Of a stretch of 43,101 nucleotides of DNA, positions 1 to 43,101 are shown one piece after another (position 1 is the stretch's first letter; every line of letters starts with the position of its first letter). This DNA comes from Thermosynechococcus sp. WC_1 (GTDB lineage Bacteria; Cyanobacteriota; Cyanobacteriia; Thermosynechococcales; Thermosynechococcaceae). The translations under genes were made by a program, and so were the position numbers. The DNA lies in NCBI GenBank assembly GCA_020058975.1, contig JAGVDA010000004.1, positions 1-43,101 of the forward strand. Reading direction: 5' to 3'. The notes beneath the pieces are model-generated. The model was not told the DNA's origin. It saw nothing but the letters and a program-made list of their open reading frames with translations, and ran no database searches.

Positions 1-90
1 GACCTGACTAGGGCTAACCTGACAAAGGCAGACCTGACTAGGGCTAACCTGACAAAGGCAGACCTGACTAGGGCTAACCTGACAAAGGCA
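1..90 (+). repeat. Three perfect 30-bp tandem repeats in pentapeptide gene
   Basis: Bases 1-30, 31-60 and 61-90 are identical, each encoding DLTRA NLTKA. Downstream units are diverged 15-bp versions of the same repeat. The identity suggests recent slippage or unequal recombination. Confidence 0.95.
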
Positions 91-270
91 GACCTGACTG
101 GGGCTAACCTGCAAGGGGCTAACCTGACTAGGGCTAACCTGAAAGGGGCTAACCTGGCTTGGGCAGACCTGACAAAGGCAGACCTGACTGGGGCTAATCT
201 GAAAGGGGCTAACCTGACTGAAGCAGACCTGACAAAGGCAGACCTGACTGGAGCAGACCTGACTGGGGCA

Positions 271-392
271 GACCTGACTGGGGCAGACCTGACTGAAGCA
301 GACCTGACTGAAGCAGACCTAACTGAGGGCAGACCTGACTGGGGCAGACCTGACTGAAGCAGACCTGACTGAAGCAGACCTAACTGAGGGCA
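271..392 (+). repeat. Perfect 61-bp tandem duplication causing a frameshift
   Basis: Bases 271-331 and 332-392 are identical. The length is not a multiple of three, so the second copy moves the downstream coding sequence into another frame. With a single copy the frame runs straight into the C-terminal tail. Confidence 0.95.
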
Positions 393-640
393 AACTACCT
401 TCGGCAAGGACTTTGCTAGATCATCTAGCAGCCCATGCACAATCCGCTGATTTCAATCAGTCAAGTTGGTGCGGGACTACTTGCTGTCTCGCTGGAGCGG
501 CGGGTTCTCTGATCAATAATCAGTCCGCCGGCGTGGCGCTCATTATGCTGGTGCTACCAGAGTTTAAGGTCCAGGTGTTGTATCAAGCAGTACCTGAAAT
601 TGCGATCTCTGAATTAGAAAGAGTCGCAGCCCTCAGCTAA

Positions 641-714
641 CCCACATAGGTTCACCCATTAGGTGCCGCCGTTCGACTCGGCGGGTGGGCATTCCGGTTC
701 GCCGGATTTATTCA
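641..714 (+). promoter_or_regulatory. tRNA-like leader element, copy A
   Basis: Begins directly after the TAA of the pentapeptide gene. Acceptor-like stem CCCAC (641-645) with GTGGG (685-689). Hairpin CACC/GGTG (653-656, 662-665). T-arm mimic with stem CCGCCG/CGGCGG (666-671, 679-684) around loop TTCGACT. Then a CCGG-TTCG-CCGG hairpin (694-705) and TTTATTCA. The next start codon is at 730. Confidence 0.75.
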
Positions 715-729
715 CACAAAAGAAAAGTT

Positions 730-894
730 ATGCATTCAAGAAAAGAACTGAATCGCATGAAAGCTGCTACCCAGGAAGATATTGCCTACTGGAAGAAGCA
801 ACCGACGAACGACCATACGAAACGGAAGCTAAGCCAATGCGAATGGTTCTTAGCTCACCTAACGGACGATTATCCAGAGAAGGCCACCACCTAG
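730..894 (+). CDS. Small charged protein, unknown function (54 aa)
   Basis: A 54-residue Lys/Glu-rich soluble protein with no membrane segment, signal peptide or recognised domain (contains QEDIAYWKKQ and a CEWFLAHL stretch). The ATG at 730 is chosen because an in-frame ATG at 685 lies inside the folded leader. The ribosome site (AAGAAAAG) is weak. The stop TAG (892-894) lies inside the acceptor-like stem of the next leader, so gene and element are tightly packed. Function unknown. It counts as a gene because it sits in the same leader-plus-ORF pattern as its neighbours. Confidence 0.6.
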   Translation: MHSRKELNRMKAATQEDIAYWKKQPTNDHTKRKLSQCEWFLAHLTDDYPEKATT

Positions 895-962
895 ATTAGT
901 TCACCCCCTTGGGGGCCCAGGTGCAACTCCTGGGTTAGGCATTCCCGAAAGGGATTTGTTCA
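890..962 (+). promoter_or_regulatory. tRNA-like leader element, copy B
   Basis: Acceptor-like CCTAG (890-894) with TTAGG (935-939, one G-T pair). Hairpin CCCC-CTTG-GGGG (904-915). T-arm mimic CCCAGG/CCTGGG (916-921, 929-934) around loop TGCAACT. Then TCCC-GAAA-GGGA (943-954), a GNRA tetraloop replacing the UUCG of copy A, and TTGTTCA. The motif GTTCACC follows the 5' stem as in copies A, E and I. Confidence 0.75.
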
Positions 963-978
963 CACAGCGGAGGTTTTT

Positions 979-1203
979 ATGACAAAAAAAAGATTACTAG
1001 AGGTTTTGGCCTCATTGCCTGACGATGCAGAAGTTTCTTTTGCATGGAGATCAATTAAAAGAGTGTGTTTTGACGAACAGTCAAAAACAATCATTCTAAG
1101 CTCAACAGAGGTATCGGATCAGGCTGCGGGAGCTTCCCTATTGGGGAGCTGTCCAACCCTATTCAATAAAGGCAAAATCATTTATCAAAAAGCGATCGCC
1201 TAG
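979..1203 (+). CDS. Small protein, unknown function (74 aa)
   Basis: A 74-residue protein starting at ATG 979, five bases after a good ribosome site (CGGAGG). The N-terminal part (MTKKRLLEVLASLPDDAEVS) has a helix followed by a DDAEV turn. No domain recognised. The C-terminal stretch CPTLFNKGKIIYQ resembles what leader copy C would encode (SPDLFNKGKT), so the gene's 3' end appears to have absorbed a decayed leader copy. It ends at TAG 1201-1203 within leader C. Confidence 0.65.
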   Translation: MTKKRLLEVLASLPDDAEVSFAWRSIKRVCFDEQSKTIILSSTEVSDQAAGASLLGSCPTLFNKGKIIYQKAIA

Positions 1204-1260
1204 TGGCGGTAGAGGGGTTCAAATCCCCTCGTCGTTATCCCGGTTCGCCGGATTTATTCA
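1192..1260 (+). promoter_or_regulatory. tRNA-like leader element, copy C
   Basis: Acceptor-like GCGAT (1192-1196) with GTCGT (1231-1235, two wobble pairs). Hairpin CGCC-TAGT-GGCG (1197-1208). T-arm mimic GAGGGG/CCCCTC (1212-1217, 1225-1230) around a canonical TTCAAAT T-loop. CCGG-TTCG-CCGG (1240-1251), then GATTTATTCA. The segment CCTAGTGGCGGTAGAGG also resembles a tRNA D-arm. The stop codon of the upstream gene lies inside the element. Confidence 0.75.
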
Positions 1261-1274
1261 ACAAAGGAAAAACC

Positions 1275-1490
1275 ATGAAACGACAAATCTTCGGATCAGT
1301 AGTCGAATTTGATCGACTACTTGGTTTCGTATTTGGCTTTGATTTCACCGGATGGCGTCTGGTCATTCGATGTACGGTAAGCGGATGTTCAGGGTTAAAC
1401 CTGACATTCAAAACAGACCGTCAGCCAAGGTCTTACGCTTCACTGACTCAGCTTTGGCTGGGATCACACTATCTATCAATTTGGAGATAA
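1275..1490 (+). CDS. Small hydrophobic protein, unknown function (71 aa)
   Basis: 71 residues, starting at ATG 1275 behind AAAGGA. The middle (LLGFVFGFDFTGWRLVIRC) is aromatic and hydrophobic but broken by polar residues, so a membrane segment is possible but unsure. No family recognised. Upstream in-frame codons fall in leader C and were excluded. The next gene starts four bases after its stop, suggesting coupled translation. Confidence 0.6.
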   Translation: MKRQIFGSVVEFDRLLGFVFGFDFTGWRLVIRCTVSGCSGLNLTFKTDRQPRSYASLTQLWLGSHYLSIWR

Positions 1491-1493
1491 AAA

Positions 1494-1706
1494 ATGTCTG
1501 ATTGGTGCCGATGCGATGTCGAGCCACGAGGCGATAGAGGACTTGAAGGGTATCAAAAGGACTTGTCCTACAGATATCAAATTATTCAGCCAGGGTTTGA
1601 GAAAGCCTACTACAGAGTATGGCCTAACGCAGACGACCCTGACTACTATGAATGCTGTAGTCCACGAGCCTTTCACTTATACTTCACAGTGATCGCAGTC
1701 CTTTAG
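1494..1706 (+). CDS. Small acidic Cys/Tyr-rich protein, unknown function (70 aa)
   Basis: 70 residues starting MSDWCRCDVEPRGDRGLEGY, with cysteines at both ends (CRC near the start, CC near position 54) and many Tyr and Asp residues. It might bind a metal, but there is no recognised pattern. The site GGAGATAAAAA precedes ATG 1494. It forms a pair with the 71-residue gene just upstream. Confidence 0.6.
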   Translation: MSDWCRCDVEPRGDRGLEGYQKDLSYRYQIIQPGFEKAYYRVWPNADDPDYYECCSPRAFHLYFTVIAVL

Positions 1707-1764
1707 GCTGCCAGTAGGGGTCGCGCCCCTACATCGCTTTTCCGCAATAACGCGGATTTATTCA
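1707..1764 (+). promoter_or_regulatory. Leader element, divergent copy D
   Basis: Hairpin GTAGGGG-TCGCG-CCCCTAC (1714-1732), then TCCGC/GCGGA (1741-1745, 1752-1756) with a 6-nt loop, then TTTATTCA and AAGGAAA before ATG 1777. The first hairpin has a 5-nt loop rather than a T-loop, so this is a variant type. The block CTGCCAGTAGGGGTC recurs at 3001-3015. Confidence 0.6.
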
Positions 1765-1776
1765 AAGGAAACATCA

Positions 1777-2838
1777 ATGATTTACACAAACTCTTCTCTA
1801 GAGGCAACCCTAAAGAACATTTTGTCAACAGCAGTTGTCGTCAAGAATGATAACAACTGGGAATTAATTAATCTCCCTCAAATGAGACGCTCAGTCTACG
1901 AGAGTTTCAAAACAATTCTCGAAGCAGTTGGGGGCTCATGGGATGGGAAAAAACACATTTTTTGGAGAGATCCGACAGCGGCTCTCCAAGAAATAGTGAC
2001 GGTAGGCAAAACGCCCAAATTAAATCCTTTTAGTCTCTTTGAGACACCCCCCTCAGAGATTGACGATCTGTTTTTGTTGCTCAATCTGCCGACGGCGGAT
2101 TCAACAATCACTGGGCGCTTTTTGGAGCCAAATGCAGGGCGAGGGGCAATCGCTCGGAAGATCCGAGAACGGTTCCCCAATGCAATCATCGACTGCTACG
2201 AGATCGACCCAATTAATCGGGAGGTTCTTGAGTCGCAAGGGTTCAATGTCCTGGGGGATGACTTCCTATCGGCGGAAGTTCCACAAAAATATCATTTTGT
2301 GGTCATGAATCCGCCCTTTGAGAGGGATTCTTATGTTGATCACATCCAGAAGGCATACGGTCTCCTGGAGCCAGGAGGAAGGTTAGGAGGGATCGCCCCT
2401 CATGGTCTAACCATCGGGAGGACAAAAGCAGTGAGATCGCTTCGCAACCTGATCGCCGAACGTGGTCATTGCGAGGACATTGGCCGTCCATTTGAGTTTA
2501 CGAAGGCTCATTGCGTGGCTTTCACTATTGACCACTACAGCGAGGATGAAATTGTTCGCGTGTGGTCAAGAACAAATGGATATGCATCCTGGCATGTCTA
2601 CTATGCCTTAATGCACTTGTACGATGAGCCAAGATGGCATGACGCGATGGAGAAAGGCGAAACCAATAGAGAGAACATCGGGAATCTAGCCGACTCTCTC
2701 ATTTTCAAGTCCAACAAGGAATGTTGTTTACTTTACTGGGACGAAACGGTTCGTAGCCAGTGTATCGACCTCTTTCTGGCTGAAATCGCGCCTGACGAAC
2801 CAGTCAGGACTCAGAAGGAGGTATATCAAGAGGCTTAA
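1777..2838 (+). CDS. DNA N6-adenine methyltransferase-like protein
   Basis: A 353-residue S-adenosylmethionine-dependent DNA methyltransferase of the N6-adenine class. AdoMet-binding motif I is at 115-126 (LEPNAGRGAIA), an acidic motif II follows (CYEIDP, 140-145), and the catalytic motif IV is MNPPF at 177-181. The first 90 residues may carry target recognition. The C-terminal third (DHYSEDEIVRVWSRTNGYASW) has no family I recognise. No restriction endonuclease is adjacent, so it is probably a solitary methylase that protects plasmid DNA in a new host. It has the same motif order as plasmid and phage methylases with NPPF. It starts at ATG 1777 behind AAAGGAAA. The target sequence cannot be predicted. 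Confidence 0.85.
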   Translation: MIYTNSSLEATLKNILSTAVVVKNDNNWELINLPQMRRSVYESFKTILEAVGGSWDGKKHIFWRDPTAALQEIVTVGKTPKLNPFSLFETPPSEIDDLFLLLNLPTADSTITGRFLEPNAGRGAIARKIRERFPNAIIDCYEIDPINREVLESQGFNVLGDDFLSAEVPQKYHFVVMNPPFERDSYVDHIQKAYGLLEPGGRLGGIAPHGLTIGRTKAVRSLRNLIAERGHCEDIGRPFEFTKAHCVAFTIDHYSEDEIVRVWSRTNGYASWHVYYALMHLYDEPRWHDAMEKGETNRENIGNLADSLIFKSNKECCLLYWDETVRSQCIDLFLAEIAPDEPVRTQKEVYQEA

Positions 2839-2857
2839 TTGAGCTTCTTTGATCCAG

Positions 2858-2930
2858 CCTAGATAAGTTCACCGCTCCGGCGGTGCCCAGGTGCAACTCC
2901 TGGGCTAGGTATTCCCGAAAGGGTATTACA
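2858..2930 (+). promoter_or_regulatory. tRNA-like leader element, copy E
   Basis: Acceptor-like CCTAG/CTAGG (2858-2862, 2905-2909), perfect where copy B has a wobble. Hairpin CACCGC-TCCG-GCGGTG (2870-2885). T-arm mimic CCCAGG/CCTGGG (2886-2891, 2899-2904) around TGCAACT. CCC-GAAA-GGG (2914-2923). The downstream box is diverged (TATTACAAAC). Confidence 0.75.
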
Positions 2931-2944
2931 AACGAAAAGGAGAA

Positions 2945-3010
2945 ATGATACGCCAACTGGCGTTCAGGAAGGTTGGGAATAGCGATCGCAGACTAAAGGA
3001 CTGCCAGTAG
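2945..3010 (+). CDS. Tiny ORF behind leader E (21 aa)
   Basis: MIRQLAFRKVGNSDRRLKDCQ: 21 residues, ATG 2945 behind AAAAGGAG, stop TAG 3008-3010. It is basic and has no known relatives. Its only support is its position behind a leader with a ribosome site. It could be a leader peptide or the remnant of a decayed gene. Confidence 0.4.
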   Translation: MIRQLAFRKVGNSDRRLKDCQ

Positions 3011-3030
3011 GGGTCATGCCCCTACATCGC
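3001..3030 (+). promoter_or_regulatory. Hairpin shared with leader D
   Basis: GTAGGGG-TCATG-CCCCTAC (3007-3025) followed by ATCGC, matching copy D at 1714-1732 except in the loop. It lies immediately before the promoter at 3033 and has no ORF directly behind it. It may be a terminator-like or degenerate leader. Confidence 0.5.
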
Positions 3031-3032
3031 CC

Positions 3033-3061
3033 TTGACAATCGTGATTGCATCACATATAAT
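3033..3061 (+). promoter_or_regulatory. Consensus sigma70-type promoter P1
   Basis: TTGACA (3033-3038), 17-bp spacer, TATAAT (3056-3061): a perfect consensus match. The spacer contains ATCGTGATTGCA, also found in the promoters at 5986, 6389, 9516 and 10524. The arms TGACAATC and GATTGTCA form an inverted repeat around the promoter. It should drive the gene at 3134. Confidence 0.85.
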
Positions 3062-3133
3062 GATTGTCATAGCCACAAAGACGAACAACACTACAAAGTT
3101 TGTCAGGCCAATTAAAACATTAGGTAACTAAAA

Positions 3134-3697
3134 ATGAAACATCCAATTGCATTAGCTGCAAAGGCAGCATACGTGGAGTTGACCACAGTTGAAGCTAAAA
3201 GCTTCTTCAAGTCAACAGCGGTAGAGCATTCTCTACTCACAATGTTTTACTTTCTAGAAGCCGTCTACTGGACGGTTGAAGCGGGCCGCATCACGCGGAG
3301 CTTCGTGGATAGCTTCTCCACTCCCAAGTCAAGCCAAGAGACCATTGCGGGGCTGCTGTGTCCCGCTAAGGAGGAACCACCCATCACTACAGAGGCGGTT
3401 GTCAGTAACCAGCAGAAGCTGGAGCAGCAAATTCTTACAAACATCAAAGGTATTTACGACAATGTTCAAAAAATTTCTGAAGTCAGTATGGAAGAAAGCC
3501 AAATCAGTGGCGAAGAAAGCCTGGAACCTATTTCAGAGCTTATTCCAAGTGAAGCTGACGATCATCAAAAGACCGAAAAAGCTGTACCTACCCGTAATCC
3601 GAAGCCTCGCGCTTCCAGCGGTGATAGAGTCCAAGCAAAAGCTAAGACTACTTCGAGTAGAGTGCCGCGAAAGAGCGGTGCAATACCACAAGAATGA
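3134..3697 (+). CDS. Unknown protein with helical N-terminus and basic tail (187 aa)
   Basis: 187 residues. The first 60 (MKHPIALAAKAAYVELTTVEAK then LLTMFYFLEAVYWTVEAG) are helical and partly hydrophobic. The middle is acidic and Ser/Glu-rich, and the last 45 are a Lys/Arg/Pro/Ser-rich tail (NPKPRASSGDRVQAKAKTTS) such as often contacts nucleic acid or a partner protein. No family recognised. The start at ATG 3134 follows promoter P1 with a weak ribosome site (TAGGTAACT). It is one of the few genes here not behind a tRNA-like leader. Confidence 0.65.
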   Translation: MKHPIALAAKAAYVELTTVEAKSFFKSTAVEHSLLTMFYFLEAVYWTVEAGRITRSFVDSFSTPKSSQETIAGLLCPAKEEPPITTEAVVSNQQKLEQQILTNIKGIYDNVQKISEVSMEESQISGEESLEPISELIPSEADDHQKTEKAVPTRNPKPRASSGDRVQAKAKTTSSRVPRKSGAIPQE

Positions 3698-3841
3698 TAC
3701 GAAAGCCAAGTTGATGATGAAGCTGGCAACAGCATGATCGAGTTGAGTGGAGTCTAGGAGGCTCCTGGGCTGCGAAAAGTCGAAAGACCTACCCGTATGG
3801 ACGTAGTAACAAAGCACTTATACCCATTCAAGGACAAGATC

Positions 3842-3955
3842 ATGCTTCAGTTAATCTCGTTTTTTGTAGATCGCCTCGCAACGGCTATCGTTAAAAAGTT
3901 TAAGTCTTTTATCGGTAGTTTCAAGGTCGAGGTTACGGTCACTACCGCAGTCTAA
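3842..3955 (+). CDS. Small amphipathic peptide (37 aa)
   Basis: MLQLISFFVDRLATAIVKKF then KSFIGSFKVEVTVTTAV: 37 residues with alternating hydrophobic and basic residues, suggesting an amphipathic helix that could sit on a membrane. ATG 3842 follows ATTCAAGGAC, which resembles the ATTCAAAGGA ending of leader elements. A short hairpin with a GAAA loop (GTC-GAAA-GAC) occurs about 60 bases upstream. The stop overlaps the 5' end of leader F. Function unknown. A small-toxin role is possible but not supported by a recognised family. Confidence 0.5.
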   Translation: MLQLISFFVDRLATAIVKKFKSFIGSFKVEVTVTTAV

Positions 3956-4013
3956 AGGAAGAATGGGGGTTCGAGTCCCCCCTGCTGGTATTCCTCGAAA
4001 GAGGATTTATTCA
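3947..4013 (+). promoter_or_regulatory. tRNA-like leader element, copy F
   Basis: Acceptor-like GCAG/CTGC (3947-3950, 3982-3985). T-arm mimic GGGGG/CCCCC (3965-3969, 3977-3981) around loop TTCGAGT. TCCTC-GAAA-GAGGA (3992-4005), then TTTATTCA. The internal hairpin of class A is absent. The T-stem sequence is unrelated to other copies but pairs fully. Confidence 0.7.
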
Positions 4014-4028
4014 AAAGTAGGAGGATTT

Positions 4029-4589
4029 ATGGTTAGACAAACATTGACTGATTCAATTGAAGCCCTTATGGAGGAAGATTTTAACTGCATCTCTGGATTT
4101 AAAAACGATTTGTATTTAGATCCAGAAAGGGAAAAAGTCTACACGCATGTTGGGAAGAATTCAATGCCGATGGAGGCATTCCACAATATTGACACATTCA
4201 TCATTAGCATTCACCCTAAAGCAATTCCCACATCCGTTTATAACGCGGTTAAAGCGATTGAGAATGGTCTTGACTCGCTAATTGACGAGTTCCGTGGAAC
4301 AGAATGGAACGGCAATGACCATATTGGACAATGGACGGAAGATGCGGGGGGTATCCTTGAGTGCCTAGCCCAAATACAGCATAAAATTGCTTACTATTGG
4401 GATCCTAGCGATTGGTTTGAATCAGTCTCTGATTCTGATATCCAAAGTCTTATTGACGAAGGACGTACAGCCGAGCAAATTGTTGACACACTTGGGTGCG
4501 GCAATGATACTGACGGCATGGTAGATCGTACCGATGCTATCAGTTGGATGACAAACCACATTGAATGGCTCAAGGAACAAGATTTATAG
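4029..4589 (+). CDS. Acidic protein, unknown function (186 aa)
   Basis: 186 residues, acidic and soluble, starting at ATG 4029 behind TAGGAGG. The C-terminal part (SDSDIQSLIDEGRTAEQIVDT, then WMTNHIEWLKEQDL) looks like small helices. The segment IQSLIDEGRTAEQIVDTL resembles a short helix-turn-helix, but weakly. No known family. The stop TAG (4587-4589) directly abuts leader G. Confidence 0.65.
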   Translation: MVRQTLTDSIEALMEEDFNCISGFKNDLYLDPEREKVYTHVGKNSMPMEAFHNIDTFIISIHPKAIPTSVYNAVKAIENGLDSLIDEFRGTEWNGNDHIGQWTEDAGGILECLAQIQHKIAYYWDPSDWFESVSDSDIQSLIDEGRTAEQIVDTLGCGNDTDGMVDRTDAISWMTNHIEWLKEQDL

Positions 4590-4653
4590 TCCACAAAGGA
4601 ATCACCGCCGTTCGACTCGGCGGGTGGGCATTCCGGTTCGCCGGATTTATTCA
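4590..4653 (+). promoter_or_regulatory. tRNA-like leader element, copy G (shortened)
   Basis: TCCAC (4590-4594) pairs with GTGGG (4624-4628). T-arm CCGCCG/CGGCGG (4605-4610, 4618-4623) with loop TTCGACT. CCGG-TTCG-CCGG (4633-4644), then GATTTATTCA. It matches A and I downstream of the T-arm but has lost the CACC/GGTG hairpin. Confidence 0.7.
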
Positions 4654-4672
4654 ACAAAACAGAGAAACAACA

Positions 4673-5005
4673 ATGATAAAAACACTTCGTCCAATTCCTA
4701 GCACTATCCCAGGAAATCAACAAGACAAAGAGCTAATTGCATTGGACTTCGGGTTGCCGAAGGACTTTTATAATGCTTTCCCAGATGACGAGGGGGAAAA
4801 AATACTCGCTCCTTGGCTTTTCGCTAGGAATGAGATGTCCAGAGAGATTGAAAAATATAAATCCTGGGAAGACCCAGGAATACTAGCAATCATCTCAAAT
4901 GGCAAAGACTTGGGGAATGTCCCAATGTCTAGGTGGATGAGACGGTTCTTGATCTATCGAGCGTCAAGGAAGCGTCTCATACAGCCATACATCACGATCG
5001 CCTAG
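4673..5005 (+). CDS. Unknown protein (110 aa)
   Basis: 110 residues from ATG 4673 (MIKTLRPIPSTIPGNQQ). Contains FDF/LPKDFYNAFPDDEGEKI and a basic C-terminus (WMRRFLIYRASRKRLIQPY). No recognised family. Upstream in-frame codons lie inside leader G. The TAG stop (5003-5005) lies within leader H. Confidence 0.6.
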   Translation: MIKTLRPIPSTIPGNQQDKELIALDFGLPKDFYNAFPDDEGEKILAPWLFARNEMSREIEKYKSWEDPGILAIISNGKDLGNVPMSRWMRRFLIYRASRKRLIQPYITIA

Positions 5006-5077
5006 CGACCTTCGGGTCAGGCCATAGGCAGGGTGCAATCCCCTGCGATCGTATTCCCAGCAATGGGATTTATTCAA
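4995..5077 (+). promoter_or_regulatory. tRNA-like leader element, copy H
   Basis: Acceptor-like CGATC/GATCG (4995-4999, 5047-5051). Hairpin GACC-TTCG-GGTC (5007-5018), itself enclosed by GCCT/AGGC. T-arm mimic GCAGGG/CCCTGC (5028-5033, 5041-5046) around loop TGCAATC. TCCCA-GCAA-TGGGA (5055-5068), a GNRA loop. Then TTTATTCA. The most elaborate copy. Confidence 0.75.
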
Positions 5078-5091
5078 CAACAGGAGAATTT

Positions 5092-5475
5092 ATGTTTTAC
5101 GGGAAACAGTACAGCGGCTCTGGCAGCTTCCTTTCTGCTCAAAGGATAGCAGAAGGCTGGGCGAAGGATGGATGTTTATCAATCGTCGCCAGAACAGACG
5201 AGGGGCTATACAAAGCATCACAATGGGAGCCTGCAAAATTCATTCAGGCTTTTAGGAAAGATGAAGATGCCATTGACGAAATAAGATCTAGAAACCATGA
5301 ATATGGTTTTGGAGAGCCAGAAGAGCTTCTAAACATTCATGGGCTTGAAGTCTACTTAGCTCCTAATGCGTGGCTAGATGGAGCAAGGATATGCCAAGGC
5401 AATCCAAACTGCTACGAATCGGAAAAGTTCGCTACGGACGTAGAGGCCATTCAAGACTATTTTGGAGTGGCCTAA
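5092..5475 (+). CDS. Unknown protein (127 aa)
   Basis: 127 residues starting MFYGKQYSGSGSFLSAQRIA behind CAGGAG. It has a compact mixed composition with several aromatic residues (GLYKASQWEPAKFIQAF) and two cysteines near the C-terminus (ICQGNPNCYESEKF). It ends YFGVA with TAA one base before leader I begins. No family recognised. Confidence 0.65.
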   Translation: MFYGKQYSGSGSFLSAQRIAEGWAKDGCLSIVARTDEGLYKASQWEPAKFIQAFRKDEDAIDEIRSRNHEYGFGEPEELLNIHGLEVYLAPNAWLDGARICQGNPNCYESEKFATDVEAIQDYFGVA

Positions 5476-5548
5476 CCCACATCGGTTCACCCCTTGGTGC
5501 CGCCGTTCGACTCGGCGGGTGGGCATTCCGGTTCGCCGGATTTATTCA
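5476..5548 (+). promoter_or_regulatory. tRNA-like leader element, copy I
   Basis: CCCAC/GTGGG (5476-5480, 5519-5523). CACC-CCTT-GGTG (5488-5499), whose loop differs from copy A. T-arm CCGCCG/CGGCGG (5500-5505, 5513-5518) with loop TTCGACT. CCGG-TTCG-CCGG hairpin and GATTTATTCA. Nearly the same as copy A, 4.8 kb away. Confidence 0.75.
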
Positions 5549-5566
5549 AGACAAAGGAGAATTTCG

Positions 5567-5809
5567 ATGAAAGAACCACTAAAAATAAACATCCCCTCTC
5601 TATCAATTGCAGAATTAAGCAGAGCCTTTCTAGGCGCGCAAATAGCGGCTAGAAATTTCTCTGAGGCACGGGGCACGCTCATAGAAAACATGCAGCGCCA
5701 CATAGAAAATGAGAGGTGGCGGAACGATCCGCTTGAGATCAAAAAGCGATTCCTTGACCCAGTTCCAGATTTTGTCGCTGCGAACCTGCGGGCGATCATC
5801 GACAAATGA
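5567..5809 (+). CDS. Small helical protein, unknown function (80 aa)
   Basis: 80 residues, MKEPLKINIPSLSIAELSRA onward, mostly predicted helix with charged faces (ARNFSEARGTLIENMQRHIE). ATG 5567 follows AAAGGAGAA. Its last bases overlap the next start as ATGA (5806), so the two are translationally coupled. Function unknown. Confidence 0.6.
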   Translation: MKEPLKINIPSLSIAELSRAFLGAQIAARNFSEARGTLIENMQRHIENERWRNDPLEIKKRFLDPVPDFVAANLRAIIDK

Positions 5810-6000
5810 TCGCCATCCTCGCTACAGGATCTCACGGCGAAAGCTACTCGGCTTACGTCGAAACTCGCGACATCCACGTCGCACGCCGTGAGGGAAGACG
5901 ACTGGAACGCCTGGGCTACAGCCACATCTCAGTGGTGATGTGCCCAGCAACAGCAAGGATCGAAGACTATGTTTTTGCAAGCACGTTGCAAGTATCGTGA
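5806..6000 (+). CDS. Small protein, unknown function (64 aa)
   Basis: 64 residues beginning MIAILATGSHGESYSAYVET, followed by a basic helix VARREGRRLERLGYSHISVV. The ATGA overlap with the upstream gene supports translation. The last codons overlap promoter P2. No recognised family. Confidence 0.55.
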   Translation: MIAILATGSHGESYSAYVETRDIHVARREGRRLERLGYSHISVVMCPATARIEDYVFASTLQVS

Positions 6001-6014
6001 TTGCGTAGTATAGC
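5986..6014 (+). promoter_or_regulatory. Promoter P2 of the shared family
   Basis: TTGCAA (5986-5991), 17-bp spacer containing ATCGTGATTGC, TATAGC (6009-6014). Upstream half-site TTTTGCAAGCA is a decayed form of the operator arm TGCAATCA found in P3-P5. Likely drives the gene at 6039. Confidence 0.65.
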
Positions 6015-6038
6015 AAGAAAATAGCTTAGGAGATTATC

Positions 6039-6200
6039 ATGAATGATCAATACAACGAAGCATTGTCCCGCGAAGAAGAGCAGCGCATTGCCTACTGGGA
6101 ATGTGTTGAGGAAGATCGTGAGGAAGATCGTGAGGAAGAAAACAATGACGATGCTCAACTGACGGCTAGTCAGCTTCAGTGGATCTACGATCATTGTTAG
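6039..6200 (+). CDS. Small acidic protein (53 aa)
   Basis: 53 residues, MNDQYNEALSREEEQRIAYW and then a run EEDREEDREEENNDD, strongly acidic. ATG 6039 follows TTAGGAG. The acidic repeat could mimic nucleic acid, but that is inference. Its phrase RIAYWECVEED resembles DIAYWKKQP in the 54-residue protein at 730, so the two may be distant relatives. TAG 6198-6200 abuts leader J. Confidence 0.6.
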   Translation: MNDQYNEALSREEEQRIAYWECVEEDREEDREEENNDDAQLTASQLQWIYDHC

Positions 6201-6268
6201 CGATCGCCTAGTGGCGGTAGAGGGGTTCAAATCCCCTCGTCGTTATTCCGGTTCGCCGGATTTATTCA
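6200..6268 (+). promoter_or_regulatory. tRNA-like leader element, copy J
   Basis: Near-identical to copy C: GCGAT/GTCGT (6200-6204, 6239-6243), CGCC-TAGT-GGCG (6205-6216), T-arm GAGGGG/CCCCTC (6220-6225, 6233-6238) with TTCAAAT, CCGG-TTCG-CCGG, GATTTATTCA. It follows the upstream TAG with no spare bases. Confidence 0.75.
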
Positions 6269-6282
6269 ACAAAGGACAGATT

Positions 6283-6366
6283 ATGCGCAATTCGATGCAT
6301 GAACTACCCCTTGCTACTTCGTTGAGCAAGGGGATTTCCCGTTCAGGTTTTGTTAAAAAAGCTTAA
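6283..6366 (+). CDS. Tiny ORF behind leader J (27 aa), possibly a gene remnant
   Basis: MRNSMHELPLATSLSKGISR then SGFVKKA, 27 residues, ATG 6283 behind AAAGGACAG. The coding sequence contains a 9-bp stem (6307-6315 with 6325-6333), and its end overlaps a second hairpin (TTTGTTAA/TTAACAAA). It may therefore be a short peptide, or a structured RNA segment that fell behind the leader after gene loss. Confidence 0.35.
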   Translation: MRNSMHELPLATSLSKGISRSGFVKKA

Positions 6367-6388
6367 CAAAGATATTTTTGCAATCATG

Positions 6389-6417
6389 TTGCATTTATCG
6401 TGATTGCAGGGTATAAT
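6389..6417 (+). promoter_or_regulatory. Promoter P3 with inverted-repeat operator
   Basis: TTGCAT (6389-6394), 17-bp spacer, TATAAT (6412-6417). Arms TGCAATCA (6379-6386) and TGATTGCA (6401-6408) form an 8-bp inverted repeat spanning the -35 box, a typical repressor operator position. Drives the gene at 6443. Confidence 0.8.
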
Positions 6418-6442
6418 AAGGCATGGGTAAAAGGAGGGAATT

Positions 6443-6613
6443 ATGGCAACTGAAGTGCTTCAAGAAAACTCAGTTTTCAAACTTGAGAAGCGTGCTCAAA
6501 ACGAGTACGTCATCGTGGGAAAGCAAGATAACCGTATTCGTGAAATGGGTAATACAAAGTCGCATGTGTTGAGCCTGTGGGAGATTGCCTACATGGTTGA
6601 CGAGGACGACTAA
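6443..6613 (+). CDS. Small protein, unknown function (56 aa)
   Basis: 56 residues from ATG 6443 (MATEVLQENSVFKLEKRAQN), with a strong ribosome site AAAGGAGGG and promoter P3. The sequence looks like a small folded domain (YVIVGKQDNRIREMG, then LWEIAYMVDEDD), with a hydrophobic-charged alternation typical of beta strands. No family recognised. The good promoter, ribosome site and terminator make it a well-supported gene. Confidence 0.7.
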   Translation: MATEVLQENSVFKLEKRAQNEYVIVGKQDNRIREMGNTKSHVLSLWEIAYMVDEDD

Positions 6614-6627
6614 CCGATAAGGGGCCA

Positions 6628-6669
6628 TGAGGCAACGCGGGTTAGACCCCGCGCTAACGGGGCACCTCA
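6628..6669 (+). other. Structured 3' element between gene and terminator
   Basis: TGAGG (6628-6632) pairs with CCTCA (6665-6669) around a CGCGGG-TTAGAC-CCCGCG hairpin (6636-6653). The layout (short closing stem plus a GC-rich arm) recalls the leader elements, but the loop is not a T-loop and no start codon follows. Confidence 0.4.
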
Positions 6670-6680
6670 ATATCATAACA

Positions 6681-6715
6681 AAAAGCCCCAGACCGTAATT
6701 GGTCTGGGGCTTTTT
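6681..6715. terminator. Bidirectional rho-independent terminator
   Basis: AAAAAGCCCCAGACC, 6-nt loop, GGTCTGGGGCTTTTT: a 10-bp GC-rich stem with A and T tracts on both sides. It lies between the plus gene ending 6613 and the minus gene ending 6727, and so serves both. Confidence 0.9.
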
Positions 6716-6726
6716 GGCGTCTGTCT

Positions 6727-9438
6727 CTAAGCCACTTTCTTCGCCATGGCCACAACATTCTTCGCCCAGGCGGTGTAGTGTTCCTTGGCTTTCTCTGGGC
6801 CTGCCTTTTGGTGAACCATAGAGAGACTTCGCCCGAACTCACGCGCCTCGTTTTGGGAGACCGCATGATGCGACATGATCGATCGCTCGAAGCCTTGGCT
6901 ATTGATTGCGGAACTGCCCATGGATATTGCGCCCATGACAGCGCTGGAATGGCATTTCTCTCCGACTGAAATGGCTCCTTTTCCGCATTTGATATCAAGT
7001 CGCGCTAGGAGGGCATCTGCCTTTTCTTGAGAATCATATCCATACCTACGCTTGCGTCGGCTGGCTGCGATTCCGTATCCAACGTTCAGCGCCGTCCCCG
7101 CAGCAAGGTTAGCCGCAGTCAGTGCTCCCAGGCCAATTAATGCTCTCTTGAGAATCTTCTTGCCTGTACCTGATTTTTTGCGCCTTGGAGCAGCAGAGCC
7201 AGCTTCAGGGGGAAGCTTGTCTTGAACTTCATCGCCCTCTTTAATCTCAGATGGGTGATCGAACAAATAATAATCGCCACCACGTTTAACAAGGATTTTA
7301 TTAGGCCCCGTCGGACCAGGATCTCCTGCCCCACCACTGCCCTTACTACACTTTGCCCCATCAGGAATACCGCTATTCCCACATTTCTTGTCTAAGCGCG
7401 CCAGAAGTGCATCGGCTTTACTCTTCAACTTCATCTCATCGTCCTCGCATTGTTTGCAACAGCTATCCAATCGTTTCAAGAACTGCTCCATCTCAATGGA
7501 GTCCCCCCGCTTAAACTTGCCCGTCGCCTGGGCAGACTCCCACGCCTTCTGCACTTTGAGATAATCCTCAGTACTGCCCCCAGTGTCAGGATGGGATTCT
7601 TTGGCTTTCTTGCGAAATGCGGCCTTAATCTCTGCCCCAGAAGCATTTGGAGAAACGCCTAAGGTTTTATGCCAGTTCTTGTCAACTGTCTTTTCATTGG
7701 CGCGGCTCTCGGCATGCTCTTGAGCATACTCACGATAATATTGCTCTGCTGCTGTTTGGCCTTCACGCCTGTACTTTTGCTGAACGGTCTTTCGAACCCG
7801 TCTAGCCTCTTCAGCGCTCACACCAAAGTCTTTTTTGATATATTTCTCAGCCATTCTGTTGGCAGCGACCTGTTGAATTGCTCCAATAGCAGCATAAGTT
7901 CCAACGGCAAGGGATAAATTGAGCAAAAATGCCTTTTTAGGGTTCTTCTGCCGCCAGCGCTCAGCTTTTAGCTCCGCAGCTTTCTGATTGCGTTCCGGTG
8001 TTCCTTTTTGAACCCCTTCCCCTTTATGGCACTTTGCCCCATCAGGAATGCCACTGCCACCACATTTCTTGTCCAAGCGCTCCAGAATGGCATCTGCCTT
8101 TTCTTTGATAGGGACACAGTTTGGGACCATCTTCCCGCCCTTAAGCTTCGACCCAATCTGCTCATAGCCTTCCCAGCACGGATCCTCCGCGTCAAAAAAT
8201 TGAGGGCGAATCTTGGACTTCTGCGTTGACTCTTCAGGCGATTTCCCCGAAGCCCTGGTTCTCACCCAGTCCCCGCGCCGTGCAGCCTTTGCATCAGCGC
8301 CTTTCAGTGCCTTGACCGCAGTGATAGCGCCATAGCTTTCTTTGCGGCGATCGCTACCCTTCGACCGCGCTTCCTCAGACGACTCAGCGTTGACGACCAC
8401 TGGGGTGGTACGGTTTTTGTACCAGATGCCATAGGGGACAGCGTCAACCTTCTCAAAGGCATCCCCCTTGGGCACAATCCGCTTATACTCAATCTGATTC
8501 CCCATCTTGAATGTGTAGTAACGAGAAATCCCTGGTGTAACCATGCCCTTAAAGACGCCCGTGGGGATGCCTTCTGGCGTGAGGGAGACGGACATAACAC
8601 TGACTGGCCTGTTGTTGAACAAGGGCGATAGGATGCGTTCAGCACGCTCCTTGGGGTCGATCATGGCATCAATCTTAATTGTTTCTTTCATCTTTGCCCA
8701 AACTTCCTCATTAGTAACGGCCTTCGCCCTATCCCAACCGCGTCCGGCTGTTGTCCTTACCAGCCCAGCAACGATCGCTTTATTCAGCTTGCTGATATCT
8801 TTCCCTTGCAAGGATTCCGGCAGATCATTGGTAATAGCACGAGCAAATGACTCGCAGTTGCTCTCAAAGCCATTCCACTTAAAATTGCGTCCATTTAATT
8901 CATTGGCTAACTTGTGCAACTGCTCAGTTGTGGGCACAGTGCCTGCTTTGTCAGACCGAGAAGCTTTTCTAAAACTATAGTCAGGATTATAGGAGTCGAA
9001 AGATTCTTTTTTTAACCAACTGCCTAAGTCCCTACCCCCTTCATTGTGGGCGGTCGCGTGAATAACCATGTGCTTGCCATTCTCTTTCCCTAGATAGACC
9101 GAATAATGAGCACGGTGTCCTCCCAGCATTTCAAAGGTCGTATAGATCAAGTCCCCTGGCTTAAAGGTGTCATACAGCCCCTCAGGGGGGTCTTTGGGGC
9201 ACACAGCTTCAGGCGGCAAGCTAGAGCCTTTAATTTGACGTTGGAAGTCATAGATTCCACCCAGTAGTCCGCCCGCAACAGCAAGACCGCCAGCGGTCAA
9301 TAGGTGGCGGGTTAGGTTAGCATTGCTGGTGACTTTCGGGCGCGCAACAGGGGTTTTGCTGCACTTCTGATTTTCTGCAATGAATGACTTCCCGCAGGCT
9401 TTATCGGCTTTCTGAAGCATAGTAGGGAAAATCGCCAC
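6727..9438 (-). CDS. Multidomain polyvalent-type protein: LRAT-like, J domain, Cys modules
   Basis: 903 residues. Residues 93-202 fit the LRAT/NlpC-P60 thiol fold: HYSVYLG at 111-117 supplies the histidine and NCESF at 194-198 the cysteine (family motif NCEHF). A J domain spans about 586-636 with HPD at 616-618, normally recruiting DnaK. Residues 419-443 (DPCWEGYEQIG, then VPNCVP) resemble a short motif of phage head proteins. A module KADALLxRLDKKCG plus IPDGAKC recurs at 447-471, 673-698 and 806-829, with a degenerate one at 10-28. The first three copies precede hydrophobic segments (48-64, 503-525, 762-790). The GTG at 9438 follows GGAG, while ATG 9420 is the alternative. Such patchworks resemble polyvalent proteins that conjugative elements and phages carry into recipients. 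Exact function unknown. Confidence 0.75.
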   Translation of the reverse strand: MAIFPTMLQKADKACGKSFIAENQKCSKTPVARPKVTSNANLTRHLLTAGGLAVAGGLLGGIYDFQRQIKGSSLPPEAVCPKDPPEGLYDTFKPGDLIYTTFEMLGGHRAHYSVYLGKENGKHMVIHATAHNEGGRDLGSWLKKESFDSYNPDYSFRKASRSDKAGTVPTTEQLHKLANELNGRNFKWNGFESNCESFARAITNDLPESLQGKDISKLNKAIVAGLVRTTAGRGWDRAKAVTNEEVWAKMKETIKIDAMIDPKERAERILSPLFNNRPVSVMSVSLTPEGIPTGVFKGMVTPGISRYYTFKMGNQIEYKRIVPKGDAFEKVDAVPYGIWYKNRTTPVVVNAESSEEARSKGSDRRKESYGAITAVKALKGADAKAARRGDWVRTRASGKSPEESTQKSKIRPQFFDAEDPCWEGYEQIGSKLKGGKMVPNCVPIKEKADAILERLDKKCGGSGIPDGAKCHKGEGVQKGTPERNQKAAELKAERWRQKNPKKAFLLNLSLAVGTYAAIGAIQQVAANRMAEKYIKKDFGVSAEEARRVRKTVQQKYRREGQTAAEQYYREYAQEHAESRANEKTVDKNWHKTLGVSPNASGAEIKAAFRKKAKESHPDTGGSTEDYLKVQKAWESAQATGKFKRGDSIEMEQFLKRLDSCCKQCEDDEMKLKSKADALLARLDKKCGNSGIPDGAKCSKGSGGAGDPGPTGPNKILVKRGGDYYLFDHPSEIKEGDEVQDKLPPEAGSAAPRRKKSGTGKKILKRALIGLGALTAANLAAGTALNVGYGIAASRRKRRYGYDSQEKADALLARLDIKCGKGAISVGEKCHSSAVMGAISMGSSAINSQGFERSIMSHHAVSQNEAREFGRSLSMVHQKAGPEKAKEHYTAWAKNVVAMAKKVA

Positions 9439-9515
9439 AATGCTCCAACAATATCAGTTTTAGCGGCTGGGCGCTAGACGGGAGCTTGCCCAAACAAAAA
9501 TATTCTGCAATCATG

Positions 9516-9544
9516 TTGCATTTATCGTGATTGCAGGGTATAAT
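9516..9544 (+). promoter_or_regulatory. Promoter P4 with inverted-repeat operator
   Basis: TTGCAT (9516-9521), 17-bp spacer, TATAAT (9539-9544), with arms TGCAATCA (9506-9513) and TGATTGCA (9528-9535). Its core matches P3 base for base. Drives the gene at 9600. Confidence 0.85.
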
Positions 9545-9599
9545 AAGGTATGGGCGAAAGCAAAGCGCCTTGAGGATCTGTAACGAAAGAGGATTTATT

Positions 9600-9935
9600 A
9601 TGTTTGCTAATCTCGATAGTTTTTATTCCGTTCAGCTTTGTTCAGGGCATGATTCACTTATCTTCTTGACCCGAGATGAAGCCACTAAAGCGGCTTCGGA
9701 GTGGGACAAAGAGGTGGAACGGTCGTTAGAAAAAGGAGAAAATAATTATGCTCAATCCGTCATTGACTGTGATGGAGTGTACTACTCCATTAACCCAGTC
9801 TACTTGAGCGGGCCAATCTACTATCACGAAGTAGGCAAAGCACCCCAAGCGAGGTGGAACGATCACCCTAGCGCTCATAAAATCAAATGGGGAAATCCTG
9901 CCATCCAGAGAGTAGAAAAAGCACGATCAAATTGA
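9600..9935 (+). CDS. Unknown protein (111 aa) under promoter P4
   Basis: 111 residues from ATG 9600 (MFANLDSFYSVQLCSGHDSL). The mixed alpha/beta composition includes ITRDEATKAASEW-like and GVYYSINPVYLSGPIYYHEV segments. No family recognised. The start lies behind CGAAAGAGGATTTATT, which resembles the last part of leader F (a GAAA hairpin arm plus ATTTATT) without the T-arm. The strong promoter upstream and the terminator right after the TGA make it a single-gene unit. Confidence 0.7.
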   Translation: MFANLDSFYSVQLCSGHDSLIFLTRDEATKAASEWDKEVERSLEKGENNYAQSVIDCDGVYYSINPVYLSGPIYYHEVGKAPQARWNDHPSAHKIKWGNPAIQRVEKARSN

Positions 9936-9937
9936 CC

Positions 9938-9975
9938 AAAAAGCCCGTCAGCGTTTTATGTTGACGGGCTTTTTT
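9938..9975. terminator. Terminator, first of three similar copies
   Basis: AAAAGCCCGTCA and TGACGGGCTTTT around GCGTTTTATGT, directly after the stop at 9935. Copies with the same stem occur at 10189-10235 and 10577-10624. Confidence 0.9.
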
Positions 9976-10188
9976 GGTGCGGATTAAGGCGTCTTCTCGC
10001 TGATGGCGGTACGCGTTTACAACCCTTGCTATGCAATGGTTTCAGTGGAATAACCTTCCCTCAGGTACGCGTTGCCAAAACGGGAGAAAGGGAAGAACGT
10101 GCAATCACGTTTGACTTTGATGAAGTCAAACACCGGAATTCCGGTGTTTTAAGCATTGCAAGGCTTTCAGCCCTTTTCCTCACATTAA
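9976..10188. other. Intergenic stretch with a 22-bp palindrome
   Basis: No convincing gene. The decamer GGTACGCGTT occurs twice (about 10009 and 10061). A perfect 22-bp palindrome (AAACACCGGAA and its complement) lies at 10128-10149, followed by one more T. As RNA it would form a 9-bp stem with loop AATT and could terminate weakly. A lone GCAATCACG half-site of the promoter operator lies near 10102. Confidence 0.6.
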
Positions 10189-10235
10189 ACACCAAAAAGC
10201 CCGTCAGCGTTTTATGCTGACGGGCTTTTTGGTGT
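10189..10235. terminator. Terminator, second copy
   Basis: ACACCAAAAAGCCCGTCAGC with its complement around GTTTTAT. It ends the minus-strand gene at 10245-10469 and is also readable from the plus side. Confidence 0.9.
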
Positions 10236-10244
10236 GCGGATTGT

Positions 10245-10469
10245 TTACTTAGAGTCTATGGCTCTCTTTGCGAGAGCATACTCTGCCTCTACCTCATCAT
10301 CCGAGGCGGATGGATCATAGTATGAGACATGAAATCGATAATTCCATGGCCCAACAATATGCGTGGCCTCATCAGGCGTTCCGTAACGCAACTGCATCTC
10401 CGTCCGAGATCCCTCCTCAGAATAGCTTCGAGTCCAAATTTCTCCACCGTTGTTCAATAGAAATTTCAT
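10245..10469 (-). CDS. Small protein, unknown function (74 aa)
   Basis: 74 residues, MKFLLNNGGEIWTRSYSEEG onward, ending with an acidic-basic helix (DDEVEAEYALAKRAIDSK). It includes GPWNYRFHVSYYDPSA, which looks like a beta hairpin. No family recognised. It forms its own unit, with promoter P5 (10496-10524) about 30 bases upstream and a terminator downstream. Confidence 0.65.
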   Translation of the reverse strand: MKFLLNNGGEIWTRSYSEEGSRTEMQLRYGTPDEATHIVGPWNYRFHVSYYDPSASDDEVEAEYALAKRAIDSK

Positions 10470-10495
10470 TTGTTTCTCTTTAACTCTATATATCT

Positions 10496-10524
10496 ATTAT
10501 ACCCTGCAATCACGATAAATGCAA
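10496..10524 (-). promoter_or_regulatory. Promoter P5 (minus strand) with inverted-repeat operator
   Basis: Read on the minus strand: TTGCAT (10524-10519), 17-bp spacer, TATAAT (10501-10496). Arms lie at 10505-10512 and 10527-10534. The core is identical to P3 and P4 in opposite orientation. Confidence 0.85.
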
Positions 10525-10576
10525 CATGATTGCAAAAGTATTTTTGTTCAAGCAAGTTGCCATCTAGTGTCAATCC

Positions 10577-10624
10577 GCACAAAAAAGCCCGTCAGCGTTT
10601 TATGCTGACGGGCTTTTTTGTGTG
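10577..10624. terminator. Terminator, third copy
   Basis: GCACAAAAAAGCCCGTCAGC, loop GTTTTAT, and the complementary arm with six T. It closes the parM operon, whose last gene ends at 10626, and insulates P5. Confidence 0.9.
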
Positions 10625-10625
10625 C

Positions 10626-11234
10626 CTAAACCTCGGTCTCTTCTGCTTTGAGTGTCGCCAGCCTTGCCTCTAGCTCTGCCCGTTCGCCGACAGGCGTTAT
10701 TCCCTTAACCTCAGAAACAGGTTTTATCCCATCAATCTCATTTTTGCGCGCCTTGAGCAATGGGTCGATGGCATCAACCAGAGCCAATAAGTCCATCGCG
10801 CTCAGTCCAAAGGTGAACTCTACTTTATAGCGATCGCCATCGTCCATTTTGAACAACTCATACTTGCAAACAGACTCCGGCAATTCAGGGATAAGGGACT
10901 TGATTGCATAGGCGGTGCTCGCTTGGTTAATTGGGTCTGAGAACCGTCCTAAAAACCGACTTTGCCATTTCTTGTATTCTTTGTTAGTCGGCAAGCTCAC
11001 CATCTCTTGCTGGATCCGATCTTGCTCGTCTAGTAGGTGGGCGGATTCTCCCTTAGTCTTAATTTCTTCCCTGTTTGCAGCCAGTTTGGCGACTAAAGCG
11101 AGACGCTTATTCTTGGATGGGTCGTCAGGTGCAACATCACTCCCAAACACCTTGATTAGCGGAAATAAGGTCATTTCATTGACCTTATCAATCATATATT
11201 CTTCGCCTTCAATTCTGACCTTGATCGGGGCCAT
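10626..11234 (-). CDS. Unknown protein (202 aa), last gene of parM operon
   Basis: 202 residues, soluble, with a short beta start (MAPIKVRIEGEEYMIDKVNE), a helical middle and a helical Glu/Lys tail. The layout (beta start, helices, charged tail) reminds me of phage tail-assembly chaperone-like proteins, but there is no decisive motif. ATG 11234 follows GAGGAG. The preceding gene overlaps its start by 26 bases. Function unknown. Confidence 0.65.
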   Translation of the reverse strand: MAPIKVRIEGEEYMIDKVNEMTLFPLIKVFGSDVAPDDPSKNKRLALVAKLAANREEIKTKGESAHLLDEQDRIQQEMVSLPTNKEYKKWQSRFLGRFSDPINQASTAYAIKSLIPELPESVCKYELFKMDDGDRYKVEFTFGLSAMDLLALVDAIDPLLKARKNEIDGIKPVSEVKGITPVGERAELEARLATLKAEETEV

Positions 11235-11421
11235 AAATATACTCCTCTTTTTTGCCTTTATAAGTGAACCGCATCCACAATTGCCATGGGTGCCACCAAC
11301 AAACCGTTAAGGTTGCCGGACGAGATTGCCTCTCCTCAGTCCCGTACCAAGGGCCATATTCGATGTGTGAGCCGCGAAAAAGAAGAGACAATCCTTTCCT
11401 CAGTTTAAGCATCTTCCACAT
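11209..11421 (-). CDS. Small Trp-rich protein (70 aa)
   Basis: 70 residues beginning MWKMLKLRKGLSLLFRGSHI, with TVCWWHPWQLWMRFTYKGKK: a basic, tryptophan-rich protein. It fills the gap between two larger genes and overlaps both (17 bases upstream, 26 downstream), as is usual in this operon. A second ATG lies three codons in. No family recognised, and it is the least certain member of the operon. Confidence 0.5.
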   Translation of the reverse strand: MWKMLKLRKGLSLLFRGSHIEYGPWYGTEERQSRPATLTVCWWHPWQLWMRFTYKGKKEEYIYGPDQGQN

Positions 11422-12049
11422 CTCCTATTCCATACAATTGAGCATATAGCATTGGATCATTTTCTTCGGCATTATCAATAAATTTTTGAAGCAATTTCCC
11501 TTTATACTCCTCAAATCGTTCTTTGGGATCGCGCTTATGCTCATAAATTTGCTCCAGGTACGCCTGTAATGTCTCTCTGTCGTAACGACCCATCATCGCC
11601 ATGGCGTTACCGCTATTATTGTCGACTAATGACAGTCGCGCCAATAGATCAGCGATCGCATTCCCGCTTGATGGGATAGCGATGTTCGCTGGGTCTTCCT
11701 CAACACCATCATCAATCTTTGGCGTTGGAGCCTCAACGTACATCTGAGCGATTGCGCAATCCACTCCATAGAAATACTCCGCCAACGCAGGGATGCTCAA
11801 CGGTTTTAGGAATGGTTCAACGTCAAAAGTCTTTTCACGCCAGGGCAAGACAGGCAAAAAAGACGCAACGTATCGAACCATTGCGATGATCGTCGCATCA
11901 TTAAATGCCATCATTGGGTCGCCATACCCTTGCTCCAGTAGAAACAGTTCGTTAAGGGCAATCTCGAACATTCCCATATATTCCGCTGGACACCGCCCTA
12001 TCCATACTCTGCTGCCGTCTGGGTAGATGACTTTGAGAGGGTTACTCAT
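11405..12049 (-). CDS. Unknown protein (214 aa)
   Basis: 214 residues. The N-terminal part (MSNPLKVIYPDGSRVWIGRC) is beta-like, followed by helices (MFEIALNELFLLEQGYGDPM), a Pro/Asp-rich linker and a charged C-terminal helix pair (LEQIYEHKRDPKERFEEYKG). I choose ATG 12049, one codon after a GTG. It and the 202-residue neighbour share the beta-start/helical-body plan. Function unknown. Confidence 0.65.
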   Translation of the reverse strand: MSNPLKVIYPDGSRVWIGRCPAEYMGMFEIALNELFLLEQGYGDPMMAFNDATIIAMVRYVASFLPVLPWREKTFDVEPFLKPLSIPALAEYFYGVDCAIAQMYVEAPTPKIDDGVEEDPANIAIPSSGNAIADLLARLSLVDNNSGNAMAMMGRYDRETLQAYLEQIYEHKRDPKERFEEYKGKLLQKFIDNAEENDPMLYAQLYGIGDVEDA

Positions 12050-12111
12050 CACTATCTACAGCAGATTGAATTCTGTCTCCTACCGCAGGAACTAAGAGAT
12101 ACCAGTACATG

Positions 12112-12432
12112 TCAAAAATTTGAGTCATCTGACTTATTCGCAATCCTCAAAAGTACATCAGCGTGGCAAGGACGATCTAGCGGACAAAAACAGGCCAAGT
12201 TCTTGCCCCGCAGTTCACCGATTCGGTCAATCATGGGAACCCCGCATTTGTCTTTCCATGTGCGATCTCGCAAGCCCTGTTCAAATGCCGCAACAGCGGT
12301 TTGAGCGTGATCTTTTGAGAAGACCTTGTGCGGGTTGCCCCATTCGCCAGGACGGCATACTGATTTTGTGTTGGGCGGCATTCTGTAGCCTTTGGTGCGC
12401 TTGCGTTGTACTCGAATCAAGTTAATCATCAT
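12112..12432 (-). CDS. DUF4326 family protein (106 aa)
   Basis: The sequence INLIRVQRKRTKGYRMPPNT, then RPGEWGNPH, and near the end GKNLACFCPLDRPCHADVLL matches the DUF4326 pattern, a small family common in phages and plasmids whose members carry a basic start and a C-terminal CxC-x(n)-CH motif. The conserved cysteines and histidine suggest metal binding, but the role is unknown. The start at ATG 12432 (or 12429) is preferred because GGAAGG lies just upstream. A longer frame would run into the preceding gene. Confidence 0.8.
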   Translation of the reverse strand: MMINLIRVQRKRTKGYRMPPNTKSVCRPGEWGNPHKVFSKDHAQTAVAAFEQGLRDRTWKDKCGVPMIDRIGELRGKNLACFCPLDRPCHADVLLRIANKSDDSNF

Positions 12433-12442
12433 CGCCTTCCAA

Positions 12443-12775
12443 TTAAATCTCAAAAACTCCTGTGATTCCATGGAAAGAGGGGGATTCAATGGAAAGGCAA
12501 CGCTTATCATCCCCATCAAAAAAAAATTCCATTTTTGTTTCGGAAAGGACAGATTTTATCACTCGCTGATTTAGCAATGAATAAAAGCTATCTAGGAGAG
12601 AATGATGAATCTCTCCTAGCCTCAAGATTGGACGGCATCGAGGGGCAAATAGATCATCTACAAAAACAAGATTTGCTTGAAGCTTCCCCACGTCGAGAGA
12701 ATAGAATTCTATCTTTGACAGATAAAACCCTGTCAAAGATACTCTTTCCCCAAATTTTTCCAATGAATCATTCAT
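12443..12775 (-). CDS. Unknown protein (110 aa)
   Basis: 110 residues from MNDSLEKFGERVSLTGFYLS. The start overlaps the previous stop (TTGGAGGACGACGATGAATGA region), with GGAGG inside the upstream gene as ribosome site. It looks like a compact beta-rich domain (IEFYSLDVGKLQANLVFVDD). No family recognised. An upstream extension to 12814 would lie inside the neighbouring gene. Confidence 0.6.
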   Translation of the reverse strand: MNDSLEKFGERVSLTGFYLSKIEFYSLDVGKLQANLVFVDDLFAPRCRPILRLGEIHHSLLDSFYSLLNQRVIKSVLSETKMEFFFDGDDKRCLSIESPSFHGITGVFEI

Positions 12776-13079
12776 CGTCGTCCTCCAAGTCCTCAAAACT
12801 ATCGACACTATCAACCCAAGTCATTCCCCCAGGCCCCGCGCCTTCATCTCGCTCATATCTTTGCCGGAGCAATTCACTCTTCTCCTTTGCCGCCTCAATC
12901 TCTTCTTCGCTAGCACCAGCCTCCGATAGCATAATGTGATACCAAAACGCTTCCGCTGCAATAAGGTATGCGGCGGAGTATGCACCGTTAAACCGACGCT
13001 TCAAATACTGAGCGATTCTGCCATTCTTTGAGGTTGAAGTTGGCGTTGATTGGATATTGACCTGGATTCGATTTGGCAT
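12768..13079 (-). CDS. Unknown protein with acidic tail (103 aa)
   Basis: 103 residues, MPNRIQVNIQSTPTSTSKNG, then a basic helix (RIAQYLKRRFNGAYSAAYLI), a charged helix and a very acidic end (EDLEDDDE). Its start overlaps the previous stop as TAATG. The overall plan (short beta strand, helices, acidic tail) could fit a small nucleic-acid- or protein-binding factor, but no family is recognised. Confidence 0.6.
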   Translation of the reverse strand: MPNRIQVNIQSTPTSTSKNGRIAQYLKRRFNGAYSAAYLIAAEAFWYHIMLSEAGASEEEIEAAKEKSELLRQRYERDEGAGPGGMTWVDSVDSFEDLEDDDE

Positions 13080-13414
13080 TAGTACCAATCGCCTCCTTGA
13101 GTCTTTTCTAGCCTTCTTTCTGTAGGCAGGTAAAATAACTCCTGGTTGGAGGGATCTCCCTCTTTCTCGCATTCGAAATCCAGGAAACTAGGCCATCGAA
13201 TCCTTAGCCAAATTGACCTTTCATCGGTGACACAGCGATCGCCTTTTTCTTCCGGCTCCACCAAGACACTGAAATCACAGCCAGATTTGAGCAAGACCCA
13301 GCACAGTCCAACATTCTCTTGTGCCGAAGGGGTGTCTCTATCCCCCCACTCAGGAAGGGGGACAATGCTTTTTTCGCAGATTTCGATTAGTTTTTCTCTT
13401 GAATAATTAGTCAT
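13079..13414 (-). CDS. Unknown protein (111 aa)
   Basis: 111 residues starting MTNYSREKLIEICEKSIVPL, an N-terminal helix followed by beta-like segments (VGLCWVLLKSGCDFSVLVEP, SIWLRIRWPSFLDFECE). It overlaps the genes on both sides (ATGA at its start, TAATG at its end). A small alpha/beta protein of unknown role. Confidence 0.6.
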   Translation of the reverse strand: MTNYSREKLIEICEKSIVPLPEWGDRDTPSAQENVGLCWVLLKSGCDFSVLVEPEEKGDRCVTDERSIWLRIRWPSFLDFECEKEGDPSNQELFYLPTERRLEKTQGGDWY

Positions 13415-13527
13415 GATTTACTTATCTCCACGCAAATATTGACCATTCCACGCAAACTTAGTTGGATACTGAGGCCATAGGCTTTCCCGCAAACGCATTG
13501 ATACGCATTGACTTGTGTCGGATTCAT
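13411..13527 (-). CDS. Very small gene (38 aa) with ATGA couplings
   Basis: MNPTQVNAYQCVCGKAYGLS then IQLSLRGMVNICVEISKS: 38 residues. It starts at 13527 directly after the upstream TGA, behind AAGGGGGAG, and its TGA overlaps the next ATG as ATGA. Both junctions match the operon's style, so it is probably translated. The CVCG and later Cys could hold a metal. Two 9-bp repeats (CCACGCAAA) and two CGCATTGA repeats also lie in this stretch. Confidence 0.55.
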   Translation of the reverse strand: MNPTQVNAYQCVCGKAYGLSIQLSLRGMVNICVEISKS

Positions 13528-13824
13528 TCACTCCCCCTTCCCAGTACTATTTGCATTTTGATCTTCACCTCTTAGTCGAGGCGGCACCCAGCCGTTCCAC
13601 TTCTGCTCATCGGGGAAAGTTTCCCAATCAATAGCGTTTCCTTCCCAAATATCAATGATTTGGCGTGTCGCAGCGTCCCATGCGGTCTGGATAGGCTGCG
13701 GCAAGGCTTCCCACTCTGGCATTGGCTCCCCCATGAAATTTTTGTTGTCGGTGCTTGCGGCATAGGCCTTATATGCACTTTTCGCTATGGATTCATAGGA
13801 ATTTCCGCGCATTGGTTTAGTCAT
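13528..13824 (-). CDS. Unknown protein (98 aa)
   Basis: 98 residues, MTKPMRGNSYESIAKSAYKA. The segment EWEALPQPIQTAWDAATRQI, with many Trp residues around WETFPDEQKWNGWVPP, resembles small phage or plasmid proteins with a WxxxPxxxxxxW layout, but I cannot name one. The start overlaps the previous gene as ATGA. Confidence 0.6.
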   Translation of the reverse strand: MTKPMRGNSYESIAKSAYKAYAASTDNKNFMGEPMPEWEALPQPIQTAWDAATRQIIDIWEGNAIDWETFPDEQKWNGWVPPRLRGEDQNANSTGKGE

Positions 13825-14060
13825 TTCACTAAGCTCTCCCATGTATTTTTCTCGATATCCGCCAGCTCCCTAGCCAACTCCATCAGTCGATTAATCCAAG
13901 CCTCATCTTGCCAATGCCCTAAGGAATCGCCATCCTCGTCATAAACAGGGCGATCATTGCTGACCTTGAGTGCATGAGCGACAAGCTGTTGTGTAAGTTC
14001 ATGCTTAGAGGCTCGTTGCTGCATGGCATTGTGGGCGCGGTCTACGGCTTTTTTTGTCAT
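13821..14060 (-). CDS. Small helical protein (79 aa)
   Basis: 79 residues from MTKKAVDRAHNAMQQRASKH. Mostly helix, with a D/E-rich loop (VYDEDGDSLGHWQDEA) and a final helix (LMELARELADIEKNTWESLV). The ATGA overlap with the methyltransferase upstream selects this start. A longer in-frame extension would overlap the methyltransferase by 200 bases and is rejected. Function unknown. Confidence 0.6.
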   Translation of the reverse strand: MTKKAVDRAHNAMQQRASKHELTQQLVAHALKVSNDRPVYDEDGDSLGHWQDEAWINRLMELARELADIEKNTWESLVK

Positions 14061-14626
14061 GGGACAATAATCCTCGTTCCAAATTTGCTGAAATTCTTGA
14101 AAAATCGCGTCGAGTCCGCACCGAAGTACAGAATCACGCTCGGGAAAAATGGGCGATCGCCTAAGAATTTGATTCGTCCATTTGACGTCATCCCATCCTC
14201 TGGATCCGTGCAGGTATGCTCGCGGCTGCTGTGAATAATCCCGCTGGCTATTCGGCACTTTGCAGGTCGCTTGCTCAAGGTCTCAGGACCGTTGTATCCA
14301 ATGTAAATAGCCTCAGGAAATTTGCCTGTGCGGTAGCACATAACGAGATTGTCCAACCAATGTAAGGCAGATGGCCCCTTGGGGACACCTTTTGGTGTTT
14401 GGCTGCCTGGAGGATTCAAAAATACATTTTGCGCTTGCCACGACTGACTCAGTCCGTCATCTTCTTTGCCATAGAACCGATAAGCCTGCACGTATTGATT
14501 CATAGCCACACTAGAGGCAACATCTAGGTCAATCAGCCCATAGAAGGTTTCTCTTGCCGCATCCAAAATTCCTTTAGGAGTAGGGTGCTCGCACGTTTCC
14601 TGCTTTTGCATTGCTTCTAATGTCAT
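14057..14626 (-). CDS. Phage-type DNA N6-adenine methyltransferase (Dam-like)
   Basis: 189 residues with the layout of the phage Dam-type family: DLDVASS (motif-I-like, 33-39), a GLSQSW region, and the catalytic NPPG at 71-74 followed by a lysine/proline-rich loop. It would transfer a methyl group to adenine N6 in DNA. No matching restriction enzyme is seen, so protection or regulation of plasmid DNA is likely. ATG 14626 follows GGGAGG and overlaps the upstream stop as ATGA. The next gene encodes another methyltransferase-fold protein, so the two may work as a pair. Target unknown. Confidence 0.8.
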   Translation of the reverse strand: MTLEAMQKQETCEHPTPKGILDAARETFYGLIDLDVASSVAMNQYVQAYRFYGKEDDGLSQSWQAQNVFLNPPGSQTPKGVPKGPSALHWLDNLVMCYRTGKFPEAIYIGYNGPETLSKRPAKCRIASGIIHSSREHTCTDPEDGMTSNGRIKFLGDRPFFPSVILYFGADSTRFFKNFSKFGTRIIVP

Positions 14627-15147
14627 AATCCTCCCAAATTAAAAACAAAGGGACACCTAATACCTAGAGACCTCCAAGACCATGTTCTTTGCCAAACCAT
14701 CCAGGCGACTTCCCTTGTGTCAGATACGAGAGGATTTCCCGAAATCAAATACCGGAAGTTGTCAGCGTGAGCCTTTAGCCAATCAATGTGATCGCCTCCA
14801 GGCTCTAAGTCGCTAAGCCTCAGTAGGAATGCCACCCCCCACGGAGAATGCTCATAGGCAAGAGGCAAGATCTGACTCGCTAGGTTGATGGGGGGATGAG
14901 TGACAGTGGCCCAGTTTCGGCAGTCTGCGCTAGGCATCCGGCGCATACTATCCGCCCAATATTCCCAAAATTGGACAGTAGTCGCATCCCCAGGGCAATT
15001 TAATCCCCACTCAATATCAATGTCAGACACCATACAATCTAGTCCCCGCAGACCCTTGGTGATTGAACCTTGTCCTGCGCATGGGTCAAAACACAGTTCG
15101 GGAAACTGAGGCACGGTCTCAATCAAAATCTTTGTATTAGTTTTCAT
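14623..15147 (-). CDS. Methyltransferase-fold protein, possibly degenerate (174 aa)
   Basis: 174 residues. CFDPCAGQGSIT at 19-30 is a clear AdoMet-binding motif I (DPCAGxG). The expected catalytic NPPx is replaced by THPPIN (83-88), so catalysis is uncertain. It may be inactive, or a regulatory partner of the Dam-like protein encoded next. The DIDIEWGLNCPGD segment fits motif II. It starts at 15147, 11 bases before the preceding gene ends. Most similar in plan to small plasmid or phage DNA methylases. Confidence 0.65.
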   Translation of the reverse strand: MKTNTKILIETVPQFPELCFDPCAGQGSITKGLRGLDCMVSDIDIEWGLNCPGDATTVQFWEYWADSMRRMPSADCRNWATVTHPPINLASQILPLAYEHSPWGVAFLLRLSDLEPGGDHIDWLKAHADNFRYLISGNPLVSDTREVAWMVWQRTWSWRSLGIRCPFVFNLGGL

Positions 15148-15424
15148 CGAACACCTTCAGTAAATGACGAAATTCAGCCTTGATCCGAAGCGTTACAGGG
15201 CCTTCGCGCAGACTATCTTCAATAACTCCATGAACTTGTTTCCGCTCTTTCGCTGTCAGATTTCTCCATTTGGCAATGGAATAATCACCAAAAAGCAATG
15301 CTTGCGGCCCCGCAGCGCATGTAGGCCCGTAAGAAATGCCGTTATCGCGACACCATTGCTCAGCAGCGTATAGAGCCTCAAAATCTTTCTTCCCTTCGAA
15401 AACTTTTACAAAATTTTCAGTCAT
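15137..15424 (-). CDS. Conserved small protein (95 aa) next to parM
   Basis: 95 residues. The central part reads ISYGPTCAAGPQALLFGDYS then IAKWRNLTAKERKQVHGVIE, a pattern I remember from small phage and plasmid proteins (SYGPMQGP...GDYDVAKWRNL) of unknown role. It is the first gene after parM, the place where ParR-type adaptors sit, but it has no visible ribbon-helix-helix pattern. The start overlaps the parM stop by 8 bases. Confidence 0.55.
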   Translation of the reverse strand: MTENFVKVFEGKKDFEALYAAEQWCRDNGISYGPTCAAGPQALLFGDYSIAKWRNLTAKERKQVHGVIEDSLREGPVTLRIKAEFRHLLKVFDEN

Positions 15425-16406
15425 GAAACACCTTCAAAAACAACGCTAATGGGTCACTCAGCCGATATGCCAATGGTTTTTTATCCAGTTCGGGGAAATG
15501 CTCATGGACATGGGCAACCAATGACTTGGCCTCACACTTCTGCGTAAAGCTGCGGTCAACCAATGGCAAAAAGATTGGGGCATTCCCCCCGCCAACATAG
15601 ATCCGATCAGTATCAGCGATCGCAGAGACTGCGCTCAGCTTGCGCTTTAAGCCCAACCAATAGTTCTCCAATACCGCAGGCACTTTCCCGATCACTTTGT
15701 CGGCTCTTGTCCCAAACAAGTCTCGCAACGGACGGTCATTTTTCCTCAGCAAAAACCGAAACACGGCATGAGCCGTTGTCACTTCGTCCATCACAGGAAT
15801 TGGCAGCTCCGCCAATAGCCTCACCATCCCCCAACCCACAAAGCATTGAGGTATTCCATTCACACACCCTCCCTTTACTGGCAACAACGAGACGTCCTTT
15901 TGACCAAAAATCAGCAAGATCCCTTCATCAATCAGGGACGCCAGCCCAGCTCCTTCTGGATGTAGTTGCACGGGTTGCCCCAGTGTCACAGACGCCCGTC
16001 TTCCATTAATCTTTGCGCCATACAGCTCCTCTGTTAGCTCAAACGCTAGATCACTAAAACCCTCCGATTCATTCGCTGGCAACATCACTGCCAACTCTAA
16101 CAAGGTGGCGTCTGTATCAATCTGACCCACAGATGCCAAAATCTTGGCGATCGCTGTCCTCGACTTATCTTCCTTATCTGCTGGTTCCTTCCCAGCTCCT
16201 TCCCCAACAATCCAGCAGGTACCGTCCGTCATTTTCAACACAACGGTATCCTTACTCGCCAAATGCAGCTTGTCGCCATACAGATCTGGATGCAGTGGCA
16301 CGATGCCCGGTGGCTGCGTCAGATACTGGATCAAACCGTCGTCCTCTCGAAAAATAATCTTGGTCGTTGATACGCCCAAGTCCACAATTACAAAAACTTT
16401 TTTCAC
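15417..16406 (-). CDS. parM: ParM/StbA-type actin-like ATPase
   Basis: About 329 residues of the actin/Hsp70 fold. Phosphate-1 is VDLGVSTTK (residues 8-16) and the adenosine loop is YVGGGNAP (near residue 270). The overall length fits ParM and the AlfA/Alp families. Such proteins form filaments that push plasmid copies apart, with a DNA-binding adaptor gripping an iteron centromere. The phosphate-2 region (DEGILLIFGQKDVSLLPV) is diverged from classical ParM. The start is the GTG at 16406, 11 bases past the anti-16S match AAAGGAGGTGAT. TTG 16409 is also possible, while GTG 16418 overlaps the site itself. It leads the 14-gene minus operon. Iterons (16463-16495) lie just upstream. Confidence 0.75.
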   Translation of the reverse strand: MKKVFVIVDLGVSTTKIIFREDDGLIQYLTQPPGIVPLHPDLYGDKLHLASKDTVVLKMTDGTCWIVGEGAGKEPADKEDKSRTAIAKILASVGQIDTDATLLELAVMLPANESEGFSDLAFELTEELYGAKINGRRASVTLGQPVQLHPEGAGLASLIDEGILLIFGQKDVSLLPVKGGCVNGIPQCFVGWGMVRLLAELPIPVMDEVTTAHAVFRFLLRKNDRPLRDLFGTRADKVIGKVPAVLENYWLGLKRKLSAVSAIADTDRIYVGGGNAPIFLPLVDRSFTQKCEAKSLVAHVHEHFPELDKKPLAYRLSDPLALFLKVFHD

Positions 16407-16438
16407 CAAACCAATCACCTCCTTTTCCTCTGCAATTC

Positions 16439-16500
16439 AATATACTACTTTTTCGCCTTTTTGGTAGACTTACGGTAGACTTACAGTAGACCTAAATTAG
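16439..16500 (-). promoter_or_regulatory. Iteron site and promoter upstream of parM (putative parC)
   Basis: Three 11-bp direct repeats: GGTAGACTTAC at 16463-16473 and 16474-16484, and AGTAGACCTAA at 16485-16495. A minus-strand TATATT (16444-16439) could be the -10 box, with its -35 region falling in the iterons. This is the usual layout of a par centromere that also represses its operon. The match is by arrangement, not by known sequence. Confidence 0.6.
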
Positions 16501-16611
16501 GAAAACGCACGATGTACGCCCCCAGCCGTTTTGAGTGGGTTTGAGGAGGAGGGGGGCTATTCCATCGGTCGGAAAACAGACTTCCTGAGTTTTTTTACGG
16601 AGAAAAAAAAG

Positions 16612-16881
16612 ATGCCATCACAGCCATCGCAAAACGATTTTATAAAAATGATGATCAGCGAAGTGATTGAATCAAGAAAATCCCAGGAGGAAAATGCGAC
16701 AGATTTATTTTCAGAAGCTCGCGACAACACAAACACAATTCAGCGACAGATCGTTCTTGGACTTCAATCCCGTCTCAGCAAGCTTGTGGAGAACGATGGC
16801 AGCATTCAAGAAATCCATGAGCTGAGCATGTGTATTTGTGCCAATTTAGAAATCAAGGCGCACATTGATCACATCTTTTGA
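16612..16881 (+). CDS. Small coiled-coil-like protein (89 aa)
   Basis: 89 residues from MPSQPSQNDFIKMMISEVIE, Glu/Lys/Ser-rich, mostly helix. ATG 16612 lies behind ACGGAG. It is the first gene of the plus-strand operon that continues to the relaxase, diverging from parM. No family recognised. It could be a small accessory DNA-binding protein, but nothing in the sequence proves it. Confidence 0.55.
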   Translation: MPSQPSQNDFIKMMISEVIESRKSQEENATDLFSEARDNTNTIQRQIVLGLQSRLSKLVENDGSIQEIHELSMCICANLEIKAHIDHIF

Positions 16882-16889
16882 TTTGCATT

Positions 16890-17054
16890 ATGGAAAGAAC
16901 GCTACAGATGCTCCTTGGTCGCCGTCCGATCTTGTGGGCATACCTATCTCAAAAAGTCGATGAGAGGCTCGTCTGGAACCTGAGGGATTTTGCTTGGTGC
17001 TATAAGGTTCAATTTTTGGAAAGTTGCTTGAGGCAGGATCGTTATGTCAAATAA
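16890..17054 (+). CDS. Small basic Trp-rich ORF (54 aa)
   Basis: 54 residues (MERTLQMLLGRRPILWAYLS, VDERLVWNLRDFAWCYKVQF) with a stop that overlaps the next start by 11 bases. It fills the 160-base gap between two genes. The ribosome site is poor. The regular hydrophobic-charged pattern suggests a helix pair. It could be real but is not strongly supported. Confidence 0.4.
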   Translation: MERTLQMLLGRRPILWAYLSQKVDERLVWNLRDFAWCYKVQFLESCLRQDRYVK

Positions 17055-18042
17055 AACAGGAATTGCTTGGACGGATGAGACGGCAAATTGGATTGTGGGA
17101 TGCTCAAAAATCAGCCAAGGGTGTCGTTCATGTTACGCCGCCACTGCCGCAAACTCGCCGCGCTTGCAACAGTTTGACCAATATAAAGGCGTTGTTGATG
17201 GCGACGGCAACTGGAATGGAGAGATTGCTTTTGTCCCAAAGGTTCTGGGTCAGTTAATAAGAAGCAAAAAACGGAGACGTGTCTTCGCCCCATCCATGGG
17301 TGATCCGTTCCATCAAGGGGTCAAGGATGAATGGCTGGATCAGTTTTTTGTAACAGTGGCGTTGACTCCTCACATTACTTATCAGGTGTTGACCAAAAGG
17401 CCAGAACGGATGTTGGAGTATTGTGATCGGTTGTATGGAGATCGCTTTAGGCACCAGATTCAACTTAGAGGTCTTGAAAGGGATGAAAATCTTACAAAGA
17501 TTTATAATCGAAATCTTCCATTGAGCAACCTTTGGCTTGGCGTTACGGTCGAAAATGAAGCGGCAGCAAATGAGCGTATCCCCTTGCTTTTGCAAACTCC
17601 AGCCGCTGTAAGGTTTCTGAGTGTAGAGCCTTTGTTAGAAGCTATAGACCTAGTGGATGGAGAAATGCATAATCCTGGGTTTGGAGAAGGTCATCCATGG
17701 CTGAATCCTTTAGGAGGAATCGTGTATGACAATGAAGGAAATTTCTCTTGTGCGCCAGCAATAGATTGGGGAATTATAGGTGGAGAGAGCGGATCTGCCG
17801 CACGCCCATTTGAGATGGAATGGGCGCAATTACTAATCAACCAATTTCAGGAAGCAAAGATTCCTATTTTCATGAAGCAGGTCGGCAGCAATGCTTTCTA
17901 CGAAGGCAAACCGTTCAAAACCAAGTCCCGCGCTGGGTCAGACCCGAAGGAATGGCCTGAATGGGCGCAAATACAAGAGTTCCCAGATAGCTCAATTATC
18001 CCCAACTTGGAATCAGGTGAAGATATCTCGGAGAGTTTTTGA
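17044..18042 (+). CDS. DUF5131 (phage Gp37/Gp68-like) protein
   Basis: 332 residues opening with IAWTDETANWIVGCSKISQGC, the hallmark of the DUF5131 (phage Gp37/Gp68) family, with conserved cysteines at 20, 27 and 30 (GC-x6-C-xx-C). The family also shows VLTKRPER (near 118) and GGESG (near 256), both visible here. The three cysteines resemble an iron-sulfur-binding radical-SAM type cluster, which is an inference from pattern. It is common on phages and plasmids and the function is not established to my knowledge. ATG 17044 has a poor ribosome site, and the upstream small gene overlaps it. Confidence 0.85.
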   Translation: MSNKTGIAWTDETANWIVGCSKISQGCRSCYAATAANSPRLQQFDQYKGVVDGDGNWNGEIAFVPKVLGQLIRSKKRRRVFAPSMGDPFHQGVKDEWLDQFFVTVALTPHITYQVLTKRPERMLEYCDRLYGDRFRHQIQLRGLERDENLTKIYNRNLPLSNLWLGVTVENEAAANERIPLLLQTPAAVRFLSVEPLLEAIDLVDGEMHNPGFGEGHPWLNPLGGIVYDNEGNFSCAPAIDWGIIGGESGSAARPFEMEWAQLLINQFQEAKIPIFMKQVGSNAFYEGKPFKTKSRAGSDPKEWPEWAQIQEFPDSSIIPNLESGEDISESF

Positions 18043-18266
18043 TGAGTATTAATAAAAGAGAAGGGTTTAAGTCGTTAAATTGCTCTTTTTCAATCCATAA
18101 AAATGGGAAAAGAGCTTACGTTTTATATGACGAAAACCCTGGGATGTACTTTATCTTCAAGGTTGTTGACGAAGGGGGAGGTGGCAGGCCAGCAATTGTA
18201 GATATTGATTTTAATCTTGAATCAGCACTAGATAATGCAAAAGAATTTGTGGAAGAAACCCTATGA
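18042..18266 (+). CDS. Small protein, unknown function (74 aa)
   Basis: 74 residues from ATG 18042, sharing one base with the DUF5131 stop (TGATG). Beta-rich (SIHKNGKRAYVLYDENPGMY, FIFKVVDEGGGGRPAIVDID) and ending in a helix. Overlaps the next start as ATGA. No family recognised. Confidence 0.6.
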   Translation: MSINKREGFKSLNCSFSIHKNGKRAYVLYDENPGMYFIFKVVDEGGGGRPAIVDIDFNLESALDNAKEFVEETL

Positions 18267-18841
18267 CCGATCACGGAATAGTAGCCGCAGACTGGCAATT
18301 GGATGCAGCGGATAGATTGACGGCAATTGTGCTGCCGTTGGTATTGCAAATCGAAACGCATCCAGATGGATCTTTTTATTGGCCCAACACGCCTGCAACG
18401 GCTTGGATGTTTAAGACAATCGAACAAATAATTAAGTGCAATGAGTTCCCTTATCAAATAGGCGATCGTGTTTATTTGAAAGAACAGTGGAACCAGCCAA
18501 ACTCAACATCTCTAGCTATTGCTAAGAGCCAAGCTTGCCCAGGGAGTGTCGCTGAAAAAACATGGCATTGGAACCCAGCCGAAACCATGCCACCTGAAGT
18601 CGCTCGGTATTGGGTTGAGGTGACGGCGGTTAAAGTGGTGCAGATGAGGGATGTTCTTGAAAATATAGCGGATTGCTCTGGGCTGTCCGACGCAGCTTTG
18701 TTTACTGGCGAAGAAGGGGCCTGGAAAAATTTTTGGAAAGCGGCAAAAAAGAACTGGAACGCAGCCCATCCTAAGCATCCGTGGCAAAGAGATCGCTGGG
18801 TTGTTGTGTTGGAGGTGAAAAATGCTAAAAAATCTGCTTAA
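18263..18841 (+). CDS. ASCH-like phage/plasmid protein (192 aa)
   Basis: 192 residues. The order GDRVYLKEQW (66-75), YWVEVTAVKVVQMRDVLEN, FWKAAKKNWN and final WQRDRWVVVLEVKN follows the phage ASCH-like pattern (GDRLWVRE..., then WVWVxEF), a beta-barrel family that can bind RNA or nucleotides. Its role in phages is unclear. It overlaps the upstream gene by ATGA and the next by 20 bases. It travels with DUF5131, as these two often do in mobile elements. Confidence 0.6.
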   Translation: MTDHGIVAADWQLDAADRLTAIVLPLVLQIETHPDGSFYWPNTPATAWMFKTIEQIIKCNEFPYQIGDRVYLKEQWNQPNSTSLAIAKSQACPGSVAEKTWHWNPAETMPPEVARYWVEVTAVKVVQMRDVLENIADCSGLSDAALFTGEEGAWKNFWKAAKKNWNAAHPKHPWQRDRWVVVLEVKNAKKSA

Positions 18842-19508
18842 GACTTGGGCGGAGTTGGCCCCTGATGAGATTGAGTTAAAAGAAGGTGGAGAGTATGTTT
18901 TTACAAAAACAATTGATTGGACATTCTATCCCGAAATAGTTTCTATTTACGATTCTTTTTTTGAAGAACCTTACACTAAAGACATGCTACAAGGCTATAC
19001 ACAGCGGTGTATCCATACCAGAGGCTGGTACTTTTCTCTTGAACAATTACCCGATTACAGCAAAGCAGACGTGAGAACAAAAGTAGAGGATCAGCCTCAT
19101 CAATGCGGCAAATATAAAGATGCTTGCCATGAGGTTTTATTGATCGCCTATCTTAACGCTCTAACGAGTCAGCTCCCCATCCATCGTGGTGTATGGCGGC
19201 ATTTCAAAGGGGATGTAGTGGAAGTTGTGGGAATCTTCCCTTTTGGCACGAGGGATTGTGATGACGATGACTACACAGAAGAAGGTCTGTTCACCTTCGA
19301 GGATGACCCAGCGCTGTCGTTTCAACTAATTTGCTGGGGCGACGGATACATGGAGTTTCAGCATACTGCTCTAAGCCTAGGCTTTTTGCCGCCTCGTGTC
19401 GCCTACAGGCATGATGGCAAAGGCTTTTTGCGAACGCCTGACAACTTTCTCTCATTGGTCGGGCCTGAGCACGCAGAGGATGAAGGGTTGTTGCGGTTTA
19501 CTAAATAA
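18822..19508 (+). CDS. Unknown protein (228 aa), possible DUF1653-like segment
   Basis: 228 residues. The phrase HRGVWRHFKGDVVEVVGIFP resembles the DUF1653 pattern (YRHFKGNxYxVLG), a small beta domain. The rest (DDDDYTEEGLFTFEDDPALS, ICWGDGYMEF) is acidic and unrecognised. ATG 18822 overlaps the previous gene by 20 bases. It has no membrane or signal segment. Confidence 0.55.
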   Translation: MLKNLLKTWAELAPDEIELKEGGEYVFTKTIDWTFYPEIVSIYDSFFEEPYTKDMLQGYTQRCIHTRGWYFSLEQLPDYSKADVRTKVEDQPHQCGKYKDACHEVLLIAYLNALTSQLPIHRGVWRHFKGDVVEVVGIFPFGTRDCDDDDYTEEGLFTFEDDPALSFQLICWGDGYMEFQHTALSLGFLPPRVAYRHDGKGFLRTPDNFLSLVGPEHAEDEGLLRFTK

Positions 19509-19514
19509 AAAGCA

Positions 19515-19799
19515 ATGAATAATTTTTGGATACTGCCTGCATCTGGTTTAAACCAAGCAGAATTTTCTAGGAAAGTTGGTGTAACGCAAGCCGTATTGTC
19601 AATGTATCTAAATGGCAAACGAACAACGTCTACCAATGTCTTGCAAAAGATCTCAAAGGCATTCAAAATTTCAGTCGAAGATATCTTGTCGATTAATACT
19701 GCTCCAAGCCTGGAAGATGCGGCACTACTGTTGTTAGCCGCAAGGCTAAAAAGCTTTTCTACGCAGCAAATTAAGGGGCTGACAGCGTTCTTGAGCTAG
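19515..19799 (+). CDS. XRE-family helix-turn-helix regulator (94 aa)
   Basis: 94 residues with LNQAEFSRKVGVTQAVLSMY LNGKRTTSTNVLQKISKAF, a classic Cro/CI-type HTH (about residues 12-52), followed by a dimerisation-like helix. It lies immediately before the relaxase (stop 19799, next ATG 19800), so it may autoregulate the relaxase operon. The ribosome site (AAATAAAAAGC region) is weak. The operator was not identified. Confidence 0.85.
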   Translation: MNNFWILPASGLNQAEFSRKVGVTQAVLSMYLNGKRTTSTNVLQKISKAFKISVEDILSINTAPSLEDAALLLLAARLKSFSTQQIKGLTAFLS

Positions 19800-22700
19800 A
19801 TGAAAACCGACTTCGACATCAAAGCCAGTAACAAAGGCTATTTCACAGCGAACGAGTTCTTGGACGATGCTGAGGCTCAGCCCATTTGGGCTGGGTCTCT
19901 TTGTTCTGAACTGAAGCTCTCGGGGGCAATAGAGCATGAAGCATTCTTGAAAATGCAGGACGGCATCCTCCCCAATGGTCGTCGGATGCGCGGGAAAAAC
20001 AATAAGGGGGAGGAAATTGCTGGCCATGATATGACCCTCAGCGCGTCAAAGTCTTATAGTCTGCATGCCCTTGAAGACCCACGCCTTGTTGATGCCTATA
20101 TCAATGCTTGCAAAAAGACCATCACCACAGCAGAGAAGCATTTTGCCTTATATAGAGCAGGCGAAGACCGCCATACAGAGCTGGGGAAAGGCTTTGTTGC
20201 AAGCATTATTCCTCACTGGACAAATCGGAATATGGATCCGAATCTCCATGCCCACTGCATCCTGTTTAACGGCACAAAAACGCAGACTAGCAAATGGCGC
20301 TCCCTAGACATGCACCCCATCAGTAGGGAGCAATGGCTGGGGAACTATTTCCGCAATTTGCTGGCAAAAGAAGCTCAAGCGCTAGGATATTCAATCCATG
20401 AAGTTCTAATGAAGAATGGAACCTATGGCTTTGAATTTGACGGTATTTCTCAAGAAAACATAGATGCCTTCAGCTCACGCGCACTAGAAATACAGGCAGC
20501 AATGGAGGAGCATGGATGGAGCGCCAAGGAAGCTTGCTACAAAACTCGTCCATCAAAAAAGACCCAACCGACGCTTGAAGATCTGAGATTATCAACCCGA
20601 GAAGCCAGGGAATCTCTTGGCATCGTCCTTCAGGTTCCCACCACGCCCAATACAATCCAAAGAGACCCCACCAATGCAGTCAAAAGTGCGATCGCCCATC
20701 TCAGTGAGCGGCTCTGTAAGTTTGAGAAGTCTGACATATACAAGCGCGTCTTCTCCCATATTGAAGGGTTAGATATAGAAGACGTTGATGTTGTGATCGC
20801 CAAGATGCCGACGCTGCTCGACTACGGACTTATCAAATGCCGCAAAGAACAGGGCGTATACACCACGATTGAGGCACTAGAGCGAGAGACCCGCACCCTT
20901 AATGACTGGCTAGGGCGCAAGTGTTCCCCCATCATGGCTCAGTCAGAAGCATTGGAACGAATTGATACAACGACTGTCAACGAAGGGCAACTTCATGCGG
21001 TATTGGGCCTATTGTCTTCCGACGACACGCATCAAATCTTGCATGGGCTGAGTGGCGTGGGCAAGACGCGCACCCTTAAACCATTCAAAGCCTTGGCGGA
21101 ATCAGCAGGAATCAAACTCAGATGGTTTGCACCATCCCTTGATGCTGCAAAAAAATTGAGCGAGTCTATCAATGCCCCAGCAGAAACTTTGCAGCGACTG
21201 GTCTATACGGACTACAAAATTCGACTGGGTGAAATCCTTGTGGTGGATGAGGCTGGTCTAGCTTCAGCCCAGATGATCGATATTTTAGTGCAAAAAGCCA
21301 ACGCAGTCGGAGCCAGGATTTTGCTGGTGGGCGACACCGGGCAAAACCGCCCGATCGAGGCAGGCACACCCGTCATTTCGTTGATGGAAGCTGGCGCTAC
21401 CACTCATAATGTCTCAGAAATCCTGCGGCAAAAGGATGGTATCCAGAAGCGCGCCGTGACCTTAGCAAGTCGCGGCAACACCATGGAGGCATTGAATCTC
21501 CTTGATAAGTACAGCTATGTTGAAGAAATAGCTGGGCAGGATGAACGGACACGAGCGATCGCCAATGAATATTTATCCCTTCCCCCAGAAGAACGTGCCA
21601 ACACGCTTATCGTGGCTGGAACCCATGCTGAAAAGGACGCGATTGTGGATTGGATCCGCACTGGACTAAAGGCAGAGGGTGTCTTGGGGGAATCGGCAAG
21701 CATTACCCGCCTGCGCGATAAAGGCTGGACGAAAGAGCATGGACGTGACATCCGCAATTATCAGATTGGTGACTACATCGCGCTGAGCAAAGTCTTCAAA
21801 TACTGTCCGCTCATTAAAGATGAATTTCACAAGATCGTCGGCATCGAGGGGGCATTGCTCAAGGTAGAGAGTTATGGAGGCCAAGTTTATGACTTCGACC
21901 CAGCACAGTTTATTGAGAAGCGGGTCTTTGCGGCAAACAAAATGGACATTGCCGTCGGAGATGAACTGCGGTGGCAGCATACCAACTATAAAAGGGAGCG
22001 CAAAAATGGAGAGATTTTCACCGTCGTCGGCATCAACGGCCCGTTCGCCACCATCAAGGATAAAAAAGGAAAGACTAGACGCATCCGGCTGGACTCCCCC
22101 ATTGCGGTGGATTACACCATCACCACGACCAACTATCGCGCCCAAGGCAGCGATCGCTTTAGGGTGCTGGTCTCTGCAACGGATGACCCGACATCCAGCA
22201 AGGAAGCGTTCTACGTCAGTATCAGCCGCCAAATTCACGAGATCAAGATCTGGACATCATCCATTGAGGCATTGCGCCGACGGGTCTCCAGATCAAAAAT
22301 CCACGCGAACCCATTAAAGGAACTACACCATGACTTTATCGACAGAAGTTCAAACAGAATTGACTCAACTACTGGAAATTGCTCGAAGGAACGAAATCAG
22401 CCTAGAGAATATGGTGCCCACGATCTTGATGGGCATGGACGAGCGGATGAACAAGCCTCAGGTAGGGGGCAACAAGACCTTGGATGCGTTGGCTTCGATG
22501 GCAATCAGCATCGATTCAATCGCCCAAGGAGTGGAGCAGAATCGCTATCAGCTCGATCAACAGAACGGCTTGATAGCAGAACAGAACCAGTCAAGCTTGA
22601 AAATATTGGAGCAGAACAAGACCATCTTGAAGCTCTTACAGACAAAATCCTCGACCTAGCCTATCAACAACGTATGAGCCAGGAACTTTCTGCCCCATTG

Positions 22701-24029
22701 CAGAGACTGGCTCGTGCGTTAGAAAGCTTCTCAGCATCGCAAGCCAAGAATCGTCACCTCCTGAGAGAGCAAGCCATTGTTCAAGCTAAATCTCAAATGG
22801 TAGCGATCGCGCTTCAGCAATGGAAAGATTCTCCTGAAGTGCGCGCCGAAGACTATATCGGTTATGCCTTGGGCTCATTGGCTATAGCCTGCCCTGAACA
22901 AGAAGTATCCTGGGAACCAATAGACCCCACCCCACACTGGCCTGAGTTTGAGGCATCCTGCATTCATCCAGAAATTATTGCACTGAACGCCGAAAGTATA
23001 GATGGCTATGAGGTTTATGACCGACTGCTCTCCCACAAGCTAGCCACGATGGGGAGTGGGCAAAATGTAACGGCACCGCAGCGGCGACTCATGGACAAAT
23101 ATGCTGGTGTCGCAGAAGGCGGATGGTGGGCGAAGGGAGGCGTTGACCCGCAAAGAATGGATAAACCTCAAGAATGGGGCACATTTAAGGCAGACACACC
23201 ACGGATGGGGGCAGACAAGCCGATAAAGTACGAGTCGCCGTTAGGGATGCCACGCGGCATCTTTCTGCCGTATGTGCCGGACGAAATTGCACAAGCCATC
23301 TTCAGGAAATATGACATTGTCGCCCCTACGGATAAATTCTGGGAGGTGGTGCGTGAACGTAATCTGCCCATCGTCATCACAGAAGGCGCAAAGAAAACTT
23401 GGGCTAGTCTCAGCCAAGGTATTATCACAATCGGGGTGTCCGGCGTGAATGGTCTCTACATCACCAAAGACCCCGACGGAAATAAGTTGCCCAAGCGCGA
23501 ACTGAACCCAGACATTGCGGTCTTTGCGACACCAGGACGCGAAATTACAATTGCTTTCGATCAAGACACCAAACCACGCACCATTGAGAATGTGAGGCGT
23601 GACATGGTGCGGGGTATTGAGCTGTTGGCAGAGGCGGGTTGCTCCGTTCATGTAGCGACCTGGGGCACTGACACCAAAGGATTGGACGATCTGATTGCCA
23701 AGCGCGGAGGAATGGCCTATCAAAGAGCAATTGATGAAGCTATTCCCCCACAGTCATTTATGGACGCCCATTACCTGCTTCAGTATGAGAGGGCAATCTC
23801 CAAAGCGACAAGAGAATATCCAGATGCCCATATTGAGTTCCTGGACACGGAAGTTTGGAGTAAGGCTCGGGAGGATGGTCGACGGTTCGTCGGAGCAGGA
23901 GCCAAAGATCGGGGGATTGACCCTGATCTATACTGTGATGAACTGCTAAAATATGGCCCACAAATTAGGGTTAAATTCTTGCAAAATAGAATAGAAATAG
24001 AGCGCAAAAATGTTAGATTGCGGCGTTAA
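19800..24029 (+). CDS. MobF (TrwC-type) relaxase-helicase with C-terminal DUF3854-like domain
   Basis: 1409 residues. The relaxase domain (about 1-310) has a probable nicking Tyr14 (GYF), the signature HDMTLSASKS (76-85), and the metal triad H139, H150, H152 (H-x10-H-x-H). The helicase has Walker A GLSGVGKT (about 416-423), Walker B LVVDEAG (about 479-485), GDTGQ, and a late ATPase motif near 810 (NYRAQGSDRF). It nicks oriT, becomes attached to the strand and unwinds it. Residues 843-953 are odd, Arg/Asp/Gly/Ser-rich sequence that overprints a separate ORF (22330-22659). A DUF3854-like toprim region follows (ITEGAKKTWASL, near 1198; AFDQDTKP, near 1257). The last 100 residues are unassigned. 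It follows the XRE gene with no gap. The oriT was not found. Confidence 0.9.
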   Translation: MKTDFDIKASNKGYFTANEFLDDAEAQPIWAGSLCSELKLSGAIEHEAFLKMQDGILPNGRRMRGKNNKGEEIAGHDMTLSASKSYSLHALEDPRLVDAYINACKKTITTAEKHFALYRAGEDRHTELGKGFVASIIPHWTNRNMDPNLHAHCILFNGTKTQTSKWRSLDMHPISREQWLGNYFRNLLAKEAQALGYSIHEVLMKNGTYGFEFDGISQENIDAFSSRALEIQAAMEEHGWSAKEACYKTRPSKKTQPTLEDLRLSTREARESLGIVLQVPTTPNTIQRDPTNAVKSAIAHLSERLCKFEKSDIYKRVFSHIEGLDIEDVDVVIAKMPTLLDYGLIKCRKEQGVYTTIEALERETRTLNDWLGRKCSPIMAQSEALERIDTTTVNEGQLHAVLGLLSSDDTHQILHGLSGVGKTRTLKPFKALAESAGIKLRWFAPSLDAAKKLSESINAPAETLQRLVYTDYKIRLGEILVVDEAGLASAQMIDILVQKANAVGARILLVGDTGQNRPIEAGTPVISLMEAGATTHNVSEILRQKDGIQKRAVTLASRGNTMEALNLLDKYSYVEEIAGQDERTRAIANEYLSLPPEERANTLIVAGTHAEKDAIVDWIRTGLKAEGVLGESASITRLRDKGWTKEHGRDIRNYQIGDYIALSKVFKYCPLIKDEFHKIVGIEGALLKVESYGGQVYDFDPAQFIEKRVFAANKMDIAVGDELRWQHTNYKRERKNGEIFTVVGINGPFATIKDKKGKTRRIRLDSPIAVDYTITTTNYRAQGSDRFRVLVSATDDPTSSKEAFYVSISRQIHEIKIWTSSIEALRRRVSRSKIHANPLKELHHDFIDRSSNRIDSTTGNCSKERNQPREYGAHDLDGHGRADEQASGRGQQDLGCVGFDGNQHRFNRPRSGAESLSARSTERLDSRTEPVKLENIGAEQDHLEALTDKILDLAYQQRMSQELSAPLQRLARALESFSASQAKNRHLLREQAIVQAKSQMVAIALQQWKDSPEVRAEDYIGYALGSLAIACPEQEVSWEPIDPTPHWPEFEASCIHPEIIALNAESIDGYEVYDRLLSHKLATMGSGQNVTAPQRRLMDKYAGVAEGGWWAKGGVDPQRMDKPQEWGTFKADTPRMGADKPIKYESPLGMPRGIFLPYVPDEIAQAIFRKYDIVAPTDKFWEVVRERNLPIVITEGAKKTWASLSQGIITIGVSGVNGLYITKDPDGNKLPKRELNPDIAVFATPGREITIAFDQDTKPRTIENVRRDMVRGIELLAEAGCSVHVATWGTDTKGLDDLIAKRGGMAYQRAIDEAIPPQSFMDAHYLLQYERAISKATREYPDAHIEFLDTEVWSKAREDGRRFVGAGAKDRGIDPDLYCDELLKYGPQIRVKFLQNRIEIERKNVRLRR
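22330..22659 (+). CDS. Coiled-coil ORF embedded in the relaxase gene, other frame (109 aa)
   Basis: 109 residues, MTLSTEVQTELTQLLEIARR onward, with a long helical C-terminus rich in Gln, Leu and Asn (EQNRYQLDQQNGLIAEQNQS, then LKILEQNKTILKLLQTKSS), which looks like a real coiled coil. It lies in the frame one base ahead of the relaxase. An AAAGGAACTACACC site precedes the ATG. The relaxase reading of the same bases is low-complexity, as expected where a frame has been captured. No family recognised. Confidence 0.6.
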   Translation: MTLSTEVQTELTQLLEIARRNEISLENMVPTILMGMDERMNKPQVGGNKTLDALASMAISIDSIAQGVEQNRYQLDQQNGLIAEQNQSSLKILEQNKTILKLLQTKSST

Positions 24030-24066
24030 ATGGGCATAATAAATATATAGAGTTAAAGGAAATAAC

Positions 24067-24222
24067 ATGATTAGAGCAGAAGATTTGCTTGGCAAAAGAA
24101 AGAAAAAAGAGGAAGTTGTCCAAGAAGACAACTTCGCTCAGCGAAATATTAAACGAGGTGAAGAATTCGCCATTAATAGTCGAAGGGAGCTTTACGAAGC
24201 TCTGCAAAAATTGAATGGTTGA
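24067..24222 (+). CDS. Small charged protein (51 aa), last gene of relaxase operon
   Basis: 51 residues, MIRAEDLLGKRKKKEEVVQE, then NIKRGEEFAINSRRELYEAL: strongly charged and helical, with AAAGGAA before ATG 24067. Its stop sits at the edge of the 46-bp terminator. Small basic-acidic proteins at relaxase operon ends often assist DNA processing, but the assignment is only by position. Confidence 0.6.
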   Translation: MIRAEDLLGKRKKKEEVVQEDNFAQRNIKRGEEFAINSRRELYEALQKLNG

Positions 24223-24267
24223 AAGGGAAAGCCCCCAGCAGTAATTACTGCTGGGGGCTTTCCCTTT
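24222..24267. terminator. 46-bp perfect palindrome, bidirectional terminator
   Basis: A 23-base arm (AAAGGGAAAGCCCCCAGCAG plus TAA) and its exact reverse complement, centred at 24244/24245. It separates the plus relaxase operon from the converging minus transfer operon (ending 24382). Confidence 0.9.
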
Positions 24268-24357
24268 AGCAAAGAAGGCTAGGCTTAACCAAATAAGCAC
24301 ACGGAATGAATCCGACGTTCGCTTTCTTGTTTATTATATCAAAGATCTTCTGAACAG

Positions 24358-24390
24358 CTAATTTCAATAATTCGCATCACTTCAGACCCC
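24358..24390. repeat. 33-bp direct repeat, left copy
   Basis: Identical to 24873-24905. On the minus strand it carries the last codons and stop of the 159-residue gene, then a fragment (EVMRIIEI frame) belonging to the HTH gene. The 114 bases between the terminator and the gene at 24382 hold no gene. Confidence 0.9.
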
Positions 24391-24861
24391 TGGAGTCTGG
24401 GTGAAAGATTCGTTTATTGCGGATCTGCGAGGTTGCACCCATTGCCCTGTTGCAGATGTATAACCATCTTGAGTCTCAACAATGGTTCGCTGTCCAATGG
24501 GAGATTTAAACACTACTTGAACTAAGTTTAGAAGATTGGCATTTGAAGTAGTGGCAGCGTCAAGCTTGGCTTGAAGGACGGTTTCATTGATTTTGATTTG
24601 AGCCAATTGCACGGATTCTGCATTGACCTTAAGCTCGGCATTTTCTGACCGAAGAGTATTGTTATCTATTCTTAAATCATGAGTTTCTGACACTATTTTG
24701 GCTAAATCAGACTCGGCTTTTTTTAGCTCAAGTGATTGAGTTTTGTGAGCTTCTTCAATTTCATACAAACGAGACAACTCGGTCTTTAGTTCGACCCCCA
24801 TTGCTTCAGGCAAGTTTTGTTGGATGATTGAAGAAATTGAATTTTTCATTTTATCGGACAT
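24382..24861 (-). CDS. Coiled-coil protein (159 aa)
   Basis: 159 residues from MSDKMKNSISSIIQQNLPEA. A helical heptad-rich core (LSRLYEIEEAHKTQSLELKK, LRIDNNTLRSENAELKVNAE) is followed by a Gln/Thr-rich tail. The start at 24861 has TAGGAG upstream. No family recognised. A structural or assembly role would fit. The gene is flanked by the 33-bp direct repeats, so it looks like an inserted cassette. Confidence 0.65.
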   Translation of the reverse strand: MSDKMKNSISSIIQQNLPEAMGVELKTELSRLYEIEEAHKTQSLELKKAESDLAKIVSETHDLRIDNNTLRSENAELKVNAESVQLAQIKINETVLQAKLDAATTSNANLLNLVQVVFKSPIGQRTIVETQDGYTSATGQWVQPRRSAINESFTQTPGV

Positions 24862-25063
24862 CGGTCGTTCTCCTAATTTCAATAATTCGCATCACTTCAG
24901 ACCCCGTCAAATGATAAAACTTGCCGATTTTCTCACAAGTTCGTGAAGATGGTAGTGTCCTTGAACTTGAGGCGTTTGGGCTGAACCATCGGGTGATTGA
25001 TGCAATATCAATCCCCGTGGTCTTTGAGATTTTAATGAGGGGGTCTGTTTCGAGATCAAGCAT
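24851..25063 (-). CDS. Small HTH protein (70 aa)
   Basis: 70 residues. The ISKTTGIDIASITRWF segment is a helix-turn-helix of the small phage/plasmid repressor kind (lambda-like), followed by CEKIGKFYHLTGSEVMRIIE, a second helical pair. Its start (25063) overlaps the preceding stop as TAATG. It may regulate the transfer operon from its distal end, but no operator is visible. Confidence 0.65.
   Translation of the reverse strand: MLDLETDPLIKISKTTGIDIASITRWFSPNASSSRTLPSSRTCEKIGKFYHLTGSEVMRIIEIRRTTDVR
24873..24905. repeat. 33-bp direct repeat, right copy
   Basis: Identical to 24358-24390. It overlaps the 3' end of the HTH gene (coding GSEVMRIIEI). The two copies bracket the 159-residue coiled-coil gene. 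Confidence 0.9.
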
Positions 25064-26424
25064 TAGAGTTTTACAGCAGATTTTTGAGCAGATTCACCTA
25101 CAGCATTTTTGACAGCGCCAATGGCTAAGTCTTTCGCAACCTGAGCAGCGATCGCGGCAGGCCCAGCAAGAACCGCAACGGCCTCTGTCGCCTTCGAAAG
25201 TTGTTGGTAGTCAGCAGCATTAAATTTCGCTCCTAACTTAGGAACGTTATCACTATCGACCGAAAAGACTTCGCCGCGTTCCTTGTGCGATACGGTGATG
25301 ATACCCCCATCGTTATTCTTGTAGGTGTAATCCCCTAACTTAATCTCTGGGACGTTGTCGTGAAACTCAAACATGGTCTTGAGGTCTTTGGAAATCCCCT
25401 CGACATTAAGTTGCGATTGTTCAAACAGTCCAGCTTTTTCCCCGATCTTATCCATCGCCTTTTGCGCGAGGTTCTTGCCGAAGTTGACGGTCTTGACCAT
25501 ATCCACTTTGGCGCGGTCTTGAATATTGGTTAGAACAGTATCAACCTTATTCTTCGCCCAAGCCTTCAAGAAGGGGATAGGTTCCTGATTCGCAATTTTA
25601 GCCATGGTCTTTTTCATGGACGCCACTTCGCCCTGGAGTCCCTCAATTTTTGCAGTTAGGTCAGCAATAGTTGAAGCAACCACTTCTGGCGTTTGCATTT
25701 TTTCGGGGATGGTGGGAGCAACCACTTCTGGTGTTTTTTCGAAGATAGATGAAGCAACCACTTCTGGCTTTGGCGACAACTCGACGGAATCTGCCTTGGC
25801 AAGTAATGCGGCACGATAGTCGCTGGAGGCGTCTGTTAAGTAGCTAAGTCCTTCGGAAATTCGAGGCCCATCACCCTCAATCTTGACGTCTAGATTAGTG
25901 TTTATAAACCCGCTCCCTTGAGCTAAGATTTCAGTGAATTCTTCTGGCGAAATATCATCCGCAATCGCCATCTCTCGCACCATATCGTCAGCGCCCTTTT
26001 GCTCAACAATAGGAAGGGTTTTCAATTCTTCATAATCAATTTTAGGGAAGCTAAGAGAATTGGGATGTTTATCTAGCAATGCTTGATACTTCTCCTTTGC
26101 TTCATTGACTTGAATTGGATCAATCTTCTGCTTAAGCCCAAGATCATCTTTATTGATTGACCCATTCACCTGTTTGAAGACAGGCGCTTTGCCATCTTTG
26201 ACAGCAATAGTCCCTTTCCCTCCATATAGCGCTTCGTGCGCAGCAACAGCGGCCTTCTTGTCCATAGGTTGCCCATCCTTCGGAGGATACAGCTTACTGG
26301 CTCCAACGAAAATATTAGGAGTTTTCCCCGTTTGCTGCTTAACAAGGTCAGCAATTTTTTGAAGTGCCATCAGCATGTCGCGAGGCTGAGGCTGATAATT
26401 CGCATGGTTGATTAGCATACTCAT
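25063..26424 (-). CDS. Large plasmid protein, unknown function (453 aa)
   Basis: 453 residues without signal peptide. The N-terminal half has an ADLVKQQTGKTPNIFVGASK stretch and a helical middle. A Pro/Glu-rich linker has three copies of PEVVA (TPEVVA-like, about 230-262), and a Gly/Ala-rich C-terminal helical region (AVAVLAGPAAIAAQVAKDLA) may contact membrane. Cysteine-free. The ATGA overlap ties it to the zinc-ribbon gene upstream. It looks like a plasmid-specific accessory protein; no domain was identified. Confidence 0.65.
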   Translation of the reverse strand: MSMLINHANYQPQPRDMLMALQKIADLVKQQTGKTPNIFVGASKLYPPKDGQPMDKKAAVAAHEALYGGKGTIAVKDGKAPVFKQVNGSINKDDLGLKQKIDPIQVNEAKEKYQALLDKHPNSLSFPKIDYEELKTLPIVEQKGADDMVREMAIADDISPEEFTEILAQGSGFINTNLDVKIEGDGPRISEGLSYLTDASSDYRAALLAKADSVELSPKPEVVASSIFEKTPEVVAPTIPEKMQTPEVVASTIADLTAKIEGLQGEVASMKKTMAKIANQEPIPFLKAWAKNKVDTVLTNIQDRAKVDMVKTVNFGKNLAQKAMDKIGEKAGLFEQSQLNVEGISKDLKTMFEFHDNVPEIKLGDYTYKNNDGGIITVSHKERGEVFSVDSDNVPKLGAKFNAADYQQLSKATEAVAVLAGPAAIAAQVAKDLAIGAVKNAVGESAQKSAVKL

Positions 26425-26915
26425 GATTTCGTTTTCCTAGTGAAATTGTAATAAATCCCCGCCCAAGCCAAGGTTGAAATCCAAAACATCCAGGCGGGAG
26501 GCCCAAAGACTAAATAAAGAATGGAGTTTCCAAAGGCAGAATAGAGCAGTCCCTTCACAAAAAAACGAGTGAATGGGGTATCAAGCTGTGAGTGTGGCTG
26601 AGTATATTGATGCTCAAAGCCAGACTTGCCTGAGATTAACAATGGGCTATTGGTGCCCAATCCTCCAACAGGGTAGATCGCATACACCTCGCTCTCAAAG
26701 AATTCTTGAGGAACCTTTGATGGCAAGATCATTTTTACAGGGGTTTTCTTCAGGGAAGAAGTGCCAACATAAAGAGTTTTTTGTTGATCAATAAACGCAG
26801 CTTCTGCAATATTGACAACTTGCCCAGCCTTAACACAGGCACCACACCCAGAACATTTCATTTTCTGGGAGATCGGGATTGACACATTGTTACAGTAGGG
26901 ACATAAGACGTTCAT
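26421..26915 (-). CDS. Zinc-ribbon membrane protein (164 aa)
   Basis: 164 residues. Cysteines at 5, 8, 21, 24 and 27 (CPYC ... CSGCGAC) form an N-terminal zinc ribbon. Two C-terminal hydrophobic segments (about 120-140 and 143-158, FGNSILYLVFGPPAWMFWIS) anchor it in a membrane. Such ribbon-plus-anchor proteins can tether or regulate complexes at the inner membrane. The exact role is unknown. It is coupled by ATGA to the RNA ligase gene upstream. Confidence 0.7.
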   Translation of the reverse strand: MNVLCPYCNNVSIPISQKMKCSGCGACVKAGQVVNIAEAAFIDQQKTLYVGTSSLKKTPVKMILPSKVPQEFFESEVYAIYPVGGLGTNSPLLISGKSGFEHQYTQPHSQLDTPFTRFFVKGLLYSAFGNSILYLVFGPPAWMFWISTLAWAGIYYNFTRKTKS

Positions 26916-27454
26916 TTGTTTCCACTAAAATCTTTTTTTTTAATTTTCACCATGTGGCCATCTGGGTGATGCCACACAATTCCTTCAATACTTCGAGTCA
27001 ACAGCCAGTCGCGAATAGCATCAAAGCTTCGGGGAGGCTCATTATCTATAACCGTAGAGCCATGTCGAATAAGAACGTGCCGCCCAAGAGCTTCGGGATT
27101 TCCCTGAACTTTTGGCCCGCACAGCTCATATGTGCCATCTTCAATCCCTTCAATGAATGCCTCTCTATGCCAAGCATCATCGTTCCCGTCACCTACTGGA
27201 ATCCAGCCTTGCTGTTTTCCAGTGATGGGGTCAACTTCTGACGCTGGCTCAAAGTTGACTGGCGCTTGTTTGCCCTTCCTTACCTCATATCGTTTATACA
27301 ATTTGCCATCGCGCACTAAACAGCAAGTGCCATCAAATTTTTGAGTTGCAACACCTTCGCCATTCATTACCCATTCAGCACCATTGACTACTTTGTCTAT
27401 TACGCAACGATCTCCGTCGTAATTTCTTTCAAACAAACTAATAATTTTCTTCAT
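26912..27454 (-). CDS. RNA ligase family protein (DUF5565-like, 180 aa)
   Basis: 180 residues with nucleotidyltransferase motifs: I is KFDGT at 39-43 (catalytic Lys39, which would carry AMP), a GTYELCGPKVQGNPE region at 107-121 (motif III/IIIa), IV is EGIVW at 157-161, and V is VKIKKKDF at 169-176. This order fits small RNA ligases of the T4 Rnl1/DUF5565 group that seal broken RNA ends. No kinase-phosphatase partner is visible. The ATGA overlap with the gene upstream (27451) shows co-translation. A role in RNA repair after host nuclease attack is plausible but inferred. Confidence 0.8.
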   Translation of the reverse strand: MKKIISLFERNYDGDRCVIDKVVNGAEWVMNGEGVATQKFDGTCCLVRDGKLYKRYEVRKGKQAPVNFEPASEVDPITGKQQGWIPVGDGNDDAWHREAFIEGIEDGTYELCGPKVQGNPEALGRHVLIRHGSTVIDNEPPRSFDAIRDWLLTRSIEGIVWHHPDGHMVKIKKKDFSGNK

Positions 27455-27822
27455 CCAGTGATCGCCTCCAACTGCGCTTCTAACGCATCCAATTCAGCCT
27501 CATGTCGTGCCAGCGTAATCTCCGGCAGGTCAATAAGGTGCAGGTAATTAAAGCACTCCTGTTCGCCTACGGAGAGCGACACGGGGACGTCATCGGCTAC
27601 CACCAGATGAGCGTATGGGCCATCCTCGGGAGCATTGTGTTCAACAACAACCCCATCAACAACGCGGAAAACAGGGACGAATGTATTCCCGCCCATGTAA
27701 TGGCAAACTTCATGGGGTGTCCGCGAGGCAAACACGGGGGCATCGGTGTTTTCTTCCCAGATCTGCTTGAGTCTGGGGTAGACAGCGAAAATGGCTTTAG
27801 TTTTTGATGCTAGTTCAATCAT
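27451..27822 (-). CDS. Unknown protein (123 aa)
   Basis: 123 residues from MIELASKTKAIFAVYPRLKQ, behind AGGAAGGA. Contains FVPVFRVVDGVVVEHNAPED and a C-terminal EALEAQLEAITG-like helix. No domain recognised. Its place directly upstream of the RNA ligase suggests a functional link, though none is proven. Confidence 0.6.
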   Translation of the reverse strand: MIELASKTKAIFAVYPRLKQIWEENTDAPVFASRTPHEVCHYMGGNTFVPVFRVVDGVVVEHNAPEDGPYAHLVVADDVPVSLSVGEQECFNYLHLIDLPEITLARHEAELDALEAQLEAITG

Positions 27823-27835
27823 TTTTTTGTCCTTC

Positions 27836-28075
27836 CTAGGTATTTTCAAAGGGGAATATCTCATCAAAAGATGGTAAAAGATCTACTTGGATCCGACCAG
27901 AGTCTTGATTTAAAAAAAATCGGTGTTTTTTGTAAATAAACTCTAACTCAGGAGAACTAGAGAATATCGGTTTTAGATCCAACTGCAACGAAAAGAATTC
28001 GGCGTGTAATTCCTCAACTTTTTCCTTGACAGTAATGAACTTGTCAAGTTTTTCTTCGATTTTAGCTTTATCCAT
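27836..28075 (-). CDS. Small helical protein (79 aa)
   Basis: 79 residues, MDKAKIEEKLDKFITVKEKV, charged helix followed by a beta-like second half (IYKKHRFFLNQDSGRIQVDL). It lies two bases after the stop of the 76-residue gene upstream. A poorly characterised small plasmid gene. Confidence 0.55.
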   Translation of the reverse strand: MDKAKIEEKLDKFITVKEKVEELHAEFFSLQLDLKPIFSSSPELEFIYKKHRFFLNQDSGRIQVDLLPSFDEIFPFENT

Positions 28076-28077
28076 TT

Positions 28078-28308
28078 TTAATAACTCCTACTACTGTTTC
28101 CTCCACACCCATAACCTTCAGAAAAGATTTCAGATGTCCAGGCAGAAATAAACCCAATCCTTGCTTCGGAAGGCAATGAAATCAGCCAAGAGTCAAACTC
28201 ATGCAAAGACATTTCTTTTAACTCTTTCGAAGGCAATGGTAAAATTCCTGATTTTTCAAGCATATCCAATGGAAAAGCGTCAAGCGACGTAAAATCATTA
28301 TCGTGCAA
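28078..28308 (-). CDS. Small protein, TTG start (76 aa)
   Basis: 76 residues starting at TTG 28308, five bases after GGAGG (AAAGGAGGTTTCT). The composition is Ser/Leu/Glu-rich with a Gly/Ser tail (GYGCGGNSSRSY). No family recognised. A palindrome 42 bases upstream (28350-28365) could hold its promoter or operator. Confidence 0.55.
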   Translation of the reverse strand: MHDNDFTSLDAFPLDMLEKSGILPLPSKELKEMSLHEFDSWLISLPSEARIGFISAWTSEIFSEGYGCGGNSSRSY

Positions 28309-28349
28309 AGAAACCTCCTTTTTTTGTCTTCCATAACCCTATCACTGGC

Positions 28350-28365
28350 TTGACGATTTCGTCAA
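28350..28365. promoter_or_regulatory. TTGACG palindrome at virD4 stop (first copy)
   Basis: TTGACGATTTCGTCAA, a 16-bp inverted repeat that includes the TGA of the coupling-protein gene. The same 16 bases occur at 40481-40496, also over a TGA. It may be a -35/operator or an RNA hairpin. Confidence 0.65.
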
Positions 28366-30155
28366 CGCATTAATTTCTCAAAAGCTGCTTTCTTGTCAGC
28401 CTTTGGCAACGGCAATGCTTGCTCAGCATAGGTTTCACGTTCCAATAAATCAGCTTCGGTCAGTGTTAATGCAATAGGGTTGCGTAGTCGAGTATTACGG
28501 AACTTAAACCATGTAGCCTTAGCTCGGTCGGCCTCGATCTGTTCATTTTTGTTAGGGGTAATATTGACTTTGAAAAGCATTTGAGATTTCTTCTCCCCAT
28601 TCTCGGTGCCCTCTGTTCCCGGTGATCGCACATAGAAGAGTCCCTGAGGTGCTTCTTTAAGCGCCTCGACGGGAACCAAGTCTCTCGTGGTGAGGTTGTT
28701 GTTGTCCGAGGAGCTGCCACCAAGGAGAGCGCCTTTCTGCGTGGAGTCTGATGATGTTTTGTAGGAAATGTCCTCCTTCCCGAAGGATTCAGAATACTGT
28801 TTGATGGTGCGATCGCAGTTGAGCTGCCCTATGAAGACGGTCTTGGCATTGGCGAGAATCTCCTCCATGGCAAGTTTCCCGTAAGTAGCCTCAATATTAG
28901 GATGGCTTTGCGCCGCCAATAGGTAGGCAACTCGTTTTGATCGCGCATCAGCCATCTGCCCCGCGATGGCAGGAATGAGAATACGCGGAAACTCGTCCAT
29001 AGCCATAATGAAGGGGTATGGCGTGCCCCGCTTGCCACTGTAAGTATTGAGGCGCAACTGCATGTGGATGATACTGGCCATGAGAGGGGCAAGCGTCTTC
29101 TCGTAGAGCGGGTTCATGCGATAGATGATGAACTCTTTGTGGCCTGTTATCAAGGGCATCGTGGAAGTGCCGCAGAAAGTTGCCCAGGAAGCATCGTTTT
29201 GGAATTTGGTGAGAACCGTCAAAGTTGTGGCGATGATACTTGCTGCGGTCTCTGGGCTTCCCGCTGTCGAGATAAGCTGCTGAGCCAAAATCTTGATTTT
29301 CTGAGGAATGTCTTTGTTATGGAGTAGTCGATCAAGCAGGTTGGGCAATGACAGAGCTTTATGGGCTAGTGCTAGGTCAGCAAGATCTTGTCTCGGTTGC
29401 CACTTTAGCCATAGGAAAATGAACTGCATCGCCAATTTCCCAGACAGAGGGAAAAACCCATCATCATTGGATTGCTTGCCTTTATTGACATTGGCATAGA
29501 CAACTTCAGAGAGTTCGCCAGCACTTTCTGAGTCGGTAACTGCATCAAGTGGGTTGATTTTGTCGCTATCTGCATAGCCAGGAGCCACAACTCGGACATT
29601 GTAGCCCTGCTCTAATGCATATCCGGCTAATGAACTGGATGGACAACAGGTTCTGTCTGTCTCTTCGTCTCCCTTGAAGTCAAAGAACCCGACGCTGAAG
29701 CCTTGAAGGATCAGAGACCGGATTATGGGGTCAAATGCTGAGAATGACTTACCAGCCCCTGAGCTGGCTAAAAGCAGCATGTGCTCATTGAGGCGGTCAA
29801 GGGCAATGCCAGGATCCGTCATCCCAAAATAGCGATCGCTGTTGATGAGGAATTTTGGCTTACCAATCCACCCGCCAAATTTCGCAAACTTCTTCTTGCG
29901 GTGCCCATCAACAATGCTACTTGTTACACGACGTTGAGACTCTTTCCATTCTTTCTTCTTCGCCTGCCGTGCGCGACCCAACTTTGTGCCCTTATTCCCC
30001 CGCTTCTTAGAGAAACGCACCACAATAACCAGAATCAGAAAGAACGCAAGATAGCCCCCAACCAAAAGCACGGGCATGGGGATATCCTGGAGCGATAGCT
30101 TAGGGAGCGGGGGAATAAGGGGGTGGAGTGTGTTGGTGTTTTTAGGTTGAGACAT
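28362..30155 (-). CDS. VirD4/TraG-type coupling ATPase (597 aa)
   Basis: 597 residues. One N-terminal membrane segment (about 28-48), a basic juxtamembrane region, Walker A ASSGAGKS at 130-137, a FFDFKGDEE strand near 157, and Walker B FIMAMDEFPR at 382-391. These are the marks of type IV coupling ATPases, which hand the relaxase-DNA complex to the secretion channel. Only one transmembrane segment is visible, where classical VirD4 often has two, so this fits the shorter TraG/TcpA-like group. It starts right after the 249-residue gene. Confidence 0.85.
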   Translation of the reverse strand: MSQPKNTNTLHPLIPPLPKLSLQDIPMPVLLVGGYLAFFLILVIVVRFSKKRGNKGTKLGRARQAKKKEWKESQRRVTSSIVDGHRKKKFAKFGGWIGKPKFLINSDRYFGMTDPGIALDRLNEHMLLLASSGAGKSFSAFDPIIRSLILQGFSVGFFDFKGDEETDRTCCPSSSLAGYALEQGYNVRVVAPGYADSDKINPLDAVTDSESAGELSEVVYANVNKGKQSNDDGFFPLSGKLAMQFIFLWLKWQPRQDLADLALAHKALSLPNLLDRLLHNKDIPQKIKILAQQLISTAGSPETAASIIATTLTVLTKFQNDASWATFCGTSTMPLITGHKEFIIYRMNPLYEKTLAPLMASIIHMQLRLNTYSGKRGTPYPFIMAMDEFPRILIPAIAGQMADARSKRVAYLLAAQSHPNIEATYGKLAMEEILANAKTVFIGQLNCDRTIKQYSESFGKEDISYKTSSDSTQKGALLGGSSSDNNNLTTRDLVPVEALKEAPQGLFYVRSPGTEGTENGEKKSQMLFKVNITPNKNEQIEADRAKATWFKFRNTRLRNPIALTLTEADLLERETYAEQALPLPKADKKAAFEKLMR

Positions 30156-30905
30156 TTAGCGATCACCTTCAACTCTTTCGCGGAAAAAAGTGATGATGTC
30201 CTCAAGAGCGCTTGGCGTCAAAGTATTGGGTTCAATAGTATATTCAATAGTCTGAGCGCTATATGTACGAACTCGAATCCAAGCCATCCATCCAGATAAA
30301 GTTCTCCAGTTTTCTGTCTTAATTTCTGCAACGCGAGGCATAGATCGAATTGCGTTGATCAGCAGTTGCTCAAGATTGACCTGAATTTCGCCTGGGGGCA
30401 GCTCTGTAATTCGATGTCTTAAGGCTTGAGGGGCATCCGCTACGCTAAGAGGAGGCGCTGCATCCTCCACAAAATCAGAACAGTCCCCCTCGCCACTCAT
30501 GGCGTAGGGAGGGTTGATGGCACACTTCAGATCGCGCAGGTGTTCTCCCCTGACTGGACGGTCAAAGTCTTTGTTGCGGTATTTGCAGGTACGGCATTGT
30601 TCTTTGAGTTGAGTTGATTGAGGGCAAAGAGGATCGTCAATTATGACTGAATAAACTGTGGCATCTCCTCTTGGGCTACCACGGTCAAACAATAAAGTAG
30701 GAGAAATCCCAGTTGATTGAGTAACTCGCTCCAACATTGCCATAGTCTCAACATGGTTGGGATGCGAACGATCATAAGGGATCTGAATCGTGCGATCGTC
30801 CCCAGAACAAGCCGACTCAACAGCAGGAACTATCTTAATGTCATCGTCTGGGATAGTTATGCGCCCATTCTCCAGCAACCGCACCAGTCTGTCGTAAAAT
30901 GTCAT
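30156..30905 (-). CDS. Cys-rich unknown protein (249 aa)
   Basis: 249 residues, without signal peptide. A cysteine set (PLCPQST, CRTCKYR, DLKCAINPP, GDCSDF; about residues 92-143) has the look of a small zinc or iron-sulfur site. The N-terminus DRTIQIPYDRSHPNHVETMA and the C-terminus (IRVRTYSAQTIEYTIEPNTL) flank it. It lies between the secreted protein and VirD4 and overlaps the former as ATGA. A cytoplasmic helper of transfer is a reasonable guess, not proven. Confidence 0.6.
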   Translation of the reverse strand: MTFYDRLVRLLENGRITIPDDDIKIVPAVESACSGDDRTIQIPYDRSHPNHVETMAMLERVTQSTGISPTLLFDRGSPRGDATVYSVIIDDPLCPQSTQLKEQCRTCKYRNKDFDRPVRGEHLRDLKCAINPPYAMSGEGDCSDFVEDAAPPLSVADAPQALRHRITELPPGEIQVNLEQLLINAIRSMPRVAEIKTENWRTLSGWMAWIRVRTYSAQTIEYTIEPNTLTPSALEDIITFFRERVEGDR

Positions 30906-31420
30906 CTAATTTTTACCTCTTTCTCAATTTGCTTACTCCAAGGCAAAACTTTAGTCTTTGCTGGGATTTTAACCCCCAATGTCTTCAACGCCGAAGCGTC
31001 CTCCGGCGTCAGAGTCGGGAATTTTTTCGCCAAGAACCATTGTTGATATGCCGCCGCCCCCCCGCGATTTTTGATGGTGTTTTTGAAGGCAACCAAGGCA
31101 AAGGTTTTTGCGACAGGGACTGGCACTCCATAGGACATGGAACCGCCTTCCCCCACATCGACATAGCTCAAATAGCAAGCGCGATTGCCCGTGTTTGGAC
31201 GCCGCACAACCACCCGCAGTTCTTCTGCTCGTTTGGCGCTGCCCAGTACCAAGAAATGGTAGTCACTGCCCTTATAGCGAACAATCGCTAAGGGAGAAGA
31301 TCGGGCCACCGTCACGTTCATTACCTGCTTTGGGATGCAAGATTGCGGCAATTGCTCAACAGCTTGGGCTGGAAGTGCTGCGGCAAGGAGGATGCATGGG
31401 ATTGGGATAAGGTATTTCAT
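30902..31420 (-). CDS. Secreted protein, unknown function (172 aa)
   Basis: 172 residues with a clear signal peptide (MKYLIPIPCILLAAALPAQA, probable cleavage after AQA). The mature part has two cysteines (QSCIPKQ, RACYLSY) and a C-terminal basic tail. It probably acts in the periplasm alongside the secretion channel. The start at 31420 overlaps the upstream stop as ATGA. Upstream in-frame extension is rejected because it overlaps the neighbouring gene. Confidence 0.65.
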   Translation of the reverse strand: MKYLIPIPCILLAAALPAQAVEQLPQSCIPKQVMNVTVARSSPLAIVRYKGSDYHFLVLGSAKRAEELRVVVRRPNTGNRACYLSYVDVGEGGSMSYGVPVPVAKTFALVAFKNTIKNRGGAAAYQQWFLAKKFPTLTPEDASALKTLGVKIPAKTKVLPWSKQIEKEVKIR

Positions 31421-31806
31421 AGCATCGATCTCCCTTCTACTCCACGCTCTAGGCGAGTTCGGGTTCTTTTTTGAAGACAAGTCAGCGCAGCTTCTAGGTG
31501 AGACAGTGCATCTTGGTTGTCGTCGCAGGCAAAGTCGCCTTCTTGAAAACAGCGCAGACGATCTATGCAAACAGTGATCAGTGCCTCTTGTGTAAGGCCA
31601 TTTATCCCAGCTTCTAGCACAGGGCCATTCTGGAAGCTAATCTGGCAAAGTTTAATTTCTTTGGTGCCGAGTTCTATCTCTCGCAAAAGAACAGTTGCTG
31701 AAATAAGATATTCGTGGCAAGCACCACCAGCCCCTGGCTCGTCTAAGACATTGATGTTGATTTGATTATCAATGCCTTCAATTTTATGATCGGTTAGCGG
31801 TCTCAT
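31417..31806 (-). CDS. Acb2/Tad1 hairpin-domain-like protein (129 aa), candidate anti-defence
   Basis: 129 residues. From the ATG at 31806 (behind AGAAGGAG), DEPGAGGACHEY at about 22-33, FQNGP at 58-62, then EAGINGLTQEALITVCIDRL and a C-terminal helix pair ending KRTRTRLERGVEGR (113-126). This pattern (FQNGPxxExGxNG, DRLxxFQ, RTxxRxxRGVEG) is the one I know from phage proteins with an Acb2/Tad1-type hairpin domain, which in some phages bind cyclic nucleotide signals and silence CBASS or Thoeris. The family match is by remembered pattern. Binding to any signal is inference. It lies between a VirB1-like hydrolase and a secreted protein in the transfer operon. Confidence 0.7.
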   Translation of the reverse strand: MRPLTDHKIEGIDNQININVLDEPGAGGACHEYLISATVLLREIELGTKEIKLCQISFQNGPVLEAGINGLTQEALITVCIDRLRCFQEGDFACDDNQDALSHLEAALTCLQKRTRTRLERGVEGRSML

Positions 31807-31820
31807 TTTCAAATCTCCTT

Positions 31821-34328
31821 CTAGTTGCTTGTATTCAGCATAGTCAATGGGTCAACATAGTCTCCAGTCAAATAATTACCATTTACAGTTCCCTTGAGAA
31901 CACCATAGTGAAGGTGCGGGCCCGTACTGTTTCCCGTATTGCCCCCAAGTCCAATCGTTGCACCCTGGGGGACGGGGGTGCCAAGCGCTCCAACGTACCC
32001 ATCAAGGTGCGAATATTGGGTCATGACACCGTTGCCATGGTCTACAAAGACGGTTTTACCATAGCCGCCGTACCACCCTTGATAGACAATTTTGCCATTA
32101 GCAGAAGAGACGACGGGAGTCCCAATCGGAATCCCATAGTCAATTCCTTTGTGGTTGGTAGATCCAATGCCGCCAGGGCTTTCACGAAGCCCATAGTAAG
32201 AGGTTATTGGGCCACTCGCCACAGGCCGCATCAAGGCTCCCGATGTCTTGCCCGTATAAGCCCCAGGGCTGGTGCCACCGGAGGCATTGGTACAGGTAAC
32301 AGACCCCGTGCCAGCGGCAGAACCCCCCGCCCCAAACTTCGTGAGATTTGCTGGGCTTGACCAAATGGGAGAAGCGTCGATACCTCCAGGTAAAGACGTA
32401 AATTGATTTTTCCCTAGGGCTTTATCAGCGGCAGCAAAGTCCCCCTTCTGGATAGCGCCTAAAATATCGACATTTATCTCATTGCCATACAGACCAATCC
32501 ACGCGAGCGTAGCTTTATCTCGAACAGCCTTGTCTTGGCTCCACGCATCTAAATCAGGATATTGAGCCAGCACCGCCTGTCGGGTTGACCCTTTAAATTG
32601 ATACTCACCATAAGGAGCGTCGCTGCCAGAGGCAGGGACTGCACCAAGGTTAACGCCACCGCTGGATTCTCCGGCGGCAATTCTTGCCAAATATTGTTTG
32701 ATATTGCTTTGAGGGACTTTATTGGAAACAACCGGAGTTGTCGTACCGGTGCCATCGGCTGCGGACTGAACATCGCAGGGCGCAGAGCTATTGTTGAGCG
32801 AATTGATTGCATCCTCTACAAACTTAGGGGTGCTGCTTGACACCAATAGCAACCACTCGTTTTGGCGCGCTTTAAAGATTGTCGGAACAGGGATAAAGTG
32901 AGGAGTGCAGGTTTTTTTTCCCGTAAATGGAATGTCTACGCAAATCTGAAGGTCAAGCTGAATATCTGCCGCCGCTCGTTTATTAGCTCCAGGCTTCTCT
33001 TTAATGTTTTTAAGGCTCAGCTTTGCTGGGTTGTAATCAGCCGCACTCCCAAATGGCTTCCATCCAGTAGGTTCCCATCCTCCATTAATTTTGCCGAGAG
33101 GCCCCTTCCCCCCTTTAGCCTGCTGAACCTGCCCGTCAACCATTTGTTGACCTTTATATCGTCCTTTGTTGATGCCCATATTCATGTATCCCATCTGGAA
33201 ATGGGCACAATTATGGGTTTTGCCACGCCCTTTCTTCTCACTATTTATTTTGCAATTGGTTGGAGTCTGAACGTTATTAGGTGTCCCGCCAGTGAACGCA
33301 TTGGGGTCTGGCTGTTCACGTTTCCTCGCATAAGCAATGTCCAGCTTGACCGCAATGTCGCCTTTTACCAGAGGGATTGCCGCTGATACGGCAGACTGGA
33401 CAATGGGGGCATCCTTAAGTCCTGGAATCTTAGAAATGTACTGAGAGCCAATTCGCGGAAGCGTAGACAAAGGGGCATTAGCAATATTCCCAAGGTCTGA
33501 TATGGGAATGTCTTTTGCGATCGCTCCAATTGGTAAGTCCTTGAGCGCGTCGTTACTTAGAATATAGCCTGCGAGTTTCTGCCCACCAAATTGAAGCCCT
33601 TGACTAAGTGCAGCTTTGTAGTTGCCCGATGTCAATGCGCTTGCAATTGAACCGATGGGGAGATTTTGCCAGCTTTGAGGAAGATTTTTGAGTGCTTCTT
33701 GAGCTCCACGTTGAATGCCAGCATCTAAAGCCCCTTGGAAATCCCCAGATGCAAGTTCTCCAATGGGGACTTCCTTCAGCTCGTCGGGGAGATCGGCATA
33801 TTTTGTGATTAGCGTACCGCCAGCACTGCCCAGAGACCTTAGAGATACGGCACTAGTCCCTCGCGTCTGCGGATTTGAGGACACGTTTTTTCTGATTTGT
33901 GCTTGCAGGCCAGCAGGGACTTGCCCATTGTTAGCACGGATAATCTCTCCTAGCGTCAGGGTAGAAGCGTAGGAAGAATCTTCAATGGTTGTTGTTGTGG
34001 AAGATCTCCCTTGAGACGAAAGGAGATCATTAATGCTTTTGTTCCGATCTTGAAAATACTGAGCCCCGTTAGGTAAATAGGTATTGGTCAAATCACCAAA
34101 TTTAATAGTTCGTCCCAATGAAGCATTGGTAGGAACAGCACGCCAAACGTTATAGGGTAGCCCTGTGCTACCGCGAAACCCAGAAGGCAAGGGTTCAACC
34201 CAAGCCTCTCCAGTTCCAGGGGTTTGACTCCAAGACCCCAGGGGCTCAGCCCCATTCGAAGAAAGGATTTGAGCAGAAACAGGGAGGCAAAATAGGAGAG
34301 TGCCTATAGGGAGGAAATATTTTAGCAT
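31821..34328 (-). CDS. VirB1-like lysozyme/M23 bifunctional peptidoglycan hydrolase (835 aa)
   Basis: 835 residues with a signal peptide (about 1-19). The long N-terminal part has several repeats of LPIGxIA-like segments (DLPIGAIAKDIP, NLPIGSIAS, EVPIGELAS) and an extended unassigned region. About residues 540-625 resemble a muramidase (AAGESSGG, then GEYQFKGSTRQAV). The C-terminal 710-820 form an M23 endopeptidase with HKGIDYG, YSHLDG and HLHYG zinc motifs. It would cut peptidoglycan to make room for the transfer channel in the cyanobacterial envelope. The start at ATG 34328 (TGATG overlap) is preferred over TTG 34331. Confidence 0.85.
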   Translation of the reverse strand: MLKYFLPIGTLLFCLPVSAQILSSNGAEPLGSWSQTPGTGEAWVEPLPSGFRGSTGLPYNVWRAVPTNASLGRTIKFGDLTNTYLPNGAQYFQDRNKSINDLLSSQGRSSTTTTIEDSSYASTLTLGEIIRANNGQVPAGLQAQIRKNVSSNPQTRGTSAVSLRSLGSAGGTLITKYADLPDELKEVPIGELASGDFQGALDAGIQRGAQEALKNLPQSWQNLPIGSIASALTSGNYKAALSQGLQFGGQKLAGYILSNDALKDLPIGAIAKDIPISDLGNIANAPLSTLPRIGSQYISKIPGLKDAPIVQSAVSAAIPLVKGDIAVKLDIAYARKREQPDPNAFTGGTPNNVQTPTNCKINSEKKGRGKTHNCAHFQMGYMNMGINKGRYKGQQMVDGQVQQAKGGKGPLGKINGGWEPTGWKPFGSAADYNPAKLSLKNIKEKPGANKRAAADIQLDLQICVDIPFTGKKTCTPHFIPVPTIFKARQNEWLLLVSSSTPKFVEDAINSLNNSSAPCDVQSAADGTGTTTPVVSNKVPQSNIKQYLARIAAGESSGGVNLGAVPASGSDAPYGEYQFKGSTRQAVLAQYPDLDAWSQDKAVRDKATLAWIGLYGNEINVDILGAIQKGDFAAADKALGKNQFTSLPGGIDASPIWSSPANLTKFGAGGSAAGTGSVTCTNASGGTSPGAYTGKTSGALMRPVASGPITSYYGLRESPGGIGSTNHKGIDYGIPIGTPVVSSANGKIVYQGWYGGYGKTVFVDHGNGVMTQYSHLDGYVGALGTPVPQGATIGLGGNTGNSTGPHLHYGVLKGTVNGNYLTGDYVDPLTMLNTSN

Positions 34329-35605
34329 CAATTTCTATTATCCAATGTTTGTCGTTCCAGTATTTGCCTTGCCTTCATCAAGGCGATCGCCGCGCTATGC
34401 GGTACAACGGCATTACCTAGTGCTTTCAATCGTTCTTTGCGATGCGGAATCTTCAGTCCGTCTGTGGCATTGCAAATTTCATCAGTAACTTCATAAGGAC
34501 TAAGCAATACAGGTGCCCCGACTTGAGGAACTGTAAGGTCTGTCCATCCAACAGGAAACCCCATCATATGCTCAACAAAAATAGGAGCAAGTTTACGCCC
34601 AGCGTCAAGGGTTGTAGGCAAGTTTTGGTTCCCACCCCGCTCTTGATACCCTGCGCCGCTATTCCCCTTCCAGTCGCGAGCTTGGGGAGTTGGGAGAGAA
34701 AGATAGGCCACACGATCTCTTAGTTGCTCTCCTCTGTTTTTATCAACTTGAGCAGCATTGCCACCACGCCAATCGCTGGTGATTGGCGTGGGCAACATAG
34801 CCGCCGCAGACAAATGAAGTGTCTGCCCAGGAGCATGAGATTGAACCCCTGGGTGTTCGCCATCAACGGCTTTGAGGGTTTTAAAGACTGCTGTAGTTAA
34901 ACCATCACCAGCCTTGTCGCTGCACCCCTTACGGTTGTGATTACCGTGAACGGTTGGAGTGGGAAGTGTTGCGAAGTGTTTTTGAGCTTCAGGTAACTGG
35001 TCGGCAGCGATCGCCTTTAGCAATACCTGAAGACTTGTAATACACTTCCTCTCACCTCCTTTCATCCGTTTTTTCATTGCCATATGCGCTGCTGGCGATT
35101 TATTGTCGTCATTCGCTACGGGCGTAGGCAGCATTTTAGGATAAGTCCCAAGGTCAATTCCCGCTAAAGCGCTTCTGAGCGCCCATCCATGCCGCCCTTC
35201 AAGTTCAGCGGGAGTCGGTTTTGTCCGCCTGTTGTCATTGTCATTCGCTGTCGGAGTCGGAAGGATATGCAACGATCCAGACCCTCTCCCGTCGATGGCA
35301 TCCACCCACCTCGGCGCATGAAACAATGCTCCATTCTGCATCGTAGCCGACTTGGGCAAGCTCCCAGAGTACGCGTTCCATCCCCCGTCCAAGCAAAGCT
35401 GCGACGTTTTCAAGGACAACGATCCTGGGACGAATCTCGCAAATGAGTCGGATAATTTCAAAGAATAGTCCTGACCTTTCGCCTTCAATGCCTGCTTGTT
35501 TCCCAGCGTTCGAGATATCCTGGCAGGGGAAGCCTCCAAAAATGGCGTCAATGCGTTCAATTCCGGCATCTCTAAGAGACTGAGCTGTAAGTGTTGTGAC
35601 ATCAT
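34328..35605 (-). CDS. dcm: C5 cytosine methyltransferase, C-terminal/target-recognition part (425 aa)
   Basis: 425 residues in a frame different from the N-terminal part (35241-35753), overlapping it by 365 bases. The C-terminus RKERLKALGNAVVPHSA is motif IX/X of C5 DNA methyltransferases. MMGFPVGWTDL and repeated LPTPxxxD phrases (ILPTPTANDN, LPTPVANDD, TLPTPTVHGN) mark the variable target-recognition region. The first 100 residues (KTSQLCLDGGWNAYSGSLPK and so on) resemble a known accessory pattern yet overprint the catalytic domain. The ATG at 35605 has no ribosome site, so translation could also arise by a +1 shift near the TGA at 35243-35241. M.AquI of a cyanobacterium is a precedent for two overlapping subunits. 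Confidence 0.7.
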   Translation of the reverse strand: MMSQHLQLSLLEMPELNALTPFLEASPARISRTLGNKQALKAKGQDYSLKLSDSFARFVPGSLSLKTSQLCLDGGWNAYSGSLPKSATMQNGALFHAPRWVDAIDGRGSGSLHILPTPTANDNDNRRTKPTPAELEGRHGWALRSALAGIDLGTYPKMLPTPVANDDNKSPAAHMAMKKRMKGGERKCITSLQVLLKAIAADQLPEAQKHFATLPTPTVHGNHNRKGCSDKAGDGLTTAVFKTLKAVDGEHPGVQSHAPGQTLHLSAAAMLPTPITSDWRGGNAAQVDKNRGEQLRDRVAYLSLPTPQARDWKGNSGAGYQERGGNQNLPTTLDAGRKLAPIFVEHMMGFPVGWTDLTVPQVGAPVLLSPYEVTDEICNATDGLKIPHRKERLKALGNAVVPHSAAIALMKARQILERQTLDNRN

Positions 35606-35753
35606 TAAAAACTGGAATCCCAGGATAACGAAGGTTTAATACTTTCTGGCAATAAGGATCAATTTCGCAGAAGGCCACCGTCTCAAATCCACCCACAAGG
35701 TCGGACGCAATTGCAAACCCCCCAATGCCTGAGAATAGATCTAGGACATTCAT
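35241..35753 (-). CDS. dcm: C5 cytosine methyltransferase, catalytic N-terminal part (170 aa)
   Basis: 170 residues with motifs I (LDLFSGIGGF, 4-13), IV with catalytic Cys77 (GGFPCQDIS), VI ENV at 115-117 and VIII-like CHRRER at 152-157. It ends AYPSDSDSE* at TGA 35243-35241, before the target-recognition and motif X parts, which lie in the other frame (34328-35605). Alone it lacks DNA-target elements. Either two subunits assemble, or a +1 shift fuses them, or the gene is broken. Its start overlaps the VirB9-like gene stop as ATGA. Confidence 0.8.
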   Translation of the reverse strand: MNVLDLFSGIGGFAIASDLVGGFETVAFCEIDPYCQKVLNLRYPGIPVFNDVTTLTAQSLRDAGIERIDAIFGGFPCQDISNAGKQAGIEGERSGLFFEIIRLICEIRPRIVVLENVAALLGRGMERVLWELAQVGYDAEWSIVSCAEVGGCHRRERVWIVAYPSDSDSE

Positions 35754-36118
35754 TGAACAATCAAAGTCCGTTTCACCGGTGCCCCATATCGCACCCGCAG
35801 CTTATAAATATTGCGAGAGTTAGTGGTGATAGTCACGAAGGACATTCCGCTAACGGGACGTTCTCCTTTATTGATGAGCAACGATGTTGGGGCAGAGCCG
35901 GAGCATCCCGCCTCTTTGCACATTGTGCCATCTAACGGCTGTACGTTGACCCAGCCAGGAGGTGTAACGATGACGGAGCGGATCTTCTCTCCGGTCTTGA
36001 TCTGAAGGGTGACACCTTGCGAATCGGTGCGAACCTCAGTGACCCGATTGATGGCCCAGGATGGGGCAATTTGGGCTGTATCGATGGTATTTAATGCGAT
36101 GAGTAGTGGGATTAGCAT
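35750..36118 (-). CDS. VirB9/TrbG-like N-terminal domain protein (122 aa)
   Basis: 122 residues with a signal-like N-terminus (MLIPLLIALNTIDTAQIAPS). The sequence WVNVQPLDG, SLLINKG and SFVTITTNSRNIYKLRVRYG matches the N-terminal beta domain of VirB9/TrbG outer-membrane core proteins (WxVxP, then NLxVTTxxRxYxFxL). The C-terminal domain that contacts VirB7 is missing: full VirB9 is about 250-300 residues. It may be a minimal or split version. It sits in the right neighbourhood (VirB7-, VirB10-like genes nearby). Confidence 0.6.
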   Translation of the reverse strand: MLIPLLIALNTIDTAQIAPSWAINRVTEVRTDSQGVTLQIKTGEKIRSVIVTPPGWVNVQPLDGTMCKEAGCSGSAPTSLLINKGERPVSGMSFVTITTNSRNIYKLRVRYGAPVKRTLIVQ

Positions 36119-36120
36119 AA

Positions 36121-36420
36121 TCAATCCAAAAGGTTGAAATCGTTCAAAAGCTCTTGTCTCGTAACAAAAAAGCCCTTCCCATCAGGGACACCTAAAAGTG
36201 CTCCTTCTCCGTGGTCGCAGAGCCATTCCCCATCAATATCAAAAATGGTGGCACAGTCATCAGAGTTAGCCCAACAAGGCCCCCACCATTCCCTAGAATC
36301 TAAAGGGAATATCTGATCGTTTGCAGACTTTGTCCACCCTAGAAACTCCAACCATTCATACTCGTCCTCAAGGACAAGCACGTCTCCCTTCGTGAGATTT
36401 TTTAATTCTTGTTCTTTCAT
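36121..36420 (-). CDS. Acidic small protein (99 aa)
   Basis: 99 residues (MKEQELKNLTKGDVLVLEDE), with GDVLVLEDEYEWLEFLGWTK and WLCDHGEGALLGVPDGKGFF. It looks like a small beta-barrel type domain, but no family is recognised. Overlaps ThyX as ATGA and ends two bases before the VirB9-like start. Function unknown. Confidence 0.55.
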   Translation of the reverse strand: MKEQELKNLTKGDVLVLEDEYEWLEFLGWTKSANDQIFPLDSREWWGPCWANSDDCATIFDIDGEWLCDHGEGALLGVPDGKGFFVTRQELLNDFNLLD

Positions 36421-37178
36421 GGTGCTAAAAGGTTTTTGCCGGCTCGATTCTGTTCATACCACTCGAAGAATTCTGGCTGCCATTCCTTGAGTTTTCCCAA
36501 GACCATCCAAGCAAGAACTTGTGCCTCAATCTGGGTATCGGAAAGAGTTCGTTGGTCTAGTGCGTGAAGAATAGCGCGAATTGTCCCAGCCATTGTGAAG
36601 TTTTGACGATAACCAGAGGAAAGAACCCGACGCGCATATTCTTCTGGCTTGCCGGACTCAACAAGCAAGGCATATTTGACGGTAGAAGCATGAGCTGCCT
36701 CAAAATACTGTGCGCGATCGCCATCTGTCACTTCATATGTTCCAGATCGAGTCGCGTAAACTCCGACAGGTTGACAGTAGAAAACAGATTCAATGGGGAT
36801 TTCGTACTTGGCTGCGGCAATCATGCGATCGCCTGTATACCTCATGCTTTGGCAGAGAGGAAAAACACCAGGAAAAATCTGAGTGGGAACCTCAACGTCA
36901 AACTGTGAATTTTGATGCCGAACCCATTGCATCACACAGTCATGCGGAAAACCGCCGATGTGTAAGGCAACGTAACCGTAATTCAAGACTGACCAATGCT
37001 TGCGCTTTAGTTCATGCCTGATAACGGCATCCGCTGAACTGACTGGAGGCTTGTCGTCTAATGAAAAGCCTTCTGTAACGCAAGTATGTTGTGCAGACCA
37101 GATCCCTTTTGCCGCATTCGCTGAGGAACTATTTAGATCGATCTCAACTCGAAAGTAAGAGTCGTTTATTTGAATCAT
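36417..37178 (-). CDS. thyX: ThyX-type flavin-dependent thymidylate synthase (253 aa)
   Basis: 253 residues. The segment VRHQNSQF (86-93) and QSMRYTGDR (110-118) correspond to the ThyX motif RHRxxSxN/QSxRY, with altered residues and a 15-residue insertion between the two halves. FTMAGTIRAILHALDQR (about 208-224) fits the C-terminal nucleotide/flavin region. ThyX makes dTMP from dUMP using methylene-tetrahydrofolate and FAD. The altered motif (RHQ not RHR) makes activity uncertain. It is coupled (ATGA) with neighbours in the transfer operon. It might supply nucleotides during transfer. Confidence 0.75.
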   Translation of the reverse strand: MIQINDSYFRVEIDLNSSSANAAKGIWSAQHTCVTEGFSLDDKPPVSSADAVIRHELKRKHWSVLNYGYVALHIGGFPHDCVMQWVRHQNSQFDVEVPTQIFPGVFPLCQSMRYTGDRMIAAAKYEIPIESVFYCQPVGVYATRSGTYEVTDGDRAQYFEAAHASTVKYALLVESGKPEEYARRVLSSGYRQNFTMAGTIRAILHALDQRTLSDTQIEAQVLAWMVLGKLKEWQPEFFEWYEQNRAGKNLLAP

Positions 37179-37396
37179 CGGTACACCTCAAAAGTTTCCC
37201 TCGCCACATCACAAGATCTGCCAATCACGACACAAAGCAATAGGAATGAAATTGCAGACTCTCTAGTTACGCGAACCTCAACCGCATTATTGAATGGGGC
37301 TATCGCTAGCAAGGACGCTAAAGCAATTGCGCTAGTCCCCAACATGTATTTGTTCTTGTCTCGAAAATCGTTGATGACTTGTCTTGCCGTGATCAT
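37175..37396 (-). CDS. Small membrane protein (73 aa)
   Basis: 73 residues from ATG 37396 (TAGGAGAAG upstream), with two hydrophobic stretches (TSAIALASLLAIAPF, about 21-35, and SAISFLLLCVVIG, about 48-60). No family recognised. The start follows a terminator-like hairpin by about 10 bases, suggesting attenuation. ATGA overlap with thyX. Confidence 0.6.
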   Translation of the reverse strand: MITARQVINDFRDKNKYMLGTSAIALASLLAIAPFNNAVEVRVTRESAISFLLLCVVIGRSCDVARETFEVYR

Positions 37397-37408
37397 TAAT
37401 CTTCTCCT

Positions 37409-37443
37409 AAAAAATGAGATCGCAGCTAAAGAGCTGCAATCTC
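37409..37443 (-). terminator. Intraoperon terminator/attenuator (minus strand)
   Basis: Stem GAGATxGCAGCT/AGCTGCxATCTC with a 4-nt loop (37416-37443) and six T (A on plus, 37409-37414), reading toward lower coordinates. It lies after the gene ending at 37539 and just before the ribosome site of the gene at 37396. Bases 37444-37538 hold no gene. Confidence 0.7.
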
Positions 37444-37538
37444 ACAGTAGCTAGAGATGCCTGTCTATTCCAGGCTGTCACGCAGGTTCGTCGTTTATGG
37501 GGTCTGATTTCCTGCCAGCAAGCGACCCGTAAAAAAAA

Positions 37539-37841
37539 TTAGTTGAATCGTGCCGTCGCGCCCTTCACTAAACCTTTGCAGACGTACCCAACAGTTTTCC
37601 CATCAGAAGCCGTCACCTCGTATCGATAGACGTCGCCGTTGCTGCATCCAAAAACTGCAAATTTCCCATTAGATACTGTTGGGCTTTTTACTATTGACTC
37701 AGCCGCTCGGAGAACGGATTGGTCTGGGAGTGGAGATTGAATAGCCAGGAAGAACAGTCCTCCCACCATCAAAATAGTTCCTCCAACCACGAAAAAAGCT
37801 AAACACACTGTTACCAAATCATCCCAGTTTTTTCTTGGCAT
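37539..37841 (-). CDS. Small membrane-anchored protein (100 aa)
   Basis: 100 residues with one N-terminal hydrophobic segment (about 11-35, CLAFFVVGGTILMVGGLFFL) followed by a short extracytoplasmic domain with two cysteines (VFGCSNGDVYRYEV, VGYVCKG), which could form a disulfide. Starts directly after the previous stop (TAAATG). No family recognised. A small channel accessory is likely. Confidence 0.6.
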   Translation of the reverse strand: MPRKNWDDLVTVCLAFFVVGGTILMVGGLFFLAIQSPLPDQSVLRAAESIVKSPTVSNGKFAVFGCSNGDVYRYEVTASDGKTVGYVCKGLVKGATARFN

Positions 37842-38015
37842 TTATTTCGCTCTGTCAGAAGACAAAAATTCCTGTTGTTCTTGTTGTGGGAGCTGCTCAG
37901 TCTCCCCAGTCCGAGATTCTTCGTCCGGTTCCGATGCTTTGAAAGGGGGAGGCATGGGAGTGCCTCCATGTGAGGGGTGTAAAAGTGGGCCGTTTTGTTG
38001 CAGGACGAGTAACAT
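37842..38015 (-). CDS. Small Gln/Pro-rich protein (57 aa)
   Basis: 57 residues, MLLVLQQNGPLLHPSHGGTP onward, with a Gln/Glu/Ser tail (ETEQLPQQEQQEFLSSDRAK). It starts two bases after the lipoprotein stop and ends immediately before the next start, so it fits the operon exactly. Mostly disordered composition. No family recognised. Confidence 0.55.
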   Translation of the reverse strand: MLLVLQQNGPLLHPSHGGTPMPPPFKASEPDEESRTGETEQLPQQEQQEFLSSDRAK

Positions 38016-38017
38016 AA

Positions 38018-38239
38018 TCAAAAACCTACTGCTTTACATGGAACAGAAGCGATTGATGCCGATACATAATTGTAGGAAGTTGTCGAGAAAGTATATGCAA
38101 AGCATAGACCTGTCTTTGCCTCTTGCATGTATTTAATCTCTGGGAGATTTGATACTTGACTGGGGATATATTGATCACATCCCCCGACAAGTAACATGCA
38201 TAGAATTAAAGCAAAAAGAAATTTTGCTTTGCTGATCAC
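38018..38239 (-). CDS. VirB7-like lipoprotein (73 aa)
   Basis: 73 residues. The signal peptide MISKAKFLFALILCMLLVGG is followed by Cys21 (lipobox LVGGC), so the mature protein would be lipid-anchored. Small lipoproteins beside VirB10/VirB9 are typically VirB7, which stabilises VirB9. Two later cysteines (LCFAYTF, VPCKAV) could form a disulfide. It overlaps the VirB10-like stop as ATGA. The assignment rests on size, lipobox and position. Confidence 0.7.
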   Translation of the reverse strand: MISKAKFLFALILCMLLVGGCDQYIPSQVSNLPEIKYMQEAKTGLCFAYTFSTTSYNYVSASIASVPCKAVGF

Positions 38240-39660
38240 CGAGCCACCTCGGTCAGCTCAATGTCCTCGTTAGCGACCAACGCAATGGAGGTTTTGGGCT
38301 TGAGGTAAAAAGAAGTTGGTGCATTGCGTCTAGACCGTTGCTCTGGCTCTAAAGCGCTATTGACGCTATCTAACCCCTCAACGGCAGTAGACTGAATGAC
38401 CCGATCTCCGAAGCTATCTCCTTGGGGCATCATGGACGCAACCCCAACATTCAGAAGAGACCTTCCAAGTCGCGACAAAACACGACCTGCTCCTCCTCGT
38501 TGCCCAGGTTCTTTGATTTTTGCCTCAATCATTCCATCTCCCATAGAGGCTGTCAGCATCCCCGGCTTAATTGCAAAAAGTTTGCCGGATGGAGTTTCGA
38601 TTCGGGTGACACTAGCCATAATGAACTGGCCCGAAGTCCCTTTCTCGGATTGGGCAATAGCGATTGACCCTTTCGGAATGACTGTCTCACCATTTTTAAA
38701 ATCAGCTCGAACTTTGATCCGAATCTCTTCGCCGACGGGGAAACTATCGTTGGCATCCCAAGACAGAAACGCCATGGTCTGGCCCTTGATCGTCGCATCA
38801 GCCGGAATCATTGCGAGTCGTGCAACAAGACGTTGACGGGATTCTTCCTCAACCTCTTGGGGGTACTTATTCGAATATTCAATCGCGGTCAACGGAGCTT
38901 CAGCGTCCTTTGGTGCGGGGCTGATGGCAACGGGTTCTGTCGCCGTTTTGTCGATTCCATCATAAATGGCGATCGCTTCATCTGTCTTAGTCGAACCTGT
39001 GGGGACAGTCGCTACGGTGTTTTCTGCTCCCATGTCAACGTCAGGTCCTTCCTCTGTGACGGATGCGTATAATGCGCTCACTGCCTCGGGCAACGGTTCG
39101 GGCTTGACCTCTGCCACTGGGCGCAAAGCCGCTGGAGCAAATGGACGAACCGGAGTCGGCGCAGGCGGAGCCGAGGCAACTGGACGGAATGCCCGTTCAG
39201 GTGCATAAGACCGTTGAGAATAAGGCCCTTGACGTGCTGGCACGTAAACAACAGAAGGAGGAACTCTTTTGGACGCAACCACAGGTTTTTTCTTTCCCAC
39301 CGCAGGCTTGTCGGCAGCAGGCTTTTCTGCCACGGGAAAAGAAGGTGATTGCTCAGCCTTTGGCAAAAAGTTGTCGGTCTTTGGCTTGTCTTGGAATGGG
39401 TCTACTCCCGCTGGTGCAACGGCAACAACCTTATTGGTGTTACCCAGGTATGACCCTAATCCATAAACAAGGAGAATAAATCCTACTCCGCCTCCAGTGA
39501 CCATCATCCAAAGCGCTGCCGCTGTTTTGCGAAAGGGAACCGCTTGGACGTGCGCATCGGGATTTTCCACGGATTCATCGGGCGCAAGAGAGAACGTTGC
39601 CGGAGTAGGGTCGGCGGCTGTCGCTTGGAGAAAATCATCCCAGTCTTTTGCTTGTGTCAT
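38236..39660 (-). CDS. virB10: VirB10/TrbI-like channel protein (474 aa)
   Basis: 474 residues. A short cytoplasmic N-terminus, a membrane segment (about 48-72, ALWMMVTGGGVGFILLVYGL), a long Pro/Ala-rich periplasmic linker (about 100-260) and a C-terminal TrbI-like beta domain (about 280-474; GQTMAFLSWDANDSFPVGEE, then KVRADFKNGETVIPKGS). VirB10 spans the envelope and senses energy from the ATPases. Length and layout fit. Confidence 0.8.
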   Translation of the reverse strand: MTQAKDWDDFLQATAADPTPATFSLAPDESVENPDAHVQAVPFRKTAAALWMMVTGGGVGFILLVYGLGSYLGNTNKVVAVAPAGVDPFQDKPKTDNFLPKAEQSPSFPVAEKPAADKPAVGKKKPVVASKRVPPSVVYVPARQGPYSQRSYAPERAFRPVASAPPAPTPVRPFAPAALRPVAEVKPEPLPEAVSALYASVTEEGPDVDMGAENTVATVPTGSTKTDEAIAIYDGIDKTATEPVAISPAPKDAEAPLTAIEYSNKYPQEVEEESRQRLVARLAMIPADATIKGQTMAFLSWDANDSFPVGEEIRIKVRADFKNGETVIPKGSIAIAQSEKGTSGQFIMASVTRIETPSGKLFAIKPGMLTASMGDGMIEAKIKEPGQRGGAGRVLSRLGRSLLNVGVASMMPQGDSFGDRVIQSTAVEGLDSVNSALEPEQRSRRNAPTSFYLKPKTSIALVANEDIELTEVAR

Positions 39661-39663
39661 GAT

Positions 39664-40443
39664 TTAAAAAGAAGTGTTGGTGTAAGGAAGAATTCGAGTT
39701 AAATACAGCCCCCGCTGCTGAGAAAAAGTCACGGCTACGTTATAAGGATTTTTCGCGCCATTAGCAGTTGGGCGTAAAAATTCTCTGGTATAAATCCAAT
39801 AGTATTTACTGAATTTACGAGTGTCAACAGACCCAACTGACTCGGTAAATTCTATCTCTATCGGGGTTCTCATTTCGTTCCCATTTTTCCCCTCCTTGAA
39901 TTCTTCTGAAACCCCAATCTTTGTAACCTTAATTGTCCTTGAGTCTTGAGATTTAGCCTCATCAAAGTTTTTCGGCTTAAATGATAGGATCCATTTCATC
40001 ACTGGCTCTTGAGATTCAGGAGCCACCAAGTGCTGATAGGCATAGGCTGCCGAAGTAAATTTGCCATAAGGCGTAATCGCTCCTGGGTCTATGCCGCTTT
40101 CGCATTGCTTGAAGAGCTTTACACTCCTCTCCTGCTTGGCAATCTCCTTGCAGGTTGACTGAAACTCAGCGGTTGTGCGCTTAACCCATGAAAATGATGA
40201 AATGATTTCAGCAATAAATTGCTCACGGTTTTCATCTTCCGTAACTTTTTTCCCCATTACCATCTGCCGATCTTGTCCAATTTGGACAGGGATGTTACGA
40301 CTAGCAAGCCTGTCCAATTTTGTAGTGAGGTTGGCATTGCTGATGCACTGGCCAATCATGGAAAAAATGACAAAGATAGGCAAAGTCTTCCCCACAACAG
40401 GAAGGATTGATTTCACCAAAGATAGATTTTTTCCTGTTTGCAT
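39664..40443 (-). CDS. VirB8/TraE-like inner-membrane protein, tentative (259 aa)
   Basis: 259 residues with one N-terminal hydrophobic segment (about 11-34) and a soluble domain of about 210 residues ending in beta-like YWIYTREFLRPTANGAKNPY and TFSQQRGLYLTRIL. That topology and place directly before VirB10 fit VirB8/TraE, which nucleates the channel. The sequence lacks a motif I could use for proof. It begins with weak ribosome site AGAGAG. Confidence 0.5.
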   Translation of the reverse strand: MQTGKNLSLVKSILPVVGKTLPIFVIFSMIGQCISNANLTTKLDRLASRNIPVQIGQDRQMVMGKKVTEDENREQFIAEIISSFSWVKRTTAEFQSTCKEIAKQERSVKLFKQCESGIDPGAITPYGKFTSAAYAYQHLVAPESQEPVMKWILSFKPKNFDEAKSQDSRTIKVTKIGVSEEFKEGKNGNEMRTPIEIEFTESVGSVDTRKFSKYYWIYTREFLRPTANGAKNPYNVAVTFSQQRGLYLTRILPYTNTSF

Positions 40444-40480
40444 AATTCACTCTCTTGCATACAACCACAGTACAGTCTAC

Positions 40481-40496
40481 TTGACGATTTCGTCAA
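40481..40496. promoter_or_regulatory. TTGACG palindrome at VirB5-like stop (second copy)
   Basis: The same 16 bases as 28350-28365, again overlapping a TGA stop (VirB5-like gene) and 38 bases before the next start. As a promoter the minus strand would read TTGACG, a 16-17 bp spacer, then a poor -10 (TGTACT). Confidence 0.65.
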
Positions 40497-41347
40497 GGGG
40501 CAGCATATGCGGAGGTTATGAAATCAGAGAATGCATCCCCTTCTACGCTTGCCGACAGAAGGTTTTGGGATTTCTGGATTTCGTCCTCCCATGCTATTTT
40601 CTGTTGAACCGAGAGTTGTTCACTAGCGGTCTGATTGCCATCGTATTGAGCAAGTTTAGCTTCCTCTTGTTCTCGGATTTGTTTTTGCTGAAGCGCGATA
40701 GAATATGTGCTGTTGAGTGCATTCTTTTTGATGATGTCTTGAGTGTTGTCAAGTGATTGAATCTCCGTCGTTGTCTTTATTGAATCCTCTAACACTTTCT
40801 GCACAGCATCGCGCCCATCTTTCATTGCCTTTTGCCCATCTTTTCCCGTTATGGCTTGGTACTGGGCATTTTGAACCTTTGTCCAGGTTGCGATCTTGGT
40901 ATTATCAAGCTGAGTTGTGATCCGTGGGCGGAAACGAGTATCGGTAAGCCCAGGGCTTATTGCGCTTGAGTTCCCTGGACTTGCCGCATCTGCATCTTTT
41001 GTCGAGGCATAGACTGAGTCTTTGATTGTCTCATAGGCTTTTTCCCAGTCAACACTTCCAGCCGCCCCTAGGAGTCCCTCGCAATCAATGCTAGGGTCAG
41101 AGCACTCAGCCAGCCCATTCACGTCTAGTTTGCCGAGAATCCCAGGGAGTGAGCTAAGCAACGAATCAAGCGATTTGCCTTGGATGGCTCCCAACGCCAT
41201 TTTCCCAATTTGAGAGTAGAAATCTAACTTGCTGAGAATCGCTCCAAAATCAAAGGCAGCAATCCCCTCCCCAAGGTTAAAAGCGGATGCATTTAAGGGG
41301 GTCAACAATAGGAAAATTGCGGAAAGCGTAACGGCTGTTTTTTTCAT
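40493..41347 (-). CDS. VirB5/TrbJ-like secreted helical protein (284 aa)
   Basis: 284 residues with a signal peptide (MKKTAVTLSAIFLLLTPLNA, cleavage after SA). The mature part is largely helical, with many Gln, Asp and Ala residues (SIALQQKQIREQEEAKLAQY) and cysteines near ECSDPSIDCEG. It resembles the VirB5/TrbJ class of pilus-tip or periplasmic helical proteins. The position beside VirB6- and VirB8-like genes supports this, but the family is poorly conserved. Confidence 0.6.
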   Translation of the reverse strand: MKKTAVTLSAIFLLLTPLNASAFNLGEGIAAFDFGAILSKLDFYSQIGKMALGAIQGKSLDSLLSSLPGILGKLDVNGLAECSDPSIDCEGLLGAAGSVDWEKAYETIKDSVYASTKDADAASPGNSSAISPGLTDTRFRPRITTQLDNTKIATWTKVQNAQYQAITGKDGQKAMKDGRDAVQKVLEDSIKTTTEIQSLDNTQDIIKKNALNSTYSIALQQKQIREQEEAKLAQYDGNQTASEQLSVQQKIAWEDEIQKSQNLLSASVEGDAFSDFITSAYAAP

Positions 41348-41372
41348 AGAAAACCCTTCAGTGTCCTGACGA

Positions 41373-41621
41373 TTATTTGACTGGGTAGTTTAACTGGCAA
41401 ACGTTTGGGTCTCTCCCGTCTTTGATGCAACGCTCATGAAATGCAACGAATGGGCTTTCAATATTTCTAGACAGTTGGTGTTCTTTTGGCACCATCAAGA
41501 ACATCAACGGAGCAATTACCTGCATCGCTGCCGAGAATATAAGGATTTGGATTTTATACCTCCAAAGCAAATAAAGTGGAAGCGGCAGAATTAATCCTGT
41601 TTTTCTATCGTGAATGTACAT
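41373..41621 (-). CDS. Small membrane protein (82 aa)
   Basis: 82 residues. One or two hydrophobic stretches (IQILIFSAAMQVIAPLMFLM, about 29-48, preceded by LPLYLLWRY), then a cysteine-containing tail (ERCIKDGRDPNVCQL). No family recognised. The size and place resemble small VirB-associated membrane proteins. ATG 41621 behind AGGGAAAA. Confidence 0.6.
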   Translation of the reverse strand: MYIHDRKTGLILPLPLYLLWRYKIQILIFSAAMQVIAPLMFLMVPKEHQLSRNIESPFVAFHERCIKDGRDPNVCQLNYPVK

Positions 41622-41627
41622 TTTTCC

Positions 41628-42833
41628 CTACCTAAGGCTAGTTATATTGTTTGTCACATTACTTGCTGTCCCGCTCAGTGTTGAGATTACGGAGAAAATT
41701 GCCATAAGCCCACAGACAAGAGATGTTAATGAGATTGAGAAAACGTACAACCCTCCCGAAACGGAAGAACCTGAAACCGTCACAATCGCTAAAATCGTGA
41801 CCAGCATTCGTAGGAACAGGGACGACACCCAGATCTGAAAGATCCCAGAGAACCATCGCACCCAAGTGCCCTTAAAGGCAGGAGCAAAAGAGAGTGCAAT
41901 TGACAGGGGGAAAAACACGTTCATAAGCGTTTGAAGTGCCCCAATGACGATCCCAAACGCTGATGAGACAAGCATCAGCGTCGCATAGACGACTGGATTG
42001 GTAAAACCTGTCCCGGTTCCAATTAGGATATCAGAGGCAGCCTTGCCCGCCCCTGCGACTGCGGAATTTAGTGCTCCAGAAATGTTAGTTGCTTGGTTTG
42101 CAAATTTTCCGTTGCGAAGGAGAACCTGATCGGAGTATTTTTCCATATTAATAGCCCATTGAGCACTTCTAAATGGATCGAGCTGTTTCGACACCGCGTT
42201 GAACGCATCGTCGTAACAGGTTTGCCGTTGAGTCTGGTCAAGGGTAGCAGAGCATGTTACCTGCGCCTTGAAAATGGACTGCTCAATCTGCGCCTTGGCA
42301 TTGGCCTGTTTTACCGCCGAACCTCCAGCAAGTGTGGACTTGCCCCCCGTCGCAAGGATGTAAGTCTGGAAGGAATTGAGAAGGTCATTAGTCCCCACCA
42401 CAACGTTTTGCATCGCGAAGCCTTGTCCAACAGGGTTCCATAGGAGTAATGCTAAAAACAGAGGGGTGAGAAATTCAACTGGGTCGAAGGGAACCAGGAC
42501 CTGCGCCTCAGCGCAGCGCTGCATCCAAGGAAGAATGCGAAACAAAAACATGACCAGCGCAATAATGATCGAAACGGTTGCGACTGCCCCAAATATCTCG
42601 CTGCGAATGACGACATCATTCCCAGCGCGCATTTGTTGGTAGATCCCATTGGCGGATTGAACGTTGACCCATTGCGCGGCATTGTCAAGGGGGCTGGATC
42701 CTATTGCCGTGGTTGCTGCGTTTCTGAGTGCCTCGGCCAATACTGGGTTGGGTACCGTCTGCGCTGAAACCTTCTCTGCAACCAAAGTAAAAACTGCGGC
42801 TCCCGAGATAATCTTGATGGTTTTATTTCGCAT
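41628..42833 (-). CDS. VirB6/TrbL-like polytopic membrane protein (401 aa)
   Basis: 401 residues with a signal-like start and several membrane segments (about 81-98 FGAVATVSIIIALVMFLF, 120-133, 283-330, 335-395). A central cysteine-containing loop (QVTCSATLDQTQRQTC) faces the periplasm. The layout matches VirB6/TrbL, which form the inner-membrane part of the channel. The family is very divergent and the call rests on topology plus context. Confidence 0.7.
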   Translation of the reverse strand: MRNKTIKIISGAAVFTLVAEKVSAQTVPNPVLAEALRNAATTAIGSSPLDNAAQWVNVQSANGIYQQMRAGNDVVIRSEIFGAVATVSIIIALVMFLFRILPWMQRCAEAQVLVPFDPVEFLTPLFLALLLWNPVGQGFAMQNVVVGTNDLLNSFQTYILATGGKSTLAGGSAVKQANAKAQIEQSIFKAQVTCSATLDQTQRQTCYDDAFNAVSKQLDPFRSAQWAINMEKYSDQVLLRNGKFANQATNISGALNSAVAGAGKAASDILIGTGTGFTNPVVYATLMLVSSAFGIVIGALQTLMNVFFPLSIALSFAPAFKGTWVRWFSGIFQIWVSSLFLRMLVTILAIVTVSGSSVSGGLYVFSISLTSLVCGLMAIFSVISTLSGTASNVTNNITSLR

Positions 42834-43101
42834 GAATGGATTGCCCTCTTAGGATCTTTGCACCAGCATCAATCATGCTGTATTTATTGTCTGGATATTG
42901 AGCCTTCATCTGTGCTTTGAGGTCTAGCTCGTTCGCTTCATTCATGACCATGAATAGGCTGCGGAAGTCTGGGTAATCTGTCGCAAACAAGTGCCCTTCT
43001 TTAGTTGCAATCAAGAAATTTCGTCCAAATTCGTCATCTTTTGGGAAAAATGATGCTTCGGTACATTGAACAAGTGCATCACGAGAAATCTTGGCTTTAT
43101 C
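42823..43101 (-). CDS. C-terminal part of an unidentified transfer-operon gene (partial)
   Basis: 92 residues running off the right edge, ending MIDAGAKILRGQSIHAK. The visible part (FPKDDEFGRNFLIATKEGHL, TDYPDFRSLFMVMNEANELD) could be the end of an ATPase such as VirB4, which is expected here and otherwise missing, but no Walker motif is in view. It overlaps the VirB6-like start by 11 bases. Confidence 0.6.
   Translation of the reverse strand, partial: DKAKISRDALVQCTEASFFPKDDEFGRNFLIATKEGHLFATDYPDFRSLFMVMNEANELDLKAQMKAQYPDNKYSMIDAGAKILRGQSIHAK

Follow-up and report, generated by a model that had tools for sequence, protein, structure and literature searches.

A predicted Tad1-family nucleotide sponge gene located among the transfer genes of a cyanobacterial conjugative element

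The window analysed here is a single contig of 43.1 kb (C216), and the case described is a single one, from one incomplete assembly of 580 contigs (83% complete). The window shows the features of a conjugative T4SS, with syntenic VirB6-VirB8-VirB10-M23-VirD4 genes and a DUF3854-bearing MobF/TrwC relaxase-helicase (19800–24029, plus strand). The relaxase and the T4SS matches suggest a cyanobacterial assembly related to Acaryochloris. The other features listed in this paragraph are all on the minus strand. The channel block comprises a VirB6-like gene (41628–42833), an 82-aa gene (41373–41621), and VirB5-like (40493–41347), VirB8-like (39664–40443) and VirB10-like (38236–39660) genes, all assigned by position and by weak homology to the operon of Acaryochloris marina plasmid pREC2; a Pfam search of the VirB-like genes in this region (38236–42833) gave no match. 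A search for VirB4 with PF03135 was negative in the incomplete genome; the window contig ends at VirB6, and in pREC2 the corresponding gene has the annotation DUF87. The VirB6–VirB10 block is probably divided from the block that follows, running from thyX through tad1 to virD4, by a terminator-like hairpin of 14 pairs with a T-run (37414–37445), recognised by a consensus scan only. The first gene past this hairpin encodes a ThyX-type thymidylate synthase (36417–37178). Next come the genes for a 124-aa transfer-block protein (35750–36124), a C-5 cytosine DNA methyltransferase (34328–35753) and an M23-peptidase transfer protein (31821–34331), the last being the upstream neighbour of the tad1-like gene. 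The methyltransferase is split into two overlapping frames of 170 aa and 425 aa and appears frameshifted, which could reflect a true frameshift, a programmed shift or an error in sequencing. On the other side of the tad1-like gene are genes for a 172-aa protein that, as judged by eye, seems to have a signal peptide (30902–31420), a 249-aa protein with a cysteine cluster (30156–30905), a VirD4/TraG-type coupling protein (28362–30155) and an RLIG1-like RNA ligase of phage type (26912–27454; PHROG 14301, 4.5e-70), followed by a 453-aa transfer-block gene (25063–26424).

The tad1-like gene itself spans positions 31417–31806 on the minus strand and encodes a predicted nucleotide-sponge protein of the Tad1 family, as assigned by PHROG 2428, a profile match to Tad1 in the PDB and the fold. 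The ORF is intact and encodes 129 aa, with the ATG at 31806 and the stop codon ending at 31417. An AAGGAG ribosome-binding site, read from the sequence, lies on the same strand at 31815–31820, 8 nt upstream of the ATG and immediately past the stop codon of the M23 gene. The gap between the M23 stop and the tad1 start is 14 bp, and the tad1 stop overlaps the start of the 172-aa gene by 4 bp (ATGA). Comparison with a second copy in the same genome, on contig C390, gave a dN of 0.30 and a dS of 2.5, the latter near saturation, for a dN/dS of roughly 0.1, which indicates purifying selection on the pair. Because of the ribosome-binding site, the tight packing with its neighbours, this selection and database E-values far below chance, we conclude that the ORF is a genuine gene and not a chance frame. 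A chance ORF or an assembly chimera was ruled out, conserved transfer genes lying directly on either side across the 14-bp gap and the 4-bp overlap.

A preliminary description of this DNA had placed an ORF at these positions, and we find it there on the minus strand with all the quoted motifs (DEPGAGGACHEY, FQNGPVLEAGING, DRLRCFQ and RTRTRLERGVEGR). The same description located the gene within a secretion operon. Its place is borne out, since tad1 lies between the M23-peptidase and secreted-protein genes with VirD4 beyond, in agreement with two reference operons. The operon itself holds for the block from thyX through tad1 to virD4 and not for the VirB6–VirB10 block, which the terminator-like hairpin probably sets apart. 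The same hairpin suggests that tad1 is transcribed with the thyX–virD4 block rather than with VirB6–VirB10.

The two reference operons come from C277, a sister element of this genome, and from pREC2, which is listed in PLSDB as conjugative, MOBF and MPF_T. The sister element shares the gene order of the window, with VirD4 77%, M23 55% and VirB10 47% identical, the 124-aa protein 65% identical and the 453-aa gene in common. Plasmid pREC2 corresponds to the window gene by gene and in the same order: VirB6-, VirB5-, VirB8- and VirB10-like genes, the 124-aa protein (37% identical), M23 (32%), a small secreted protein and VirD4. C277 and pREC2 each have a small gene immediately after M23 and ahead of VirD4, and the pREC2 gene in this position is the homologue of the 172-aa gene; in the window, tad1 sits between M23 and the small gene. 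A tblastn search with Tad1 gave no match in C277 or in either of the Acaryochloris regions compared. Since the sister element and the Acaryochloris conjugative plasmid keep the gene order without tad1, we regard the gene as inserted cargo. That tad1 is a native T4SS component was ruled out, the same slot being without it in C277 and two Acaryochloris plasmids.

Comparison with these operons also reveals thyX, a 99-aa gene, the cytosine methyltransferase, the 249-aa gene and the RNA ligase as insertions in the window block. The RNA ligase is inserted between two genes that are conserved in the sister element, and the 249-aa gene is translationally coupled between the secreted-protein gene and VirD4. 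No relatives of the 249-aa protein were found in PLSDB, among viral contigs or elsewhere in the genome; it may be another anti-defence candidate. On a different contig (C85:21-1574; L079) the genome encodes yet another VirD4-type coupling protein, its third, 32% identical, and could therefore contain three conjugative elements.

The tad1-like protein matches PHROG 2428 at 2e-29. A single-sequence search against the PDB returned CmTad1 (3e-13), phiKZ gp184 (5e-13) and CbTad1 (1e-11), and nothing further up to an E-value of 1. We then used a family profile built from 21 sequences, namely the window protein and its relatives from viral and genomic contigs; this matched CbTad1 at 7.6e-36, CmTad1 at 1.2e-30 and phiKZ gp184 at 1.4e-20. 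Up to an E-value of 10 the profile matched no PDB chain outside Tad1, Acb2 included. The AlphaFold monomer model (pLDDT 85.9, pTM 0.75) consists of strands at residues 2–4, 16–20, 32–40 and 48–58 followed by helices at residues 73–89 and 95–121. The Tad1 fold has been described in the same order, with an N-terminal beta sheet and then two long helices (PMC12043709). In a Foldseek search of the PDB the top 20 structures were all Tad1, with TM scores of 0.64–0.77 and with gcADPR-, cA3- and cAAG-bound structures among them; the best was 7uaw (E 8.9e-9, TM 0.77), and the next match had an E-value of 0.25. By sequence profile and predicted fold, the window protein is a member of the Tad1 family.

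The preliminary description had proposed a hairpin domain of Acb2/Tad1 type. The Tad1 half of this proposal agrees with the profile, AlphaFold and Foldseek results, whereas the Acb2 half does not hold. Acb2 consists of one short and two long helices (PMC12043709); it is thus short and all-helical, of about 94 aa, whereas the window protein has 129 aa and an N-terminal beta sheet. Membership of Acb2 was accordingly ruled out by fold and by profile, no Acb2 chain having been matched. The structural comparison with Acb2 and Tad1 envisaged in the preliminary description came out on the side of Tad1, both in the topology of the model and in its 20 nearest PDB neighbours. What the window protein shares with Acb2 is that of a predicted sponge with a helical hairpin, and the name “Acb2/Tad1 hairpin domain” is common to the viral relatives; the best structural relative among viral models is named “Acb2/Tad1 hairpin domain-containing protein” in UniProt. 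Pfam and NCBIfam searches with the tad1-like protein gave no match, although its UniProt relatives bear the hairpin-domain name, and PADLOC did not match the gene either.

The window protein is homologous over its full length to known Tad1 proteins (CbTad1 of a Clostridium botulinum prophage, CmTad1, SBSphiJ7 Tad1 and phiKZ gp184). It has the beta-sheet and helical-hairpin fold in common with them, as modelled, along with conserved HEY, FQ, N and C-terminal R/RGVEG motifs. Identity to CbTad1 is about 29% over the fold alignment. Residues F82, N92, R109, R113 and R57 of CbTad1 are those that we take to form the ligand pocket. The first four align with F87, N97, R114 and R118 of the window protein and are nearly invariant in the family. 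The position of R57 is occupied by a valine (V63), and a residue other than arginine is also found there in CmTad1 and phiKZ gp184; because these two likewise lack the arginine, its loss may merely shift ligand preference.

Tad1 and Acb2 sponges are known from phages and prophages. Phage or prophage carriage is the customary context of Tad1 rather than a structural definition of the family. The carrier of the window gene is neither, having a MobF relaxase, VirD4 and VirB-like genes in conjugative-plasmid order, and in this the window gene, set in the transfer block of a conjugative element in a cyanobacterial host, differs from known Tad1 genes. The second Tad1-family gene of the genome (C390:1613-2029; L002:1501-1926) lies on a 3.5-kb contig and its product is 65–71% identical to the window protein. 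Its neighbouring genes are related to endolysins, a minor head protein and phage families with no assigned function, and we therefore consider C390 a phage-like contig. In a tree of 30 Tad1 members the window and C390 copies pair with moderate support (90/72), and the window gene may have been donated by the C390 copy. As the closest copy that we found belongs to a phage-like contig in this genome, the flow of the gene appears to have been from phage to conjugative element, and tad1 of the element probably derived from a phage.

Elsewhere, a relative was present in 137 phage records and only 10 plasmid records. Two of the 10 plasmid records, from PLSDB, were inspected: the Halomonas plasmid carries terminase, portal and holin genes and the Edwardsiella plasmid an integrase and a LexA-type repressor, from which we take them to be phage-plasmids or phage-like. 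In both, the Tad1-like gene lies near the integrase, at similar positions (L003, L004). Searches around 52 viral and genomic Tad1 loci, with VirD4, VirB4 and relaxase sequences from cyanobacteria as queries, found no T4SS genes, though such queries may miss distant T4SS types. Apart from the window genome, Tad1 was found neither in the order (29 genomes) nor in the sampled phylum (386 cyanobacterial genomes).

We also identified immune systems that the sponge might target. A genome of the same genus contains a type II CBASS locus (G009:C324; L070) with a SAVED-PDDEXK nuclease effector, a CD-NTase cyclase and E1-E2. SAVED effectors commonly answer to cyclic trinucleotides, as Cap4 does. Because Tad1 members bind such molecules, the CBASS of this congener is a plausible target. 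Known Tad1 hexamers have six pockets for gcADPR and cyclic dinucleotides and two additional sites for cyclic trinucleotides, and they do not degrade the ligand (PMC12043709). The assembly of the host itself (83% complete) yielded no SMODS-type cyclase, and the immediate target of the sponge may for that reason lie in other hosts. The host also encodes a HEAT-repeat-TIR protein, cut by the contig end, that matches the PADLOC ThsB model at 3e-65 (C480; L071:5275-6129); its resemblance to ThsB falls short of proof that it belongs to a Thoeris system.

We consider it likely that the conjugative element carries a sponge which is made together with its transfer genes and shields the donor or the new host from cyclic-nucleotide immunity. 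This reading is based on the family and fold, the position in the operon, the insertion relative to two reference operons, the purifying selection and the presence of CBASS in the genus. The element would have taken up tad1, probably from a phage, between two transfer genes, and production of the sponge would always accompany that of the second half of the transfer machine. The protein would likely assemble into a multimer (a hexamer in known Tad1) and bind without cleavage the cyclic tri- or dinucleotides of CBASS and/or the glycocyclic ADP-ribose of Thoeris, so that the alarm nucleotide would not accumulate enough to set off the suicide effector. Cyclic-nucleotide immunity would then spare the donor cell and the host in which the element has just become established, and with them the element itself. 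From these lines of evidence we infer ligand binding, co-transcription, a phage source and a benefit to transfer. Production together with the transfer genes would place the action of the sponge in donors and newly established hosts; the position of tad1 fits their protection better than that of a recipient in its first minutes, when leading-region genes are expressed. Counted against this reading are the change of R57 to V63, the failure to find a SMODS cyclase in the host and the very location of the gene among transfer genes. A further step, which we put forward tentatively and with some doubt, is that conjugation itself triggers or meets cyclic-nucleotide immunity (CBASS, Thoeris or type III CRISPR signalling), the sponge being made in step with the transfer machine.

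Quite possibly, instead, a genuine sponge is carried as general cargo, for stable maintenance or for disabling host CBASS, with no specific link to transfer and in a position that is an accident of insertion. The insertion in the same block of ThyX, the cytosine methyltransferase, the RNA ligase and the 249-aa protein, all missing from the sister, speaks for this, but the tight 4-bp overlap points to co-expression with transfer genes, so that some coupling would be expected even if it were not selected. It is unlikely that tad1 is a recent and idle hitchhiker from a phage, heading for loss: although it is the only case among the 386 sampled cyanobacterial genomes and the neighbouring methyltransferase appears frameshifted, the ORF is intact with a good ribosome-binding site, its core residues are conserved and the two copies are under purifying selection. 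Least probable is a hairpin-domain protein that was recruited as a component or regulator of the transfer apparatus and lost its binding of immune signals: the gene does lie between two secretion-system genes and overlaps one, but the sister and Acaryochloris operons are without it, its core residues agree with phage Tad1, and the protein has, by eye, neither a signal peptide nor a membrane segment.

The protein is thus a new member of the known Tad1 family in a context that is new as far as could be found. If the likely reading of a sponge made with the transfer genes is true, anti-alarm protection would be built into a conjugation operon, for which we found no report in any conjugative element within the openly accessible literature (subscription papers and preprints being mostly outside this coverage). 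CBASS and Thoeris do not appear in the main text of a survey devoted to the anti-defence genes that plasmids carry in their leading regions (PMC11541004). Those systems resemble the window in that a conjugative element has an anti-immunity protein with a methyltransferase nearby; unlike the leading-region genes, tad1 of the window is inside the block of secretion and coupling genes. Pseudomonas islands have hotspots of defence and anti-defence genes flanked by tra genes, and the main text of that survey includes neither Tad1 nor Acb2 (PMC12629846). Conflict genes are lodged among conjugation genes in both cases, whereas the window has a single sponge gene that overlaps a transfer gene. The presence of a Tad1 gene amid conjugation genes suggests that sponges are used by conjugative elements as well as by viruses, and that plasmids and conjugative elements, too, are under pressure from cyclic-nucleotide immunity.

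No relatives of VirD4, the 249-aa gene or a 903-aa gene of the window were found among viral contigs. The 903-aa protein (6727–9438) contains an LRAT-like domain, a DnaJ domain and several repeated “LDKKCGxSGIPDGAKC” segments, and a similar segment is also present in the first ORF of the phage-like contig C390.
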